Shown: positions 1 through 64,000 of the stretch, in pieces | Position numbering within the stretch: position 1 is the first letter of the stretch | How the letters are laid out: every line of letters begins with the position of its first letter | NCBI GenBank assembly: GCA_002163155.1 | Contig: MAAO01000006.1 | Span: 1,178,001 to 1,242,000 of the forward strand | DNA length: 64,000 bases | Direction: 5' to 3' | DNA from: Halobacteriovorax marinus | Lineage (GTDB): Bacteria > Bdellovibrionota > Bacteriovoracia > Bacteriovoracales > Bacteriovoracaceae | Notes under the pieces: model-generated | The model's input: only the letters and a program-made list of their open reading frames with translations | What the model was told of the DNA's origin: nothing | The model's database searches: none | Made by a program: the position numbers and the translations under genes

Positions 1-551
1 GCACCTTTGTAGGCCTTATAGTCTTCAATACTTCCCATACTTTCTTCAGTATCTTCTTTATAGTCTGATTCTATTTGAACTTCGAGATAATGAGGGTCTT
101 TAAAGTCACCTTGATGACTAACATGTTCCGCAACAGGACTTATTTCATGGTTGCTAGAGTACTCTAAATCTACTTTCAATGAGTGAAAGTGTTTTTCAAA
201 GAGGTCTTTCTTTTCTCCAGATAGGTTGCGCTCAAATTCTCTAAGCTTTGAAATAGTATTTGCATAGATCCTTTCTAATTTAGCTTTTTGGTTGGGATCC
301 GCTCTATGAAAGAGAGCAAAGTATTTCTTTCTCGCAAGAAGATGTTGCTCCAGAAGATTATTATATTTTAAAGTCACCATATCTTCCATGGGAAGACGGG
401 GAGATTTCTTAAAATTCTTTTTTCGTCTATTCGTATTAGAAGATGAACCAGCTTTCTTATTGAAGGGCTTATTCTTATTTTTTCCACGATATCTATTGCG
501 TGATTGATTAGACTTATTAGGTTGGTTGGGCTTTGCTTGTTGTTCGGACAT
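1..551 (-). CDS. Partial gene, basic low-complexity N-terminus, function unknown
   Basis: The frame runs off the left edge, so the C-terminus is missing; about 183 codons are visible. The start was chosen on the reverse strand: an ATG with GAGGAAT at a normal distance upstream, and no stop in frame to the window edge. Residues 1-50 are low-complexity and basic, dominated by Asn, Lys, Arg, Gln and Ser (for example RNRYRGKNKNK), a make-up common in disordered or nucleic-acid-binding tails. Residues 55-110 look helical and highly charged, and the visible end is acidic. There is no signal peptide. I do not recognise a family. A 62-codon frame overlapping the start (374-562) is in another phase and is not a gene. 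Confidence 0.8.
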   Translation of the reverse strand, partial: MSEQQAKPNQPNKSNQSRNRYRGKNKNKPFNKKAGSSSNTNRRKKNFKKSPRLPMEDMVTLKYNNLLEQHLLARKKYFALFHRADPNQKAKLERIYANTISKLREFERNLSGEKKDLFEKHFHSLKVDLEYSSNHEISPVAEHVSHQGDFKDPHYLEVQIESDYKEDTEESMGSIEDYKAYKG

Positions 552-764
552 TGATTCCTCATAGATTCTATTATCTAGATCATATAAACTGGATTTCTAC
601 TAATAGTGATGTAATTTTAAAGATCATGATTGTGTTAGTCAATTAGAGTTAGAAGAATCATGTCACGGATAAGTTTTTTTTAAGAATTTTAGGAAAAGAC
701 TTTGATTAATGTTTAAAACCCTTTAAATATAAGATGTCTTAATAGTTAATATAAGGAGATATAG

Positions 765-1751
765 ATGACAACTAAACGCGTTAGAGTCGCCGTTACTGGT
801 GCAGCAGGTCAAATTGGTTATGCAATCCTATTTAGAATTGCTTCTGGTCAAATGTTTGGAACAGATACTGAAGTAGAGCTAAGCTTACTTGAGCTTCCTC
901 ATGCATTAGGTGCCCTTGAAGGTGTAAAGATGGAGTTAGACGATTGTGCTTTTCCACTTTTGAAAAATATTGTTTGTACTGACAAAATGGAAGAGGCCTT
1001 TGCTGGAACTAACTGGATTTTAGCTATTGGAGCTGTTCCTAGAAAAGATGGAATGGAAAGAGCTGACCTTCTTAAAGTTAATGGTGGGATCTTTGGTCCA
1101 CTAGGTAAGGCCATGGCCGCTCACGGAGCAGATGATTGTAAATTATTTGTTGTTGGAAATCCTTGTAATACAAATTGTCTTATTGCCATGGAAAATTCTG
1201 GTCTACCAAAAGATCGTTTCTTTGCCATGACAACACTTGATGAGAATAGAGCAAAAACTCAACTTGCTACGAAAGCAGGGGTCGATGTTACAGAAGTGAC
1301 AAATATGACTATTTGGGGAAATCACTCAGCAACTCAATATCCAGATTTCTACAATGCTAAAATTGGTGGAAAGTCAGCAGCTGATGTAATCACTGATTCT
1401 GAATGGTTAAATGGAGAGTTTATCTCAACTGTTCAAAAGCGTGGAGCAGCCATTATTAAGGCCCGTGGAGCAAGTTCAGCAGCATCTGCTGCCAATGCTT
1501 GTGTAAGAGGTGTTCACGCCCTTACTCACGATACTCCTGCAGGAGAGACGTTCTCAATGTGTCTTTCTTCAAAAGGTGAGTACGGAGTAGACGAAGGTCT
1601 TATCTTCTCTTACCCATGTCGTGTTGATAATGGAACTCTTAAAGTTGTAGAGACTGTTGAGCATAACGATTTTGGTAAAGAAAAATTTCAAACAACTCTC
1701 GAAGAATTAAGAGCTGAAAAAGCTTCTGTTAAAGAGATGGGTTTAATTTAA
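765..1751 (+). CDS. mdh: Malate dehydrogenase
   Basis: NAD-dependent malate dehydrogenase of the citric acid cycle, interconverting malate and oxaloacetate in the cytoplasm. The protein is 328 residues, normal for the MDH group that resembles the animal cytosolic enzyme. The dinucleotide-binding loop GAAGQIG is at residues 12-18. The substrate-binding arginines are Arg93 and Arg99 (VPRKDGMER) and Arg162 (LDENR), and the catalytic pair is Asp159 and His187 (WGNHS). A strong ribosome binding site, AAGGAG, precedes the ATG. The gene stands alone and ends at a strong hairpin terminator shared with the small lipoprotein gene opposite. Nothing odd is seen. Confidence 0.97.
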
Positions 1752-1763
1752 TTTAATTCAAAA

Positions 1764-1791
1764 AAAAATGGGACCTTCTGGTCCCATTTTT
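1764..1791. terminator. Bidirectional intrinsic terminator between mdh and a lipoprotein gene
   Basis: A perfect 12-base-pair stem (AAAAATGGGACC with GGTCCCATTTTT) around a TTCT loop. Each strand reads a T-run after the stem, so it can end mdh transcription rightward and the small lipoprotein gene leftward. Confidence 0.9.
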
Positions 1792-1942
1792 AATAATCTC
1801 TTGTGAGATGTGATCTGTCTTCATCCTGTTCGTACACTGAATGAATAGGGTGTTCATTTACCGAACTAATTGTTCGTGAACCTGTCGTGCAAGACGATAT
1901 AAACAACGTTCCTAAGATAAGTAGAAAAATGGACTTCTTCAT
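1790..1942 (-). CDS. Small lipoprotein, 50 residues
   Basis: A short gene found by reading the reverse strand: ATG preceded by AAGGAG, 50 codons, and a TAA stop that touches the shared terminator. The product begins MKKSIFLLILGTLFISSC. This is a type II signal peptide with lipobox ISSC and Cys18 as the lipid-modified residue. The mature part is only about 33 residues and is polar (His, Asp, Glu and Ser rich) with no further cysteine. It should sit in the inner or outer membrane; the residue after Cys is Thr, which does not match the Asp retention signal known from enterics. No family is recognised. The start signal, lipobox and terminator together make this a real gene, though its function cannot be named. 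Confidence 0.8.
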   Translation of the reverse strand: MKKSIFLLILGTLFISSCTTGSRTISSVNEHPIHSVYEQDEDRSHLTRDY

Positions 1943-2023
1943 AGTTGAGCTCCTTACTCAATTATACGGCTTATTTTCTCTTTCTCTTAAATTTATTATC
2001 TAAAATGTACTGGAATCAGTAAC

Positions 2024-2494
2024 TTAGGCTTCTTCTGATAAGTTGTTGCTGGCCCTGAACTTCTCTAGCGCCTGGAAGAATTCGCGCTGGTCTTCAATCT
2101 CTAGTGAGCTCATAGTCTGGACATTCTTCTTGCGAATCCCTTTTTGCGCCAACAATTCATCGGCACTTCTAAGTCTGCTGGTAATACTTTGCGCAATGGT
2201 CACAAGCCATGCTGGGAATTGGTTATCAATCTCTTCAACAGGGATTTTAATAATGGTGGTGTCTTCTAAACAGACTGCACTGGCACTTCTCTTCTTCTTA
2301 TCAAAGAAGCTCAGCTCTCCTAGATATTCGCCGGCACCTAAGTGGGCGAGAGGAGTGACTTTAGTTCCTTTGGAGACAAAAATTAAAATCTTTCCTGAAT
2401 GAATAATGAAGAGGTCGCAATCATCTTGCCCTTCGGCACAAATAATGTCGCCCTTCTTCAAGTTCATTGTTAGAGGTCCAGAAATTTCTGTCAT
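2024..2494 (-). CDS. Cyclic-nucleotide-binding-domain protein
   Basis: A single CRP-like cNMP-binding domain of 156 residues without a DNA-binding helix-turn-helix. It may therefore act as a stand-alone sensor or partner rather than a transcription factor. The beta-roll covers residues 8-95. The phosphate-binding cassette is recognisable as GELSFF (59-64) followed by the conserved Arg69-Ser70 (RSASA). The remaining 60 residues form the dimer-type helix and a charged tail. The start has AAGGAA upstream. It lies 10 bases after the SGNH-like gene on the same strand, so the two are probably co-transcribed. Whether cAMP, cGMP or another ligand binds cannot be decided from sequence. Confidence 0.85.
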   Translation of the reverse strand: MTEISGPLTMNLKKGDIICAEGQDDCDLFIIHSGKILIFVSKGTKVTPLAHLGAGEYLGELSFFDKKKRSASAVCLEDTTIIKIPVEEIDNQFPAWLVTIAQSITSRLRSADELLAQKGIRKKNVQTMSSLEIEDQREFFQALEKFRASNNLSEEA

Positions 2495-2504
2495 AACTTT
2501 TTCC

Positions 2505-3632
2505 TTAGATTTTAAAAATTTGTTTAATCACTAAAATGAGTTCAGCTTTAAGTTTATCGTAGTAGATACTTTGCGGAAAAATATCATCAACAAAAGTAAT
2601 ATTTCTCGCTAGTCCACTTTCAACAATGATGGCAAAGTCCACAAGTGAAATATCATTCTTAGTAGCATGGTTCTTTAGAATTTTATTAAAGATGGGATTA
2701 CCTCTCCAGTTACCACAGTCAAAAGCACTGGCCAATAGAAGATTTTTCTTAGCTTCTTTAATATTACCTTGCAGTAAGTAGGCCCTACCTAATTGAAAGT
2801 ATGTGGTGGCATTTCCAAATGATTGTCCTGCTAGCATTTTTAATCTGGCTAGAGCCTCTTTTGATTGACCTTTTTTAAGAAGTTTATCAATATCATTTTG
2901 TTCGATCATAATGGTGTTGGTAATGGAATTATCACAGACAATTCTTGGAGCTACTTCTAGATTTATGGGAGCAGTAACGAAAACCAAAGTGGATCCTTTC
3001 TCGCGCATGAAAGAGCTCAATTCTTCTAGCTGCAATTGGTAGTACTTGTATATATACTCTGCCCTAAGTTGCGAAACTTTTGAACTGCTCGCCTTTTTAA
3101 AGGCCTTAATTTCTTTCTTCAAATAGAAGTACTTGCTTGGGGCCTTATAGAGAAATTTACTGGTCCAGGGAAAACTCATAAGAATTGAAGAGTACCTATC
3201 GTCCTTGAAAATTTTAAAATTAGCTTCAAAAATTTGTCGGTCTCGCGTAAGAAATCTCTCTTCTAGAAACTCTTCAGAGCCACCAAAATAGAGCACCATA
3301 GAGGGGATTTTCTTCAAAGACTTTAATTTCTTTAAAGTTCGGTGTAATCCTTCTCCCTCTGCTGACCAATTATATATCTTTAGCGGGTTTCGTAAATTCT
3401 TAGAGATACTTTCATTAATACCGGGTAGGTATTTATTGAGAGAAGATCCCAGACGATCTCCAATAATGAGGATGTCACTTTCTTGGATTTTTACTCTGTC
3501 TGCGACTTTACTAGCGGCCACAACGAAGGGATAGGGATAGATAGTGGTGGGCGTAGTTTTGAACTTCAGGTAAACAAATGTTCCTGTGCCCAGTAGTAAG
3601 AGAAGAAATAAAATGCTTATTTTCTTGATCAT
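2505..3632 (-). CDS. Membrane-anchored SGNH-hydrolase-like protein with a TPR-like segment
   Basis: A 375-residue protein with one N-terminal membrane segment (about residues 4-23), so the bulk should lie in the periplasm. The pattern LIIGDR (55-60) resembles block I of SGNH/GDSL hydrolases, but the usual Ser is replaced by Arg. A C-terminal FVDDIFPQ resembles the DxxH block but lacks the His. If the fold is right, classical catalysis is doubtful. Residues about 255-300 contain a tetratricopeptide-like helix pair (FQLGRAYLLQGNIKEAKKNL). It lies upstream of the cNMP-binding gene in one transcription unit. The SGNH call is tentative, since it rests on two weak motifs. Confidence 0.6.
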   Translation of the reverse strand: MIKKISILFLLLLLGTGTFVYLKFKTTPTTIYPYPFVVAASKVADRVKIQESDILIIGDRLGSSLNKYLPGINESISKNLRNPLKIYNWSAEGEGLHRTLKKLKSLKKIPSMVLYFGGSEEFLEERFLTRDRQIFEANFKIFKDDRYSSILMSFPWTSKFLYKAPSKYFYLKKEIKAFKKASSSKVSQLRAEYIYKYYQLQLEELSSFMREKGSTLVFVTAPINLEVAPRIVCDNSITNTIMIEQNDIDKLLKKGQSKEALARLKMLAGQSFGNATTYFQLGRAYLLQGNIKEAKKNLLLASAFDCGNWRGNPIFNKILKNHATKNDISLVDFAIIVESGLARNITFVDDIFPQSIYYDKLKAELILVIKQIFKI

Positions 3633-3746
3633 TTCGTACTTTCAATCGCTTGTATAAGTAAATATTTATAAGTCCCCTTTATTGTATATAAAAACTCTGC
3701 TACATAAAAGCACTCAAGTACAAGTAATTAAGATATTAGGTATATT

Positions 3747-4955
3747 ATGCACCGCACCCCAGAACTCCTAGCTCCGGCAGGAAGTCTTGAAAAATTAAAA
3801 GTGGCCATCCTCTATGGCGCCAACGCTGTTTACCTCGGAGGCCAGAAATTTGGTCTGCGTACTGCCGCGGATAATTTCACCACCGCAGAGTTAGAAGAGG
3901 GTGTTCTCTTTGCTCACGAACGTGGGGCCAAGGTCTATGTAGTGCTCAATTCTTTCTTACACGATAGTGATCTAGAAGATCTGCCTGAATTTCTAGAATT
4001 ACTTGATCACTTAAAAGTTAATGCAGTAATAGTTTCTGACCTTGGTGTTATTGAAACAATTAAGAAACACTCAAATTTAGAAATTCATCTCTCCACTCAG
4101 GCAAGTTGTTTAAATACACAAGCGGCACTTGTATGGAAAGAGATGGGTGTTAAGAGAATAGTGCTTGGAAGAGAAATCTCTCTCGCTGACGCCTCTAAAA
4201 TCAAGAAGAAAACCGGATTAGAGATAGAGATGTTCATCCATGGTTCCATGTGTATGGCCTACTCTGGAAATTGTGTCATTTCAAATTACACTCAAGGGCG
4301 AGATAGTAACCGAGGTGGTTGCGCTCATAGTTGTCGCTTTGAGTACTCGCTAGACTTTTCAAATATTAAAAATGCCAGCAGTGATGAATTAAAAACTTAT
4401 TTCATGAGTTCAAAAGACTTAGAGGGAATTAGTGTTCTGCCAGAATTTATTGAGGCAGATATAGACTCTTTAAAAGTTGAAGGACGTATGAAGAGTCATC
4501 ACTATGCGGGAACTATAAGTAGTGTTTATTCTAAAGCGCTTAAATACTATAGAGAACATGGAAATATTCTTTCCACTCAAGTTATGGAGTGGGAGAGAGA
4601 GCTTAGAAAAATCACACATAGAGATTACACGGTGGGAAGTTTAATAGAACCTGCCGGTGCGGATTCTATTTATACGGAAAGAGAACATGAAACGCCTGAC
4701 TATGTTGTGGCCGGAGTAGTGCTTGAAGTCGTAAAAGAAGAATTCTTACTCATTGAAGTGAGAAGTGCCTTCTTACCAGGGGATACTCTTGAGCTGGTTC
4801 CCTTTGATGGAGACTGTGTACAATTTCCTGCTAGCTTAATGCAAGAGACGGATGGAACCAAATGTGAAAAGAGTCGTCCTGGAATTCTGTTAAAAATTCC
4901 TTACGTGAAAGAGGCCCAGCAATGGAACTTAGTCAGAGCACAGGTGAAGCAATGA
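3747..4955 (+). CDS. U32-family protein, TrhP/RlhA/UbiU-like, with iron-sulfur ligands
   Basis: A 402-residue member of the peptidase U32 family. Studied members are not peptidases but 4Fe-4S proteins that hydroxylate tRNA (TrhP, using prephenate), 23S rRNA (RlhA) or ubiquinone precursors (UbiU-UbiV). The opening PELLAPAGSLEKLK and GANAVYLGG are typical. The family signature contains four cysteines, Cys169-x6-Cys176-x15-Cys192-x3-Cys196, the expected cluster ligands. Length and C-terminal part fit the TrhP branch best. The next gene, a second U32-like protein, overlaps it by ATGA, so the two are translationally coupled and may form a pair. tRNA uridine hydroxylation is the most likely role but is inferred. 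Confidence 0.85.
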   Translation: MHRTPELLAPAGSLEKLKVAILYGANAVYLGGQKFGLRTAADNFTTAELEEGVLFAHERGAKVYVVLNSFLHDSDLEDLPEFLELLDHLKVNAVIVSDLGVIETIKKHSNLEIHLSTQASCLNTQAALVWKEMGVKRIVLGREISLADASKIKKKTGLEIEMFIHGSMCMAYSGNCVISNYTQGRDSNRGGCAHSCRFEYSLDFSNIKNASSDELKTYFMSSKDLEGISVLPEFIEADIDSLKVEGRMKSHHYAGTISSVYSKALKYYREHGNILSTQVMEWERELRKITHRDYTVGSLIEPAGADSIYTEREHETPDYVVAGVVLEVVKEEFLLIEVRSAFLPGDTLELVPFDGDCVQFPASLMQETDGTKCEKSRPGILLKIPYVKEAQQWNLVRAQVKQ

Positions 4956-6127
4956 ATCTCATTTCCGTTGTAGATACGTTAGAGCAAGCAGCGATCGCTA
5001 AGGCCTCTGGAGTTAAAGAGGTCCTGCTTGGAAATATGCTCTATTCTAGATTTGGAAAAATTTCTCCAAAGAGATATTCACAATTTATAGAAGAAGTAAA
5101 AAACCTTGGCTTAAGAGTTGTCTTTGATTGGGACATCTTAATGACCGAGACGGATTTTGATTTAAAGACTAGTGAGCTAGAAAAGTTTGACTGGAGTTTA
5201 GTAGACAGTGTTCGAGTACAAGATCCCGGTGCTCTCAAGTGGATTAAAGATCACTATCCAACTCTTCCCATTCAATATGTAGTGGAAGATGGCAATCATA
5301 ACCTGATTGGTTTAAAAACTTGGAAGAACTACGCAGGTGAGAACCTCGAGAGGTTAGTGCTCTCTATAGAACTTCCAAAAGCCAAGTTAGAAGAATATAT
5401 TCGTGAATTGAAAGTTCCCATTGAGATCTTAGTAGCGGGACGTATAGTACTTTTCTATACGCCGAGAAATTTAGTCTCTCCCTATTTATTAGATCACGAT
5501 GACGAGGGAACTAAATCGCTTTCACAGATCATTGAGATTGAAGGCTCTAGCGAAGAGACTCCCCATAAGGGTTTTCCCATTACTGAAAACTTGCATGGAA
5601 CTTTTATGTTCAATACTAAAGATCAATTCTTGTGTGATCAAGTAGCAGACTTAAAAGAAATGGGACTTAGCTTTGCGAGAATAGATATTAGACATTTTGC
5701 TGATGTGACACTTCTTCCTAAGTTATGTTCGCAATTACAAGATCCAAGTGCCGAGAAATCAGAGGCCTTAAAAGAAGCTTACCCAGGTTCCATAATTAGA
5801 GGTTTTTATCACGTCAATAAATCTGACGTGCTCTTTAAGAAATTAAAGAATCAAAGAACCCAGAGAAAAGATGAGTCCTATCTAGGCGACGTCTTAGATG
5901 TAAAAAAGAAGAAACACTTAGCTATCATTGTTAAGAGTAGGGAACTCACTTTAAAAGTGGGAATGAATCTCACTTATAAGACACCAGACGGGAAAGAGAA
6001 GACACAAAATATTGAAGAAATCTTCAATTCATCGGGTAAAGTTGTTGATGAAGTACTCCCCGGAGAAATAGGTTTTGTTTCCCATGTGGGTGGCATTAGC
6101 GTTAAAACTATGGTTTATTGCCAATAA
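4952..6127 (+). CDS. Second U32-like protein, cysteine ligands missing
   Basis: I chose the ATG at 4952, which overlaps the stop of the upstream U32 gene (ATGA), giving 391 residues; a longer in-frame version from 4922 would have no reason to exist. The N-terminal half has the U32 barrel pattern (KASGVKEVLLGN). The region LVAGRIVLFYTPRNLVSP aligns by eye with the segment that carries the first cysteines in UbiV- or TrhP-like proteins, yet contains none. Only three scattered cysteines exist in the whole protein. The C-terminal 80 residues resemble the beta-rich U32 C-terminal domain. It may be the non-catalytic partner of the upstream protein, as in two-gene TrhP1/TrhP2 or UbiU/UbiV arrangements. 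This pairing is inference. Confidence 0.75.
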   Translation: MNLISVVDTLEQAAIAKASGVKEVLLGNMLYSRFGKISPKRYSQFIEEVKNLGLRVVFDWDILMTETDFDLKTSELEKFDWSLVDSVRVQDPGALKWIKDHYPTLPIQYVVEDGNHNLIGLKTWKNYAGENLERLVLSIELPKAKLEEYIRELKVPIEILVAGRIVLFYTPRNLVSPYLLDHDDEGTKSLSQIIEIEGSSEETPHKGFPITENLHGTFMFNTKDQFLCDQVADLKEMGLSFARIDIRHFADVTLLPKLCSQLQDPSAEKSEALKEAYPGSIIRGFYHVNKSDVLFKKLKNQRTQRKDESYLGDVLDVKKKKHLAIIVKSRELTLKVGMNLTYKTPDGKEKTQNIEEIFNSSGKVVDEVLPGEIGFVSHVGGISVKTMVYCQ

Positions 6128-6357
6128 ATTAAGCTGTAAATAAAAACTCTTTCCATGCCTCTCTAAGTCTTATAAAACAATGGGTTTTGTTTGAAATTAG
6201 GCCTAACTCACTAAAATTCTATTCAAGTTTTCCAAAGTTACTTCAGTTAACTTTTCTTAACCTTTTTTCACTACAATTATTGAACAGTTTACTCATAAAA
6301 TAACTTAAGAGAATGATTAAATCTGACGAACTTAATAAGGTAAGCATCGGAGAAATT

Positions 6358-9324
6358 GTGAAGAGAGTTATTGTTCAATCTATTTTATTTCTATTTTGTA
6401 TTGAGTCTTATGCTCTTCCTGGCATGTCAGATATTGTCTTTGATTACTCTCTAAACGACAAATTATTTTCAAGTTCTGCACTCAAGTGTCGCAACTTAGC
6501 AGTCAATGATAAAGGATTAGATAACTTAGTCTCTGCTTTAGGTAAATTTAATTGCAACGCAATAAAAGAGCCTGAGGAATTTTGTCAATGTGTAGATGCT
6601 ATTTCAGCAGACGGAATTACTCTTTCAGAAGATGAAAGAGATCGAATGAGCAAACTATTATTTGAAGAAACGCTAGAAGATCTTTTTACAGCAACAGAAA
6701 ATAGTATTGTTAGCACTGATGATTTTCAAAATATGAAAATAGGATTTGCTCTAGTTCCTAGTGCTAAAATATGTTTTGAAGGTCGCTATAATACATATGG
6801 TCTTTTAAAAGAAAAAGAAAAGTCTGGTGAACCACTTACCTTAAGTGAACAACTCCAAAAAAGAGTTTATAATAAACTCGAATCCTTTGTTCCTAAGAAC
6901 GAAAATATAGTAGAAAATTTAAATAATAAAAAACAAGTGAGTAGGACTTTTCAGGTAATTAGAGAAGGCATTGAAATTGAGCTAGAAAAGTATAAAGGTC
7001 TTTATGACAGTAAGAAAGATAAAGAAGATATCTTAAAAGGCGTTGTTGCAGATTTTGATTACTCAAAGATTGAGGGGAATTCCCCATTGACTTCTCTAAA
7101 GCATTTAAGTGATAGGGATGACATGCTCTATGATTTAATAGAAAGAGAATTTGTTCGTGAAGGTGCTCAACCTTTTGCTAATACAGGTGGTATGGCTGGA
7201 TTAATGGCTTCGGGATATCTTGGAGGAATTAACCAAGAACATATAAGAAATACCGAAAATGATAGGCTCCTAGAGAGAGTCACTCACAGTGCTTGTGGAG
7301 AAGTAACTGCAGCTATTAAGAAAATTGGAAAAATAGATTTTAAAAAAGAAGTGCGAAATATTAAAAATAGTGTTTTTAGACCAAAGACTGAGGATGATCA
7401 CAATCTCATTGCTATGATTGAAGATAAAATGCTCAAAGAAATGCAATCGAATAATAAAAATATCAGTAAGAGTGAACTTCAAGAGAAATTATTCAATATT
7501 GATCTCATGTATTGTTCAGAAAGAAAGAAAATTAACTTTCGAGATTTAGACCCAAATGAAGAAAAGAAAGTGCAAGAAGTTTTAGCAAAAATAGAAGAAA
7601 TTGATACTATTAGAAAGAATGAGTCGAAGAGACTTGCACGATTAGAAGCTGAGAATGCCAAAGACCAAAAAGTACTAACAGAAAAAGCTATAGTCCTTGG
7701 ACAACTCAATAGTCAGGTCGCGATTATGGAGGCATTTTTGAGTGGGGATTATGCAAAAGATGGAGTTTTTGGAAACGATATTGATTACCAAGATCCTAGC
7801 TTTTTAAACCTTTTCATTGGCTTAAATGACGATAATAAAACATATAAATCAATGGTAGCTCAAGGAAAAAAGCAGCGATATCATCCAATGCCTGCAAGCC
7901 AGAAAGACTCTTTGATTGCTAAGATTAGCGGCTTAAAAGAAGTTATTAAAAAAGATGAATTAGCACTTAATGAAAAAGTGAGCTCTTTTTCCTCTAGATA
8001 TTCCTCCATAGAGGAACTTAGAATATCAGTTAAAGAGTTAGGAAATAAACAAGCAGCTCTAGAGGTAAGAGCTCAAAACATTGCCGGTAAAGATCGAGCA
8101 GACGCGATGTTGAGTGATCTCGATAGAAGGACAAATAAGAGTACGGGGACAGTTGGGGCATCATCCATGATGACTAGACATTTTTCACCAAAAAGCTCTA
8201 GACGTGAACGTCTAAAAGAATTCTTTTCAAGTAAAGGTGATAGTCAATCTAAGGAAAAGTATTTAGATAAAATAGATTCTAAAGTTTCTACCAGTAAGGC
8301 GATTTCAGCGTTTAACAACGGTAAGGTGGAAAAAGTTACAACTGGAGCAAAGCCTTCTGAGTCAGTGTTTAAGTCTGCAACTAAAAGCGTTAATGCTAAC
8401 CCTTTTGCTCAAAAACAAACCTTAAGTAATAAGAATATGAAAGTTAATTCTCTAAATAATCCCGTTGTAAATATTAAATCAAATAGAGAACTAGAACTAG
8501 AAAAAAGCTTAAAAAGACTTGAAGATATTATCTCTAACCAAAGTAATGCTACTAGCGCAAAGAGCGCTCAAGCAGCAAAAGACGCTAAAGAAATTGATAC
8601 TATTAAAGCTGATATCGAAATGCAAAAGCTCTTAGCTGAAAAAGATAAAATCGCTAGAGAGATTGCTGATCTTAATAAGGTAGAAACAGTTAAGCCGCAA
8701 ATTACGACTAAAGCACCAGCTGCTAAAGATTTTTCAAGGCCTAGTTCTGTGAATACTTTTAGTGGCGTGAGATCTCCTATAAGATCGAGTTCATCTAGAT
8801 CAAGTGCTCAAGCTCCAACGAGCTCTGACTCAAGAAGTAATGTAAGCTCGTCTAGTGCGACTCCAAGTGCTGTAACTAGTAATACTCAAAGTGCTCAGGC
8901 AAGCTCAGGAACTTCTAATCCTAGATCTAGCGATTCAAGTTCTGTGGGTTCTAGAGGTTTAGCTCTTACTAGAGGTGAGGGTAGTTCAAGCTTCGAAGTA
9001 GATAAAGTATCAGGAAATGAATCCATTGGAGATTCTAGAATTGTAAGAGTTGATTTTGAAATCGATTCTCTACCAGCAAATGAGCGAGAAGAATTATTTA
9101 AGTCTCTCTTCTTAAGCGGTGAAGATTCAATTGTTATTGAAACTCCAGAGGGTGAAAAACTCGTAGTTAAGAATACTGAAGATCTTAAGGCCATGCAGGA
9201 AAATCTTAAAGAAGAGACAATAGTTGGGGAAAAAGAAGAAGCTCCTGTGAGAAGACATAAGAAAATGACTCACGAAGAGCTGATTAAGATTTTAAAAGTA
9301 GGTAGTGCTAACGAAGATCAATAA
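6358..9324 (+). CDS. Large exported coiled-coil protein, function unknown
   Basis: I prefer the GTG start at 6358. It has CGGAGA upstream and gives a clean signal peptide (MKRVIVQSILFLFCIESYA, then LPG). The in-frame ATG at 6313 would add 15 residues including three acidic ones before the hydrophobic core. The product is about 988 residues. Cysteines cluster in the first 130 mature residues (CRNLA, FNCN, FCQC), suggesting a disulfide-bonded periplasmic head. Long charged coiled coils follow (roughly residues 400-450, 520-590 and 700-770), then a Ser/Ala/Thr-rich low-complexity stretch near 800-890 and an acidic C-terminus. No known domain is recognised. The last 17 bases overlap the convergent methylase gene. 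Confidence 0.85.
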   Translation: MKRVIVQSILFLFCIESYALPGMSDIVFDYSLNDKLFSSSALKCRNLAVNDKGLDNLVSALGKFNCNAIKEPEEFCQCVDAISADGITLSEDERDRMSKLLFEETLEDLFTATENSIVSTDDFQNMKIGFALVPSAKICFEGRYNTYGLLKEKEKSGEPLTLSEQLQKRVYNKLESFVPKNENIVENLNNKKQVSRTFQVIREGIEIELEKYKGLYDSKKDKEDILKGVVADFDYSKIEGNSPLTSLKHLSDRDDMLYDLIEREFVREGAQPFANTGGMAGLMASGYLGGINQEHIRNTENDRLLERVTHSACGEVTAAIKKIGKIDFKKEVRNIKNSVFRPKTEDDHNLIAMIEDKMLKEMQSNNKNISKSELQEKLFNIDLMYCSERKKINFRDLDPNEEKKVQEVLAKIEEIDTIRKNESKRLARLEAENAKDQKVLTEKAIVLGQLNSQVAIMEAFLSGDYAKDGVFGNDIDYQDPSFLNLFIGLNDDNKTYKSMVAQGKKQRYHPMPASQKDSLIAKISGLKEVIKKDELALNEKVSSFSSRYSSIEELRISVKELGNKQAALEVRAQNIAGKDRADAMLSDLDRRTNKSTGTVGASSMMTRHFSPKSSRRERLKEFFSSKGDSQSKEKYLDKIDSKVSTSKAISAFNNGKVEKVTTGAKPSESVFKSATKSVNANPFAQKQTLSNKNMKVNSLNNPVVNIKSNRELELEKSLKRLEDIISNQSNATSAKSAQAAKDAKEIDTIKADIEMQKLLAEKDKIAREIADLNKVETVKPQITTKAPAAKDFSRPSSVNTFSGVRSPIRSSSSRSSAQAPTSSDSRSNVSSSSATPSAVTSNTQSAQASSGTSNPRSSDSSSVGSRGLALTRGEGSSSFEVDKVSGNESIGDSRIVRVDFEIDSLPANEREELFKSLFLSGEDSIVIETPEGEKLVVKNTEDLKAMQENLKEETIVGEKEEAPVRRHKKMTHEELIKILKVGSANEDQ

Positions 9325-10429
9325 GTAGATAGACGACTTCAATGCCGCCATTTTTTATAAAAGTCTCTTGTAATACTTTTATCTTTTTTAATTTAGATTT
9401 TGCCCACCTAGGAAATATGAGGCCTATGGTCTCAACTCCTTCTAGCTTTCGCGCCTTTTCAATAATAGACATGACTAATTCCTCAAGAGGAACACTAATT
9501 TTAATTCTCTTTCCGTAGGGAGGATTCATTATTATTGAAGAGCTCTTAAACTCCTGATCAATCTTAAAGTAATCCATTGGACCTAGATGAGTAACTTCAC
9601 TATCTTTAGAGAGTTTCTTTAAATTGTCTTTGAGGGCAATCGTCGCGTGAGTTGAAGAGTCATTAATTACGTGGCTAGAAAAGAGTGTCTTTTCAATGAC
9701 GACTCTTTTTCTAAGCGGAAGCGTAATAAAGAACGGTGCGAATTGATAATCGAATAACCGGTGATTATTAAACTTATAAAATTCTAGCGCTTCACTAGTA
9801 AAGGTTCCTGTTCCGGCCATTGGGTCTAGTAAGGTATTTGACTTAGACTCAAGTGCTACGGAGTAAATAAGTGCCGCTGCAATACTTTCTCTGAGAGGGG
9901 CCACATCACTACTTAGCTTAAACCCTCTCTTATCTAATCTTTCTCCTGAGAGACTGAGCGATAGTGTGAGGTTGTCATTATAGATATCAATGTGAATCTT
10001 ATTTCTAATTTCTAAAAATTCTTTTGGTGCTTTCTTAGTACCGGTATTTCTTAGAGACTTAGTTAAGGCCTCTGTTGCGGTAAGTTTAATCCTAGTCGAA
10101 TTTATGAGTTTTGATTTTCTCGTGCTCACTGTAAGTACAGGAAATTCTCCTCTAATATAACTATGCCATTCTATTTTACTTAACTTTTGAAAGAGTTTTG
10201 GAAAATCCTTACAAGGAAATTCATCTACAGTTAAATAGGCCTGAGAAGGAATTTTAAGATAGGGGACTAGTGTACAGAAATCTGCTGTATCACAATCAAT
10301 ATATAATTTTCCCTTCTTTCTAGTCACTTCTGGCAAGTCACTCTCATTAATGAGTGACCATTTCTCTTTGAGTTCACTAAGAGCTAGGTCTTCTAGTCCG
10401 GGTAGTATTGTGAGGCTAAATTTTGTCAT
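9308..10429 (-). CDS. THUMP-type RNA methyltransferase (RlmL/Trm14-like)
   Basis: A class I SAM-dependent RNA methyltransferase, 373 residues from the ATG at 10429, which has GGAA upstream; an ATG five codons earlier lacks one. The N-terminal 170 residues match the layout of a ferredoxin-like plus THUMP RNA-binding module. RGFKLSSDVAPLRES (about 168-182) is the typical linker into the catalytic domain. LDPMAGTGTF (201-210) is the SAM-binding motif I and NPPYGKR (302-308) is the N-methylase motif IV. Relatives methylate guanine N2 in 23S rRNA or tRNA. Which base is modified here cannot be decided. It converges on the exported coiled-coil gene and is divergent from the PAP2 gene. Confidence 0.85.
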   Translation of the reverse strand: MTKFSLTILPGLEDLALSELKEKWSLINESDLPEVTRKKGKLYIDCDTADFCTLVPYLKIPSQAYLTVDEFPCKDFPKLFQKLSKIEWHSYIRGEFPVLTVSTRKSKLINSTRIKLTATEALTKSLRNTGTKKAPKEFLEIRNKIHIDIYNDNLTLSLSLSGERLDKRGFKLSSDVAPLRESIAAALIYSVALESKSNTLLDPMAGTGTFTSEALEFYKFNNHRLFDYQFAPFFITLPLRKRVVIEKTLFSSHVINDSSTHATIALKDNLKKLSKDSEVTHLGPMDYFKIDQEFKSSSIIMNPPYGKRIKISVPLEELVMSIIEKARKLEGVETIGLIFPRWAKSKLKKIKVLQETFIKNGGIEVVYLLIDLR

Positions 10430-10488
10430 ACAGGTTTCCAACATTGTGATATCATATATTTTTGTCCCTTACAAAGCTAGTAGAGATC

Positions 10489-11418
10489 ATGTTTGAGTAC
10501 AAATTACAAAGAAGTTGGGAGAAATACCAGGAAGACTTTGGTTTAGGAAGAATTTCTCTATTTGTGAGTTTCTTCAATCTCTTTATATTTCTCTATTCGC
10601 TACTCTTCTACGGAGAAATGAAACTTCTCTTCTTGGTTCCGATTCTTCTCACCTTTCTCTTTTCTTTCTTTGAGGGCACCATCATCTCTCTTTCTGATAA
10701 AGTAAAACTTATTCTAAATATTGCTTTTTTAGCTTTTATTATTCCGTTTAATTACGGCTTAACTGGAGTTATTGATGAACTCGGTCAGGGTCTTTATAGA
10801 TACGATGAGGTCTTTTCGAGGTTTGATCAAATGATTCTTGGAGCTCCTATCGCCAATCTCATTCAAGACTTCATGGGAGACTCTACTCTTGCGACTCTCT
10901 ACTATGACTGGATTCAAACTTCCTATATGTTCTTCTACTTCTTTCCTTTCTATGGAGTTTTTGTTTACTATGCTCGTTTAGAGAAATCTAAGAAGTATAA
11001 AATTGGAAGAATGTTTAGCTCTATTGGAATTTTCTTCTGTCTTAATTACTTTCTCTACTTAGTTGTGCCCGTGTCGGGACCACAATTTCATATCCCCTCG
11101 AGCTTTACGACTGATTTACCATTTTCTAGTTGGGGACTATTTTTAAACTCCCTTGTGCGAAACGGTCAACCTACTTATATTGATTGTTTTCCCAGTGGTC
11201 ACTTTGGAATCTCCCTGCTAGTGACTCTTTGGTTTCACAGAATGAAAACGCGCCACTTCTATGTTTCGCTCTTTATGACCACCAGTATAATGCTGGCAAC
11301 AGTCTCTCTTCGATATCACTACACATTAGATTTAATTTGCGCTATACCTCTCGTGTTATTTTGTTATAAGGTCTCGAGAATTATTATCCCTGTACCGGTT
11401 TATCGGAGAAAGAAATGA
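10489..11418 (+). CDS. PAP2-superfamily membrane enzyme with a sphingomyelin-synthase-like active site
   Basis: An integral membrane protein of 309 residues with about six hydrophobic segments, read from the ATG at 10489. The lipid phosphatase/phosphotransferase motifs are present: PSGH (235-238) and RYHYTLD (275-281), giving His238, His277 and Asp281. The HYTxD form is typical of the AUR1/sphingomyelin-synthase branch, which transfers lipid head groups. Ordinary PAP2 phosphatases have a longer spacing between the Arg and the His. It overlaps the RsmI-like gene by ATGA and stands at the head of the run leading to the mevalonate genes. Substrates could be sphingolipids, diacylglycerol or polyprenyl phosphates. 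Confidence 0.8.
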   Translation: MFEYKLQRSWEKYQEDFGLGRISLFVSFFNLFIFLYSLLFYGEMKLLFLVPILLTFLFSFFEGTIISLSDKVKLILNIAFLAFIIPFNYGLTGVIDELGQGLYRYDEVFSRFDQMILGAPIANLIQDFMGDSTLATLYYDWIQTSYMFFYFFPFYGVFVYYARLEKSKKYKIGRMFSSIGIFFCLNYFLYLVVPVSGPQFHIPSSFTTDLPFSSWGLFLNSLVRNGQPTYIDCFPSGHFGISLLVTLWFHRMKTRHFYVSLFMTTSIMLATVSLRYHYTLDLICAIPLVLFCYKVSRIIIPVPVYRRKK

Positions 11419-12113
11419 AAGGCACACTCACACTAATTCCAACTCCTATTGATGAAGAAAGTCCTCTTGAACAAACGGCGCTTGCTCTTTTAAAAGAAGC
11501 GACAATGGATCCAAAGAAGAATGTTTTCATCATTGAGGACTTAAAACCTGGAAGAAGACGTTGGATTCGCTTTGGACTTACTCGTGATCTAGTGGATGAC
11601 TTCATTCTCTTTAATGAACACACTAGAGCTAAAGAGCTGAGTCGCATTATTGAACTTTTACAATCTGGGGTTAATGCTTTCATTATGAGTGATGGTGGTC
11701 TGCCGGCCTTCTGTGATCCTGGTGTTGAGCTTGTAAAGGCCTGTCATAGAGCAAAAATAAAAGTCACAGCAACTCCTTTTGCCAATTCAATTTCTCTCGC
11801 CTTAGCGCTAAGTGGAATTGACCACTCAAAATTTAGTTTTGCTGGTTTCTTGCCTATTAAGTCTCCTGAACGTGATCTTGAATTAAAGAAAGTTCTTACA
11901 AGAAGAGAGACTGTTATTCTCATGGATACTCCCTATAGAATGAAGAAACTTCTAGAGGAAGTTTGTAGACTCAATCTTGGTAACGATGTCTTTCTAGCAA
12001 TGGATTTAAATAGTGCCAGTGAAGAGCTTCTCTACGGAAAAATAGGGCAAGTTATCAAAAATATTAAGGATTTTAAGCGTGAGTTTATACTGATCCTCTC
12101 TGCAACAAAATAG
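11415..12113 (+). CDS. RsmI-like SAM-dependent methyltransferase (tetrapyrrole methylase fold)
   Basis: A 232-residue protein of the family that contains RsmI, the 2-prime-O-methyltransferase of C1402 in 16S rRNA. The opening LTLIPTPI and the motif SDGGLPAFCDPG (92-103, equivalent to the SDAGTPxxxDPG loop of RsmI) define it. It is about 50 residues shorter than RsmI and lacks its C-terminal extension, so it may be the divergent short paralogue found beside RsmI in some bacteria. The start overlaps the stop of the PAP2 gene. The isomerase gene follows after 33 bases. The exact substrate is unknown. Confidence 0.8.
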   Translation: MKGTLTLIPTPIDEESPLEQTALALLKEATMDPKKNVFIIEDLKPGRRRWIRFGLTRDLVDDFILFNEHTRAKELSRIIELLQSGVNAFIMSDGGLPAFCDPGVELVKACHRAKIKVTATPFANSISLALALSGIDHSKFSFAGFLPIKSPERDLELKKVLTRRETVILMDTPYRMKKLLEEVCRLNLGNDVFLAMDLNSASEELLYGKIGQVIKNIKDFKREFILILSATK

Positions 12114-12145
12114 ACACTTCTAGTCATTAATGCTATTTACCCTAA

Positions 12146-13144
12146 ATGGGAAATATATCTGATCGTAAATTTGAACATATTCAATTGGCCACCGCTGCGC
12201 AAACTGGCGTGGGTGAGCTGAATCAATTCTTTGATTATGAGCCACTCTTTAGTGCTCATCCAGACTCAGTTGATCTAAGTCTTACATTTCTCGGCAAGAA
12301 AATGCAGGCCCCTCTGTGGGTATCAAGCATGACTGGTGGTACGGGTCCTGCGAAAATTATTAATCAAAATTTGGCCCTTGTAACTAAAGAGTTTGGACTG
12401 GGCATGGCGCTTGGTTCTTGTAGACCTTTATTAGACGGTTCTAAGGACTTTTCTGACTTTGATCTACGTCCCATCATCGGAGATGATTTACCATTTTGGG
12501 CCAATTTAGGCATAGCTCAATTGGAAGAATTAATTGATGAAGGCAAGTTAGATAGTGTGAAAGAAATGCTTTCGAGACTCCAGGCCGATGGACTGATCAT
12601 CCATCTCAACCCGCTACAAGAATGGTATCAACCAGAAGGGGATCGCTACAAACGAAGTCCTCTGGAAACTATTGAAACTATCCTAGCTTCTGAGATTCCT
12701 GTGATTGTTAAAGAAGTGGGTCAGGGCATGGGTCCTAGGTCACTAAAAAAGCTTTTAGAGATGCCTTTAAAAGGGCTAGAATTAGCGAGTTTTGGGGGCA
12801 CAAACTTCTCTAAGTTAGAGAAATTACGTGAAAAAGAGCTAGATCTTTCTAAACCAATTGATTTGATGTTTGTTGGACATAGTGCGCTAGAGATGGTAAA
12901 TCAAATCAACCTTTTAAAGACTGAATTAGGCTCAAATATCCTATGTGAAAATATCATTATTTCTGGTGGTATCCAAGATTCGTTATATGGCCATTGGTTA
13001 AGCGAAAGGTGCCAGTTAACAAACGTTGTCGGCCGCGCTAAGGGCTACTTAGATCATGCAAGCTCAATTGATGATTTAAGGAAATTTGTAACCGGACAAA
13101 TTGAGACTTTAAAAATGGCAAAGAGCTTTTTAAAAGCTAAGTAA
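12146..13144 (+). CDS. fni: Isopentenyl-diphosphate isomerase, type 2 (FMN-dependent)
   Basis: Interconverts isopentenyl and dimethylallyl diphosphate using reduced FMN. The 332-residue length and the opening SDRKFEHIQLA (the R-K-x-x-H-I substrate-binding pattern) are typical. The flavin and phosphate loops WVSSMTGGTG (59-68) and ISGGIQD are present, along with GTNFSKLE. It is the first recognisable gene of the mevalonate block, 11 bases ahead of HMG-CoA reductase. Type 2 isomerase is the form usually found with mevalonate genes in bacteria, which supports the operon reading. Confidence 0.93.
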   Translation: MGNISDRKFEHIQLATAAQTGVGELNQFFDYEPLFSAHPDSVDLSLTFLGKKMQAPLWVSSMTGGTGPAKIINQNLALVTKEFGLGMALGSCRPLLDGSKDFSDFDLRPIIGDDLPFWANLGIAQLEELIDEGKLDSVKEMLSRLQADGLIIHLNPLQEWYQPEGDRYKRSPLETIETILASEIPVIVKEVGQGMGPRSLKKLLEMPLKGLELASFGGTNFSKLEKLREKELDLSKPIDLMFVGHSALEMVNQINLLKTELGSNILCENIIISGGIQDSLYGHWLSERCQLTNVVGRAKGYLDHASSIDDLRKFVTGQIETLKMAKSFLKAK

Positions 13145-13154
13145 GGGGCCACAA

Positions 13155-14477
13155 TTGAATATAATCAGCGGTTTTTCAAAGCTTACTAAATTAGAGAAAA
13201 TAAATTATCTCGTAGAGAACTATTTAAACGGTAGTTCTTTTTCAAAAGAGAAGATTCAAAGCTTTTGGCATGACAATCAGTCTGAACAAAAAGTCTTTGA
13301 TGATTTTTCAGAAAACACAGTCACAAATTACTTCTCACCTTACGGTGTTGTTCCTAATTTTCTTTTAAATGACAATCTTCTTTGCGTGCCAATGGTGATT
13401 GAAGAAAGTTCTGTCGTTGCTGCTAGTGCCAAGGCCGCAAAGTTTTGGTTAGAGCGCGGTGGATTTAAGGCAGAAGTTGTCTCCACAACTAAAGTCGGAC
13501 AAGTTCATTTTATTTGGAAGGGAAGTTCTGACAAAATAATAGAATTTTTTGAAGCGCAAAGAGAGAACTTATTAAGTGAAGTGACTCCTCTTGTGCAAAA
13601 TATGGAAAAAAGAGGTGGCGGTGTAAAGTCACTTTCAATTAAAGATTGTACGGATGTTGAAGAAGGTTATTACCAACTTCACGGTGAGTTTGAAACTTGT
13701 GATGCCATGGGTGCCAATTTCATCAATAGTGTTTTAGAAGCTTTTGGAAAGAAGTGGGAAGAGGTTGTTTCTTCCGAGCAAACTTTCTCAAAAGTTGAAA
13801 GAGAAATACAAATTGTTATGTGCATACTTTCTAACTACACACCTGACTGTTTGGTCAAGGCATGGGTAGAGTGTGATGTCGCTGATCTCGAAGAGAATGG
13901 TCTAGGAATGTCTGCAGAGGAATTTGCAGAGAAATTTTCTAGAGCAGTGAGAATTGCAAAAAATGATGTGAATAGAGCAGTGACTCACAACAAGGGCATT
14001 TTCAATGGTATCGACGCTGTCGTCTTGGCCACTGGAAATGACTTTAGAGCAATAGAGGCCTGCGGACATGCTTATGCTGCAAGATCAGGTCAGTATAGAA
14101 GTCTAAGTACTTGCCAAGTTGAAAATGGAAAATTTAAATTTGAATTAGAAATTCCCCTTGCTCTTGGAACTGTTGGAGGATTAACTTCTCTACACCCAAT
14201 GGCAAAAATTTCTCTAGATATGTTAGGTCATCCAAAAGCCAATGAGCTTATGATGATTACTGCCGCATTAGGTTTGGCCCAAAATTTTGGTGCCGTAAGA
14301 TCTCTTGTGACTACAGGAATTCAAAAAGGGCATATGAAAATGCACCTCATGAATATATTGAACCACCTTGAAGCTAATGACGAAGAGAGAGAGAAGACTA
14401 AAGTTCAGTTTACTGACCAAATTATCTCCTTCAATGCTGTTCGTGACTTTGTTTCAGGTCTAAGGAATTATCAGTGA
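13155..14477 (+). CDS. mvaA: Hydroxymethylglutaryl-CoA reductase, class II
   Basis: Reduces HMG-CoA to mevalonate, the committed step of the pathway. The soluble 440-residue form without membrane anchor is the bacterial class II type. Catalytic residues can be picked out: a Glu in VIEESSVVAA (81-90), Lys281 in THNKGIFNG, Asp297 in TGNDFRAIEA and His394 in QKGHMKMH. The DAMGANFIN motif is at 183-191 and the LGTVGG loop near 338-343. The start is TTG with AAGGGG upstream; no ATG lies near. The stop overlaps the GTG start of the next gene (GTGA). Confidence 0.95.
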   Translation: MNIISGFSKLTKLEKINYLVENYLNGSSFSKEKIQSFWHDNQSEQKVFDDFSENTVTNYFSPYGVVPNFLLNDNLLCVPMVIEESSVVAASAKAAKFWLERGGFKAEVVSTTKVGQVHFIWKGSSDKIIEFFEAQRENLLSEVTPLVQNMEKRGGGVKSLSIKDCTDVEEGYYQLHGEFETCDAMGANFINSVLEAFGKKWEEVVSSEQTFSKVEREIQIVMCILSNYTPDCLVKAWVECDVADLEENGLGMSAEEFAEKFSRAVRIAKNDVNRAVTHNKGIFNGIDAVVLATGNDFRAIEACGHAYAARSGQYRSLSTCQVENGKFKFELEIPLALGTVGGLTSLHPMAKISLDMLGHPKANELMMITAALGLAQNFGAVRSLVTTGIQKGHMKMHLMNILNHLEANDEEREKTKVQFTDQIISFNAVRDFVSGLRNYQ

Positions 14478-15508
14478 TCAACGAAAATATAGTCCCTACA
14501 TATATAAGTAACCTACAAGCTAATATAGAAGTGAAAGCTCAGAAGAATGATCATTTCTTCTATGGCCATGGAAAGTTACTACTTACAGGTGAATACTTTG
14601 TTTTAGACGGAGCCAAGTCTCTCGCGCTACCAACAACTGTTGGACAATCATTAAGTGTTAAGTACTCACCATCATTTTCCCCAAAACTTTATTGGAAGAG
14701 TTTTGATGTTCAAGGAAAACTTTGGTTTGAGACTACTTTTGAATTTTGGACTTTTGAAATCTTAAGTGAAGCACCGAGACCTGAAGAATTTGTACTGCAA
14801 AAAATTCTTAGACAAGCTAGAAAACAAAATCCTCATTTCTTAAGAGATGAGATGGATGTACACGTTGAGACAAACTTAGGTTTCCCTCTGGATTGGGGAC
14901 TAGGTTCAAGTTCTACTCTTGTACATAATATGGCACAATGGGCCTACGTAAGCCCATTTGAGCTCCAATTTGAGACCTATGGTGGTTCTGGTTATGACGT
15001 GGCCTGTGCACAGTCCGAAGGTCCAATTTTCTATTCAAGAAGAGCACAGGGACCGAATTGGTCACCAACAATATTTAATCCTAGTTACAAAGAAAACCTC
15101 TACTTCGTTTATAGAGGTAATAAACAAAACTCTAGAGCAGCGGTAGAATATTATAATTCACTTAGACCTGTTGATCCGGGGATAATTTTAAGTATCTCTG
15201 ATATTACACAAGATATATCTACTGCCACTACACTAAAAGAATTTGAATTTCTTATTGGAGCACACGAGAAAATAGTTTCGGGTGCACTAGATCTAAGAAG
15301 AGTAAAAGATGAAGCTTTCAGTGATTTCTGGGGAGAAGTTAAATCTCTTGGAGCCTGGGGCGGAGACTTTGTTCTCGTTTCTAGTTGTGAATCAGAAGAA
15401 GTCACTAGAAATTACTTTAAGAAGAAGGGATACGAGGTATTTATCCCTTATAATGAACTTATTTTAGGCGCAAAGGCACAAGATTTAAATAATGAACTCT
15501 TACATTAA
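14474..15508 (+). CDS. GYDIA-type GHMP kinase, probable mevalonate-pathway kinase
   Basis: A 344-residue small-molecule kinase of the GHMP fold. Motif 1 is GKLLLTGEYFVLDGA (33-47), the ATP loop is WGLGSSSTL (141-149) and the name-giving motif appears as SGYDVACA (172-179). This subfamily lies beside HMG-CoA reductase in Bacteroidota. Because mevalonate kinase and the decarboxylase are encoded next door, this is the natural candidate for the phosphomevalonate kinase step. That function is inferred from context and not shown by the sequence. Start is GTG, overlapping the mvaA stop, with AAGGAA seven bases upstream. It overlaps mvaD by 17 bases. Confidence 0.85.
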   Translation: MINENIVPTYISNLQANIEVKAQKNDHFFYGHGKLLLTGEYFVLDGAKSLALPTTVGQSLSVKYSPSFSPKLYWKSFDVQGKLWFETTFEFWTFEILSEAPRPEEFVLQKILRQARKQNPHFLRDEMDVHVETNLGFPLDWGLGSSSTLVHNMAQWAYVSPFELQFETYGGSGYDVACAQSEGPIFYSRRAQGPNWSPTIFNPSYKENLYFVYRGNKQNSRAAVEYYNSLRPVDPGIILSISDITQDISTATTLKEFEFLIGAHEKIVSGALDLRRVKDEAFSDFWGEVKSLGAWGGDFVLVSSCESEEVTRNYFKKKGYEVFIPYNELILGAKAQDLNNELLH

Positions 15509-16580
15509 GAAATATAAGTTAAAAGATATTGTTGAAGAATCGGGTCGTATTTCTTGGGTTTCTCCCTCAAATATCGCCTTAATCAAATATTGGGGTAAGC
15601 ATGGCAATCAACTGCCATCTAATCCTTCAATAAGTTTTACCCTTAATGATTCAAAAACGACCATGGATTTTTCATGGTCGAAGAAATCTACTGTAGACGA
15701 TTCTATCGTCTTAGATTTCTATTTTGAAAATAAGAAGAACGAGCCATTTGCACAAAAAATTCTCACATTTCTTGAAAGAAATATTGAACTCTTTCCTTTT
15801 TTTAAAACTCTAAGTTTAGAAATTGAATCTACTAACTCTTTTCCTCATTCAGCAGGAATTGCTTCAAGTGCATCAAGCATGAGTGCTCTAGCTCTGGGCC
15901 TTTGTACAGTTGAAAATGAAGCTTACGACTTAGGTATGAGTGAAAGTGAAATAAACGATAAAGCTTCATTTGTTGCCAGACTTGCTTCAGGAAGCGCTTG
16001 TCGTTCAGTATATGGAAAAGTTGTAAGTTGGGGACACTCTGAACACGAGCTCATCAATTCAACAAATGAGACTTCAAGTATAGTCCTTGAACTTGATGAA
16101 ATCTTTTCTACTTATAGAGACTCTATTCTCATTGTGGATTCTGCTGTAAAGCCTGTGAGCTCAAGAGCGGGACATGCACTTATGAATAACCATCCTTTTA
16201 AGGATGTTCGTTTTAAAAATGCTAAAGAGCAAATGATGAAACTTGTGGACTCTATGATTAAGGGAGACTTAGAAAGTTTCTGTAAAATTGTAGAGACTGA
16301 GGCCCTTGAATTACATGGCCTGATGATGAATTCAGATCCTAGTTTTATTCTTATGAAACCTGCGACACTTTCTATCATCGAGAGAATAAGATCCTTTAGA
16401 GATAGTTCTAAACTCCCCATTTGTTTTACTTTAGACGCTGGGCCTAATGTCCATCTACTTTATCCTGACAATATTAAAGAAGAAGTGATGTCTTTTATTA
16501 AGAGCGATCTTCTACCTTTCACTCAAAATGATCTCGTCATTCATGACTTTGTTGGATCTGGGCCAGAAAGGTATTTATAA
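15492..16580 (+). CDS. mvaD: Diphosphomevalonate decarboxylase
   Basis: ATP-dependent decarboxylation of mevalonate diphosphate to isopentenyl diphosphate. The signature NIALIKYWGK lies at residues 27-36, followed by NPSISFTLNDSKTT. The Ser-rich phosphate loop SAGIASSASSMSAL and the RLASGSACRS motif are clear. At 362 residues it is a little longer than the usual 320-340, mainly at the N-terminus. The start lies inside the end of the GHMP kinase gene. The stop is one base before the ATG of mevalonate kinase. Confidence 0.93.
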   Translation: MNSYIKKYKLKDIVEESGRISWVSPSNIALIKYWGKHGNQLPSNPSISFTLNDSKTTMDFSWSKKSTVDDSIVLDFYFENKKNEPFAQKILTFLERNIELFPFFKTLSLEIESTNSFPHSAGIASSASSMSALALGLCTVENEAYDLGMSESEINDKASFVARLASGSACRSVYGKVVSWGHSEHELINSTNETSSIVLELDEIFSTYRDSILIVDSAVKPVSSRAGHALMNNHPFKDVRFKNAKEQMMKLVDSMIKGDLESFCKIVETEALELHGLMMNSDPSFILMKPATLSIIERIRSFRDSSKLPICFTLDAGPNVHLLYPDNIKEEVMSFIKSDLLPFTQNDLVIHDFVGSGPERYL

Positions 16581-16581
16581 A

Positions 16582-17484
16582 ATGGATTCTTTTTACTCTA
16601 AGGTTCTCCTATTTGGAGAATATTCTATTATTAGAAATTCAATGGCGCTTGCGGTTCCTTATTCTTTATTTGAAGGGAAATTAACATTTCCTAGAGATAA
16701 GAACTTTAGAATTGATAGTGAACTTAAAGCTTTCGCGCAATATTTAAAAAATCTTGATGCTAAAGAAGAGCTTCTTTGTGAAATGGACTTATCGAGTTTT
16801 GAATTTGATATAGGGCAAGGAATCTTCTTTGATTCCTCTATTCCTCAAGGTTATGGAGTAGGGAGTTCTGGAGCAGTTGTTGCTGCAGTTTTTAAGAATT
16901 ATCAAACAAAAGAATTTGATATAGAAAAATCTCTTCCATTTTTAAAGAATACTTTCGCACAACTTGAATCACACTTTCACGGTTCAAGTAGTGGAATGGA
17001 TCCGCTTATAAGCTATTTAAATAGTCCGCTGCTTATCAACGGCAGTAATGACTACCGGCAAGTAGAGATTCCGAAGAGTGAAGGTGAGGGCGCAATATTT
17101 TTGTTAAATACAGGAAGGTCTAGAAGAACTGAACCTTTGGTTAATCTATTCTTAGAAAAATGTAAGACAGAACATTTCTCCAACCTATGTGACAATGTCT
17201 TAGCTCCTATCACTGATAATTGTATCAACGCTTTCTTATCAGGTGATAAGGATAGTTTATTTGAATTCTTTAGAGAACTTTCTGACTTTCAATTCAGACA
17301 TTTCGGTCCAATGATACCAAAACTCTACAACGAACTTTGGGAAAATGGACTTAAGTATGAGAATTTCTATCTGAAGTTATGTGGCGCTGGTGGTGGTGGT
17401 TTTCTGCTTGGAATGACTAAGAACTTAAAAGAGGCCATGGTAGATTTAAGTCCCTACGAGATTAGACCTCTTTTTAAATTTTAA
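16582..17484 (+). CDS. mvaK1: Mevalonate kinase
   Basis: GHMP kinase of 300 residues that should phosphorylate mevalonate. Motif 1 is KVLLFGEYSI (7-16), the ATP loop is PQGYGVGSSGAVVAA, and the mevalonate-kinase pattern HFHGSSSGMDP carries the conserved Asp. Motif 3 is LCGAGGGGFLLG near the end. I chose the ATG at 16582, directly after the mvaD stop; an upstream in-frame GTG/ATG at 16528 would lie inside mvaD. AGAAAGG upstream may serve as the ribosome binding site. It is the last gene of the run and ends 4 bases into the convergent crotonase-fold gene. Confidence 0.88.
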   Translation: MDSFYSKVLLFGEYSIIRNSMALAVPYSLFEGKLTFPRDKNFRIDSELKAFAQYLKNLDAKEELLCEMDLSSFEFDIGQGIFFDSSIPQGYGVGSSGAVVAAVFKNYQTKEFDIEKSLPFLKNTFAQLESHFHGSSSGMDPLISYLNSPLLINGSNDYRQVEIPKSEGEGAIFLLNTGRSRRTEPLVNLFLEKCKTEHFSNLCDNVLAPITDNCINAFLSGDKDSLFEFFRELSDFQFRHFGPMIPKLYNELWENGLKYENFYLKLCGAGGGGFLLGMTKNLKEAMVDLSPYEIRPLFKF

Positions 17485-18308
17485 TTACTCAACTGTTGTT
17501 CTCTTTCTACTTTTAGTTTTGAGGAGAGTTCTTTGGCTGTAGTACACTGAGCTTCACTTCCAAACTTTGCAATTTCTCTCCAATCATTAGTACACATTCC
17601 GGCAAGGCTAAATGTCTTCTCCCACTCTAGTGTTTTATCTAGCTTTTCCATAATAGGCTCAAGTAAACTTCTCTTGGCCTGAATTCTAGGAATATCTGGT
17701 TGGTTGGAAATAGTTTGCAGGTAAGAGCTTGCAGTGGATTCTTCTTTGTAGCTCTCAAGGATAATATTGTTATTTAAAAGCTCAGTCGCATTAAGTTTCT
17801 TTGAAGCAAGTAGCCATTGTCTAACGGCTCCATTGCTAAATAAAGCACTTGTAAATCCAATTCCACCACAGCTTGGGACAATACCTTTTTGCAAGTGATT
17901 GAAGTGCATTTCAGCTTCATGGTTGGCTATTCTAATATCTGCACCCATAGCAAGTTCAAGTCCAAGTCCTTTAGCGCCATTTTTTAAATCTACAATAATG
18001 GTTTGAGGAAGATAGAACATGCTATAAACAAGTTTTTGAAGTTTTTCGAAATTCTTTTGTTTCTTCTCGTCACTCCAGGTTGAAAATTCTTCGTCATCAA
18101 GACCTTTACAAAAGTAATCACCACGACCTGTAAAGAGAATGGTTTTTATTTCTATATGGGTAGAAACCCAAGTAAAAAGAGTCTCTAACTCAAAGATCAT
18201 CTCTGTATTAATTGCATTTTGAATCTCGGGACGATTTAACTCGACGACAATGGAGCGGGTTTCTTTGCTTAAACTGACACTAAGTGTGTTGTAGTTGAAG
18301 AGTGACAT
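17481..18308 (-). CDS. Enoyl-CoA hydratase/isomerase family protein
   Basis: A 275-residue crotonase-fold protein. The oxyanion-hole segments are recognisable as FTGRGDYFCKGLD (first loop) and NGAKGLGLELAMGADIRIA (second loop). The expected catalytic Glu region is divergent (LQKGIVPSCGG), so hydratase activity cannot be assumed; isomerase, hydrolase or lyase activity is possible. It is transcribed toward the mevalonate block and overlaps its end by 4 bases. It follows the FecR-like gene on the same strand after a gap of about 150 bases. A role in fatty acid or branched-chain acyl-CoA metabolism is likely but unproven. Confidence 0.85.
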   Translation of the reverse strand: MSLFNYNTLSVSLSKETRSIVVELNRPEIQNAINTEMIFELETLFTWVSTHIEIKTILFTGRGDYFCKGLDDEEFSTWSDEKKQKNFEKLQKLVYSMFYLPQTIIVDLKNGAKGLGLELAMGADIRIANHEAEMHFNHLQKGIVPSCGGIGFTSALFSNGAVRQWLLASKKLNATELLNNNIILESYKEESTASSYLQTISNQPDIPRIQAKRSLLEPIMEKLDKTLEWEKTFSLAGMCTNDWREIAKFGSEAQCTTAKELSSKLKVEREQQLSN

Positions 18309-18454
18309 TTTACCTTCCTTGGTACTTTAAAGAATCGATCCTTGATTCCACTTCTAAATTTTTTCAATTTCTCGAAACTCTGTCAAAAAAAAAGTGGCAA
18401 TAGGACCAAGTAAATAAATATATTTTGTAATTTCAGTTGCTTGGAAGTCTTAAT

Positions 18455-19030
18455 TTAATTGGAATCTAAGAGAAATTTTAGATCTTCTTGTAATTCTTGA
18501 TCAGTTAGCTCGGAATTGAGTGTGGCCTTCTTGATTCTTATCCGTTTTTTCGCCCTAGACTTTGCTAGCGAAAACGTTCTAAAACCTTGCTTAAAACTTG
18601 TGAGAACTTTTCTATTTTCTGTGTAATGAATTTCAAAGTGATCGCCATAGTAGGCCTTATCGTTATCTCTGATATTTATTAGAAGTCCGGGTTTCTTACC
18701 CTTATAGATGATATCTTTTTTAAATTGTATATTTCCCTTGATAAGACTTAAGAGTCTTATGCCATCTGTCTTTGTGACTCTAAGAACGACTTGCGTATTT
18801 GGTGCAAGATAAACAGTTCCTATGACCTCATCGTTAAAGTCAATTATTGCAATGCCTTTAGAGTCTGTTGTAATGATGGAGTTAGTGAAAACTCTAGTCT
18901 GTGTTTGAATTTTTATAGGTTTCTGACTCCCATGAAATCTAAAAACATTTCCACTGATCCTCGTCGCTGTGATTTTTGCTTGTGTCGTAAGAACTAGTAA
19001 GAATAGAAAAATTGAGAGTAATTTTTTCAG
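18455..19030 (-). CDS. FecR-like exported protein with a CTG start
   Basis: A 191-residue protein missed by standard start rules. The frame is open from 18455 back to a TAG only five codons before position 19030. It contains no ATG, GTG or TTG before or within the signal peptide, so CTG is the only reasonable start. That CTG overlaps the stop of the upstream gene (CTGA), suggesting coupled re-initiation. The product starts KKLLSIFLFLLVLTTQA, a clean signal peptide. A FecR-like beta segment follows (residues about 25-115: RISGNVFRF, IAIIDFNDE, VYLAPNTQVVLRV, SLIKGNIQF), then a basic region and an acidic end. No FecI-type sigma factor is adjacent. Lies in the same transcription direction as the PilZ-GAF-AAA gene. 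Confidence 0.78.
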   Translation of the reverse strand: MKKLLSIFLFLLVLTTQAKITATRISGNVFRFHGSQKPIKIQTQTRVFTNSIITTDSKGIAIIDFNDEVIGTVYLAPNTQVVLRVTKTDGIRLLSLIKGNIQFKKDIIYKGKKPGLLINIRDNDKAYYGDHFEIHYTENRKVLTSFKQGFRTFSLAKSRAKKRIRIKKATLNSELTDQELQEDLKFLLDSN

Positions 19031-20733
19031 GACGCTTTCTCTCTATCTAGAGCATTATTTATAAGGTTCATAATTTTAAATGGATGAATGCTCTTATCTG
19101 TGGCGCGAATTATCTTTTCAGAGATGGTTTTCGCTTTTTCTTCTTGCGTAATCTCTAGTTCGATTATAAGTGAATCTGGAGAATTGATCATAAAAGATTT
19201 TTTAATAAGTTTTTCTAATTGAGTAATATTCTCTGGCCAAGAATAGGCTTTTATAAACTCTATACTTTCATCAGAGAAAGATTTAAGAGCGAGGTTTCTT
19301 TTTTGACATTCAATTTTTACAAAATACCTAGCAATTGTGAGAATGTCTTCCTTTCTATTTCTTAGGGGTGTTAAGTGAAAAATTGATTTGGTAAACTTCC
19401 TAAAAAGTTCTTTATGAAATTTTCCACTATCGATTTGTAGTTTTAAATCTTCGTGTGAAGTTGTAATAAATTGGCAATGGTGAAATTGAGACCAATTGTA
19501 TATTTTTATTTGTTGGTCAGAGTTTAAATGATTTATATTTTTTAAAATAATTGAATAGTCTCTTGATAGAGGAGTAGAGATATCTAATAACTCTTCTATT
19601 TTTGTTTCATCTTTGCAGTCGAATACTTCGAAATCTGTATAGTTTGCAAGACTTTTTGCAAAGAAGGCCTTACCTAGACCATATTCACCAATAATATGAA
19701 TATTTGTTCTCCCATACTTCAACTTCTTCAATGTTGATCTAATGGCAGATGATTTTTGGTTACATCCAAAATAGATAAAACTATCTTCTAGCTCAGGATT
19801 AAGGTGAGCAATAGCTGTCGCTTTTGATTTAGGAACAAAGTGTATGAAGTTTTTCGAGATAACCATTGCGAGAAAATGTGCCATGGACTCTTCTGTTACA
19901 CTAAAGCCAGAGCCTTTTTTATTGTTAAATTGTAAAACACCAATTGATTTCTTTTCTTTATTAAAGAGGGGGAGACAGAGAGTATTGTATGTTTCAAATT
20001 CGTCTTCTGCTCTTTTCTTACCATCTTTAAAAAAAGTATTAATACTCTGTGAGGTTGTAAAGCACTTACCAATATCATTTTTAGAAAAACTACTTTCTTT
20101 TAAAAGTGAGTTTCCTGAATTTGTATAAATATTTTCAAGCCTATCGCTATCAATATTTATTTTCCACATTCTAACTTCTTCACATTGGAGAAGGTGCACA
20201 CACTCATTTATGAGGTCTTGAATTTCATTCTCTTCAAATTCTTTATATAAGACATTTAGTAAACTAAAGAGTTCAATTCCATCTCTAACGTTAATTTTTC
20301 TCGCTGAGAGGGCAGACTTAATAAGAAAATCTTTTAAGGACTTCCCTGAAAAACCTGAAATATAATCTGTAATAAAGTACTTTAATTCTGAATCTTCACT
20401 CTGGTCTATGAGTTCCACACCGTAGTTAAACTGTAGAGATTCTGCTTTCTCCGAGAAGGATCTTATGACAACACCTTCTACTTCAAGATCCCACCTGTTG
20501 AATATTTTCTTTGTATAGAGTTCTATTCTTACTTTTGAATTTACCGGGATTTGAAATTCGGATTTAAATGAAAGACTAAAAAGGTTGAAGTCAATAAGTT
20601 GAAGTTCCTTATTTACTATGACTCCTTTCTTTTTTCCATCGAGTATTTTTAGTTTTAGAAAGATTTTATCATCCGTTGCAACTTTTACTCTGAACGATCT
20701 ATAAAATTTAAAATTGGTGAGTCCTTTTTTCAT
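19027..20733 (-). CDS. PilZ-GAF-AAA protein with degraded sigma-54-activator ATPase
   Basis: 568 residues. Residues 1-130 resemble a PilZ domain (opening FYRSFRVKVATDD, with YGVELI later), the usual cyclic-di-GMP receptor. Residues 155-300 are GAF-like (GVLQFNNKKGSGFS). Residues 320-540 follow the AAA fold of bacterial enhancer-binding proteins (RNRKEDILTIARYF and YSWPENITQLEKLI). The Walker A loop is altered to GEYGLGKAFF, the Walker B region reads YSIILKNIN without the acidic pair, and the GAFTGA loop that contacts sigma-54 is absent. No helix-turn-helix follows. It is therefore unlikely to activate sigma-54 promoters. Divergent from its paralogue at 20822. Confidence 0.8.
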   Translation of the reverse strand: MKKGLTNFKFYRSFRVKVATDDKIFLKLKILDGKKKGVIVNKELQLIDFNLFSLSFKSEFQIPVNSKVRIELYTKKIFNRWDLEVEGVVIRSFSEKAESLQFNYGVELIDQSEDSELKYFITDYISGFSGKSLKDFLIKSALSARKINVRDGIELFSLLNVLYKEFEENEIQDLINECVHLLQCEEVRMWKINIDSDRLENIYTNSGNSLLKESSFSKNDIGKCFTTSQSINTFFKDGKKRAEDEFETYNTLCLPLFNKEKKSIGVLQFNNKKGSGFSVTEESMAHFLAMVISKNFIHFVPKSKATAIAHLNPELEDSFIYFGCNQKSSAIRSTLKKLKYGRTNIHIIGEYGLGKAFFAKSLANYTDFEVFDCKDETKIEELLDISTPLSRDYSIILKNINHLNSDQQIKIYNWSQFHHCQFITTSHEDLKLQIDSGKFHKELFRKFTKSIFHLTPLRNRKEDILTIARYFVKIECQKRNLALKSFSDESIEFIKAYSWPENITQLEKLIKKSFMINSPDSLIIELEITQEEKAKTISEKIIRATDKSIHPFKIMNLINNALDREKAS

Positions 20734-20821
20734 ATATTCCTATCGGTTAAATTGGAGATGAGTTTAAGGAAAATCTTTAAAGCTCCGACAAGTAGAGAGA
20801 GAACCTTTGGACTTATAAGTT

Positions 20822-22687
20822 ATGGATAATATTGTAAAATTAAAATCATACCGATCATTTAGAATCCCTGTGGAGCCTACTGATAAGATTTCTATGGTTA
20901 TTCTTAAGTCTGATGGTCAAGCATTAGATGATAAAGAAATAAAATGGGATATAACTAATGTTAGTTTGTCAGGTATTGCTTTTGAAAGTGGTATTGAAAT
21001 TACCTATGGAAGTATCTTAGAGTTAGAGCTTAGTTATAAGAGTTTTGTTTTTCAAGCTTCATCTAAGGTGACTAGGGCCCATCCCATTTTTAATGTTTTC
21101 GGTGAAGTTGAAAGTTATCAATATGGGATTGAATTTTTCACTGGAGACCAAGAGAGTGGGAGAGATTTTATTTCTCATTTTATTTCTAGCTTTAGTACTA
21201 AGAGATTAAAAAAACACTTAATAAATCTTCTGATTAATGAAAGTCGAATAAATACATTTACTGATGGGCAGAAATTATCTCTAAGCTTATCTCTTTTTAC
21301 TGACATGAAACAATTTAAAGGAATGGAAAGTTTTTTAAAAACGATCTTTCTGGAATGTTGTAGGTCTTGTAAATCAGATGTTGCTAATGTTTTTATTCTA
21401 AATGATAGTAGAGACTCTCTCTATAAACTTAACCTTGATGATCTTTCCAAAGAAAAAATATGTACCTTAAATGATCAAGCTATGATCAATGAACTTCTTA
21501 CCACTAAGAGATTTAAAACTGTTAAATCCATTGGGCATTTGAGCCTAGAAACATTTCCTACTGTTTCAGTAAATGAAAAAGGTGAAGAGTTTAGACATGC
21601 TTTGTTCTTTCCTCTAGAAGACTCTCAGGGAAAGACCTTTGGTTTCTTTGAATTTATTAACTTCGATGCGGATAAGAGTTATACAGAAGCAGATCTTTCT
21701 ACCATAGAGCTTTTTAGTAATATTTTTACTATGTGCTATGGCAATCTTGATAAAAGTGAATTCGTAAATTACTTAGATGATGGTATCAAATATAGGAATA
21801 GCTCTGAACTTATTGGTAAAAGTAAAAGCATTGATGTGGTACAAGAGTTCATCCAAGATCAAGGTGATCACGGAGAAAATGTTCTAATTGAAGGACGCCA
21901 TGGTGTTGGTAAAATTCATATTGCTAAAAATATTCACGATAATAGCGCCACTAATAAAATGGCGATTGGAACTATTCACTGCAATGAAATAGAGTCGAGT
22001 AGTGAGTTTACTTTATCTATATATGGAGACAGTGACCATGTAGGAAAACTAGAGCTGTATTCGGGGGGAACACTCATTTTACATGAGCCGTCTCTTCTGA
22101 AAAAAGAAGATCAAGAAACGCTTCTTAAAGCGTTAAAAGATAGAACAGATATTCGTGTCATAACGACTTCAACTTTTTCATTAGAAGAGATCTGTCAGGA
22201 AGGTTCATTTAATAGTGAACTCTACGAGGTTCTATCTAAGAATTATTTCTTTGTTCCTAATTTAATAGATAGAAAAGAAGATATTCCTTATTTGGTGAAT
22301 CACTTTTTAGATTTACTGTGTTTAAGTTATGGATTGCCTTCTAAGCGTATCTCATCCCATGTGATGGATATATTTACCAATTACAATTGGCCTGGAAATA
22401 TACAAGAATTAAGAACAACGATTGAGAGGTTAGTGAATTACTATCCCTATGTTCGTTTCTTGGATGAGTTGCCGCAAAAAGAATTTCCGATTATTGGAGA
22501 GTATCCAAGGCAAGCGGGAATCTATGATGATATCTTTAGTGATAATGAAGAAGTGATCAATCAGACCACTTTACTTGAAGAGCTCATAGTGAACTTCTGT
22601 AGTGCTAATAAGCTCACTAGGGAAGAATTTGATAGATTGTACCCATCAAATGAGAAAGAGTACTCAGAGGTAAAGAAAGCGTCCTAG
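20822..22687 (+). CDS. PilZ-GAF-AAA protein, divergent paralogue
   Basis: 621 residues with the same three-part design as the gene at 19027. A PilZ-like domain opens it (YRSFRIPVEPTDK, then NVSLSGIAFESG and YGIEFF). A GAF-like domain follows (about 170-305, FGFFEFINFD), then an enhancer-binding AAA core (about 330-560: GRHGVGKIHIAKNIH as Walker A, GGTLILHEPSLL in place of GGTLFLDE, RKEDIPYLVNHFL, YNWPGNIQELR). The acidic Walker B residue is His-Glu rather than Asp-Glu, and no GAFTGA loop is seen. The C-terminus lacks an obvious helix-turn-helix. The pair may bind each other, or act as cyclic-di-GMP-dependent adaptors. Its start shares an 88-base divergent promoter region with the paralogue. 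Confidence 0.82.
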   Translation: MDNIVKLKSYRSFRIPVEPTDKISMVILKSDGQALDDKEIKWDITNVSLSGIAFESGIEITYGSILELELSYKSFVFQASSKVTRAHPIFNVFGEVESYQYGIEFFTGDQESGRDFISHFISSFSTKRLKKHLINLLINESRINTFTDGQKLSLSLSLFTDMKQFKGMESFLKTIFLECCRSCKSDVANVFILNDSRDSLYKLNLDDLSKEKICTLNDQAMINELLTTKRFKTVKSIGHLSLETFPTVSVNEKGEEFRHALFFPLEDSQGKTFGFFEFINFDADKSYTEADLSTIELFSNIFTMCYGNLDKSEFVNYLDDGIKYRNSSELIGKSKSIDVVQEFIQDQGDHGENVLIEGRHGVGKIHIAKNIHDNSATNKMAIGTIHCNEIESSSEFTLSIYGDSDHVGKLELYSGGTLILHEPSLLKKEDQETLLKALKDRTDIRVITTSTFSLEEICQEGSFNSELYEVLSKNYFFVPNLIDRKEDIPYLVNHFLDLLCLSYGLPSKRISSHVMDIFTNYNWPGNIQELRTTIERLVNYYPYVRFLDELPQKEFPIIGEYPRQAGIYDDIFSDNEEVINQTTLLEELIVNFCSANKLTREEFDRLYPSNEKEYSEVKKAS

Positions 22688-22711
22688 TGCCTCAACAAGT
22701 GGACGCTCAAT
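22678..22711 (+). terminator. Possible terminator after the PilZ-GAF-AAA gene
   Basis: A 7-base-pair stem (AGCGTCC with GGACGCT) around a 16-base loop, overlapping the last codons of the gene and followed by CAATTTT. The loop is long and the T-run short, so it may be weak. Confidence 0.4.
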
Positions 22712-22848
22712 TTTAAAGATTTTCCTAAACATTTATCGCTAACTATCCGTTAATACATTAAATAACTATTTATATGCCAATAGTTTTAATTTTATTTCCA
22801 TCGTTTGAGACAATGGTCTGTAATGGAAACACAAGATTCGGATGAATT

Positions 22849-24693
22849 ATGAATATTAAAAAGTTTGTGACATTCCTAGTAAGTTACTGCCTGATCATGG
22901 TGCAAATGCCTGTTCTAGCAGAGGACAATACTGAACCTGTCGAGCCAGCTGCACATAGTTGTCCCGAAGGAAGAACATGGAATAAAAGTGCCGAGGCCTG
23001 TTTAAATCCAAGTGATCATTCCCGAGTTAATGAAAAACAAAAAATGTGTGACTCTAAGGCCGATGGTCCTGAGAAAGACGAATGTACTTCTATGGTTAAG
23101 TCTTTTGCTGCTGATCAAGTAGGAGAAGCAGGAGAGGGAATTACAGGTTCTGAAACAGGTATAAAAGCTGCAAGTGCTGTCTCATCTGTTGTGATTGCCT
23201 ATGCATCAGGCGGTATCAAAGCTGGTATAGGCCTTGTGCAAGCGGGTTGGAACTGGATGATTGGTGCTGAAGCTGCAGCAACAACAGAGAGTGTTTTTTG
23301 TTACTCTGCTATGTTGTCACTCGCAATATTTGTTATGAGTTTATTAAATTCTAGTAATTTAAAAAAACAAGTTAAGGAAACACTAAAAGTTGCCAACGCT
23401 GACCTTAAGAGATTAGTGGCCGAGAGTAAAAAAGGTGATGGCGTAAAATATGAAATGCAAATTAAGCTCATGCAGGCCTATAAGAAGTCTTTAGAGGGTG
23501 CTGAAGAAGCGGCGAAAATGAGAAAAGATGGTTATAAGCAAGAAATGACGATGCTTTCAATTGTCTTAGCTGCTGCCCTTATTGAAATGATGATTACACA
23601 AGCTGCAATCACTGCTGCTTTAGCAACAACTCCTGTAGGTACAGCTGCTTTAGTAATATTAGAACCAAGACTTGTATGTACCTATTGGACAGCTGGTGCT
23701 GCAGCTGTTTCTCTTGGTTTTACTACTGTTTTAGTGAAGCATGCTGCAAAAGCTGAAAGTAAATATGGAGATAATGCAGAAAAGATTGGTAAGGTTTTAA
23801 ATAAATATATGGCATTTTTCCAGAAAAGACATACCGATAGAACTTCTTTTCTTACTTCCATGGCGACAAGTAATCGTGGAGCAGGAGCTGTAACAAGTAT
23901 AAGTCCTAATGATGGAGATGCACAATCTTTTAAAAATACCAGCTTAACTGAAGGTGAGAAGAAGATGTGTAATAATTCTCCTAATGTTGGCTGTTGTAAT
24001 GACTCAGGAAAAACTTGTCCTAGTTTTAGTATTTCTATGGCACCTCCTGCAATTTCATCTGCTATTAATAAGGCCGATTTAAATGGTGCCTTTGAACGAG
24101 CAGATTCAAGACTACAAGGTAGTTTAAATGTTTCTGATCCTAATGTAAGTCTTGCCATTGATAAGGATTTAAGACGTGCTAGAGCATTTAAAAAACGTGT
24201 ACTTGATCAACTTATAGGAAAGCTTCCTGCTGGCAAAGCAGAGCTCTTTGATGAGAATAAACAATTTAAAGCATACTTAAAGAAAAATTTCGGTAATGAG
24301 AATTATCAATTTACTTCTGACTTTGGTGCGAATATGGCGCTAGGTGGAGATAAAGATAGGTTTAGAAAATTAATGAATGAAGGAGATACCCCAAAAGAGT
24401 TACAAGCAGATAAGAATAAACTTACAAATAGTTTAGCCAGTCTTTCAACAGTTGCAGTACCAAAATTTAAAATGCCAAAGGGAATGGACCTAGATCTTGA
24501 TGATGAAGATCTAGAAAGTGATAGCTCTCTTACTGGTGGCGATATGAATGGTGGTCTTGCTGCTGACGAAGAGTATGTGATTAATAAACCTGAAATCGTT
24601 AATAAGCCTGAAGTATCAATTTTTCAGGTGATTAGTAATCGATATAATGTTCTAAGAATTTCCAAGAGATTTGGAAAGAGAGTTAGGAAATAA
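22849..24693 (+). CDS. Exported or membrane protein, function unknown
   Basis: 614 residues beginning with a signal peptide that ends near MPVLA-EDN. A short cysteine-rich mature start (CPEGRTW, ACLNPS, CDSKADG, ECTSM) suggests periplasmic disulfides. Hydrophobic segments at about residues 105-130, 150-165, 230-265 and 278-297 indicate membrane insertion; a charged helical stretch lies between them (165-225). A second cysteine group (CNNSPNVGCCNDSGKTC) follows near residue 375. The end is acidic and then basic. No family is recognised. It stands alone between the PilZ-GAF-AAA gene and a strong bidirectional terminator. Confidence 0.8.
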   Translation: MNIKKFVTFLVSYCLIMVQMPVLAEDNTEPVEPAAHSCPEGRTWNKSAEACLNPSDHSRVNEKQKMCDSKADGPEKDECTSMVKSFAADQVGEAGEGITGSETGIKAASAVSSVVIAYASGGIKAGIGLVQAGWNWMIGAEAAATTESVFCYSAMLSLAIFVMSLLNSSNLKKQVKETLKVANADLKRLVAESKKGDGVKYEMQIKLMQAYKKSLEGAEEAAKMRKDGYKQEMTMLSIVLAAALIEMMITQAAITAALATTPVGTAALVILEPRLVCTYWTAGAAAVSLGFTTVLVKHAAKAESKYGDNAEKIGKVLNKYMAFFQKRHTDRTSFLTSMATSNRGAGAVTSISPNDGDAQSFKNTSLTEGEKKMCNNSPNVGCCNDSGKTCPSFSISMAPPAISSAINKADLNGAFERADSRLQGSLNVSDPNVSLAIDKDLRRARAFKKRVLDQLIGKLPAGKAELFDENKQFKAYLKKNFGNENYQFTSDFGANMALGGDKDRFRKLMNEGDTPKELQADKNKLTNSLASLSTVAVPKFKMPKGMDLDLDDEDLESDSSLTGGDMNGGLAADEEYVINKPEIVNKPEVSIFQVISNRYNVLRISKRFGKRVRK

Positions 24694-24722
24694 AAAAAGC
24701 CTCTTTCGAGGCTTTCTTTTTT
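24694..24722. terminator. Bidirectional intrinsic terminator
   Basis: An 8-base-pair stem (AAAGCCTC with GAGGCTTT) around TTTC, with a T-rich tract on the plus strand and a T7 tract on the minus strand. It can end both the exported-protein gene and trxB, which converge here. Confidence 0.88.
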
Positions 24723-24742
24723 TATACATTTAAATTTTTGTT

Positions 24743-25666
24743 TTAATCTTCTAAGAACTTTTCAGCTCTCATGGCCGCTTGACACCCACTACCGGCAGCA
24801 CTAATGGCCTGTCTGTAGTAACTATCTTGAACATCACCACAAGCAAAAACACCTGGAATATTTGTATCAGGATGTTGACCTTGAGTAATGATAAAACCAT
24901 GCTCATCAGTTGTAATTTGATCGTTTAAGAATCCAGTATTTGGTGTGTGACCAATTCCCATAAACAGACCAGTAGTTGCTCTTTCAGTAACTTCACCAGT
25001 CTTTAGGTTTTCAACTTTAATAGCCGTTACACCAGTTTGATCGTGAATGATTTCAGTTACAGCTGTATCCCAAACCATTTCAATTTTTTCGTTATTAAAA
25101 GCTCTTTCTTGCATTGGCTTAGAAGCTCTTAAAGTGTCACGTCTGTGAACAATATAAACTTTCTTTGCAAACTTAGTAAGGAAAGTGGCTTCTTCCATGG
25201 CCGTGTCTCCACCACCAACAATGTGAACAATTTGATCTCTGTAGAAGAAACCGTCACAAGTTGCACAGGCACTTACACCTTTTCCAATGAGTTCTTTCTC
25301 ATCTTTAAGACCTAAGTATTTTGCACTGGCACCAGTTGAAATAATAAGAGTTTCCGCTTCGAATTCATCTCCGTTTTCACAGACAACTTTGAAAGGTCTC
25401 TTAGATAGGTCAACACTAGTAACATGTGTTTGAAGGTATTCAGTTCCAAACCTTACAGTTTGTTTCTTCATATTTGCCATGAGCTCTGGGCCCATGATTC
25501 CCTCAGGAAAACCTGGGAAATTATCTACATCAGTAGTTGTTGTAAGTTGACCACCAGGCTCGTGTCCTTCAATTACTAAAGGAGCAAGGTCAGCTCTAGA
25601 AGCATAAAGGGCAGCTGTATAACCAGCAGGACCTGATCCAACTATTATAAGTTTTCTTTTTTCCAT
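24743..25666 (-). CDS. trxB: Thioredoxin reductase
   Basis: NADPH-dependent flavoprotein of 307 residues that reduces thioredoxin in the cytoplasm. The FAD-binding motif GSGPAG is at residues 10-15, the redox pair Cys134-Ala-Thr-Cys137 lies in CATCDGFF, and the NADPH loop GGGDTAMEEA and the C-terminal FACGDVQD motif are present. The ATG directly follows the stop codon of the small upstream gene (TAAATG), so translation is probably coupled. It ends at a bidirectional hairpin terminator. Confidence 0.97.
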   Translation of the reverse strand: MEKRKLIIVGSGPAGYTAALYASRADLAPLVIEGHEPGGQLTTTTDVDNFPGFPEGIMGPELMANMKKQTVRFGTEYLQTHVTSVDLSKRPFKVVCENGDEFEAETLIISTGASAKYLGLKDEKELIGKGVSACATCDGFFYRDQIVHIVGGGDTAMEEATFLTKFAKKVYIVHRRDTLRASKPMQERAFNNEKIEMVWDTAVTEIIHDQTGVTAIKVENLKTGEVTERATTGLFMGIGHTPNTGFLNDQITTDEHGFIITQGQHPDTNIPGVFACGDVQDSYYRQAISAAGSGCQAAMRAEKFLED

Positions 25667-25852
25667 TTATTCTTCTTCCTCAAGAGCTTTTGTAATGTGT
25701 TCTGGTCTGTCATCATTTTCTGGATGTAACTCATAGTAAGCAGTCACAGAAATTAAATCTTCTGGGTTTTTTGCTTTCTTAGTTGTTTTATAAGTTTCAC
25801 CTGTTAGAGAACAGTCATAACGAAAAATTTCTTTCTTTTGCTTTCTGGCCAC
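25667..25852 (-). CDS. Small conserved-looking protein upstream of trxB
   Basis: 61 residues, basic at the N-terminus (MARKQKKEIFRYDC) and acidic at the end. The stretch YKTTKKAKNPEDL is faintly reminiscent of ribosomal protein L33, but the zinc-binding CxxC pairs of L33 are missing and only one cysteine exists, so I do not assign that name. Coding is supported by the tight junction with trxB (TAAATG). A role linked to redox or translation would be speculation. Confidence 0.75.
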   Translation of the reverse strand: MARKQKKEIFRYDCSLTGETYKTTKKAKNPEDLISVTAYYELHPENDDRPEHITKALEEEE

Positions 25853-26033
25853 TTTGCACTTCCTTAAATTGTATATTCAAACTGTTATAGGACAATATAG
25901 CCTTTTTATCAAGTGATTATGCCATGTGTAATGTAGTAAAATAGGTTAATTTTGCCAAAGTTTGAGTAATTTAGCCAAGGCGTGTTAAAATTCATAAGTA
26001 ATTAATCTTAAAAAGGAATTTGGGATATCGCTG

Positions 26034-27602
26034 ATGAAGTATGAACTTTTTATTAAAAAGCTCATAGTGTTTCTTTTATTCAATAGTTGTGTGTATTCAC
26101 AGTCTTTTGAAGGAATTGAAATTATCTTATCGAGTTCATCAGGCAAAAGTGTGGTTTTGAGCCGAGGTCGACTCCATGGGTTAAAAGAGGGCGATAGGGC
26201 CAGCTTCTTAGTCCAAAGTGGAGATATCGGTTATCCAACTCTTGAAAAAGTTGCCGAAGGTGAAGTTGTTAGGGCCCTCGACAATCAATCTTATTGGTTT
26301 CTTAGAAAAGTCTACAATCCTGGTCGAATCAGAAAAGCACAAAAATTGACTATGCAGTTGCGTTCAAAACAATTGAAGGGTCAAAGGCAATTCAAGGTTT
26401 TAAATAGAAAGAGAATTTACACAAGAGGCTCTAATAATCAAGAAATCGATTTTGAAAATGAAGTTGGTGTTCCCTCTCATTTAGTAGTTGAAGACGACAA
26501 ATATGTACATTCTAAACAAATCATTTCTACAAAAATACCCAAAGATCATGACATCGAAATTCACGAATTCAATACTTGGTCTAAGAGAAATGGTCTGACT
26601 AAAGTTGACGATTTTATGAGATCTTTTGAAAGAAAGTTTGTAGATGAAAATTTCAAAGAGAAAGATGCTGTCAGTAAGAAAGAAGTCGAACAAATTAGAA
26701 ATACAATATACCGTGCTCAGTTAGACGGGTTTATCGCTAAGGTTAATAATTTAAAATACGGTCTAAGAGGTCTTTATCACGATCAAAGAAAAGATGTTGA
26801 TATTAGATCCCTTAAAGCTAGAAATGATATCTTAAATGTTTACGATGAAGCACGAGCTGAAAAAAAGAGAAAGAGAATCTTAGGAGTTTCCACTTCAAAG
26901 AAGTTTGATCGTGATGGTAAACTTTGGTCAAGTGATTTTACAGATGAAAGTCTTAGAAATTATATGATTCAAAGTGGAATCGAAGAAGAAGAAATGAGAC
27001 AGTATAAGAGTCTTACGCAAAAAACTGGTAATGAAGTTTCTTTTCGTATTTCTTCCGCCTTGGTGGGACATTCTACAGGTGAAGATACAAATCATCAAAA
27101 TAAGGGATACTCAATTGCAATTGCCTATGAGTACCATTTGATGAGAACAAGTATGGCCCTATCAAATTTATCCTTAGAAGTTTTTGGTCAGCAGAGTGTT
27201 GAGAACATCGATCTCGGTGGGATAAATGGTCGTTTTACTTCAGGCTCTTTTGGAGCACAACTCTTATATTACTTTTACAATAATCCTGCCATCATTAGTC
27301 AGTGGGCCTGGTATGGTGGACTTGGTTTAAGAAGAGGAAGTGCTGATGTAACTTCCATTGAACTTAGTAATCCATATGAATTTCAAGTAACAGGTTTACC
27401 TATTTGGTCGATTGGAACTAAGTATAGGTTTAGATCAGGTGATTCGTTTGAGGACGATATTCCTGTTGGGGCTGGATTTAATATTCGCCTTTCTGGTGAA
27501 AGAATGAACCTCACTTCTGTCTCAACTAATAACGATAATATTGACACAAATATAGTCATTAATGATATCAAGCTGACCGTTGGGTTAAGCGTATATTTTT
27601 AA
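26034..27602 (+). CDS. Exported protein with a probable C-terminal outer-membrane barrel
   Basis: 522 residues with a signal peptide (LIVFLLFNSCVYS-QSF). The N-terminal 85 mature residues form a small beta domain (VVLSRGRLHGLKEGDRASFLV). A basic, charged helical middle follows (about 100-320). The last 190 residues alternate hydrophobic and polar positions and end in VGLSVYF. A C-terminal aromatic residue is the usual signal of outer-membrane barrels inserted by the BAM complex. It is followed after 8 bases by a shorter protein of the same design, so the two are likely co-transcribed paralogues. Function unknown. Confidence 0.8.
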   Translation: MKYELFIKKLIVFLLFNSCVYSQSFEGIEIILSSSSGKSVVLSRGRLHGLKEGDRASFLVQSGDIGYPTLEKVAEGEVVRALDNQSYWFLRKVYNPGRIRKAQKLTMQLRSKQLKGQRQFKVLNRKRIYTRGSNNQEIDFENEVGVPSHLVVEDDKYVHSKQIISTKIPKDHDIEIHEFNTWSKRNGLTKVDDFMRSFERKFVDENFKEKDAVSKKEVEQIRNTIYRAQLDGFIAKVNNLKYGLRGLYHDQRKDVDIRSLKARNDILNVYDEARAEKKRKRILGVSTSKKFDRDGKLWSSDFTDESLRNYMIQSGIEEEEMRQYKSLTQKTGNEVSFRISSALVGHSTGEDTNHQNKGYSIAIAYEYHLMRTSMALSNLSLEVFGQQSVENIDLGGINGRFTSGSFGAQLLYYFYNNPAIISQWAWYGGLGLRRGSADVTSIELSNPYEFQVTGLPIWSIGTKYRFRSGDSFEDDIPVGAGFNIRLSGERMNLTSVSTNNDNIDTNIVINDIKLTVGLSVYF

Positions 27603-27610
27603 GGAATTTT

Positions 27611-28660
27611 ATGAAGAAGATTCTCTCAATTTTTTTGGTTTTCTTATCTCTAAACTCTTATTCTCTAGAGTTAGATGAAAAGTTAACCGTTCGTGTTCTT
27701 GGACTTTCTTCTTCTAAGAAAACTCTTTTAACGAATCGAGGTTTGGAAGATGGACTCGTTGTGGGAGACCATGCAAAGTTCTTTCTCTCTACTGGTGTCG
27801 TTGCTAGGGGAGTGGTTATTAAGGCGTCTCCTAGTCGCTCTATCTGGTCTGTTTATCGTGTCATCGATGCTGCAAAAATATTTAACGATAGAGTTATGAA
27901 TATAAAAATTGCTTCACCTGTTAAGTTAACAGAAGATCCTTCCCGGGCCCTAAAAGCTGACGATATGAGTTCAACGATTCCCGTCATGAGTAGAGGAAGA
28001 AGTGAAAATGTTCCACAAGTTTCAACTGATGAGCAGAGAGATTTAGATAGTATGTTAGAAGAACAAGCTCCTGTCATAATGGGTGGAACTTCTAAGAAAA
28101 CGTTAGAAGTCTTTGGAGTTCTCTCGCTTAATTCAATGTCAGGAAGTTTTGAGCAAGGCTCAGAATCCGGTGACTCTTCTGCAGGACATGTTGATTTTAC
28201 TTTAGGTTTTGAAAAGTATTTTGCTACAGTAGGTTCATTTTTTGAAAACATTTCAATCTTTGCTCTAATTAGTAAACGAAGTTCTACTTCTGGTACTACT
28301 GTAACCACTAAGAGTGACTGGTTTGAGTATGGTATTGGTGGGAATTGGCACTTCTATAATAAACCTCTCACTTATAATAGACCGATTGGTTTTGTGACTC
28401 TGGCCGCAGGTGTTGGAACGGCAACTAGTGAGACCACAGTCAATACATCGTCGACCGCATCAACAGATCCATTAAAAGGTTCAAGTAATTTCTTCTTAAT
28501 TGGTGTTGGTGGAAAATACTATTTAAAAAATGGTTTTGGTGTCAGGGCCGTAATTGATTACTTTAGTTCTGGTTCAACTTTTGAATTTGATGGTGGTGAA
28601 AACCTCACTCAATCTCTCAGTGGAATTAGGATGCGAGCAGGTCTATCTTATCGCTTTTAA
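27611..28660 (+). CDS. Exported protein, paralogue of the preceding barrel candidate
   Basis: 349 residues with a signal peptide (ILSIFLVFLSLNSYS-LELD). The N-terminal domain (RVLGLSSSKKTLLTNRGLEDGLVVGDHAKFFL) matches the upstream protein in layout, including the GL-x-x-GD turn. A low-complexity linker (about 105-160) leads to a beta-rich C-terminal half with alternating polarity that ends in AGLSYRF, again a terminal Phe. AAGGAA lies upstream of the ATG. Predicted location is the outer membrane. Converges with the large lipoprotein gene with only two bases between the stops. Confidence 0.8.
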   Translation: MKKILSIFLVFLSLNSYSLELDEKLTVRVLGLSSSKKTLLTNRGLEDGLVVGDHAKFFLSTGVVARGVVIKASPSRSIWSVYRVIDAAKIFNDRVMNIKIASPVKLTEDPSRALKADDMSSTIPVMSRGRSENVPQVSTDEQRDLDSMLEEQAPVIMGGTSKKTLEVFGVLSLNSMSGSFEQGSESGDSSAGHVDFTLGFEKYFATVGSFFENISIFALISKRSSTSGTTVTTKSDWFEYGIGGNWHFYNKPLTYNRPIGFVTLAAGVGTATSETTVNTSSTASTDPLKGSSNFFLIGVGGKYYLKNGFGVRAVIDYFSSGSTFEFDGGENLTQSLSGIRMRAGLSYRF

Positions 28661-28662
28661 TT

Positions 28663-30813
28663 CTAAGGCAGGATAGTAAAGAGATTGGCAAAGAAAGTGG
28701 AAGTTAAATCGACTCGTGAAGTACTCCAATCGGCCATGAGTAGTGGGTTTCTTGTAGGATCACTTACAACATAGGAACAGGTTGTTGTGACACCCAAAAC
28801 ATCTCTGCAGTCTGTCGTTGGTGTAACGGCAGTATTCCATTCAACTAATGTGTCCGGTTCAATATTCACTGTTGATAAATCATAGTAACTTCTAATATCA
28901 AATTGATCTAAACTAGAATCCCACGCACCAGAGTATCTTTCGTAGGAGTCTGGAAATGTAGTAGACTTTCTTCCGGTAGAGACCCACAATCTGAAACTAT
29001 CGGCGGTATCTTTTTTTAAGAGAGTGACTATTTGATCTTCACAATTTCCGCTACAACCTGTGTAGATCCTGTAGATTTCTATTTCTGAGTCTAGACCTGT
29101 TCCTTCATTATAGTAAATTTCATAATTAACTTGGTCGTTGTTTCCTACAAAGTCATTTTCTTGATTAATTCTCACAAAGCCTGCTTTATCATTTGTTCCA
29201 TCACAGGAAACCTCATGAATGCCAATGGCAGCTCCATTGTGAAAATACGACAATTTAACATCTGTTAAGGTGGCTCCGCCAATTGCTGTGAGATTTTTTG
29301 TACCTGCACTCACATCTACTCTTATGGAGTGACCTCCATCAAAGCCTTCTGAAAATGAAGCTCCAATAGCACTGAGAACATTGTCAGCATCAGCTGACAA
29401 ATCACACTTGGTGTAACCATGTCTTGCTAGTAATCCACCAAATGGACCTAGTAGAAAGAAGTTTATTTCATCCACAATACCTAGGTTTCGATGCTTATTT
29501 CCTTGTTGTGCAATTCCATTTTGAAGCGTCGAAGAGGCGGGAAGTTCTGTTCCTATAACAAAAGATGTTCCACCTGTTCCCACTATTTTTACGCTAAATT
29601 CTGTAACGCCCGCCATAAGTGCCGCTATATTGGTTAAGGTTTCACTGGCCGCTGTCATGGTAACAGTTAGGGTTTTGGTTCCTGCTACGTAGGCCGCACT
29701 TGGAGCTCCCACTGCAAAGTCTACGGTGTAGGCACTACCATTGGTATCAAAGGTGTTAAATTCAAAGATGAGCTCGTCTGTACCATTTGAGAAAGTTGTT
29801 CTGGGATTTAAATCCAAATCTTGTTCGTGAATAGCGTCACTTGTTCCAAATATCTCTCTAGCGTAGGTTGAGAGAGTGTGAGACTCATTAGTATTAAAGA
29901 CTCTCACTGTAGGTGTATTAAAACAATGAGTTCCGCCACAATCAAAATCAATCATTTGATTGATAAAGGGACTGGTTCCTTCTCCAAAGAAGTTATCGGC
30001 CAAGTAAACTTTAGTGTCATCAGTTGTATAGGCATAGTCAATTATTGTATCCACAGTGTGTATGAAACCTGGATTTCCGAAACCTCTTGAAAAGAAATAC
30101 TGTGCATCTGGCATAGTGCAGTTGTCCTTTTCAAAGCCTTGAATGAGGACAGGAAAGGCATCTCCAGCGCCGCCAAGAGGAATTCTTATCTGTGTTTGTA
30201 TCACTGAATCCAGTAGGGAGGGAGCCGTTAAACATCTGCTGGATAGGACCGGGATTCCTAGACCTGTCGTAAATTCATCTCTAGCGAGAAAGACCACTTT
30301 GTAGGAGAGAGATTCTCCTAGGAGTTGTTTCTTAAAATGACAATTTCCATTTGAAACTGTGAGAGGGTCAGAAAACGTTTTACATCCTACTAAGGTTATT
30401 TTCTTTACGAGAGATGAGCTGTCTAGATTACTGGCATTGTTATTAAAGGCAGGAGTTGTGCAATTTGGACTTGATAGGTTAATGTCTACAGTTTCTATAT
30501 CTAGCGTAAGGTTCTTAACTGTTACACCACACTTAGGAGTACCTTCAAAACTTTCACTTGTTCCATTTGGAATCCAACCCATAATTTTAAATTCCCATAA
30601 ACCTTTTGAAATTTGTTTTTCGAAAAATGTCGAACTGCTATTTAGTGCGAAGGTGAAGAACTCACCACTGGCCAGTTTCTTAGCATTGATCACAACCCCA
30701 TTGCTAAAAGCGGATGAACTATTGGCGCTATGAAAGAGAATCTTCGTCGTTGAAGAATTGTCTTTTTTGCCACAAGACATAAGAAGAATGAGTAAAAAGA
30801 TTAAGTATTTCAC
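28663..30813 (-). CDS. Large secreted lipoprotein, function unknown
   Basis: 716 residues read from a GTG with GGAG upstream. The N-terminus (YLIFLLILLMSCGKK) is a type II signal peptide with lipobox LMSC; the cysteine would be lipid-modified. The rest is rich in Thr, Ser, Asn and Gly and contains about a dozen cysteines spread evenly, as in secreted beta-rich proteins with disulfides. No catalytic motif is recognised. It is likely surface-exposed or in the periplasm. Confidence 0.8.
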   Translation of the reverse strand: MKYLIFLLILLMSCGKKDNSSTTKILFHSANSSSAFSNGVVINAKKLASGEFFTFALNSSSTFFEKQISKGLWEFKIMGWIPNGTSESFEGTPKCGVTVKNLTLDIETVDINLSSPNCTTPAFNNNASNLDSSSLVKKITLVGCKTFSDPLTVSNGNCHFKKQLLGESLSYKVVFLARDEFTTGLGIPVLSSRCLTAPSLLDSVIQTQIRIPLGGAGDAFPVLIQGFEKDNCTMPDAQYFFSRGFGNPGFIHTVDTIIDYAYTTDDTKVYLADNFFGEGTSPFINQMIDFDCGGTHCFNTPTVRVFNTNESHTLSTYAREIFGTSDAIHEQDLDLNPRTTFSNGTDELIFEFNTFDTNGSAYTVDFAVGAPSAAYVAGTKTLTVTMTAASETLTNIAALMAGVTEFSVKIVGTGGTSFVIGTELPASSTLQNGIAQQGNKHRNLGIVDEINFFLLGPFGGLLARHGYTKCDLSADADNVLSAIGASFSEGFDGGHSIRVDVSAGTKNLTAIGGATLTDVKLSYFHNGAAIGIHEVSCDGTNDKAGFVRINQENDFVGNNDQVNYEIYYNEGTGLDSEIEIYRIYTGCSGNCEDQIVTLLKKDTADSFRLWVSTGRKSTTFPDSYERYSGAWDSSLDQFDIRSYYDLSTVNIEPDTLVEWNTAVTPTTDCRDVLGVTTTCSYVVSDPTRNPLLMADWSTSRVDLTSTFFANLFTILP

Positions 30814-30924
30814 AATAGCTCCAATTATTTATCGTCTGCTATGGTGACTAATTAAGATTATTACACTTGATCTAATCTCTCGTCTTAAGATTGAGTTTAG
30901 TAATGAATGATAAGTTTAGAAAAA

Positions 30925-32325
30925 TTAAATGGTATGTTTATAGAGGTATTCTTCAATTTTTTGATCAGTATTCTGTGCCAAAGCTCTTCTCTTTCTAATA
31001 TCGTCATATGTTCTTGGCAATTCTCTATGAATAATTTTATTTATAATCTCTGAACTCAGATCTGGTTTGTGAAAGAAATTGTATTGGCACCTAACTCTTA
31101 GAGGTCTTTTAGTTTTATCAGGGTTGTAGGCCCTATTATGAGACCTTACAATGAGTGATGTGATCTCTTGTGACATAGTTCTAAAGGTCGTAAGTTTTCC
31201 TCCTACGATGACATAGAGACCTTTCATGGGTTGAAAAACTTTATGTTCTCTAGCTGTTTTTCCTAGATTAGCTCCATCGTCTTCTTTTACTAGTGGTCTA
31301 ATTCCGGCAAAGCTTGATTGGATTTTACTTTCATCTATATTGGCCGTGGGAAAGAATTCATTTAGGTTATGTATGAGATATTTAATTTCATCTTTAGAGG
31401 GAGTTACATCAAAGAAGTTCTCTTCGACTTTTTCCTCAGTTGTTCCTATGAGTACTCTATCATCGTGGGGAATAACAAAGATGACTCTTCCATCTTTTGG
31501 AGTAAGTACGACAGGATTTGGTAAGTTTAAATCAGCTTTAGCTATCCACAAATGGCTGCCTTTAGAAGGGAGAAGTTTATCAGTCCATTTGACTTCGGGG
31601 ATGTTTTTCATAAATTGATCAGTAAAAGGACCAGTGGCAATAATAAGATTATCGCAGGTGACAACTTTTTCTATTCCAGTCAGCTCATCAAGGAGAGTGC
31701 AGGTGTACTTTCCTGACTTAGACTTTACAATACTATTTGCACTGACATAACTTATCGCCTTAGCGTTCTTATTTTCAAGTGAATCCATGATGACTTCAAG
31801 AGTGAGTTTTCCATCATCAACTATAGCGTCAGAATAGATTCCAGATCCCTTTAAATTTTCTTTTCTTATGTGGGGAATACAGGCAATAGTCTCAGTTTTT
31901 GTGGCCGAACCTCTTGTTGCATTTTGAAAGTTGGAAAGAAGATCGTAGAGAAAGATACCAACTCTAACCATCCACATGGGTCTTAAAGAATCTTTAAATA
32001 CGGGTAAGTAGAATCGATTTTCTTTTACAAGGTGAGGGGCCAACTTTAACCACAAGTTTTTTTCATGTAGGGCCTCATATACGAGGTTAAAATCAAAGTT
32101 TTCTAAGTAACGAATTCCACCGTGTAGCATTTTTGAACTACTCTGTGATGTTTGACTTGAGAAGTCTTTCTTATCTACTAATAAACAGTCAACTCCGTGC
32201 AAAGAGAGATCTCTGAGGACTCCCGCTCCCACAATTCCGCCACCAACAATAAGAGTATTGATGTGACTCTCAACCATTGTTTCAAGAGGTGAAACTTGGT
32301 GAATTAATTGTTGTCTATCACCCAT
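30925..32325 (-). CDS. glpD: Glycerol-3-phosphate dehydrogenase, FAD-dependent
   Basis: Oxidises glycerol 3-phosphate to dihydroxyacetone phosphate and passes electrons to quinones at the inner membrane. I chose the ATG at 32325, with AGGAAG seven bases upstream, giving 466 residues. The FAD loop VGGGIVGAGVLRD, the conserved SSKMLHGGIRYLE and the PSKGSHLW, VLIGTTEE and FAGIRPL motifs define the GlpD family. The C-terminal region is shorter than in E. coli. The start overlaps the end of the acidic-repeat gene by 22 bases. No glycerol kinase or facilitator lies near. Confidence 0.92.
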   Translation of the reverse strand: MGDRQQLIHQVSPLETMVESHINTLIVGGGIVGAGVLRDLSLHGVDCLLVDKKDFSSQTSQSSSKMLHGGIRYLENFDFNLVYEALHEKNLWLKLAPHLVKENRFYLPVFKDSLRPMWMVRVGIFLYDLLSNFQNATRGSATKTETIACIPHIRKENLKGSGIYSDAIVDDGKLTLEVIMDSLENKNAKAISYVSANSIVKSKSGKYTCTLLDELTGIEKVVTCDNLIIATGPFTDQFMKNIPEVKWTDKLLPSKGSHLWIAKADLNLPNPVVLTPKDGRVIFVIPHDDRVLIGTTEEKVEENFFDVTPSKDEIKYLIHNLNEFFPTANIDESKIQSSFAGIRPLVKEDDGANLGKTAREHKVFQPMKGLYVIVGGKLTTFRTMSQEITSLIVRSHNRAYNPDKTKRPLRVRCQYNFFHKPDLSSEIINKIIHRELPRTYDDIRKRRALAQNTDQKIEEYLYKHTI

Positions 32326-33824
32326 ACTGCACTTCCTGAACAACTTATTTTATACTTTTCTCCACTCGAAAGAGGAGTTATTTGATAATTAATGCCAACT
32401 ACAGCATTTCCATTCTTTTTTAAACATTTAGGTCTTAGTTTTTCACTAAGGTCCTGATAAATAGCAGAGTGTCCTAAAGTGACTTCTGCCTCGAGATCAA
32501 TTTCAATTTCAGAATCTGGATGACCTTTAGCCTCTCTCTCATGAATAGAATTCAATTTATCATCTTCAAGAAGTTCTTCTTCGTTAATAACGATAAATTC
32601 AGTGACAATACCGAGATACTCGATAATTCTGAAATTCTCAAGAGTAGGTGTGGTGGTAAGTAGAATCGATTCGAGCTCAACTTTTGATTTTTCAATTCTC
32701 GTCGTTTCATTTTTATTTTGATGCATTCGTGATTTTGAGACAAGTCCTACGCTATCTGACTCATAAGATTTCGAAGGATGGAGCTCATCAGATAGTCCCA
32801 TTTGAATATCTAATTGAAATCTTCTAAATTTATGAGTGAGGTAAATGGCAGCGAATTCTGAGATTTGAGAAATTAATAAGCTTCCGCTCTCAAGGGAATC
32901 TCTCATAGCAGTTTCAGAGCTTGGATCTAATAAACCATGTTCACTTAAAATGATGAGAATATCTTCTGCATCTTCTTCAAATTTTACATTTCTAAGAATA
33001 ATACTAAATGGAGGATTTCCTCCCGTAGCTATTTGGCCGTAGGTAATATTTTTGGCAAAGGCCTTAACATCTTCAAATTTTTCGGATCGATCAATATGTC
33101 TTGGAGTACTAAGTGGTGCAGCTGTTTCAATAGGAGCGGTAGTTGTTGTTTCTTCAGCCATTGGCTGCTCTTCGAATTCTTGAACTTCTTCAGGTTCTTC
33201 ATCTTCACTTAGTTCTTCAGAGTCAAAAGATGTTTCTTCTGAAGAAAACTCAGAGTCATCTGCTTCATCTTCTGTATCAAAACTTGATTCATCTGAAGAG
33301 AAATCTGTTTCCTCTGTTTCAAATTCATCTGAGCTCTCACTTAATTCATCACTTGTATCATCATCATCATCTGAATCAAAACTTGTCTCTTCAACTTTAA
33401 ATTCAGAATCATCAGATTCAAAGTTGGTCTCGTCTGATGAGAAGTCTGTTTCTTCTGAGGAAAACTCATCAGTATCAGTTTCCGTGTCATCTGAGTCAAA
33501 ACTTGATTCCTCAGAATCGAAAGTGGAATCATCTGATCCGAAAGTAGATTCATCTGAGTCAAAGCTCGTTTCATCGGAAGAGAAGTCTGTTTCCTCTGAT
33601 GTAAATTCGTCGTCAGATTCAAAACTCGACTCTTCAGAATCAAGCTCATCACTTTCAAGATCATCTATAGCAGGCAGTTCGTCTAGAGACGGGGGAGATG
33701 GAAGTTCTTCCTCTTTATCTTTTAAAGCGGCATCTACATCAGCATTGTCCTGATGGAGAAACTCAGATAAATCCTCAATTCTAGTAAGGTCTGACTTCTC
33801 TCCAATTTCATCTTCATCACTCAT
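32304..33824 (-). CDS. Acidic protein with Phe-every-seven repeats and a folded C-terminal region
   Basis: 506 residues, no signal peptide. Residues 60-210 are extremely rich in Asp, Glu and Ser. Within them Phe recurs exactly every seven residues in long runs: 74, 81, 88, 95, 102, 109, then 121, 128, 135, 142, 149, then 168, 175, 182, and 193, 200. The consensus unit is F-x-S-(D/E)-(D/E)-(S/T)-x. The remaining 280 residues look folded, with alternating charged helices and strands. No family is recognised. It precedes glpD in the same unit but shows no obvious metabolic link to it. Confidence 0.85.
   Translation of the reverse strand: MSDEDEIGEKSDLTRIEDLSEFLHQDNADVDAALKDKEEELPSPPSLDELPAIDDLESDELDSEESSFESDDEFTSEETDFSSDETSFDSDESTFGSDDSTFDSEESSFDSDDTETDTDEFSSEETDFSSDETNFESDDSEFKVEETSFDSDDDDDTSDELSESSDEFETEETDFSSDESSFDTEDEADDSEFSSEETSFDSEELSEDEEPEEVQEFEEQPMAEETTTTAPIETAAPLSTPRHIDRSEKFEDVKAFAKNITYGQIATGGNPPFSIILRNVKFEEDAEDILIILSEHGLLDPSSETAMRDSLESGSLLISQISEFAAIYLTHKFRRFQLDIQMGLSDELHPSKSYESDSVGLVSKSRMHQNKNETTRIEKSKVELESILLTTTPTLENFRIIEYLGIVTEFIVINEEELLEDDKLNSIHEREAKGHPDSEIEIDLEAEVTLGHSAIYQDLSEKLRPKCLKKNGNAVVGINYQITPLSSGEKYKISCSGSAVWVIDNN
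33225..33623 (-). repeat. Coding tandem repeat, 21-base unit (7-residue F-x-S-D/E-D/E motif)
   Basis: The stretch encodes residues 68-200 of the acidic protein. The DNA unit is about 21 bases (variants of TTTGATTCTGATGA) but has drifted at synonymous and some non-synonymous sites, so the amino acid spacing is better kept than the DNA. Three interruptions break the phase. Confidence 0.85.
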
Positions 33825-33857
33825 TTAGGTATACCTATAACTTAATAGTTTAGATAA

Positions 33858-33863
33858 ATTATA
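33858..33863 (-). promoter_or_regulatory. Possible -10 element for the acidic-repeat gene
   Basis: TATAAT on the minus strand about 35 bases before the ATG and after the secA terminator. No clear -35 element is found at the right distance, so the call is weak. Confidence 0.3.
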
Positions 33864-33886
33864 ACAGAAATTTGAGTTTTGGGAGA

Positions 33887-33922
33887 GAGAAAAAAGCCAA
33901 CTCCTAGGTATTGGAGTTGGCT
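33887..33922 (-). terminator. Intrinsic terminator of secA
   Basis: A perfect 10-base-pair stem (AGCCAACTCC with GGAGTTGGCT) with an 8-base loop, followed on the minus strand by TTTTTCTC. It separates secA from the acidic-repeat gene. Confidence 0.9.
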
Positions 33923-33928
33923 ATAGTG

Positions 33929-36487
33929 TTAAGCACCGTGACAGTGTTTGAATTTTTTTCCTGAACCACATGGACAAGCATCATTTCGTCCAACTTTTTG
34001 ATTTCTTCTAGAAACAGGAGCGGCCGCCTTAGGCTCATCAAGTTTCTTAGCTTCGTCTTGCATTCTCTTAGCAGCTTGGAGCTGTTGCTCAAGCATATCT
34101 TGTTGGCGCTTTTTGAGTTCTTCAATTTCTTCTGGAGTATAAAGTTTTACTCTGAAAATATTGTCAATAATCGCTTTCTTTACTTCAATTCTCATATTTT
34201 GAAATAAGTTGAATGATTCACGCTTATATTCAGTAAGAGGATTTTTCTGAGCATATGATCTAAGGTTGATCCCTTCTTTAACATGATCCATGGCAAGAAG
34301 ATGATCTTTCCAAAACTGATCAAAAATACTTAGGAGAATCTCTCTTGTGGCAAGTGTAATTTGTTCTTCATCATATTGATTAAAGTTCTGGGCCAATAAA
34401 TCTTTAGCAACTGAAGCAAAATAAATTGAAATATCAGCATCGTACTTTTGGTTACATTCTTCTGGTGTAACGTTGTAATCAGAATTGAAAGTATTGCTAA
34501 ATCCCTTGTTCATTTCTTCCCAAGGCCACATTTCAATTTGTACTTTTCTTTCAGGAGTGTATTCAGAGACTAGAGTATCTGACACATCTTCAATCATCTC
34601 ATTTATGAAGCCTGGGTTATCATTGTCAGAAAGAATATCTCTTCTTACTCTATAGATAACATTTCTTTGTTCATTCATAACGTTATCATATTCAAGTAAG
34701 TGTTTTCTAATTTCAAAGTTGTGAGTTTCAACTTTCTTTTGTGCCTTAGCAATGGCATTTGAAATCATCTTGTGCTCAATAGGCTCATCTTCTTCCATAC
34801 CAAGCGTATTCATGAAACCTTTGATTCTATCTGAACCAAAAATTCTCATTAAATCATCTTCTAAACATAGGAAGAATTTTGATTCTCCTGGATCACCCTG
34901 TCTACCTGAACGACCTCTTAATTGGTTATCAATTCTTCTAGACTCATGCCTTTCTGTACCAAGAATAAATAGTCCACCAGCTGCTACTGTTTCTGGAGTT
35001 AGCTTAATATCAGTACCACGACCGGCCATGTTGGTGGCGATAGTAATCGCACCTTTAGTACCAGCATTTGTGATGATTTCTGCTTCTCTTCCGTGCTGTT
35101 TTGCGTTTAGTACATTGTGTGGAATTTTAGCTTTCGTTAGCTCTTCACCAATTTCAATTGAACTATCAATAGAGATTGTCCCAACGAGAATTGGTTGACC
35201 TTTAGCGTGTAAATCTTTAATTAGTTTTACGATGGCCCTTAATTTAGCTTCTTTAGATTTATAGATAACATCAGCAGCATCAATTCTTTGCAAAGGAACA
35301 TTCGTTGGAATCACAACAACATCTAAGCTGTAAATTTTTCCGAATTCTTCTGCTTCAGTATCTGCTGTACCTGTCATTCCTGAAAGCGTTTCATAAAGTC
35401 TGAAATAATTTTGAAATGTAATTGAAGCCAGAGTCTGATTTTCAGATTTAATCTCTACGCCTTCTTTTGCTTCTACCGATTGGTGTAGCCCATCAGACCA
35501 GCGAGATCCTTCTTTTAAACGTCCAGTAAACTCATCAACAATAATGACTTGACCTTCTTTTACAACATAATCCACATCGACTTTGAATAAGTTGTGGGCC
35601 TTTAGCGCCTGGTTTAAATGATGAAGAGTTTCAGAGTGTTCAACATTATAAAGGTTTTCAATCTTTAATAATTTTTGAACTTCAATAACACCACCTTCAG
35701 TGAATATTGCTGTTCTTGATTTTTCTTCAATCGTAAAATGTTTTTCAATTTTAAGTTTTGGAATAATTTCATTGGCCACGTGATAGAGGTCTGTTCGACC
35801 TTCACTTGGACCAGAAATGAGAAGAGGAGTTCTCGCCTCATCGATAAGAATTGAATCCACCTCATCCACAATACAGTAGTGATGTCCTCTTTGAACATAA
35901 TCTTCAAGATCAAACTTCATATTGTCTCTTAGATAATCAAAGGCAAATTCATTATTTGTTCCGTAAGTGATATCGGAAGTGTAAGCAGTTTTTCTGTCTT
36001 CATCGTCCATATCAGAAATAATACAGCCAACTGTTAGACCTAACCAATTAAAGAGAACACCCATTTCTTCAGCATCTCTTGAGGCAAGGTAATCATTCAC
36101 TGTAACAATGTGAGCACCCTTTCCTTCAAGACCTATGAGGTATAAAGAAAGTGTCGAACAAAGAGTTTTCCCTTCTCCGGTTTTCATCTCTGCAATTGTT
36201 TTTCTAGTAAGAACAACTCCACCCAACATTTGTACGTCGTAATGGCGCATTTCTAAAACTCTAATTGAGGCTTCTCTTACTGTTGCAAAAACTTCTGGAA
36301 TAAGCTGTTCTCTAGTCGCTCCATTCTTAATCATTTCTTTGAATTTTGGAGTTTGAGCTTGAAGTTCTTCATCACTCATAGACTTCATTTTTTCTTCGAG
36401 GTCGTTGACCTTAGTAACGAAAGGTTGAAGGGCTTTTAAATCGCGAGAGTTCTTTGTTCCAAAGATCGCTTTGATAGGGTTAAACAT
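33929..36487 (-). CDS. secA: Preprotein translocase ATPase SecA
   Basis: Motor ATPase that drives proteins through SecYEG. 852 residues, normal length. The Walker A loop MKTGEGKT lies near residue 100, the DEAD-like box DEVDSILIDEARTPL near 210, and the helicase motif GRGTDI and the RRIDNQLRGRSGRQGD arginine fingers are intact. The protein ends in the zinc-binding SEC-C tail (NDACPCGSGKKFKHCHG). The M23 peptidase gene lies 34 bases upstream on the same strand and may be co-transcribed. A strong terminator follows. Confidence 0.98.
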   Translation of the reverse strand: MFNPIKAIFGTKNSRDLKALQPFVTKVNDLEEKMKSMSDEELQAQTPKFKEMIKNGATREQLIPEVFATVREASIRVLEMRHYDVQMLGGVVLTRKTIAEMKTGEGKTLCSTLSLYLIGLEGKGAHIVTVNDYLASRDAEEMGVLFNWLGLTVGCIISDMDDEDRKTAYTSDITYGTNNEFAFDYLRDNMKFDLEDYVQRGHHYCIVDEVDSILIDEARTPLLISGPSEGRTDLYHVANEIIPKLKIEKHFTIEEKSRTAIFTEGGVIEVQKLLKIENLYNVEHSETLHHLNQALKAHNLFKVDVDYVVKEGQVIIVDEFTGRLKEGSRWSDGLHQSVEAKEGVEIKSENQTLASITFQNYFRLYETLSGMTGTADTEAEEFGKIYSLDVVVIPTNVPLQRIDAADVIYKSKEAKLRAIVKLIKDLHAKGQPILVGTISIDSSIEIGEELTKAKIPHNVLNAKQHGREAEIITNAGTKGAITIATNMAGRGTDIKLTPETVAAGGLFILGTERHESRRIDNQLRGRSGRQGDPGESKFFLCLEDDLMRIFGSDRIKGFMNTLGMEEDEPIEHKMISNAIAKAQKKVETHNFEIRKHLLEYDNVMNEQRNVIYRVRRDILSDNDNPGFINEMIEDVSDTLVSEYTPERKVQIEMWPWEEMNKGFSNTFNSDYNVTPEECNQKYDADISIYFASVAKDLLAQNFNQYDEEQITLATREILLSIFDQFWKDHLLAMDHVKEGINLRSYAQKNPLTEYKRESFNLFQNMRIEVKKAIIDNIFRVKLYTPEEIEELKKRQQDMLEQQLQAAKRMQDEAKKLDEPKAAAPVSRRNQKVGRNDACPCGSGKKFKHCHGA

Positions 36488-36521
36488 TTGTATATTTCTC
36501 CTCTTTATTGAATCTATTTCT

Positions 36522-37664
36522 TTAATCTAAAATATAATAAAACGGGTCAACAGGTGTACCGTTCACTCTTATTTCATAGTGTAAGTGAGGTCCTGTCGAA
36601 TAACCGGTATTTCCAACTTTTGCTATGAGTTGACCTCTCTGAATGACTTGGCCTTTCTTCACAGTATTCTTTGAATTGTGAGCGTAAACTGATTCAATTC
36701 CGTAGCCGTGATTTATTTGTACAAAGTAGCCAAAGCCAGGCTTCTTTCCTGAGAAAGTCACTGTCCCATCAGCGGGTGCAAGGATAGGAGTTCCAATAGA
36801 AGCTCCAATATCTAATCCTTCATGCATTTTTAATCGTTTTGAATAGGGGGAAATTCTTGGGCCATAATATGAAGTGACCCAACCTTTTGCAGGTAGGAGA
36901 GTTGGAGTTGATCTTAAAAAACTCTCTCTATCTAGTAGGTATTGGTCAAGCCCGTGAATATTAAGTTCAAGGTCTTTCACATGTTTCTTAATAATATTAA
37001 ATTTGTAGTCAAAGTCTGCAAAGTTTTCTGCCAGAGCAAAACTTTGTTTCGTTAGATCTGACCATTCTTTGGTAAAAGCATAACCTGTTTGTAGTCCAAA
37101 GTTAGTTGCAATTTTCTGTTCATAGAGATTCTTTAGCTCAATGAAGTTTTGATTTTTCTTTTCGTCTTTTAACTTGTCACGGATGGTGTCGTTACCATTA
37201 AAGAAGGATTGAGTCTTAAGCGTTGCTGGATCGATTTTCTTACTGTGATCGTGATCAGTTTCATGACCTTCTTGATCGATTACTGGGGTGGTTAAATCAA
37301 TTTTTTCGAATCCAGAAATAACTCTTAACTTCTTTTCAAAAGTTTCAATTCTTTCAATATCAGTTGTAAGAGTATTAATTTTCATTTGAAAGAGCTTGAT
37401 CTGCTCTTTAAGTTGTCTGTTCTCTAAAGTGAGGTGTTTGTTTTGGTGAACTTGCCTTAAGATTTTCCAGTAGTCATATGAAAGAATACCCATGACAAAA
37501 ATTGCTAAGACACAGATGAAAACAATGGCATGAAAGGCCAGTCTTGGAATTCTAAAAGACTTAACGCCTTTTTCCCTTTCGGGGACAACCATGACTGTAA
37601 AATATCTGTCCAAGTACGGCTCCGTGTAATTGGCATGTATTGATGGGATATGTTCTCGTTTCAA
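36522..37664 (-). CDS. M23-family (LytM) peptidoglycan endopeptidase
   Basis: 380 residues. One membrane segment (about 44-66, AFHAIVFICVLAIFVMGIL) follows a 43-residue cytoplasmic tail. A coiled coil (about 75-110) and a helical spacer lead to a C-terminal M23 domain. Zinc-binding residues are visible: the HEGLD motif (His and Asp) and the HLH motif in GPHLHYEIR, with a catalytic His in VYAHN. The full metal set suggests an active enzyme rather than an EnvC-type activator. It would cut peptide cross-links in the periplasm. It lies just upstream of secA. Confidence 0.9.
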   Translation of the reverse strand: MKREHIPSIHANYTEPYLDRYFTVMVVPEREKGVKSFRIPRLAFHAIVFICVLAIFVMGILSYDYWKILRQVHQNKHLTLENRQLKEQIKLFQMKINTLTTDIERIETFEKKLRVISGFEKIDLTTPVIDQEGHETDHDHSKKIDPATLKTQSFFNGNDTIRDKLKDEKKNQNFIELKNLYEQKIATNFGLQTGYAFTKEWSDLTKQSFALAENFADFDYKFNIIKKHVKDLELNIHGLDQYLLDRESFLRSTPTLLPAKGWVTSYYGPRISPYSKRLKMHEGLDIGASIGTPILAPADGTVTFSGKKPGFGYFVQINHGYGIESVYAHNSKNTVKKGQVIQRGQLIAKVGNTGYSTGPHLHYEIRVNGTPVDPFYYILD

Positions 37665-37786
37665 CGAAAAATATTAGATAATTCTAATTCTCTCAATAGC
37701 TTATGGCAAATAAGAGAAGAATTATCTGATATTTTTTCTTGTTGTGCTGCTTGGCAGCGAAACTTTGAGATTAACTAGGTGCATTC

Positions 37787-37807
37787 TAAAAGGCCCCGAA
37801 GGGCCAT
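37787..37807 (-). terminator. Intrinsic terminator of the symporter gene
   Basis: GGCCC stem with GGGCC around a TTCG tetraloop on the minus strand, followed by TTTTAG. The stem is only 5 base pairs but all G-C with a stable loop. Confidence 0.7.
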
Positions 37808-37810
37808 GAG

Positions 37811-39109
37811 TTATGTGAGTTGAATATTTCTCTTTTCCATTGTTCTTTGCACAATTAGGGCGCCGATAATATCTCCCTCCACATTTACTGCGGTACGAAA
37901 GGTGTCTAGCGGTTTTTCAATGACCAGTAAAATACCAATCGCTTCAAGGGGAATTCCTGCAGCGAGTAAAACCATCTGCATCCCTGACATGGATCCACTA
38001 GGCATGCCAGGAGCTCCAATACTTGAAATCATGCTCATAAAGAAGACAGCAAATATAGTAAAGTTTGTAAGCTCTATTCCGTAGAGGTGGGCCAAGAAGA
38101 TTGCCGCCACACCCTCAAACAGTGCCGTTCCATCCATATTCATCGTGGCCCCAAGGGGGAAGACAAAACCACTGACAGCTTTTGAGACACCCAATTCTTC
38201 TTCACAAGTTTTCATGGTCACAGGTAATGTGGCCGAAGAGGAACTTGTTCCAAGGGCAATAAGAAGTGGTTTAGATATTTTTCTAAAGAGTTTTACTGGA
38301 CCAATTCCTGCGAAGATCTTGGCCAGTAGGGGAAGAACTATGGCCCCATGAATTAGTGTCGCCCCAAGAACTACGAGAGCAAATGAGAATAATTGGGAGA
38401 AGATATCGCCGGAGACTTTGAGTTTGAAATCAAAGACTATGGCAAAAATCCCTACAGGGCTCAGCATGATAAACCAGCCCAAAATTTTCATGAGTATTTT
38501 ATTGATATCCTCGACAATGAGAAAGAGCTGACTATCTCCACTAAGTGAAGTGATCATGGCAAGTCCGATGAGGAGTGCCGCAGTGACTAAACCTAAAATA
38601 TTGTTAGAAGCTAGTGAGGCAATTGGATTTACAAATGACCTCTTAAGAATTTTATGAACCACGGTAATAATGGAGTTATCTTTAGAGCTGATAATCTTAT
38701 TGGGTTTTTTATATGAGTAGTCACTTGTTATTTGCTCTGTAGTTTGAACTTTAATTTTCACGTTAGAACTAGTCCAAGGATGAATAAAGAACACCACACT
38801 AAGTCCAAGCATAATAGCGATCAGAGTTGTTCCTATATAGTAACAAACAGCTACTGTTCCTAGGCTCTTTAACTTCCAGGCCTCTTTTATTCCCGCTAGT
38901 CCTCCTATTAAGGAGAAGAAAATAAGAGGTGCCACGAGCATTTTTAAACTCTGTATGAAAATATCTTTAATTAAGAGAATGAGTTTATAGAATTCTGGTA
39001 CTTCAGTAGTTTGGGTCCACGCAGTATCACCGAATAACATGGCACTTAAATAACCAAATACACCAAATAGAGCGACCCATACCGCTAAGTTTAACTTGAG
39101 CTTTTTCAC
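37811..39109 (-). CDS. Dicarboxylate/amino acid:cation symporter (GltP/DctA type)
   Basis: 432-residue inner-membrane carrier of the glutamate transporter family. The serine-rich re-entrant loop SSSSATLPVT is followed by FVFPLGATMNMDGTALFEG, which holds the NMDGT substrate and sodium motif. SSIGAPGMPSGSM provides the second hairpin. About eight hydrophobic helices are seen. It would bring in glutamate, aspartate or C4-dicarboxylates with protons or sodium; the exact substrate cannot be told. Charged insertion at residues 110-150 is slightly longer than usual. It is a single-gene unit with its own terminator. Confidence 0.92.
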   Translation of the reverse strand: MKKLKLNLAVWVALFGVFGYLSAMLFGDTAWTQTTEVPEFYKLILLIKDIFIQSLKMLVAPLIFFSLIGGLAGIKEAWKLKSLGTVAVCYYIGTTLIAIMLGLSVVFFIHPWTSSNVKIKVQTTEQITSDYSYKKPNKIISSKDNSIITVVHKILKRSFVNPIASLASNNILGLVTAALLIGLAMITSLSGDSQLFLIVEDINKILMKILGWFIMLSPVGIFAIVFDFKLKVSGDIFSQLFSFALVVLGATLIHGAIVLPLLAKIFAGIGPVKLFRKISKPLLIALGTSSSSATLPVTMKTCEEELGVSKAVSGFVFPLGATMNMDGTALFEGVAAIFLAHLYGIELTNFTIFAVFFMSMISSIGAPGMPSGSMSGMQMVLLAAGIPLEAIGILLVIEKPLDTFRTAVNVEGDIIGALIVQRTMEKRNIQLT

Positions 39110-39238
39110 ATTACTTCCTTGTAATTAAAACAATTTCATCAATTATACTCTATTGATAAGAATTTATGAAGTCTGAGAGATTACTATTATAAAGATATAT
39201 TCGCTCGTTTACATAAAAATGCTTTTTCTGCTTGATAA

Positions 39239-39523
39239 TTAAATTGTATTTAATGAATCTAATAGATCCTTATATCCTTCATGGCTGTGGCCTATGAAGA
39301 TTTGTTCTATTTCTGTGAAATTCTTAAAGTCGTCAGATTCAAATTTATATAGAGCTGGAACTCCTTTTATATTGAATACTTCAATGAGATGCGGAGCCTC
39401 TGAAATATCGACTTCAAAAGTTTCAAATTTATCATTGAGTTTTTCAACTTCGCGCTTGAAAATAGGGTCGAAAATTACACAGTGTGGGCAATTTGGTTTC
39501 GAGAATTTGACTAGTTTCTTCAT
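39239..39523 (-). CDS. Small thioredoxin-like protein (CPHC)
   Basis: 94 residues, cytoplasmic, thioredoxin fold. The redox motif CPHC in FSKPNCPHCVIFDP is near residue 12-15, with the cis-proline in IKGVPALYKF. The CPHC motif is that of DsbA-like oxidases, but the size and lack of a signal peptide fit a thioredoxin or glutaredoxin relative. The ATG and its GGAG binding site sit in one arm of a perfect 12-base inverted repeat, so expression is probably regulated. Confidence 0.85.
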   Translation of the reverse strand: MKKLVKFSKPNCPHCVIFDPIFKREVEKLNDKFETFEVDISEAPHLIEVFNIKGVPALYKFESDDFKNFTEIEQIFIGHSHEGYKDLLDSLNTI

Positions 39524-39564
39524 CTTGAGCTCCTTTACTTATTTTATTATAAGAGCTCAAGATG
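39521..39564 (-). promoter_or_regulatory. Perfect 12-base inverted repeat around the promoter and start of the thioredoxin-like gene
   Basis: On the minus strand CATCTTGAGCTC and GAGCTCAAGATG flank a 20-base AT-rich spacer. The right arm contains the ribosome binding site (GGAG) and the ATG. The spacer holds TATAAT, a perfect -10 hexamer. If transcription starts just after it, only one arm is in the mRNA and the repeat is best read as a repressor operator; centre-to-centre distance is 32 bases, about three helix turns. If it starts further upstream, the arms would form a hairpin that hides the start. Confidence 0.65.
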
Positions 39565-39607
39565 AATATGGTCCAATTGTTAGTATTTATGATGTAATAG
39601 AAGAACT

Positions 39608-40351
39608 CTATTGAGCAACGACGAGAATCACTGAAATATTATCGTTACCACCATTAGCATTTGCCTGGGCGACTAAGGTTGTTACTGTTTGTTGAACAGT
39701 TTCTGGTGTGGCCTTAGCTGGGTTTGGAATATACTTATTAATGATGTAGAGAATATCAGCATCAGAAACCTTTCCGTGAAGTCCATCAGAACAACTTAGA
39801 AAGACGTCTCCCTTACTCACTTTGTAAGTGAAGAGATCCACTTCAATATCTTCTTCGAAGCCAACAGTTCTTACAAGAACGTTTTTTTGCGGATCTTGCG
39901 CTGCTTGATCTCTATTATAAATTCCTAAGTTTATTTTTTCTTGTACAAGAGAGTGGTCTTTAGAAAGCTGATAAAGCTTGTTTCTATTAACTAAATAGGC
40001 CCTTGAATCTCCAACGTTAGAAATATAGAGAGTATCACCTTTGAAGTAAAAACCTACAACAGTTGTTCCCATCCCTTGCAGAAGCTGGTCTCTAAGACCT
40101 CTGTCTTTAATTTTATTATTGGCGTAAAGAACAGACTGTGGAAATGATTTTTTTGGGTCTGAATCAAGGTTTTTTAACATATATTCAGGTATAAACTCCA
40201 CGGCCATTTGAGAAGCGATATCTCCACCATTGTGACCTCCCATTCCATCTGCAACGACAAAGAGGTTCTTTTCTGGATTGAGATATATAGAGTCTTGGTT
40301 AGTTTTTCTTTTTCTACCAATGTCTGTTAAGCCTGAAGAAATGAGGCCCAT
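39608..40351 (-). CDS. PP2C-family serine/threonine protein phosphatase
   Basis: 247 residues, the bacterial Stp/PrpC size. Metal-binding motifs are intact: TNQDS (Asp), VVADGMGGH (Asp and Gly), NVGDSRAYL, LSCSDGLHG (Asp) and GGNDNISVILV (Asn-Asp). It should remove phosphate from proteins modified by serine/threonine kinases. AAGGAG precedes the ATG. It is divergent from prkA, a serine kinase-like gene; the pairing may be functional but is not shown. Confidence 0.93.
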   Translation of the reverse strand: MGLISSGLTDIGRKRKTNQDSIYLNPEKNLFVVADGMGGHNGGDIASQMAVEFIPEYMLKNLDSDPKKSFPQSVLYANNKIKDRGLRDQLLQGMGTTVVGFYFKGDTLYISNVGDSRAYLVNRNKLYQLSKDHSLVQEKINLGIYNRDQAAQDPQKNVLVRTVGFEEDIEVDLFTYKVSKGDVFLSCSDGLHGKVSDADILYIINKYIPNPAKATPETVQQTVTTLVAQANANGGNDNISVILVVAQ

Positions 40352-40512
40352 AATTTCGCTCCTTAATTATTTTTACGATTATATAATCTTAATACACAGT
40401 GATTTTTTGTCAAATATTCATTAATGGGAAATCAAGGACATGCAATCAGGTAGTTGAGTAATGGTGTCAGGTTAACACCATGTAAATTCTTAGAATTTCT
40501 CAATATTCTTCT

Positions 40513-40541
40513 TTCACTTAAGCTTAGTCTCAGGATATAAT
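40513..40541 (+). promoter_or_regulatory. Sigma-70-like promoter of the prkA operon
   Basis: TTCACT at 40513-40518 and TATAAT at 40536-40541 with a 17-base spacer, 44 bases before the prkA ATG. No sigma-54 type -24/-12 element was seen, although enteric homologues of this operon are under stress sigma factors. Confidence 0.6.
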
Positions 40542-40585
40542 ATTTATAAGATTGGCCCCAAATTTTCTAAGGATGGGAGTATATT

Positions 40586-42649
40586 ATGGCCCAAATTGAT
40601 ATTTCAGAATTCATGAAAGAGAACTACAAAATTGAAGATTTTACTCATCTCAATTGGTCTGGTTCATTCCAAGATTATGTAAATGCTGTAACTGAAGACC
40701 CTAGGATCGCTAGGAATTCGTTTCAACGTATGCACGACATGATTATGTCGTTTGGAACTTCTAATTATACAGAGTACAAGAAAGACATTGTTCGTTATCA
40801 CTTTTTTGATGACCCAAATAATGGTGGAAAAGATGCTGTATTTGGAATTGATGTTCACTTAATGAAATTAGTGAATTTCTTTAAAGCAGCAGCAGCTGGT
40901 TATGGTACTGAAAAAAGAGTGCTCCTTCTTCATGGTCCAGTAGGGTCAGCGAAATCATCTGTTTCAAGAAACTTGAAACAAGGTTTAGAGTATTACTCTA
41001 AAACTGATGACGGTAGAATGTTTACCTTTGAATGGTATGACGATGAAGAAACAGATATTCTCGGTGGTCAAAAACTTTTCCCTTCTCCAATGCACGAAGA
41101 GCCATTGAAGCTAATTCCTCTAGACGTTCGTAAACAATTTCTTGAGAAGTTAAACAAAGGTCGTAAAGACGGAGAAGTCAAAATTACTTTTAAAGGGGAA
41201 GTTAACCCTGCAGATAGATTTATTCTTAATCAATATTTACAAAAATATGATGGAGATTGGTCGAAAGTTGTGAATAATCACATCCGTATCAAGAGATTAA
41301 TTCTTTCTGAAAAAGATAGAATTGGAATTGGAACTTTTCAACCAAAAGATGAGAAGAACCAAGATTCTACTGAACTTACAGGTGATATAAACTATAGAAA
41401 AATTGCTCAATATGGTTCTGATTCAGATCCAAGGGCCTTTAACTTTGATGGTGAATTTAACATTGCCAACAGAGGTATTGTTGAATTTATTGAAATGTTA
41501 AAGCTTGATGTGGCTTTTCTCTATGACTTACTAGGAGCTTCGCAAGAGCACTCAATTAAGCCTAAGAAATTTGCACAAACTGACATTGATGAAGTTATTC
41601 TAGGGCATACAAATGAGCCCGAGTTCAGAAAACTTCAGAATAATGAATTCATGGAAGCTCTTAGAGATAGAACAGTAAAAATTGATGTTCCTTATATTAC
41701 TCGTCTAAGTAACGAAGTTAAAATTTACGAAAGAGATTTTAGCTCTGATAAAATTCCACATGTTCATATTGCTCCTCATACTCTAGAGATGGCGGCCATG
41801 TGGGCAGTTCTTACTAGACTTGAAGAGCCTAAGAAAGCTGATCTTACTAAGCTTCAAAAACTAAAACTGTATAACGGAAAAACACTTCCAGGATACAATG
41901 AAGAAAATGTTAAAGAGCTTAGAAAAGAAGCAGTGAGAGAAGGACTAGAAGGGATTTCTCCAAGATATATTCAAGATAAACTTTCTAATTCATTAGTTAA
42001 GTATGGTCACACTGGTTCACTTAACCCTTTTATGGTCTTTAATGAACTAGAGTCTGGCTTGAAACATCATGGACTTATTAACAGTTCTGAACAACTAGAT
42101 CATTATAAAGAGATGTTAGCTGTGACTCGTCAGGAGTATGAAGACATCGTCAAAAATGATGTTCAAAAAGCTATTTGTCTTGATGAAAGTGCTATTGAAA
42201 CTCTTTGTTCTAATTATATTGATAATGTTAAGGCCTATACTCAAAAAGAAAAAGTTCGTAACAAGTACACAAACAAATTAGAAGATTCTGATGAAAGATT
42301 CATGAGAAGTATCGAAGAAAAAATTGATATTGCTGAATCAAGAAAAGATGATTTTCGTCGTGAAATTATGAACTATATTGGAGCTCTTGCAATCGAAGGG
42401 AAGACTTTTGATTACAAAATGAATGAAAGACTTCATAGAGCACTAGAGTTGAAACTTTTTGAAGATCAAAAAGATTCAATCAAACTCTCTAGTATTGTTT
42501 CAAAAGTTGTCGATAAAGAAACTCAAGAGAAAATTGATGTCATTAAATCAAGACTGATTAAGAATTATGGTTACTGTGAAATATCAGCAACGGATGCTCT
42601 TAATTATGTTGCTAGTATTTTTGCAAAAGGTGACTCTGCTAAGTCATAG
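40586..42649 (+). CDS. prkA: PrkA family serine protein kinase (YeaG)
   Basis: 687 residues with an AAA-type N-terminal part and the PrkA C-terminal domain. The Walker A loop is [12 protein letters not shown] (about residues 113-124). The protein ends with the [17 protein letters not shown] block typical of the family. In E. coli YeaG works in nitrogen starvation and stationary-phase survival, and in Bacillus PrkA acts in sporulation; both kinase and protease activities have been reported. The operon order prkA, yeaH, spoVR is the widespread one. A good sigma-70-like promoter lies upstream. Confidence 0.96.
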
Positions 42650-42655
42650 TTTAAT

Positions 42656-42681
42656 AGTGGGCACTACTTTAAGTGTCCACT
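42656..42681 (+). promoter_or_regulatory. Intercistronic hairpin between prkA and yeaH
   Basis: AGTGGGCACT pairs with AGTGTCCACT (one G-U pair) across a six-base loop, 22 bases before the yeaH ATG. No T-run follows, so it is more likely an mRNA-stabilising or processing element than a terminator. Confidence 0.55.
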
Positions 42682-42703
42682 TCTTACTCCAAATGGAGAG
42701 TTT

Positions 42704-43819
42704 ATGAATCATCCTGTTAAACAAGATCACTCCAGATTTAGAAAAATTATTAAAGGCCGAATTCGTGACAACCTGAAGAAGTATGTCTCAGGTGGAGAGA
42801 TGCCAATATCTAAAGGTGGAAAAACTTTTAAAGTTCCCATGCCTCAAATTGAAACACCTCGTTTTAAATTTGGAGACAAGCAACAAGGTGGATCTGGACA
42901 AGGTGAGGGTGAGCCAGGGGATCCAGTTGATGGTCAACCAGGTGAAGGTCAACCCGGTGAAGGTGAAGCTGGAGAAGGTGAAGGAAATAAAGAACTAGAA
43001 GTAGAGCTTAGTATTGATGAACTTGCAGCAATATTAGGTGATGAACTAGAGCTTCCAAAAATCGAACCAAAAGGTAAGAAGAGTCTTGAGTCTATAACTA
43101 ATAAGTACACTTCAATTGGTACTGTTGGACCAAACTCGCTAAGACATTATAAGCGATCTTTTAGAGAGGCCCTAAAAAGACAAGTGGCTTCGGGAACTTA
43201 TGATGCAAGTAATCCTGTAATTATTCCGCAAAAAAGCGATATGCGCTATAGAGCAGCTAGTCCTGTTATTACTCACGAAAACTCTGCAGTAGTTATCTAT
43301 ATGATGGATGTGTCGGGTTCAATGGGTGATGAACAAAAAGAAGTCGTTAGGACTGAAAGTTTTTGGATTAATCTTTGGCTTAAGTCACAATATAAAGATA
43401 TTGAAATTCGTTATATTATTCATGATGCCACAGCGAAAGAAGTTGAAGAAGAAGTTTTCTTTAAAACAAGAGAAAGTGGGGGAACCCTAATTTCTTCGGC
43501 CTTTAAATTATGTCGAGATATTATAGAAAGTGATTACAATTCGAGCGAATGGAATATTTATCCCTTCCATTTCTCTGATGGTGATAATTGGTCAACAGAC
43601 GATACAAAGTTATGTTTAGATATTTTAGATAACGATATCATCCCAAATTCTAATGTTTTCTGTTACGGACAAGTTGAAAGTCGTTATGGATCGGGACAGT
43701 TTTACAAAGATCTAAATACTAAATATGGTGCAGAGAATGAAGATGTTATTTTAAGTAAAATAAAAAACAAGGATGCCATTCTCGATTCTATTAAAGAATT
43801 TCTAGGAAAAGGAAAATAA
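42704..43819 (+). CDS. yeaH: YeaH/YhbH family protein (DUF444) with vWA-like domain
   Basis: 371 residues. The start MNHPVKQDHSRFRKIIKGRI is typical of the family. A Gly/Glu/Pro/Gln low-complexity stretch follows (about 65-100). The C-terminal half has a von Willebrand A-like fold with a metal site of the form DVSGSMGD near residue 203. It is the standard partner of PrkA and SpoVR. The stop is directly followed by the spoVR ATG. In Bacillus YhbH affects sporulation; in enterics YeaH works with YeaG in stress adaptation. Confidence 0.95.
   Translation: MNHPVKQDHSRFRKIIKGRIRDNLKKYVSGGEMPISKGGKTFKVPMPQIETPRFKFGDKQQGGSGQGEGEPGDPVDGQPGEGQPGEGEAGEGEGNKELEVELSIDELAAILGDELELPKIEPKGKKSLESITNKYTSIGTVGPNSLRHYKRSFREALKRQVASGTYDASNPVIIPQKSDMRYRAASPVITHENSAVVIYMMDVSGSMGDEQKEVVRTESFWINLWLKSQYKDIEIRYIIHDATAKEVEEEVFFKTRESGGTLISSAFKLCRDIIESDYNSSEWNIYPFHFSDGDNWSTDDTKLCLDILDNDIIPNSNVFCYGQVESRYGSGQFYKDLNTKYGAENEDVILSKIKNKDAILDSIKEFLGKGK
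42889..42990 (+). repeat. Coding low-complexity repeat in yeaH (Gly-Glu-Gly/Gln-Pro)
   Basis: Imperfect tandem copies of GGTGAAGGTCAACC and GGTGAAGGTGAA encode a Gly/Glu/Pro/Gln linker. Such repeats could vary in copy number between strains. Confidence 0.8.
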
Positions 43820-45334
43820 ATGAATAGATCAAAACCGATTCAAGGTGAGCTACTTCGTTTAAAAGAAGAAATAGAGCAATACGCTATTGATTACGGCTTA
43901 ACTTATCATCCAGTGGTTTTTGAAGTTTGTAACTACGATACTATTTGTATTTTAGCTTCGCTTGGAGGTTTCCCTTCTCGTTATCCTCACTGGCGATTTG
44001 GTATGGATTACGATCAGCTTTCAAAGGGAAATATCTACGGTTTTCAAAAAATCTATGAACTAGTTATAAACACTGCTCCTTGTTACGCATACTTATTAAG
44101 TTCTAACCGTATTGTTGATCAAAAACTTGTTATGGCCCATGTTTATGGCCACGCTGATTTCTTTAAAAATAATGCATGGTTTAGAAATACTGATAAGTCC
44201 ATGATGGATGTTATGGCCAATCATGGAACTAAAATAAGAAAGTATATGAATCGCTATGGACAGGATAGAGTTGAGAGTTTCATTGATGCAGCTCTTTCTC
44301 TAGAAAATCTTTTAGATGTAAATTTACTTTTTGAAACTCCTCAAGTTGTTAGGCAACGAGAGGAATTAGAGAAAACTGCAATAGAAGAAGAACTAAGAGG
44401 TGATGAGGACGATAAAATCTCAACAGCTCTAAAATCATTCATGAGATCAAAAGCGAGAAAAGAGAAAGAAAATACTCCTGTGGTTGAGCCCGAAAGAGAT
44501 TTTGATTATAAATCTATTGATCAGGATGTTTCAGGAACTCGTGACATCATGAAATTTCTTATGAATAATGCGCCTATAGAAGAATGGCAATCTGATATTC
44601 TAGGTTGTTTACGCGAAGAGGCCTATTACTTCCTACCGCAAAGAATGACTAAGATCATGAATGAGGGGTGGGCCAGTTATTGGCATTCAAAAATCATGAC
44701 AAATAAAGCACTTAAATCAAGTGAGATCATTGATTTTGCCGATGTTCACTCAGGTGTAATGGCCATGAGTCCTAAGAATATTAACCCGTATAAGATTGGA
44801 ATTGAGCTCTTTAGAGATATTGAACATCGATGGGATACTGGTAAATTTGGGAAAGAATATCTTGAATGTACGGATATGAATAAGAAACACAATTGGGATT
44901 TAAAATTAGGTCTTGGTAGGGAAAAAATATTCGAAGTGCGTAAATCTCATAATGATATTACTTTTCTAGATGAATACTTTACTGAAGATTTTTGCGTAAG
45001 GCAGCAAATCTTCACTTATAAATTCAACCCTAGAACTGGTAGAAATGAGATTGACTCTAGAGAATTTAAGGAGATTAAAGCCAAACTTCTTCAACAATTG
45101 GCAAATTTTGGTCAACCGCTCATAGAAATTGAGTCAAGTAACTATAACAACCGTGGTGAGATTCTTTTAAAGCATGTACATCGTGGAGTTGATTTAGATA
45201 TGAGCTTTGCGGCTGACACTATGAAAAATATCTTTCTCATTTGGAAAAGACCTATAAATATTACGACTGTGGTTGAGGAGAAAGAGCTTGTTTATTGCTA
45301 TGACGGAAAAGATTTTAAACCAATAAAAGCTTAA
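43820..45334 (+). CDS. spoVR: SpoVR family protein (YcgB)
   Basis: 504 residues, usual length. Family hallmarks include MAHVYGHADFFKNN (about 105-118), EGWASYWHSKIM (about 280-291) and the C-terminal HRGVDLDM region. SpoVR-type proteins are needed for spore cortex in Bacillus, but most carriers form no spores. In Gram-negatives the protein is co-expressed with YeaG and YeaH under stress. It is the last gene of the operon; no clear terminator follows in the 60 bases before the next gene. Confidence 0.95.
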   Translation: MNRSKPIQGELLRLKEEIEQYAIDYGLTYHPVVFEVCNYDTICILASLGGFPSRYPHWRFGMDYDQLSKGNIYGFQKIYELVINTAPCYAYLLSSNRIVDQKLVMAHVYGHADFFKNNAWFRNTDKSMMDVMANHGTKIRKYMNRYGQDRVESFIDAALSLENLLDVNLLFETPQVVRQREELEKTAIEEELRGDEDDKISTALKSFMRSKARKEKENTPVVEPERDFDYKSIDQDVSGTRDIMKFLMNNAPIEEWQSDILGCLREEAYYFLPQRMTKIMNEGWASYWHSKIMTNKALKSSEIIDFADVHSGVMAMSPKNINPYKIGIELFRDIEHRWDTGKFGKEYLECTDMNKKHNWDLKLGLGREKIFEVRKSHNDITFLDEYFTEDFCVRQQIFTYKFNPRTGRNEIDSREFKEIKAKLLQQLANFGQPLIEIESSNYNNRGEILLKHVHRGVDLDMSFAADTMKNIFLIWKRPINITTVVEEKELVYCYDGKDFKPIKA

Positions 45335-45405
45335 TCATTCATTGACGAAAAAAGTAGTTTAGAGGAAAATAGATTTTAGTTAAAATATTTTCCTTGGAAC
45401 TGCCC

Positions 45406-47286
45406 ATGAGTCTTAAACTCAATACCTTGCTTTGTTTATTAACATTTGTATTTTCAACGTCTCTCTCTTTTTCTAGAGGAAACATTGCAAGAGTTGTTAA
45501 GATTAGAGGGAAGGTTACTCTCTTAAAACCTGGTGGCCTAAGTGCCATAAAAGTTCAATTAAATGACAAACTAACTGAGGATGCTTCTCTTGTAACTTAT
45601 AGAAGAAGTTTTATCCGTATAATGTTTGACGATGGCTCGACAGTTTCTTTAGGTCCTAAGAGTAAAATTATTGTGACTAAAATGAATAAGAATGGAAAAG
45701 GAATCCTCACCCTCTTAAAAGGTCAATTGCGCTCAAAAATTATAGGCACCGATAAGAAAAGAAAGGGTCATAAGTTTCTTGTTAAAACAAGAACTGCCGC
45801 CCTTGGAGTTAGGGGAACTGAATTTCAAACAATTTTTAATCCCGAAAATAATATTACAAACCTATTAACTTACAAAGGTGAAGTCGCGATGGCAAAAATC
45901 GAGACGACTCCTGTTACTTCTGCCTCATACGACAAGAGTGCTCTTAAACTGGGCTCACATGAATTAAGTAAAACAAAGAAGATTCAAATAAAAGCAAAAT
46001 TAAATGAAAGCATGGAAGCGGCTTTAAAGTCAAAAGAGACTGTGGTTGTGAAGAGTGGACAGTTCTCTGGGGCGCTCGATAGTGTTGAAAAAGCAACTTT
46101 GCCAGTTAATATTTCTCCAGTTCAATTAAACTCTCTTTACGCAAATACTGAACTGGTTCAAAAATCTAAAACTAAGGTGACTCTAAGTGATCTTAAGGAT
46201 GTTAAGGAAAAGGGCTCTGACTTAAAAACTATTAAACAAGAGGCTCCACCGGAAGGGGTTAATGATAATGTCACAGGTGATTTTGCACAAAAATCAGGTG
46301 GATTTATCGATATTGGTACAGGTCTCTATATACCACCAGAGCAATCATCAGTTTTTTCACAAGATAAAAATATCTACCTTGCAGAAAATGTTGGAAATTT
46401 TGATGTGCAAACGGGGCAGTATATTGCACCTGAAGGGTTAACTCTAAGTGCTAAACAAGGATTCATTATTGCTAAGACTAGTCGTATGAGTAATGAAGAA
46501 GTGAAAGATAAGAAAGAAAAAGCTAAGACTTTAAACAATGTAATAGATAAGAATATCGTTTTAAAAAAGAAGAAGAAGAGAAAGAAGTCTGTTCATTATT
46601 ATAATCAATTAGAACTTATCTCTAAGGATGCTCTTTCTATAGAACTTCACAGTTTTAATTATGAAATAAAACATAAAGATAGTACGACAACTGGACCTGG
46701 AATAATGGATTCCGACGGTAAAGGGTTTAAACTCAATTGGGATCACTCTTCTGGAGGGAAATGGCAACCCACGACTTATCTTAGCTATGATGAAATTCGT
46801 TTTGATGGGCAAGAACTTGCTCAATTTAGTCAATCTAGTAAATCACTCTTTGGAATGGGAGTGGGAGTGAGAAAACATTTCAGCCAAAGATTAAATTTCT
46901 TAGCTCTCTTGTCACTTGATCAGATATTCATTCCGGGGTCCTCGACAGATACTTCGGGCTTTATGTCTTTTGATTTAAGAAGAGTGACAATTGCTAGTTT
47001 GGAGCTTGGTGCTCAATGGTTCTATGCTAAATCAAGAAGATATGATTTAGATTTAGAGGGAGGAGTCCTCTTTAATAACTCAAAAACAGCAAAAGATTTA
47101 AAAGTTAAACCATCACTTGGACTTAAGTTAGGAACTGGATTTCGCTATTGGTTTAAGAAAGATCTTTGGCTAAAACTAGCTTTTGATGTAAAAGCTAATA
47201 CCTACAAAGTTAAATCGACAAATTATTCAGCAACTGAGGATATAACAAGGTCTTCTATTGGTCTTGAGTTTGGGATTGTTCTTTAA
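45406..47286 (+). CDS. FecR-domain exported protein with a C-terminal barrel-like region
   Basis: I read the start at ATG 45406; it gives a clean signal peptide (MSLKLNTLLCLLTFVFSTSLSFS). The FecR domain spans about residues 25-160 (KIRGKVTLLKPG, LVTYRRSFIRIMFDDGSTVSLGP, LLKGQLRSK, VRTRTAALGVRGTEF in modified form). A helical middle and the tetra-basic KKKKKRKK follow near 385-395. The last 220 residues alternate polar and apolar positions, as in an outer-membrane barrel, but end in Leu rather than Phe. There is no adjacent sigma factor of the FecI type, so it is not a classical surface-signalling regulator. Confidence 0.83.
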   Translation: MSLKLNTLLCLLTFVFSTSLSFSRGNIARVVKIRGKVTLLKPGGLSAIKVQLNDKLTEDASLVTYRRSFIRIMFDDGSTVSLGPKSKIIVTKMNKNGKGILTLLKGQLRSKIIGTDKKRKGHKFLVKTRTAALGVRGTEFQTIFNPENNITNLLTYKGEVAMAKIETTPVTSASYDKSALKLGSHELSKTKKIQIKAKLNESMEAALKSKETVVVKSGQFSGALDSVEKATLPVNISPVQLNSLYANTELVQKSKTKVTLSDLKDVKEKGSDLKTIKQEAPPEGVNDNVTGDFAQKSGGFIDIGTGLYIPPEQSSVFSQDKNIYLAENVGNFDVQTGQYIAPEGLTLSAKQGFIIAKTSRMSNEEVKDKKEKAKTLNNVIDKNIVLKKKKKRKKSVHYYNQLELISKDALSIELHSFNYEIKHKDSTTTGPGIMDSDGKGFKLNWDHSSGGKWQPTTYLSYDEIRFDGQELAQFSQSSKSLFGMGVGVRKHFSQRLNFLALLSLDQIFIPGSSTDTSGFMSFDLRRVTIASLELGAQWFYAKSRRYDLDLEGGVLFNNSKTAKDLKVKPSLGLKLGTGFRYWFKKDLWLKLAFDVKANTYKVKSTNYSATEDITRSSIGLEFGIVL

Positions 47287-48701
47287 AGAGTTTCAGTGGG
47301 GTCAATTTTAATGAGCTCACTATCAAGTTCTTCTATATCTCTTTGATCAATTGTAGGTAACTCATCAATCGAATTTATGACTGGTGTTTTCTTCATGTCC
47401 TCTATACTTTCTGAAATAGCACTGTGAACTTCTTCGTCACGCTCTATTGTTTGCCCAATATTTTCCCATGTAATAGACTGCATGAGGATCCAGCAACCGA
47501 TTCCATCCATTGCCTTACATATTTTATTGGCATATTTCACGTATTGAAAGGTGTCATGATTTCGTAGTCCAACATAAGTCATCATTTGATCGAGCTCAAA
47601 GGGGAGTTGTTCTTTAAACATAATATCGAGAACGTTTAATTGTCTCTGCGTTTCTTTATAGCGATCTTGTCTCATTTTAAAGAGTGTGTTTAAAGTTAGT
47701 TTCTTTCTCTCTGGGAGATCCTTTTTAATAAGTCTTTCTAGCAATTTAAGACCTTGGTCCCATTGCTTGAGTATCCAAACTAGGGGAAGGGAGCGCTCTA
47801 GCGCATTGATAGAATTCTTCTTTCTTTTAAGTGCTAGTTGGTAGTGACCAAAGGCCAATTCATACTTCTTCTGTTGTAGGTGAAAGTTTCCTTTCATATT
47901 TTCTGAATTGGGTGTTTCTATATCTTCAATGAAAGACATTGCTTTCTTCTTGTTACCGGTGCGAAAATATATAAGTCCTATGAGCTCACGAATTCTCTTA
48001 GATCTATAGTAGGACTCTGGAAGTGACTTTATGAGTTTTAAGACTAGGTATTCTTTATTCAAGTAAATACCACTCTTAAGCCAAATTCGTACAAATTCCT
48101 TACTTTGCAGAACGTAGTGTGAGTCTGCTAAGGTCGCACCTTTTAGTGTTTCTTCGCGGTCAAATTTAAGTTTAAAAATAGTCGTCAACCAATAGTGTTC
48201 ATTCATAGAGTATTTAAAGGTTAATTTTAAACAACCATCAAATTCATTGTAGAGATTGGCATTATTATTTGTTGCTAACTCATTAATGACCTTTAGTAAG
48301 CAGATTTTTTCGTAGTATTTATTTTCATTAAAGGCCACTCCTTCAAGAAGCTTTAATGACTTTTCATAGTCCTCGTCAATAAATGCAACGAGTGCCTTAT
48401 ATCTTGCTTTTATAAATCTAATACTTCTATTAGTGGCCTCAACTTTGTTGAGATAAAAGTCTGCAGCTTCAGTGTCACCGGCAATAATTAACTGCTTCGC
48501 TTTTACTAGCAGGTCGAGGTTCTCCATTCTCTTTTGAATATTTTTTCTTTCATTGAACTCTCTTATTTCTAGTTCACTAAGGAGTTCCCACTCAACATCG
48601 AGTTCTTTTAACTTGGAGATGTCGATTATCGGTGGTTTTGCATTTGTAGAAATGCACAATAATAAACAGAGTGAATAGGTCAGGTTAACTAATCTTTTCA
48701 T
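47283..48701 (-). CDS. Exported TPR-type helical repeat protein
   Basis: 472 residues with a signal peptide (NLTYSLCLLLCISTNA-KPP). Most of the protein consists of helix pairs with TPR-like spacing, for example ELIGLIYFRTGNKKKAMSFIED and GNFHLQQKKYELAFGHYQLALKR trimmed to single repeats. The C-terminus is acidic. It probably mediates protein contacts in the periplasm. It overlaps the convergent FecR-domain gene by 4 bases and is divergent from the gene at 48763. Confidence 0.8.
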   Translation of the reverse strand: MKRLVNLTYSLCLLLCISTNAKPPIIDISKLKELDVEWELLSELEIREFNERKNIQKRMENLDLLVKAKQLIIAGDTEAADFYLNKVEATNRSIRFIKARYKALVAFIDEDYEKSLKLLEGVAFNENKYYEKICLLKVINELATNNNANLYNEFDGCLKLTFKYSMNEHYWLTTIFKLKFDREETLKGATLADSHYVLQSKEFVRIWLKSGIYLNKEYLVLKLIKSLPESYYRSKRIRELIGLIYFRTGNKKKAMSFIEDIETPNSENMKGNFHLQQKKYELAFGHYQLALKRKKNSINALERSLPLVWILKQWDQGLKLLERLIKKDLPERKKLTLNTLFKMRQDRYKETQRQLNVLDIMFKEQLPFELDQMMTYVGLRNHDTFQYVKYANKICKAMDGIGCWILMQSITWENIGQTIERDEEVHSAISESIEDMKKTPVINSIDELPTIDQRDIEELDSELIKIDPTETL

Positions 48702-48762
48702 ATACTTAAATTTTCGGGTTAAACGACCGATATCTTAAGTAGAAATCTTAAATGGATGTATT

Positions 48763-50460
48763 ATGACCAGGGAATGGATCATTTTTCTTATTATGTTGAT
48801 TAGCGTGAGCTCCAATGCACTGGTGCCACTCGAGAGTATCCTGTTAGGAGATTTTTCTAAGAGATACTCCAAAGAGTCAGAAGATCCCTTTGATTACTTA
48901 TATAAGCGAAATGGCGAACTAGAAGGTAAGCAGGCCCATAAGCGGCAACTTACAATTTATCGTGGTTTCTATGAAGAGGGGAAGAACCTCCAAAATAGTT
49001 GTAAATCGAGTGACAAAGTTGGTTACGCTACACCTTGGCAAAAAGATCAAGTGAGAAGAAGTCTATTGGCCACTCTGCAATATATAGGTCTTGATATTTC
49101 GATTAGGGCCATTCCTCAATATGCTAAATACTTTGAGTTCTCAAGAGATGAGTACGTGAATATGGTAGATAATTTAGTTGGTAATTATTGTTCAAAGAAT
49201 TTGAGTATTATTAGTCTTAAACAACTGAGGAAGAACTTCCTTGTTCGATATGATGAAGAAAATACTTTTAAACTTCCAAGTATTGAAGGGAATACACTTT
49301 TCCCTGAAAAACTTTCCAGTATAGCCAATAAAGATGATGCAAAGGAGCGTGAGTTCTTAAAGACTATTCGTCTCTTTCAAAGTTTCTGTAGTTGGGGAGG
49401 AGATATTGAAAACCTTCGCTTGCTTGTTCCCTTTATTAAACATCCTGTTATTTACAAATTACTCATGAGACAAATTAGTGGGAGAAACTTAGACTGGAAA
49501 GAGAATTCAAGATCAGTCATCAGTGTACGGAAACAAAAAACCATAAAGGTTTTGTGTGATGGATTGATTTGTAGAAAAGTTAAATCTGGGAAATTTTATA
49601 AATACTTTCCTACTTCAGTAGGACACAAGTCTTTCGATGATGACCTAGGTAGACTTTATTGCCAAGAAATAAGAGACGTTGATTATAAAATTAAGGGTCA
49701 AGCTCCAAAAATTGCAAAAATTATTAAGTCGATGACTTTTGATGAAGAGAACTTGTTAGTTGCGCAATTCATTTCTTTGCAGACAGGAATTCCTGATCTC
49801 TTTATCAGATCAAATAATTATAAAAGTGCCATAAATTTTCTAAGATTCAATATAGATAAAACTTGGAACGATTGGTCAGATAGTCAAATAGATAGATTTC
49901 AAGGAGAAGTTTACTACGAAGAGCCGCTAACAATGGAACTCGTTGAGAGAAGTTTGTACTACAAGAATTATGTCGCTAAATTTCAAGTGATTTTTGATGT
50001 GAATTTAGGAGAACTAGATAGGGCCAATCAAAAGGTAGGAAAAATTTCCACTAAATTCACGATACCTTTTTCAAATAAATTTCTTAAATGGGCAAGAAGT
50101 GAGTGGATCGCATTAGATCCAAGAAACAAGAAAAGAAAAGATGAACTCTTTTCAAAAATGAAAATCAGAATCCAGCCTATAGTTGAAAACATTAGAAAGA
50201 AGTTTCCAGTAGCACCGTGGAATGGCAATTTACATGCGATTATTCGCAATGAGCTTCTCGACCAATTATCCCTCTATCAAGGTCCGTACTTCAAAGAAAA
50301 TACTACTGGTATGGTAAAGGTTCCCATTAAAATTAACTTTGCTCCCTATGCTCTCAAGTACTTACGGTATGAGTATAAAGTTAAACAAAATGAAGAGAAA
50401 TCTCGTAGACAAGATAAGTTATTCAAGCTTAAAGAGATAGAAGAAAATGATCAGTTGTGA
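48763..50460 (+). CDS. Exported protein, function unknown
   Basis: 565 residues with a signal peptide (WIIFLIMLISVSSNA-LVP). The mature protein is charged and mostly helical, with six or so cysteines (for example LQNSCKSSD, NYCSKN, FCSWGG, LCDGLICRK) that could form periplasmic disulfides. The C-terminus is highly basic and acidic in alternation (KQNEEKSRRQDK). No domain is recognised. It is divergent from the TPR-type gene, and 37 bases ahead of the sigma factor gene, so it may be part of the same transcript. Confidence 0.78.
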   Translation: MTREWIIFLIMLISVSSNALVPLESILLGDFSKRYSKESEDPFDYLYKRNGELEGKQAHKRQLTIYRGFYEEGKNLQNSCKSSDKVGYATPWQKDQVRRSLLATLQYIGLDISIRAIPQYAKYFEFSRDEYVNMVDNLVGNYCSKNLSIISLKQLRKNFLVRYDEENTFKLPSIEGNTLFPEKLSSIANKDDAKEREFLKTIRLFQSFCSWGGDIENLRLLVPFIKHPVIYKLLMRQISGRNLDWKENSRSVISVRKQKTIKVLCDGLICRKVKSGKFYKYFPTSVGHKSFDDDLGRLYCQEIRDVDYKIKGQAPKIAKIIKSMTFDEENLLVAQFISLQTGIPDLFIRSNNYKSAINFLRFNIDKTWNDWSDSQIDRFQGEVYYEEPLTMELVERSLYYKNYVAKFQVIFDVNLGELDRANQKVGKISTKFTIPFSNKFLKWARSEWIALDPRNKKRKDELFSKMKIRIQPIVENIRKKFPVAPWNGNLHAIIRNELLDQLSLYQGPYFKENTTGMVKVPIKINFAPYALKYLRYEYKVKQNEEKSRRQDKLFKLKEIEENDQL

Positions 50461-50497
50461 TACTATCCTTTTAATTTTACTTTGGGTTTTTTGAATT

Positions 50498-51550
50498 ATG
50501 GGTCAAGACAAGAAAATTCTAACAATAAAAGAAAAGGTGATCTCACCGGAAGTCTTGGAAGGGAACGATGATAATTCAACGTCGGCTGTTCCTGAACTAA
50601 AAGATGTTGAAGTCTTTCTAGATGTTCCTACAGAAAAGCCAAGTAAAGAAGATATTATAAAAGAGGTAAACCAGTTATTACCGGTTTTAACTCCTGGCAA
50701 AGATCTAGTCTCAAGAACACTAGACCCCCTCACAATATATTTAAAAGAAATTTCTAAATATGATCTTCTAACCATTGAAGAAGAGAAAGAGCTTACAAAG
50801 CGTCTTGTTGAAACTGGCGATATCGATGTGGCCAAGAAATTAGTGGCCGCAAATTTGAGACTTGTAGTGAAAATTGCTATGGAGTATCGCAGCTCTTTTC
50901 AAAATGTCATGGATCTTATTCAGGAAGGAAATGTTGGTCTCATGAAGGCCGTATCAAAATATGACCCAGATAAGGGTGCTAAACTCTCGTATTATTCTAG
51001 TTGGTGGATTCGCTCTTATATTTTAAAATATATCTTAGATAATTTCAGACTCGTAAAAATTGGGACAACTAACGATCAAAAGAAACTCTTCTTCAATTTA
51101 TTAAAAGAGAAAGATCGTTTGGCCAAGCTTGGAATTACTGCAGATCATAAAATAATATCTGAAAATCTGGGAGTCTCTGAAAAATCTGTAGCAATAATGG
51201 ATCAGAGATTATCTACTCATGGTTCTGAGGTTAGTCTCGATGCTCCACTAGGTTTTGATCAATCTTCGGGAGTTCTTGCGGATATTCTTCAAGATGAGAA
51301 CTCTGAGGACTTTCCTGAAAAAATTGCAGATGCCCAAGGGCTTGAAATACTCCAAGATAATCTCAAAGACTTCGTGGCCGGATTAAAGGAAAGAGATAGG
51401 GATATCTTTAAAAAACGGTTACTTAGTGAAGTTCCACCTTCCTTTCAATCTATCGCCGATGAATACGGTGTGTCACGAGAGAGAATCCGTCAAATTGAGG
51501 AGCGACTCCTAAAGAATTTAAAGGTTTACATGTCTGAGTTTATCAGATAA
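50498..51550 (+). CDS. rpoH: Sigma-70 family RNA polymerase sigma factor, RpoH-like
   Basis: 350 residues. After a 65-residue extension without known domain come regions 1.2 (DPLTIYLKEISKYDLL), 2 (NLRLVVKIAMEYR, DLIQEGNVGLMKAVSKYDPDKG, YSSWWIRSYILKYI), 3 and 4 (FQSIADEYGVSRERIRQIEERLL). The segment DQKKLFFNLLKEK matches the RpoH box (QRKLFFNLR) of sigma-32, which supports a heat-shock type factor. The N-terminal extension is longer than in E. coli. It precedes rpsO and pnp. Confidence 0.88.
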   Translation: MGQDKKILTIKEKVISPEVLEGNDDNSTSAVPELKDVEVFLDVPTEKPSKEDIIKEVNQLLPVLTPGKDLVSRTLDPLTIYLKEISKYDLLTIEEEKELTKRLVETGDIDVAKKLVAANLRLVVKIAMEYRSSFQNVMDLIQEGNVGLMKAVSKYDPDKGAKLSYYSSWWIRSYILKYILDNFRLVKIGTTNDQKKLFFNLLKEKDRLAKLGITADHKIISENLGVSEKSVAIMDQRLSTHGSEVSLDAPLGFDQSSGVLADILQDENSEDFPEKIADAQGLEILQDNLKDFVAGLKERDRDIFKKRLLSEVPPSFQSIADEYGVSRERIRQIEERLLKNLKVYMSEFIR

Positions 51551-51629
51551 ATTGCGCTTTTAGATTATATCCTCTCACTAGGTCTCAATACTAACATTGT
51601 TACTTGGTTTTTGGAGTTTAGGAGTTAAC

Positions 51630-51908
51630 ATGCTTACTATAGAACAAAAGAAAGAAATCGTTGCTGAATACGGAAAAGAATTTGGTAAAGGTGAAAAAGA
51701 TTCAGGAAATGCTGCTGTACAAGTTGCACTTCTTACTCACAACATCAACACGCTTAAGACTCACTTTGAAAAGCACATCCATGATTACCACTCAAACCGT
51801 GGTCTTCTTAAGATGATTGGGACAAGAAAGTCTCTTCTTAGATATGTTCTTAAAAAAGACTCATCTAAGTACGGTACGCTTATTAAAAAGCTTGGTCTTA
51901 GAAAGTAA
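51630..51908 (+). CDS. rpsO: Ribosomal protein S15
   Basis: Small-subunit protein that binds 16S rRNA early in assembly. From the ATG at 51630, preceded by AGGAG, it is 92 residues, close to the usual 89; an in-frame TTG at 51597 would add eleven unlikely residues. The family core GNAAVQVALLTHNI, HFEKHIHDYHSNRGLLKMI and RKSLLRYVLKKDSSKY is intact. It is followed by a terminator and then pnp, the order common to many bacteria. Confidence 0.97.
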   Translation: MLTIEQKKEIVAEYGKEFGKGEKDSGNAAVQVALLTHNINTLKTHFEKHIHDYHSNRGLLKMIGTRKSLLRYVLKKDSSKYGTLIKKLGLRK

Positions 51909-51920
51909 TAAGAAAATAAT

Positions 51921-51947
51921 AGGGGAGCTAAGGTTCCCCTTTTCTTT
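51921..51947 (+). terminator. Terminator after rpsO
   Basis: AGGGGA pairs with TCCCCT around an 8-base loop, followed by TTTCTTT. In enteric bacteria some transcription reads through here into pnp; the same may hold. Confidence 0.75.
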
Positions 51948-52096
51948 ATTTAAGCTTACAATATTAAAAAACCCTGGATGGTTGAAAGCGCAAGGAAGTT
52001 AAAGGATATTTGAAATATTGGCGCACCTGTATAAGAATCACTATTTGAAATATCTTTTAAACTCCCTCCTAGACATCATCCTTCACATTTATAGCT

Positions 52097-52114
52097 AATT
52101 AACTGGCGTTAATT
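52097..52114 (+). promoter_or_regulatory. Hairpin in the pnp leader, just before the ribosome binding site
   Basis: AATTAAC pairs with GTTAATT around TGGC, ending three bases before AAGGAG of pnp. An imperfect inverted repeat of the ATTTGAAATATC type lies about 50-100 bases upstream. In E. coli the pnp leader forms a hairpin cut by RNase III for autoregulation; whether this one works the same way is unknown. Confidence 0.5.
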
Positions 52115-52128
52115 GGTAAGGAGAAAAA

Positions 52129-54258
52129 ATGTTAAACGATAAAAAGGTTTATTCGTTAAACTACGGTGGCAAAGAAGTCACTATCGAAACTGGTCGTATG
52201 GCCAAGCAAGCTGACGGTTCAGTTATTGTTTCATGTAATGGAACACAAGTTCTTGTGACAGTTTGTTCTGCACACGAAATGAAAGACGGACAAGATTTCT
52301 TTCCTCTATTAGTAGAGTACACAGAGAAATTCTATGCCGCAGGTAAATTTGTTGGTGGTTTCTTAAAAAGAGAAGCAAGACCTTCAACTTCTGAAACTCT
52401 AAATGCACGTCTTATTGATAGACCACTTAGACCTCTATTTCCTACAGGATATATGTTTGAAACTGTAGTTTCTTGTACAGTTCTTTCATATGGAACTGAT
52501 GGTGATGCTGAAGTTCTAGCAGCACTTGGAGCTTCTGCCGCTCTTACTATTTCTGATATCCCATTTGATGGTCCAATTGGAACATGTAAAGTTGGTAGAA
52601 TTGGTGGAGAGTATATTCTTAACCCAAGCCAAGATCAGTGGGAAGAATCTGACCTTGAAATTACTGTTGCTGCTTCTTCAGACGCAATCCTTATGGTTGA
52701 AGGTGAAGCTGACATCGTTCCAGAAGATGAAGTTCTTGGAGCAATCTACTTTGGACATGACAACATCAAAGACTATGTAAAAGTTATGGAACAAATGAGA
52801 AGTGAAATTGGTAAGCCTAAGAGAGAATTTATCTCTGCTGCTGCTAACGAAACAATGATGAGCAAGATGCGTTCTGATTACGCTTCTGCTGCTAGAACAA
52901 ATATTTCTATTGTTGATAAGATGGAAAGACAATATGCTAACAAAGCTTTTGAAAAATCTGTTAAGGCCGACATGGCAGCAGATCCAGCAGCTTTTGGTTT
53001 AGTTGACGGTGCTAGCTTTGGAAGAGAAGCTTATAAAGGTGTTGATGAACTTCTTTATGAAATGATGAGAGCTGATATTCTTGACGAAGAAAAGAGAATT
53101 GGTGGACGTTCAATGACTAAAGTTAGAGCGATTGAAACTGAAGCAAATATTCTTACTAGTGTTCATGGTTCTTCACTCTTTACTAGAGGTGAAACTCAAG
53201 TTTTAGCCGCTGTTACAATCGGTGGTAAAACAGGTGAGAAAATGTCTGACTCTATTAGAGGAACGACTTTTGATAAATTCTACCTTCATTACAACTTTCC
53301 TCCTTATTCTGTAGGTGAGGCAAGAGGTGTTAGAGGTGTTGGTCGTCGTGAACTAGGTCACGGTAACCTTGCTGAAAGAGCTGTAAAAGCTGTTATGCCA
53401 AGTTACGATGACTTTGCTTATACAACTAGAATTGTTTGTGAAGTTATGGAATCAAATGGTTCTTCTTCAATGGGATCTGTTTGTTCTGCCTCAATGGCAT
53501 TAATGGACGCAGGAGTTCCTATTACAAATCCAGTTGCAGGGATTGCAATGGGTCTAATCACTGACGGTGATAGATACAAAATCCTTACTGATATTCTTGG
53601 AGATGAAGATCACCTCGGAGACATGGACTTTAAAGTTGCTGGTACTGCTGAAGGTATTACTGCAATTCAAATGGATATTAAGATCACTGGTCTTACACGT
53701 GAAATCGTTGAAAAATCAATTCAACAAGCAAAAGAAGGTAGACTTCATATTCTTGAAGAAATGGCGAAAACAATTTCTACACAACGTGCAGAATTCAAAG
53801 ATGGTGTTCCAAGAATTGAAACAACTCAAATTCCTGTTGATAAGATCGGTGCTTTAATTGGTCCTGGTGGGAAGAACATTAAGAAACTTCAAGAAGACTT
53901 CGACGTTACAATTGAAATCACTGAAGAAGGTCTTGTAAAAGTTCTTGGTGCAGATAAAGAAGTTCTCCTTAATTGTGTAAGCGCAGTTGATCTTCAAATT
54001 AATGGTCCAGCTGTTGGAACTGTTTATGAAGCGACAGTTGTTACAATTAAAGAATACGGTGCATTTGTTGATATCGTTCCAGGTCTATCTGGTCTAGTTC
54101 ATATTTCTGAACTTGCTGATGATAGAGTTAAGGATGTTAATGAGTACGTAAGTGAAGGTGATAAAATTTCCGTTAAAGTTATCGAAGTTGATAGAATGGG
54201 AAGACTTAAACTTTCAGTTAAGGCCGTTAAGTCACTTGTGAAAAAATCAGACAGATAG
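52129..54258 (+). CDS. pnp: Polyribonucleotide nucleotidyltransferase (PNPase)
   Basis: Phosphorolytic 3-prime exoribonuclease of mRNA decay, 709 residues, normal length. Two RNase PH-like domains (about 10-215 and 310-550) flank a helical linker. Characteristic stretches are RLIDRPLRPLFP and GTAEGITAIQMDIK. A KH domain follows (GALIGPGGKNIK) and then an S1 domain (EYGAFVDIVPGLSGLVHIS). The strong AAGGAG site lies just behind a leader hairpin. A strong terminator follows. Confidence 0.98.
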   Translation: MLNDKKVYSLNYGGKEVTIETGRMAKQADGSVIVSCNGTQVLVTVCSAHEMKDGQDFFPLLVEYTEKFYAAGKFVGGFLKREARPSTSETLNARLIDRPLRPLFPTGYMFETVVSCTVLSYGTDGDAEVLAALGASAALTISDIPFDGPIGTCKVGRIGGEYILNPSQDQWEESDLEITVAASSDAILMVEGEADIVPEDEVLGAIYFGHDNIKDYVKVMEQMRSEIGKPKREFISAAANETMMSKMRSDYASAARTNISIVDKMERQYANKAFEKSVKADMAADPAAFGLVDGASFGREAYKGVDELLYEMMRADILDEEKRIGGRSMTKVRAIETEANILTSVHGSSLFTRGETQVLAAVTIGGKTGEKMSDSIRGTTFDKFYLHYNFPPYSVGEARGVRGVGRRELGHGNLAERAVKAVMPSYDDFAYTTRIVCEVMESNGSSSMGSVCSASMALMDAGVPITNPVAGIAMGLITDGDRYKILTDILGDEDHLGDMDFKVAGTAEGITAIQMDIKITGLTREIVEKSIQQAKEGRLHILEEMAKTISTQRAEFKDGVPRIETTQIPVDKIGALIGPGGKNIKKLQEDFDVTIEITEEGLVKVLGADKEVLLNCVSAVDLQINGPAVGTVYEATVVTIKEYGAFVDIVPGLSGLVHISELADDRVKDVNEYVSEGDKISVKVIEVDRMGRLKLSVKAVKSLVKKSDR

Positions 54259-54280
54259 ATTTACTATTTTAAGTTGATAT

Positions 54281-54308
54281 AAAGGGGGACTCAATGTCCC
54301 CCTTTTTT
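54281..54308 (+). terminator. Terminator after pnp
   Basis: A perfect 10-base-pair stem (AAAGGGGGAC with GTCCCCCTTT), loop TCAAT, and a T-run. Confidence 0.92.
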
Positions 54309-54342
54309 GTGTATAAGAACAAATTTAGAGAGAAAGTCCCCC

Positions 54343-54807
54343 ATGACAAATAAAGTAAACGTCAAAGTAAAGAAATTGGCCCATTTCGATAATGAGCTTC
54401 CCTTACCTAATTATGAGACTGAGGGAGCCGCAGGGGCTGACTTGAGGGTTTCAATTGGTCCTGGTGAGTCCATGATCATCAAGGCCGGCGAACGCGTCTT
54501 GGTTCCAACGGGACTGAGTTACGAAATTCCAGTAGGTTATGAAATTCAGGTACGCCCGAGATCGGGATTAAGCCTTAAAACGAATTTGTTGATTGTAAAC
54601 AGTCCAGGGACGATTGACTCGGACTACCGAGGAGAGTTAAAAGTAATCATTGGAAACTTTGGAAACGATGATGCTGAAATATTTCACGGCGATCGTGTAG
54701 CACAAATGGTGCTAGCTCCTGTGACTCAAGCGGTGCTAATAGTAGCAGAAGATCTTTCAGAAACTGAAAGAGGAGCTGGTGGATTTGGATCTACCGGCGT
54801 TAAGTAG
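54343..54807 (+). CDS. dut: dUTP diphosphatase
   Basis: Trimeric dUTPase that makes dUMP for thymidylate synthesis and keeps uracil out of DNA. From the ATG at 54343 it has 154 residues; an upstream in-frame TTG lies inside the pnp terminator. The five family motifs are visible: AAGADLRV, RPRSGLSLK, NSPGTIDSDYRGEL, GDRVAQMVL and RGAGGFGSTG (the C-terminal phosphate-binding arm). It heads a small operon with the PHA-type protein and the ferredoxin gene. Confidence 0.96.
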   Translation: MTNKVNVKVKKLAHFDNELPLPNYETEGAAGADLRVSIGPGESMIIKAGERVLVPTGLSYEIPVGYEIQVRPRSGLSLKTNLLIVNSPGTIDSDYRGELKVIIGNFGNDDAEIFHGDRVAQMVLAPVTQAVLIVAEDLSETERGAGGFGSTGVK

Positions 54808-54824
54808 AATTTAGGAAATAAAGT

Positions 54825-55109
54825 ATGGATTTATCTGTAAATTATAATATAGCAAAAACTAGAGATGAGGCATTTGCTCTTGCAAAGAGCGAGATCACTC
54901 CTGAGTATGTTGCTAAGTTTAATGTAAAGGCCGACATCTCATACGATGAGGCAAAAGGAATTATGGAAGCTAAGGGAAAGGGGTTTACTCTTACTTTGGA
55001 TTTCGATGATAGTAAGTGTGAAGTCAGTTTAAAATTATCTTTTCTGCTAAGAGCTCTGAAAGGAAAAATTTTAGGTAAGATTGAAAACAAACTACAAAAG
55101 CACGTTTAG
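54825..55109 (+). CDS. PHA-granule-type small protein
   Basis: 94 residues that resemble the polyhydroxyalkanoic acid system protein family. The opening SVNYNIAKTRDEAFALAK and a closing LSFLLRALKGKILGKIE match the usual layout of a short amphipathic domain. Whether polyhydroxyalkanoate is made cannot be told from this window, as no synthase is present. It lies 17 bases after dut and 8 bases before the ferredoxin gene, so all three are probably one transcript. Confidence 0.7.
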   Translation: MDLSVNYNIAKTRDEAFALAKSEITPEYVAKFNVKADISYDEAKGIMEAKGKGFTLTLDFDDSKCEVSLKLSFLLRALKGKILGKIENKLQKHV

Positions 55110-55117
55110 AGGAAAGT

Positions 55118-55879
55118 ATGTATAAAGTTACGGTTATGCCCTCGGGGGCAAGTTTAGCAATTGATGAGAATGAATCCTTATTAACTGCATTAAAAGAAGC
55201 AGGTTATTATGTTAAATCATCTTGTGGTGGACATGCATCTTGTACTGATTGCATTGTAAAAATCCTAACAGGTGAAGACAATGTTAATGCTCCAGGATTT
55301 GATGAACTTCAGTTGATTGGAAATGTTTTTCATATCACAAAAGAGAGACTTTCTTGTCAAACTCGCCTTACAGGGGACGTGACAATTGATATCTCAAACC
55401 ATGATTTGAAAAAAGATCAAGAGAAGACAAAATCAAAAACAGCTTCATTTTCTAAATCTAAATCAAAATCTAAAAATGCTGTGAAAGTTCGCAGGAAAGA
55501 TGAAATTGAAGAGATAAAGAAAGAAAGAGAAGAGCAGTGGAGTGAGAAACAACTCAAGAACGATGAATGGCATAAGCATTGGGAAAAAACTGACGATACT
55601 AAGATAAAAAGACTTGGTGGCGGAAAGAGGCCTAAAGAATTCAGAACTGATCATATTGACCATGAAAGAGATGCCATATTGAAAGATGAGGCCATGAAGA
55701 CTAGAGTCGCTCGTGAGAGATACGAGCAGCAGGTCAAGCAAGAGCTTGAAACTAAGGCCGCAGCAGTTAAAGAAGCGACTGCAAAAAATGTAGAAACTTC
55801 CACTGATACGGACTTTGTTCAACCTGAAAATAAGAGAGAGAGCAATCCTGAAAGGAAGAGTTTTAGAAAGAAAGACTAA
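55118..55879 (+). CDS. 2Fe-2S ferredoxin with a long charged C-terminal tail
   Basis: 253 residues. The N-terminal 95 residues form a plant-type [2Fe-2S] ferredoxin: CGGHASCTDC supplies three cluster cysteines and a fourth lies in RLSCQTRLTG. The remaining 155 residues are almost only Lys, Glu, Asp, Arg, Ser and Gln, with a predicted helical charged region (RKDEIEEIKKEREEQW). Such tails are not usual in ferredoxins and suggest a disordered or coiled extension that may bind RNA, DNA or partners. It follows the PHA-type gene after 8 bases and ends at a strong terminator. Confidence 0.88.
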   Translation: MYKVTVMPSGASLAIDENESLLTALKEAGYYVKSSCGGHASCTDCIVKILTGEDNVNAPGFDELQLIGNVFHITKERLSCQTRLTGDVTIDISNHDLKKDQEKTKSKTASFSKSKSKSKNAVKVRRKDEIEEIKKEREEQWSEKQLKNDEWHKHWEKTDDTKIKRLGGGKRPKEFRTDHIDHERDAILKDEAMKTRVARERYEQQVKQELETKAAAVKEATAKNVETSTDTDFVQPENKRESNPERKSFRKKD

Positions 55880-55896
55880 TATTTTTTGATTATATG

Positions 55897-55923
55897 AGGT
55901 CAGCTAAGCTGACCTTTTTTTTT
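55897..55923 (+). terminator. Terminator of the dut operon
   Basis: AGGTCAGC pairs with GCTGACCT around TAA, followed by nine T residues. Confidence 0.92.
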
Positions 55924-56037
55924 CTTTGTTTTCATCTCCAAAATAAGTCAATAAATACCTGTATTAATTACAAACCAGCTTTTTGATGCGCAGTGTTGTG
56001 GTACACCTCTTTAGAACCTAATTTTAGAGAGTTATAA

Positions 56038-56964
56038 ATGAAATCTATTATTTCCCTATCCATTCTTATATTTACTTTAAATGCCTCAGGTAGTGAGATT
56101 GATAGTTTTCTAAAGCGTGAATTTCCGCTTACTGACTCACGCAAAGCGATTAATAATAAGACTAGACAACTCTTCGCCGAGGCGATTGAAAGAGCAAACT
56201 CTAAGGACAAAGGTTGTAGTGAGAAGTATCTCTATAAGTCGCTTCGAAAGAATTTTCGCAACCATGTCTTTGGAAAGCTGACTCCTTGGATTATTGCAAC
56301 TAATGAAATTGAAAGAAATGAAGGTCATGTCAGAGATACAATTTACGGTGATTTTAAATGGTATGAAGCCCCTATTATAGGTTTTCTTTCTAAAGCTTTT
56401 TCAGATTCCACTGGGCACAATATCAATTTTGGTAACTACTATATTGGAACAGATAAATTCGAGCACTTTCTTGGAACTGGATTCAATTACTTTAACAAGA
56501 AATATCGCAAGAACTGGAGCACTGAAAAAGTCTTAAATATCGGTGTGAAGGCTGAGTTTGGGTTTATGGGTGCTTTAACTACTGGAGTAATATCTTATGC
56601 AGACCAAGTGGCGAACTTCAATGGTATGCGTTTTTGGAACCACGTTCTGTCGAATAATCCAGATATACTAGGTGAGGAGTTTGGCCCTTATGTCGTTTGT
56701 TCAGATAACAAGTGGGAAGTCGCCAAACCTATTGATTGGCTTAACTATGTTGATCACGCTTGGGATGAAGGAATTAATTGTTCGAAGTTTAGAACTAAGA
56801 GACTTCTAAAATCTGTAAAGAAGCGTTTAGCTAATTACCAAGAAAAAACTGGTCTTGAAATGACTTGTCCACTAGATGCTACAAAGTTGGAAACGGCTAA
56901 GTCTAAGTACACAGAATTTGTCGATGTTTTGATAAATGAGCAAGGGCATCAAAGCGTTAAATAG
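56038..56964 (+). CDS. Exported protein, function unknown
   Basis: 308 residues with a signal peptide (IISLSILIFTLNASG-SEI). The mature part is rich in Tyr, Trp, Phe and charged residues; the patch GTDKFEHFLGTGFNYF and GFMGALTTGVISYADQ are the most conserved-looking parts, and the DKFEHF pattern resembles membrane-embedded DUF2279-like proteins, although that match is weak. Four cysteines lie in the mature protein. No terminator was seen before the tRNA. Function not recognised. Confidence 0.75.
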   Translation: MKSIISLSILIFTLNASGSEIDSFLKREFPLTDSRKAINNKTRQLFAEAIERANSKDKGCSEKYLYKSLRKNFRNHVFGKLTPWIIATNEIERNEGHVRDTIYGDFKWYEAPIIGFLSKAFSDSTGHNINFGNYYIGTDKFEHFLGTGFNYFNKKYRKNWSTEKVLNIGVKAEFGFMGALTTGVISYADQVANFNGMRFWNHVLSNNPDILGEEFGPYVVCSDNKWEVAKPIDWLNYVDHAWDEGINCSKFRTKRLLKSVKKRLANYQEKTGLEMTCPLDATKLETAKSKYTEFVDVLINEQGHQSVK

Positions 56965-57049
56965 GTAAAATCTTATTGCCAAAATGTTTTAAACCGATTA
57001 CCTTAATTAAACCTCATCAAATTCAGTCATACTGAAACTTGAAAAATGT

Positions 57050-57133
57050 GCGGCCGTGGTGGAATGGTAGACACGCATCGTTGAGGTCGATGTGCCGAAA
57101 GGTGTGGAAGTTCAAGTCTTCTCGGCCGCACCA
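57050..57133 (+). tRNA. tRNA-Leu (anticodon GAG), CCA encoded
   Basis: An 84-base tRNA with long variable arm. The acceptor stem is GCGGCCG with CGGCCGC. The anticodon stem is CATCG with CGATG around the loop TTGAGGT, giving anticodon GAG, which reads CUC and CUU. The T-arm (GGAAG, TTCAAGT, CTTC) and an encoded CCA end are present. It stands alone. Confidence 0.96.
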
Positions 57134-57168
57134 TTTATAAGTCTACGTATAATCTCTAATAAATTTTT

Positions 57169-57912
57169 CTAGTGTTTAAATGGTAAATCGCCATAGAAAT
57201 CAGTGTGCAATTTCTTTATTCCACCAACAGCATCAAATGAAGTGATCATTTCATTTAGCTCTTTGATAAACTTCTTCGATCTTGCATTGATATGACAATT
57301 CACTCGCTCTTTAATCGTGTATAGAATTATGGAATGGTGATTATGGAAATCGCTCATGATTTCTTTAGTCGAAGGAAACCAATGTAGTAGAGCTTCGATT
57401 CTCTCGGCCTTCATCATTTTTACAGCTTGAATGACATCGTTGACGCTTGAAGTTTGGACTTTTGAAAAATCATGTTCGAGGGATTTTAGTTCAAGGCCTC
57501 GCACGTAAATGACTTTCTTACCTTCAAGTTGCTTAAGGTTCATAACTTTCTTGTTCTTTTTAAGCGTGTAAACTCTAAGACTCGTATTTCTAATCATTTT
57601 ACTTGAGATGGTCTTCACTGATGCAAAGTCCAACATAGTATTCTCATCGCCACCTACAAAGCAGTCAAATTTCTTCTTTTTAAAGGCCTGTAGCGCTCGT
57701 TTAAAAGGTCTGTAATTGAGAGAGATCTTCTTTCGGAGATCTCCTTTGGTGATTCTATTTATGGCCTCAGGAGCATAACTCTTATTGGTCTTATGTGCCC
57801 AGCCGTCAACGAGGGGTAAGACGAGGGAGATTTTTGTTTCGCTACTATGAACAGAAAAAGACAAACTAATGAGGATTATAAGAATAAATTTAAGCATGGC
57901 CATTTTTAACAT
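57169..57912 (-). CDS. Orphan periplasmic amino-acid-binding-like protein (SBP family 3)
   Basis: 247 residues with a signal peptide (FILIILISLSFSVHS-SET); the start could be any of three in-frame ATGs (residues 1, 4 and 6), none with a clear binding site. The fold of extracellular solute-binding proteins family 3 is suggested by PLVDGWAHK, FDCFVGGDENTML and the LKKLEGKKVIYVRG-type lobe segment (LKQLEGKKVIYVRG). No ABC transporter lies near, so it may be a sensor or a scavenger. A similar protein is at 58114 in the opposite direction. Confidence 0.75.
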   Translation of the reverse strand: MLKMAMLKFILIILISLSFSVHSSETKISLVLPLVDGWAHKTNKSYAPEAINRITKGDLRKKISLNYRPFKRALQAFKKKKFDCFVGGDENTMLDFASVKTISSKMIRNTSLRVYTLKKNKKVMNLKQLEGKKVIYVRGLELKSLEHDFSKVQTSSVNDVIQAVKMMKAERIEALLHWFPSTKEIMSDFHNHHSIILYTIKERVNCHINARSKKFIKELNEMITSFDAVGGIKKLHTDFYGDLPFKH

Positions 57913-58113
57913 AAAAATGAGCTAAGTAAAATCTATTCATTCCACTTTTAGATTGAGATTCACCTTTGTGAAATCATTCTTTAAGTTATATGGTCGCTGT
58001 GAAACTTTTGAAGTCGGTTTAGCAAGAAATCTTGAGCTAGTAGAATGAGATATTTCTTATTATAGAGAGGTCTCTATGTTATATATACCGTCCACATTGT
58101 ATAAGGTAAGTGC

Positions 58114-58845
58114 TTGAAATTATTTAGAAAAATTCTGTTTGGAATATTATTTATTGTAGAGATTTCTGTAAGCGCTGAAGTTGTCACTATAGCTGCGGAG
58201 GATGATTGGATTCCCTATGCTAGAGAAGATGGTACAGGCTTAAGTAATGACATCGTGAAGGCCGCTTTTAAAAGTGTTGGTGTAGAAGCTAAATATAAAA
58301 TTTTTCCCTACTCGAGAGTACTTCACTATTTAGAGTCAGGTGAGTATGTCGCAGGTTTTAATGTTCCAGCAGATGCGAGTAGTCGCAAGAAATTTATTCT
58401 TGGCAAGGAGAAATTGTTTGATGCAGTCTCGGCCTATTATGAAAATATCACTAGTCCTATGAAAGCTAAGAACAGAGATGAACTTAGAAATGCAAAGAGA
58501 ATAGGGGTTGTTCGAGGTTATGGTTATGGAGATCACTTTTCGAACTTAGTAAAATTAGGTCGAATATCTAAGGAAGTGACAAGTTCAGAAATCTCAAACT
58601 TAAAGAAGTTGGCCCTAGGTAGAATTGATAGCACAATTCTCTATAGGAAAACTTCTGAAATACTCATTAGTAAATTAAAGTTGGTGCAGAAGATTAAGTA
58701 TGCTTTTGACAATGAAGTGACGCCTGTCTACTTAGCTTTTTCAAGGCTACATAAAAAGGGTCGCTACTACGCCAAGAAATTTGATGAGGGCATGAGGAAT
58801 ATTCGTGCAAATGGAGTCTATCAAAAAATTGTAGCTTCTTACTAA
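58114..58845 (+). CDS. Orphan periplasmic amino-acid-binding-like protein (SBP family 3), second copy
   Basis: 243 residues from a TTG with AAGG upstream; signal peptide KILFGILFIVEISVSA-EVV. Family 3 solute-binding pattern: ITIAAEDDWIPYARED-like opening (VTIAAEDDWIPYA), GLSNDIVKAAFKSVGV, YSRVLHYLESGEYVAGFNV and RNAKRIGVVRGYGYG. It ends in GMRNIRANGVYQKIVASY, the usual C-terminal segment. A 13-codon leader frame (58076-58117) overlaps its start by TTGA. The stop overlaps the convergent kinase gene. No transporter lies near; a sensory partner of the kinase is possible but unproven. Confidence 0.8.
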   Translation: MKLFRKILFGILFIVEISVSAEVVTIAAEDDWIPYAREDGTGLSNDIVKAAFKSVGVEAKYKIFPYSRVLHYLESGEYVAGFNVPADASSRKKFILGKEKLFDAVSAYYENITSPMKAKNRDELRNAKRIGVVRGYGYGDHFSNLVKLGRISKEVTSSEISNLKKLALGRIDSTILYRKTSEILISKLKLVQKIKYAFDNEVTPVYLAFSRLHKKGRYYAKKFDEGMRNIRANGVYQKIVASY

Positions 58846-60230
58846 GCCGCTTTCTTTTGATGTTCTGTGAGAATAGGAAGACATATACTGATAATTGATC
58901 TGTCTCTCGTCACTGCAATCGTTCCTTGATGCTCATTGATAATGAGTTTCGCTATATCTAAGTTTAATCCCTTTCCAATAATTCGTTGCTTAAATGAAAA
59001 TGCTTCTTGATTGAGCTCATCTTCTAAATGATCTGAAACTACAAGGTTATTGTATTCAAAAGTAAATTCAACAATACAGTCTCTCTTTGCACATACTATT
59101 TTAATAAATTTACCTTCACTTTTATTTGGATAAGTAATTAATTCATAAGTTAAGCGTTGAATAATCTTAGTGATGACATACGTAATGTGATTTGGATTAC
59201 ATCCGAAACTAATATCGTGATCTAGCTTGTTTATAGTACAAAGAGTGCTGTGTTTTTCGATATCCTCTACGCATTCGTCTAGAGATTTTTGAAGTAAATT
59301 ATTAATACTTGCATCTTCCCAGTAAGACTTTGTTTCTAAGTCAGTTAGATTATCAATGGAAGAGATTACTTCTGTTATGCGTTTGGTATTTCTCTCTATT
59401 CGTTCAAGACTTTTATGCAGTACTTCTAAATCTTGTTTCTCTTTAAAGGTTTCTCGTTTTACTTTATTTGTAGAATTTAATATTACCAGTAGGGGGTTGT
59501 TGATTTCATGAGTTAAGTAACAGGCCAATTGTCCAAGAGCGCCTTCTTTCTCCTTTTTAATTATTTTTCTTTGTAAGTACCTAAGTTCAAATTCCGTTAT
59601 GAACTTCTTTACAGTTCTTATGTGAGAAGTCTTTATGAGTACAAGTATCAAGCTTGGAATGAAGTACTCTATAGCAATCTCAAAATTTGTAAAATAACTT
59701 CCGTCTAATTTCTGAATCATAGAGAGCACTGGAAGTTGAATGAGACAGATGAGTACATAAGCTAAGAATGTTTTTGGAGCTGAGTAGTGGAGAAGATAAG
59801 CTGCGATGACAGGATAGAAGTAATTATGTGAAAATATATAATTTGGTTCCCACAAATTTGCGAGGGCAACTGAGACACAAATTGAAGCTAGAAGGAAAAA
59901 GAGAGGTAGTCTAAAGTACCTCGTTGTCTTCATCACCTCACTCTTAGAGAAATAGAAGGCAAAGGCGGCTAAGGCCATGACAAGTCCTCTACTAACTATC
60001 CATTTTGCTCCAGAGTTGCCGAGCGCCATTCTATCGACTAATAGATGAAATGAGGGGATGACCATAAATGTTAATACAGAAGTAATCTTTGTATAAGCGG
60101 TGATAAGGTTTCTTTCATACAATTCATAGTCATAAATATGTCTGTCTTCAAGATGTCTATTAGGATTAAAGAAGTCTAAGCAGCTCTCTAGAATCGTCTT
60201 TAAAAAATATTTTTCAGCAAACATCTTCAT
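58842..60230 (-). CDS. Membrane sensor histidine kinase, no partner regulator adjacent
   Basis: 462 residues. About six hydrophobic helices occupy residues 40-205, forming an integral membrane sensor. The dimerisation/phosphoacceptor motif LACYLTHEINNPL follows near residue 240, so the phospho-acceptor His is present. The ATPase domain is recognisable at the end (GKGLNLDIAKLIINEHQGTI) but the N-box appears degenerate (HITYVITKIIQRLTYEL, lacking the usual Asn-x-x-x-Asn). ATP binding may therefore be altered. No response regulator gene is in view. It overlaps the second solute-binding-like gene by 4 bases at the stop. Confidence 0.82.
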   Translation of the reverse strand: MKMFAEKYFLKTILESCLDFFNPNRHLEDRHIYDYELYERNLITAYTKITSVLTFMVIPSFHLLVDRMALGNSGAKWIVSRGLVMALAAFAFYFSKSEVMKTTRYFRLPLFFLLASICVSVALANLWEPNYIFSHNYFYPVIAAYLLHYSAPKTFLAYVLICLIQLPVLSMIQKLDGSYFTNFEIAIEYFIPSLILVLIKTSHIRTVKKFITEFELRYLQRKIIKKEKEGALGQLACYLTHEINNPLLVILNSTNKVKRETFKEKQDLEVLHKSLERIERNTKRITEVISSIDNLTDLETKSYWEDASINNLLQKSLDECVEDIEKHSTLCTINKLDHDISFGCNPNHITYVITKIIQRLTYELITYPNKSEGKFIKIVCAKRDCIVEFTFEYNNLVVSDHLEDELNQEAFSFKQRIIGKGLNLDIAKLIINEHQGTIAVTRDRSIISICLPILTEHQKKAA

Positions 60231-60401
60231 TTAGAGATCCCTATTAAAATGGCAATAGGGGTATTCTATCCTACAAATAACTTTGAATTGATAATGAGGA
60301 ACTATTTAAGATAAAATTATGTATTTCTTGATTAGGAATTATGGACTTTATACTTTAAGCTTCTCCAACTCATACCATTCGTCGTCAGGAGGACAAAGAA
60401 T

Positions 60402-60566
60402 ATGAAAGAGAGAATTGAAGATATAGTTAACTTTTCCACTTACGTCTTCATGGGTTGTTTCTTTCTATGTGCTTTTCATTTGATGAAATGGTCCATTTCT
60501 GTCGTATACTTCTTTGATCGTAAGCAGATTTATCATAGAAAAAGCACACCTAAGAGGTGTGCTTAA
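60402..60566 (+). CDS. Small single-pass membrane protein candidate, 54 residues
   Basis: An open frame of 54 codons with the full ribosome binding site AGGAGG nine bases before ATG. Residues 12-38 (FSTYVFMGCFFLCAFH and on) form one hydrophobic helix; the end is basic (KQIYHRKSTPKRC). The last codons lie inside the hairpin that ends the convergent gene. No family is known. The strong start signal makes translation plausible, but a chance frame cannot be ruled out. Confidence 0.5.
   Translation: MKERIEDIVNFSTYVFMGCFFLCAFHLMKWSISVVYFFDRKQIYHRKSTPKRCA
60537..60564 (-). terminator. Intrinsic terminator of the small exported-protein gene
   Basis: A perfect 10-base-pair stem (AAGCACACCT with AGGTGTGCTT) with a 3-base loop. 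The minus strand continues with TTTTTCTATG, giving the T-run; the plus strand does not. Confidence 0.88.
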
Positions 60567-60574
60567 AATCTTGA

Positions 60575-60976
60575 TTACATCTCTATTGGATCTGTAAATC
60601 TTCTTGCTTTGAGTTTGTATTTAAATGAAGTAATAAGAGGTCTAATTCTTATTCTCATACAAGCTTTGTGACTTGTATCAACGGCAATCTCATAAGTAGA
60701 GTTGTTCTCTTTGTTTGTAATTTTAAAGTAATCTACATTTTGAATTGTGATTCCACATACCATTGGGTAGATAAAACGAGGCTTGCTTACGACACAAGAA
60801 TCAAAGTTCGTTGTCACTTCATCAGTGATCACTGAACTTAGGGCCTTATTTCCATCTACTGTTGCAGAGTTTAAAAGTTGGATGTCGTTATCACTACATT
60901 TTTCATACTTTAAAGTTGGTGCTGCTGTGATATTCATTGATGCCATTAAAAATACTAGAGTTAAAATTGTTTTCAT
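60575..60976 (-). CDS. Small exported protein, function unknown
   Basis: 133 residues with a signal peptide (ILTLVFLMASMNITA-APT) and AAGGAA upstream of the ATG. Four cysteines in the mature part (KCSDND, SCVVSK, MVCGI, ACMRI) are probably paired in the periplasm. Basic C-terminus. It follows the 187-residue exported protein on the same strand after 56 bases and ends at a strong hairpin. No domain recognised. Confidence 0.78.
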   Translation of the reverse strand: MKTILTLVFLMASMNITAAPTLKYEKCSDNDIQLLNSATVDGNKALSSVITDEVTTNFDSCVVSKPRFIYPMVCGITIQNVDYFKITNKENNSTYEIAVDTSHKACMRIRIRPLITSFKYKLKARRFTDPIEM

Positions 60977-61032
60977 TTCATTTTCCTTTTTTATTATTAG
61001 TTATTGGTTCATTAGTTATTTTTAAAATTTTA

Positions 61033-61596
61033 TTAAAATCTGTTACCTACAAGGTCAATTGCTAAAATTTTGATCAATGTTTTAAGAGATGCCGCAACTT
61101 CTTGGTTGTGCTTGTCAGCAGGGTAGATCAAAATACTTGTGGCACATCCACCTGGACCTTGTACTAGTCTCATTTTCTCTAAGAAGTCTCCCGAAGCCGT
61201 ATCAAACTTTCTCGCTACAAATAGGTGGTTATTAATTGTTGTAGGATTCGCCATGACGTAACAAAGGTATCTCACTATTTCTTTTTTAATTTTTGCATTT
61301 GAAAGAGAGATGATTTTTCTCTTTAATTGTTTGTAGACATAATCGTTAAGCTCTTTAGTTACTTCTAAATCCATTGGAGCAGAAAAATCTTTTCTAATAG
61401 GAAAACCAGCAACAGTAGTTGAAACTTTGATATTCATTTGTTGCTCATCGTTTAATGTCACATGGAAAACATTGAACTTGTCGTGAACTCTAGAGTCAGC
61501 GTCTTTTGTAGAGAATCTGTAAGTTGCAATGTTCTTAGCAAAACTTGATGTTGTTAGCAGTAGAGTGATTAGTGCTACGATTGTTCTTGATTTCAT
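61033..61596 (-). CDS. Exported protein, function unknown
   Basis: 187 residues with a signal peptide (IVALITLLLTTSSFA-KNI) and AGAGG upstream of the ATG. The mature protein is beta-rich with two cysteines (RYLCYVM and GGCATS). It is divergent from the TIGR02147-type regulator gene, with 150 bases between, and precedes another small exported protein. Regulation by that neighbour is likely but untested. Confidence 0.78.
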   Translation of the reverse strand: MKSRTIVALITLLLTTSSFAKNIATYRFSTKDADSRVHDKFNVFHVTLNDEQQMNIKVSTTVAGFPIRKDFSAPMDLEVTKELNDYVYKQLKRKIISLSNAKIKKEIVRYLCYVMANPTTINNHLFVARKFDTASGDFLEKMRLVQGPGGCATSILIYPADKHNQEVAASLKTLIKILAIDLVGNRF

Positions 61597-61710
61597 TTCT
61601 TACCTCTTGGGTTTTAAGTTAGTTGTTTGGGCGATGCCCTTTTCTGAGGTGAAAGTAGTTGATCAAATAAGAATGGAATAGATTATATTAATTAATTATG
61701 TTATATATAA

Positions 61711-61726
61711 TTAAGTAAATACTTAA
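61711..61726. promoter_or_regulatory. Palindrome in front of the TIGR02147-type gene, possible operator
   Basis: TTAAGTA and TACTTAA separated by AA, a perfect 7-base inverted repeat with more TTAAGT copies following (61724 and 61734). It lies 24 bases before the chosen ATG, in the shared divergent region, where an autoregulator could bind. Confidence 0.4.
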
Positions 61727-61750
61727 GTTTACTGTTAAGTGATTGAAATT

Positions 61751-62563
61751 ATGAATGAAAACATCTTTGAATATAGTGATTATAAGCACTATTTGAATGA
61801 AAAAATTTCACAACTGCCCTCCAAAGGCCGTGGAGTTAGGCTTCAGATGGCCAAATTTCTTGGATGTCAGACTGCTTACATTAGTCAGGTGCTCAATCAG
61901 CACGTTAACTTCTCCCTAGAGCAAGCTGTGAAGGTGAATCAATTCTTTAATCACTCTAAAGATGAGGGAAAGTTCTTTGTTCTCTTGGTTCAACTTGAAA
62001 GAGCGGGGACTAGCGAGCTAGAAAACTTCTTAATTTCTGAGATGGAAGAAATTATTGAGCGCAGATCTAATCTAAAAGAACGACTGAATATAAAAGACTC
62101 ACTAGATGATGATAACCAGCATATTTACTATAGCGTTTGGTACTACGCGGCCATTCATATCATGCTCTCTATTCCAGAGTTTCAAAAAGCAAAGGCCATC
62201 TCAGAGCACTTACGTTTGCCTCTAACACAAGTGCAAGAAGTGATCGAGTTTCTCTGTACAACAGGTCTCGCTATTGAGCGAGCAGGCTTCTATGAGATCG
62301 GTAAGACACAAATTCATTTGAGTAAGGAGAGTATTCAAATTAGAAGACATCACACCAATTGGCGTAACCAGGCGATTGCTTCAATTGATAAGAATAAGGA
62401 AGAAGATATGCACTACTCAAATGTTCTCTCAATGAGTGATGAAGATGTTCCAAGAATTAAGGAAATTTTAATTAAGAGTATTGAGGAGTGTCGCAAGGTG
62501 ATTAGAGTCTCTAACGAAGAGAGACTCCAGGTCTTATCTCTTGATTTCTTTGGTATAAAGTAG
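61751..62563 (+). CDS. TIGR02147/DUF4423-type regulatory protein
   Basis: 270 residues from the ATG at 61751, giving the short N-terminus (MNENIFEYSDYKHYL) usual in the family; a GTG four codons upstream is possible. The N-terminal half holds a helix-turn-helix-like region (MAKFLGCQTAYISQVLNQH, about 35-53), the second half is the helical DUF4423 part (EEIIERR, HYSNVLSMSDED, RVSNEERLQVLSLDFFGIK). Such proteins occur in many copies in Fibrobacter and Bdellovibrio-type bacteria and are thought to be transcription regulators, but their targets are unknown. It faces an exported-protein gene on either side. Confidence 0.85.
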   Translation: MNENIFEYSDYKHYLNEKISQLPSKGRGVRLQMAKFLGCQTAYISQVLNQHVNFSLEQAVKVNQFFNHSKDEGKFFVLLVQLERAGTSELENFLISEMEEIIERRSNLKERLNIKDSLDDDNQHIYYSVWYYAAIHIMLSIPEFQKAKAISEHLRLPLTQVQEVIEFLCTTGLAIERAGFYEIGKTQIHLSKESIQIRRHHTNWRNQAIASIDKNKEEDMHYSNVLSMSDEDVPRIKEILIKSIEECRKVIRVSNEERLQVLSLDFFGIK

Positions 62564-62564
62564 A

Positions 62565-62586
62565 ACTAGACTCTACTCAGTCTAGT
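62565..62586. terminator. Hairpin between two convergent genes
   Basis: An 8-base-pair stem (ACTAGACT with AGTCTAGT) and a 6-base loop covering the stop of the exported-protein gene. No T-run on either side, so it may be only a weak terminator or RNA-stabilising hairpin. Confidence 0.4.
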
Positions 62587-63301
62587 ATTCACTTCCATGA
62601 CAGCTTACTTGAATCGTTTGATCGAAACTAAAATTTCTAGAAACATTCTTCTTTGTTTTTAATCTCACTGTAAAGTTAGGCTTGCTAGCAGGTTGTTCAA
62701 CTAATGCGCAGGCATTGTTCTTACACACGCTAAGAATGTTCTTAGCGCCACTGTTCTTAGTCGCTTTTAGGTGCTCGAGTGAAACTTTATAATCAGTTAA
62801 ATCTAACCTTGGAATCGTTGGAACTGCATATCTCTGAGTAGTGTAGAAACTATTTCCCTCGATAACATATTTCTTCCAATCTCTAGCAGCTAGTGTCTTA
62901 TCAAAGTGATTCGTATCTAAAGTAAAGTTTTGCTCTAAAAGAAAACTGAGAGACTTAGCACCATCAACAATAATCTTTGCTGAACATTCTAAATCTATCG
63001 ATGATGGGAAGTTGTTAGTCATGGTTCTAGTTCCATCTCCACCAATAACCACAATTCTACCACCAGAACTTTCAGAACCTAGAACGATCCTATAGAGATC
63101 TCCAAAATCTATTCCGAGTTCTGGAATATCAAATGAACTAGTGGGTCTATGATCTTCTATACAAGCAAGTTTAGCAGGGTAGAGGCGAACTAGCGCATCA
63201 CTACAAAGTGGTAAGTTTAATAGGTCATTATCACCTAGATCTAATGCTTGAACATTAGAAAAGAGTGCTGAAAATATGAGTGGAATAAGATATTTCTTCA
63301 T
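62582..63301 (-). CDS. Exported protein, function unknown
   Basis: 239 residues with a signal peptide (YLIPLIFSALFSNVQA-LDL) and CGGAG upstream of the ATG. The mature part contains about six cysteines (PLCSDA, LACIED, LECSAK, SVCKNNAC, VSCHGSEY), as in secreted disulfide-bonded proteins. Convergent with the TIGR02147-type gene. No domain recognised. Confidence 0.78.
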   Translation of the reverse strand: MKKYLIPLIFSALFSNVQALDLGDNDLLNLPLCSDALVRLYPAKLACIEDHRPTSSFDIPELGIDFGDLYRIVLGSESSGGRIVVIGGDGTRTMTNNFPSSIDLECSAKIIVDGAKSLSFLLEQNFTLDTNHFDKTLAARDWKKYVIEGNSFYTTQRYAVPTIPRLDLTDYKVSLEHLKATKNSGAKNILSVCKNNACALVEQPASKPNFTVRLKTKKNVSRNFSFDQTIQVSCHGSEY

Positions 63302-63373
63302 TTAAGTCTCCGTTTACTGGAGTATATTTAACTCATTTTGTGATGGCCTACAAGCTTTTATGAGTGAACCTAT

Positions 63374-63396
63374 AAAAAAAGCCATCTCTAGGATGG
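63374..63396 (-). terminator. Terminator of the gene at 63415
   Basis: GCCATC pairs with GATGGC around a 5-base loop, followed on the minus strand by TTTTTTTATA. Confidence 0.85.
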
Positions 63397-63414
63397 CCTT
63401 ATATATTTGAATTT

Positions 63415-63756
63415 TTACTTATTTCTTTTTCTCTTGGGAAGAAAATCGTCGATCTCATCGATGAGGTACTTTATTCTTAGAGTGGTATCTTCTAAGTCTT
63501 TAAGTTGTCTATGAATGAGTAGAATCCTGTCTATTTGACCAAGCTTCTTCACCGCTGGTTGGCAGTCAAGCTCTTCCTCTTCCTCATCCTCAAACCCTAA
63601 GTTGATATCATCTTCATTTGGAAGATGAGAGAACTCATTGAGCAGATCTTCAAGAGGATCGGTAGGATCGTAAGCTCCACTTGATTCAACTGAGTAATTT
63701 TTTGCTGAGGGAAAAAGTACGAGGTTGTCGGTTTTTTCCTGTAAACTTTCTTTCAT
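63415..63756 (-). CDS. Small acidic cytoplasmic protein, function unknown
   Basis: 113 residues, no signal peptide. The middle is strongly acidic (LLNEFSHLPNEDDINLGFED and then EEEEEL-like run), and the end is basic (LPKRKRNK). GGAAAG precedes the ATG. A terminator follows. A long helix is likely in residues 75-105 (IDRILLIHRQLKDLEDTTLR). No family recognised. Confidence 0.75.
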   Translation of the reverse strand: MKESLQEKTDNLVLFPSAKNYSVESSGAYDPTDPLEDLLNEFSHLPNEDDINLGFEDEEEEELDCQPAVKKLGQIDRILLIHRQLKDLEDTTLRIKYLIDEIDDFLPKRKRNK

Positions 63757-63966
63757 TTGCTTTCCAATTTAAATATTCGATTAATATATTGCTATTTCTA
63801 TGCCATTTTTGTTTCATACTTTCAGTCACTTAGATCAGGATACTTCTTACTCAAGTGTCTACTTTTCTAAGCTGTAACAATTTTGATCACTTACATTCAA
63901 TTTTATTTATGTAAGTCTCTCTCTTGTTCTTTAATAAGTGTATAGGTAATAGGAATTTGGTTAAAG

Positions 63967-64000
63967 ATGAATGAAAGTATTACAAAAGGAAGTGATGAAT
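63967..64000 (+). CDS. Possible gene start at the right edge
   Basis: An ATG with eleven open codons (MNESITKGSDE) reaching the end of the window; GGAA lies 15 bases upstream, which is far for a binding site. Too short to identify. The 210 bases before it hold no other gene. Confidence 0.35.
   Translation, partial: MNESITKGSDE

Follow-up and report, generated by a model that had tools for sequence, protein, structure and literature searches.

A divergent pair of PilZ-GAF-AAA proteins in Halobacteriovorax marinus related to a family-wide HTH regulator and devoid of sigma-54 contact elements

Introduction

The AAA fold of the NtrC class occurs without normal sigma-54 contact in Brucella NtrX, the NtrC proteins of Caulobacter and Rhodobacter, VspR, VpsR and FleQ, which generally have both a receiver-type domain and an HTH. 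HrpR and HrpS form a hetero-oligomeric activator pair and the FlgR-type activators work without a DNA-binding domain; these proteins keep GAFTGA and the ATPase motifs and activate sigma-54 promoters. Among the relatives devoid of GAFTGA, the NtrC proteins of Caulobacter and Rhodobacter and VspR act on sigma70 promoters (PMC10274813).

Here we describe two divergently encoded proteins, A and B, from a 64-kb stretch of the Halobacteriovorax marinus genome (contig MAAO01000006.1; the window), together with a third protein, C, encoded elsewhere in the same genome. As in NtrX, NtrC, VspR, VpsR and FleQ, the NtrC-class AAA fold of A and B comes without normal sigma-54 contact, but the two proteins differ from that group in having PilZ and GAF parts in front, in lacking an HTH and in having lost the Walker B DE pair and both arginine fingers. 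They resemble HrpR/HrpS in their pairing and the FlgR-type activators in their missing HTH, and are unlike both in the loss of GAFTGA, the Walker B DE pair and the arginine fingers.

Results

Domain organisation of A and B

Protein A (positions 19027..20733, minus strand; 568 aa) consists of a degenerate PilZ part, a GAF domain, an AAA domain and its lid, without an HTH, and ends in DREKAS. Protein B (20822..22687, plus strand; 621 aa) has PilZ, GAF-like, AAA and lid parts followed by an eroded HTH, and ends in EVKKAS. A first-pass annotation of the window had described a divergent pair with an enhancer-binding AAA core, and this was confirmed: the two full-length ORFs diverge from a gap of 88 bp, and Pfam found the sigma-54 AAA domain and the lid in both (Sigma54_activ_2, 1e-22, and lid, 1e-11, in A; Sigma54_activat, 1e-13, and lid, 4e-17, in B). 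The PilZ and GAF-like parts named in the same annotation were weaker in this search, the matches for PilZ in B and GAF in A both lying under the curated cut-off. Their assignment is nevertheless secure, because the full-length homologue C, to which A and B align from end to end at 27-28% identity, carries both domains above cut-off.

The solved structures nearest to B by sequence were NtrX, VpsR and FleQ. Structure prediction, which had been proposed for both proteins, was good for B only over about residues 331-540, the AAA core, where pLDDT was about 90 and above; the PilZ, GAF and C-terminal parts were poor because the alignment behind the model held mainly generic activators. When the modelled core was used as a Foldseek query, the best matches were Brucella NtrX, FlrC and PspF, followed closely by VpsR and FleQ. 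A and B share the AAA domain and lid of NtrC-class sigma-54 activators according to Pfam and to sequence comparison with the PDB, and for the core of B Foldseek agrees. A search for relatives of B among named genomes returned only generic sigma-54 activators and no close relative, and an Rfam search of positions 18300-23000 gave no match.

Protein C is found throughout the family

Protein C (L002, positions 1483-3435; 650 aa) has the order PilZ, GAF, AAA and Fis-type HTH, and Pfam recognised PilZ (1e-8), GAF (2e-12) and HTH_8 (7e-10) above cut-offs, along with the sigma-54 AAA domain. At E 1e-50 it was detected in 91 of the 97 genomes searched from the window's family, as a single copy per genome apart from weaker matches to A and B, and 194 genomes from elsewhere in the phylum gave no match. 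Neither a Bacteriovoracaceae MAG nor a Pseudobdellovibrionaceae MAG yielded a full-length relative of C, and both of these MAGs carry the mevalonate gene. No description of C was found among the publications retrieved. A, B and C each formed a monophyletic clade (SH-aLRT 96, 99 and 99, respectively) apart from canonical activators, with the branching order among the three blurred by long branches. C shares with A and B its domain order, promoter class and tail, and like them has neither the L1 loop nor the arginine fingers, but it differs from them in its highly conserved, nearly invariant HTH, in Walker A and DxSxxG motifs that are kept throughout (Walker A in 51/51) and in its slow evolution. 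Sequence comparison thus identifies A and B as fast-evolving paralogues of C that share its ancestry.

Motor and sigma-54 contact elements

Motif states were read from a joint alignment of 14 A, 14 B and 51 C proteins (79 in all) with five canonical activators of the same genome, which possessed GAFTGA, Walker A, the Walker B DE pair and the arginine fingers throughout. GAFTGA, present in 5/5 of these activators, was found in 0/14 A, 0/14 B and 0/51 C proteins, so that its loss, already read from the window, was borne out across all 79 with no hidden loop. Both arginine fingers were likewise missing in 79/79, a point absent from the first-pass annotation. The Walker B DE pair occurred in 0/14 A, 0/14 B and 5/51 C proteins, the altered motif reading IILKN in A and LILHE in B of the window. 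The claim that both proteins had lost their Walker motifs therefore stood for Walker B but not for Walker A, which is intact in the two window proteins (GEYGLGKA in A, GRHGVGKI in B) and, as GxxGxGK, in 9/14 A, 12/14 B and 51/51 C proteins; in the A proteins of genus g33 the whole P-loop has gone. As the motor is degenerate even in the HTH-bearing C, this degeneration is already family-wide. By sequence, A and B have lost everything required for driving sigma-54 RNA polymerase (GAFTGA, the Walker B DE pair and the arginine fingers), which supports the earlier view that they are unable to act as sigma-54 activators, and both are probably non-hydrolysing.

The region following the AAA domain

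No HTH was detected in A or B by Pfam, and A ends some 40-50 residues past the lid with nothing HTH-like. The HTH profile of C, however, matched the B orthologues of g33 (E 6e-6, hhalign probability 69%) and all B proteins taken together (7e-7, 85%), while in the window's genus the HTH region of B is shortened and gave no match to the HTH of C on its own. The remnant in g33 suggests that B probably descends from an HTH-bearing form. The statement that no DNA-binding domain follows the AAA core thus applies to A and to B of the window, but not to B of g33, where an eroded HTH persists.

PilZ motifs

In known PilZ receptors the motifs RxxxR and DxSxxG contact cyclic di-GMP (PMC7288161). The first arginine of RxxxR is missing in A, in B and in nearly all C proteins. 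DxSxxG is kept in C, takes the form NxSxxG in most B proteins and is lost in A of the window, the position reading DFNLFS in window A and NVSLSG in window B. The change in RxxxR argues against binding of cyclic di-GMP by the PilZ parts of A and B.

Promoters of the pair and of C

The gap between A and B contains two putative sigma28-type promoters, that of A at 20741..20767 on the minus strand (TTAAA-N16-CCGATA; TTAAACTCATCTCCAATTTAACCGATA) and that of B at 20764..20790 on the plus strand (TTAAG-N16-CCGACA; TTAAGGAAAATCTTTAAAGCTCCGACA), with overlapping -35 boxes. Both match the pattern TTAAR-N16-CCGAYA exactly, and they account for two of the three exact sites in the window. The pattern was framed after the gap had been read, yet it coincides with an independently published consensus, TTAAG-N16-CCGATA, of the attack-phase promoters of Bdellovibrio, attributed to FliA (PMC3627812). 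Across the 14 orthologous gaps a looser pattern faced B in 10 and A in 7, against a background of 32 sites in 400 kb, and a similar sigma28 pattern lay upstream of C in 29 of 51 genomes. From these sites we infer attack-phase expression of A and B, and with it the existence of an attack phase in this organism.

No shared operator was seen in the A-B gap besides the sigma28 boxes. In genus g1 an inverted repeat, TGCC-N10-GGCA, lies about 24 bases upstream of the -35 box of C (L002, about 1392-1440), its exact pattern recurring in about 12 of 51 genomes. The repeat combined with the sigma28 pattern occurred once per genome in 4/5 genomes of the genus, always at the promoter of C, and never in a reversed control, and it is a reasonable guess that it represents a candidate autoregulatory operator of C. 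As an operator of A and B the repeat was rejected, being absent from their gap.

Separately, divergent sigma28-like sites, one exact and one with a mismatch, were noted at 48706-48738 between the genes at 47283-48701 (minus strand) and 48763-50460 (plus strand), the products of which both have signal-peptide-like N-termini.

A conserved C-terminal tail

All C (51/51) and B (14/14) proteins and 10/14 A proteins end in [AVTS][AS], mostly after lysines, the typical tail being KKAA or KKAS after a variable linker. In the window this degron-like tail is KAS in A (19030..19038, minus strand) and KKAS in B (22673..22684, plus strand), each within the coding region. Entropy over the final four residues of C is 0.24, 0.85, 1.8 and 1.1 bits, against about 3.5 bits in the linker, which extends over 19-70 residues after the HTH. 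Such tails were found on 27 of 407 background ORFs (about 6%). A terminal AA or KKAI is a ClpX recognition signal in E. coli and Caulobacter (PMC8138137, PMC11034885), and the tmRNA tag of the present genome, AKSNDFAMPMAA, also ends in AA. The tail of A, B and C thus resembles the ClpX C-degrons of MuA (RRKKAI), ssrA (LAA) and Caulobacter CdnL (AA), being a short K-K-A-A/S-type ending conserved apart from its linker. ClpX and ClpP are listed among the putative attack-phase core genes of Bdellovibrio (PMC5430801).

The same tail was also found on other signalling-type proteins. Among response regulators sampled from genome G000 (L130-L149, L230-L259, L282-L301), 13 of 49 carried a K/R-[AVTS][AS] ending versus 23 of 407 in the background (5.6%; Fisher p 2e-5), in a test that was defined after the background list had been seen and with slightly overlapping samples, and this over-representation is best regarded as a lead. 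In a genome sample of PilZ proteins 2/12 carried the tail, and genes with FliA promoters showed no general enrichment once A and B were left out (p 0.035 only with them counted). Within the window, a HisKA-domain protein at 58842-60230 ends in EHQKKAA, a tail as in A, B and C.

Distribution, locus and selection

The distribution of the pair across relatives, which the first-pass annotation had proposed to survey, was examined with a B profile over 129 genomes of the family. The pair was confined to five of 48 genera (g1, g10, g12, g27 and g33), with A and B together. In the genomes examined the two genes are divergent and occupy a single chromosomal site, adjoining an enoyl-CoA-hydratase-like gene that ends a mevalonate cluster, and in g1, g10 and g12 trxB lies on the far side; the contigs of g27 and g33 cover the hydratase side. 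In relatives without the pair (G044, G045, G016, G034, G007, G040, G023, G021 and G014) the hydratase gene and trxB are adjacent or nearly so and the site is empty. The mevalonate-pathway cluster itself, at 12146-17484 of the window, is syntenic across the family. This operon and the FliA type of promoter would suit a relative of Bdellovibrio and Bacteriovorax.

Next to A lies a gene for a FecR-like secreted protein (18455..19030, minus strand; 191 aa) with a probable CTG start overlapping the stop of A. The overlap is CTGA in three genomes of the genus and ATGA in a fourth, G128, and may represent a conserved non-ATG coupled start. Its identity as FecR-like found support solely through the orthologue from L318, the only one with a Pfam match (PF04773, 2e-5). 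Downstream of B is the gene for a secreted protein, cl10 (22849..24693, plus strand), with homologues beside B in g1, g27 and g33, and in the same three genera a FecR-like gene lies beside the pair. The proposed coupling with the FecR-like gene was seen in g1, and in g27 and g33 there were other envelope genes; g10 and g12 showed no such coupling, the FecR-like, LolA-like and cl10 neighbours all being absent beside the pair.

The reading frames were open in 14/14 pairs. Between G049 and G002, pN and pS were 0.105 and 0.783 for A and 0.156 and 0.788 for B, indicating purifying selection, and within genera pN was 0.11-0.31 against a saturated pS. Non-synonymous change in A and B was 2-3 times that in C. 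A pseudogene reading of A and B was rejected on these codon statistics.

Discussion

The explanation that we favour, tentatively and as one that is possible rather than probable, is that A and B act in the attack phase as partners or antagonists of C that neither hydrolyse ATP nor bind DNA and that are cleared by ClpXP-type proteolysis. FliA would drive the synthesis of A and B in the motile attack phase, and their AAA/GAF/PilZ part would let the two proteins associate with one another as well as with C. Mixed oligomers of A, B and C would grip DNA incompletely and so dampen or retune C, and on leaving the attack phase A and B would be removed through their tail by ClpXP-type proteolysis. The relationship to C, the lost motor, sigma-54 and DNA-binding elements, the sigma28-like promoters, the conserved tail and the purifying selection are established from the sequences; the association with C and the proteolytic removal are steps that we infer. 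The partner or antagonist model would explain why the HTH has gone from both proteins although the part that forms oligomers, the promoter class and the tail have all been retained. Against it, many genomes have C without the pair, so C needs no pair, and the faster evolution of A and B also fits a looser or different role. Furthermore, as the arginine fingers are lost in C too, hexamer assembly may not happen at all. Against the degron step, 4/14 A proteins have no strict tail, and the tail might serve localisation or binding rather than degradation.

This last alternative, in which KKAA/KKAS is a binding or polar-localisation motif of signalling proteins and A and B are stable signalling subunits, is rather unlikely; it rivals only the proteolysis step and shares ground with the other models. 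The enrichment among response regulators and the presence of the tail on a protein with a histidine-kinase domain and on further proteins of signalling type would suit it, but a terminal AA or AS after two lysines fits the known ClpX C-signals and the tmRNA tag of the genome.

The first-pass annotation had suggested recruitment to a non-transcriptional, cyclic-di-GMP-dependent scaffold, perhaps with the FecR-like protein, and nothing found supports such recruitment. In its broader form, a cyclic-di-GMP or nucleotide scaffold at the envelope acting with the FecR-like, LolA-like and secreted neighbours, we judge it improbable. It draws on the lack of an HTH in A and in B of g1, and on the Walker A kept in both window proteins. 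It accounts for the envelope genes that adjoin the pair in g1, g27 and g33 but leaves unexplained why g10 and g12 keep the pair without them, and it meets PilZ parts that have lost the first arginine of RxxxR throughout, with DxSxxG lost in window A and changed in most B. The closest full-length relative, C, is an HTH regulator, g33 B retains an HTH remnant, and promoter class and tail are shared with C; together these features favour a role in modulating a transcription factor over scaffolding.

It is just as doubtful that A and B form a hetero-oligomer regulating their own locus or the adjacent envelope genes, either while in solution or by way of a DNA-binding surface that has escaped recognition. 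The fixed divergent layout with its overlapping -35 boxes and the probable origin of B from an HTH-bearing form are in keeping with this idea, but the gap offers no shared operator beyond the sigma28 boxes. Such regulation also has precedent in GAFTGA-less regulators of sigma70 promoters, the Caulobacter and Rhodobacter NtrC proteins and VspR (PMC10274813). On the other side stand two further points, the absence of any DNA-binding domain from A and the overall architecture of the precedents themselves. These, as a rule, keep a DNA-binding domain. Finally, that A and B are decaying gene copies without function, as their fast divergence and the whole P-loop lost in g33 A might suggest, is very improbable indeed, given 14/14 open pairs, pN far below pS and conserved promoters and tails.

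Returning to A and B as partners or antagonists of C, a more far-reaching version, which we consider unlikely as a whole, would be a phase-specific 'dominant-negative' module: in a lineage of predator-like bacteria an ATPase-dead regulator is duplicated and stripped of its HTH, the resulting FliA-driven divergent pair titrates its parent in the attack phase, and it is then destroyed via a degron class spread over many signalling proteins.

C, A and B together define a regulator family that seems to be confined to a single family of bacteria. Its members retain the AAA fold of the NtrC class but have given up the motor and the contact with sigma-54; A and B have given up DNA binding too. Bdellovibrio-like life cycles raise the question of how swimming-phase signalling proteins could be cleared at the phase switch, and the tail, should it be a degron, would provide a sequence handle on it.
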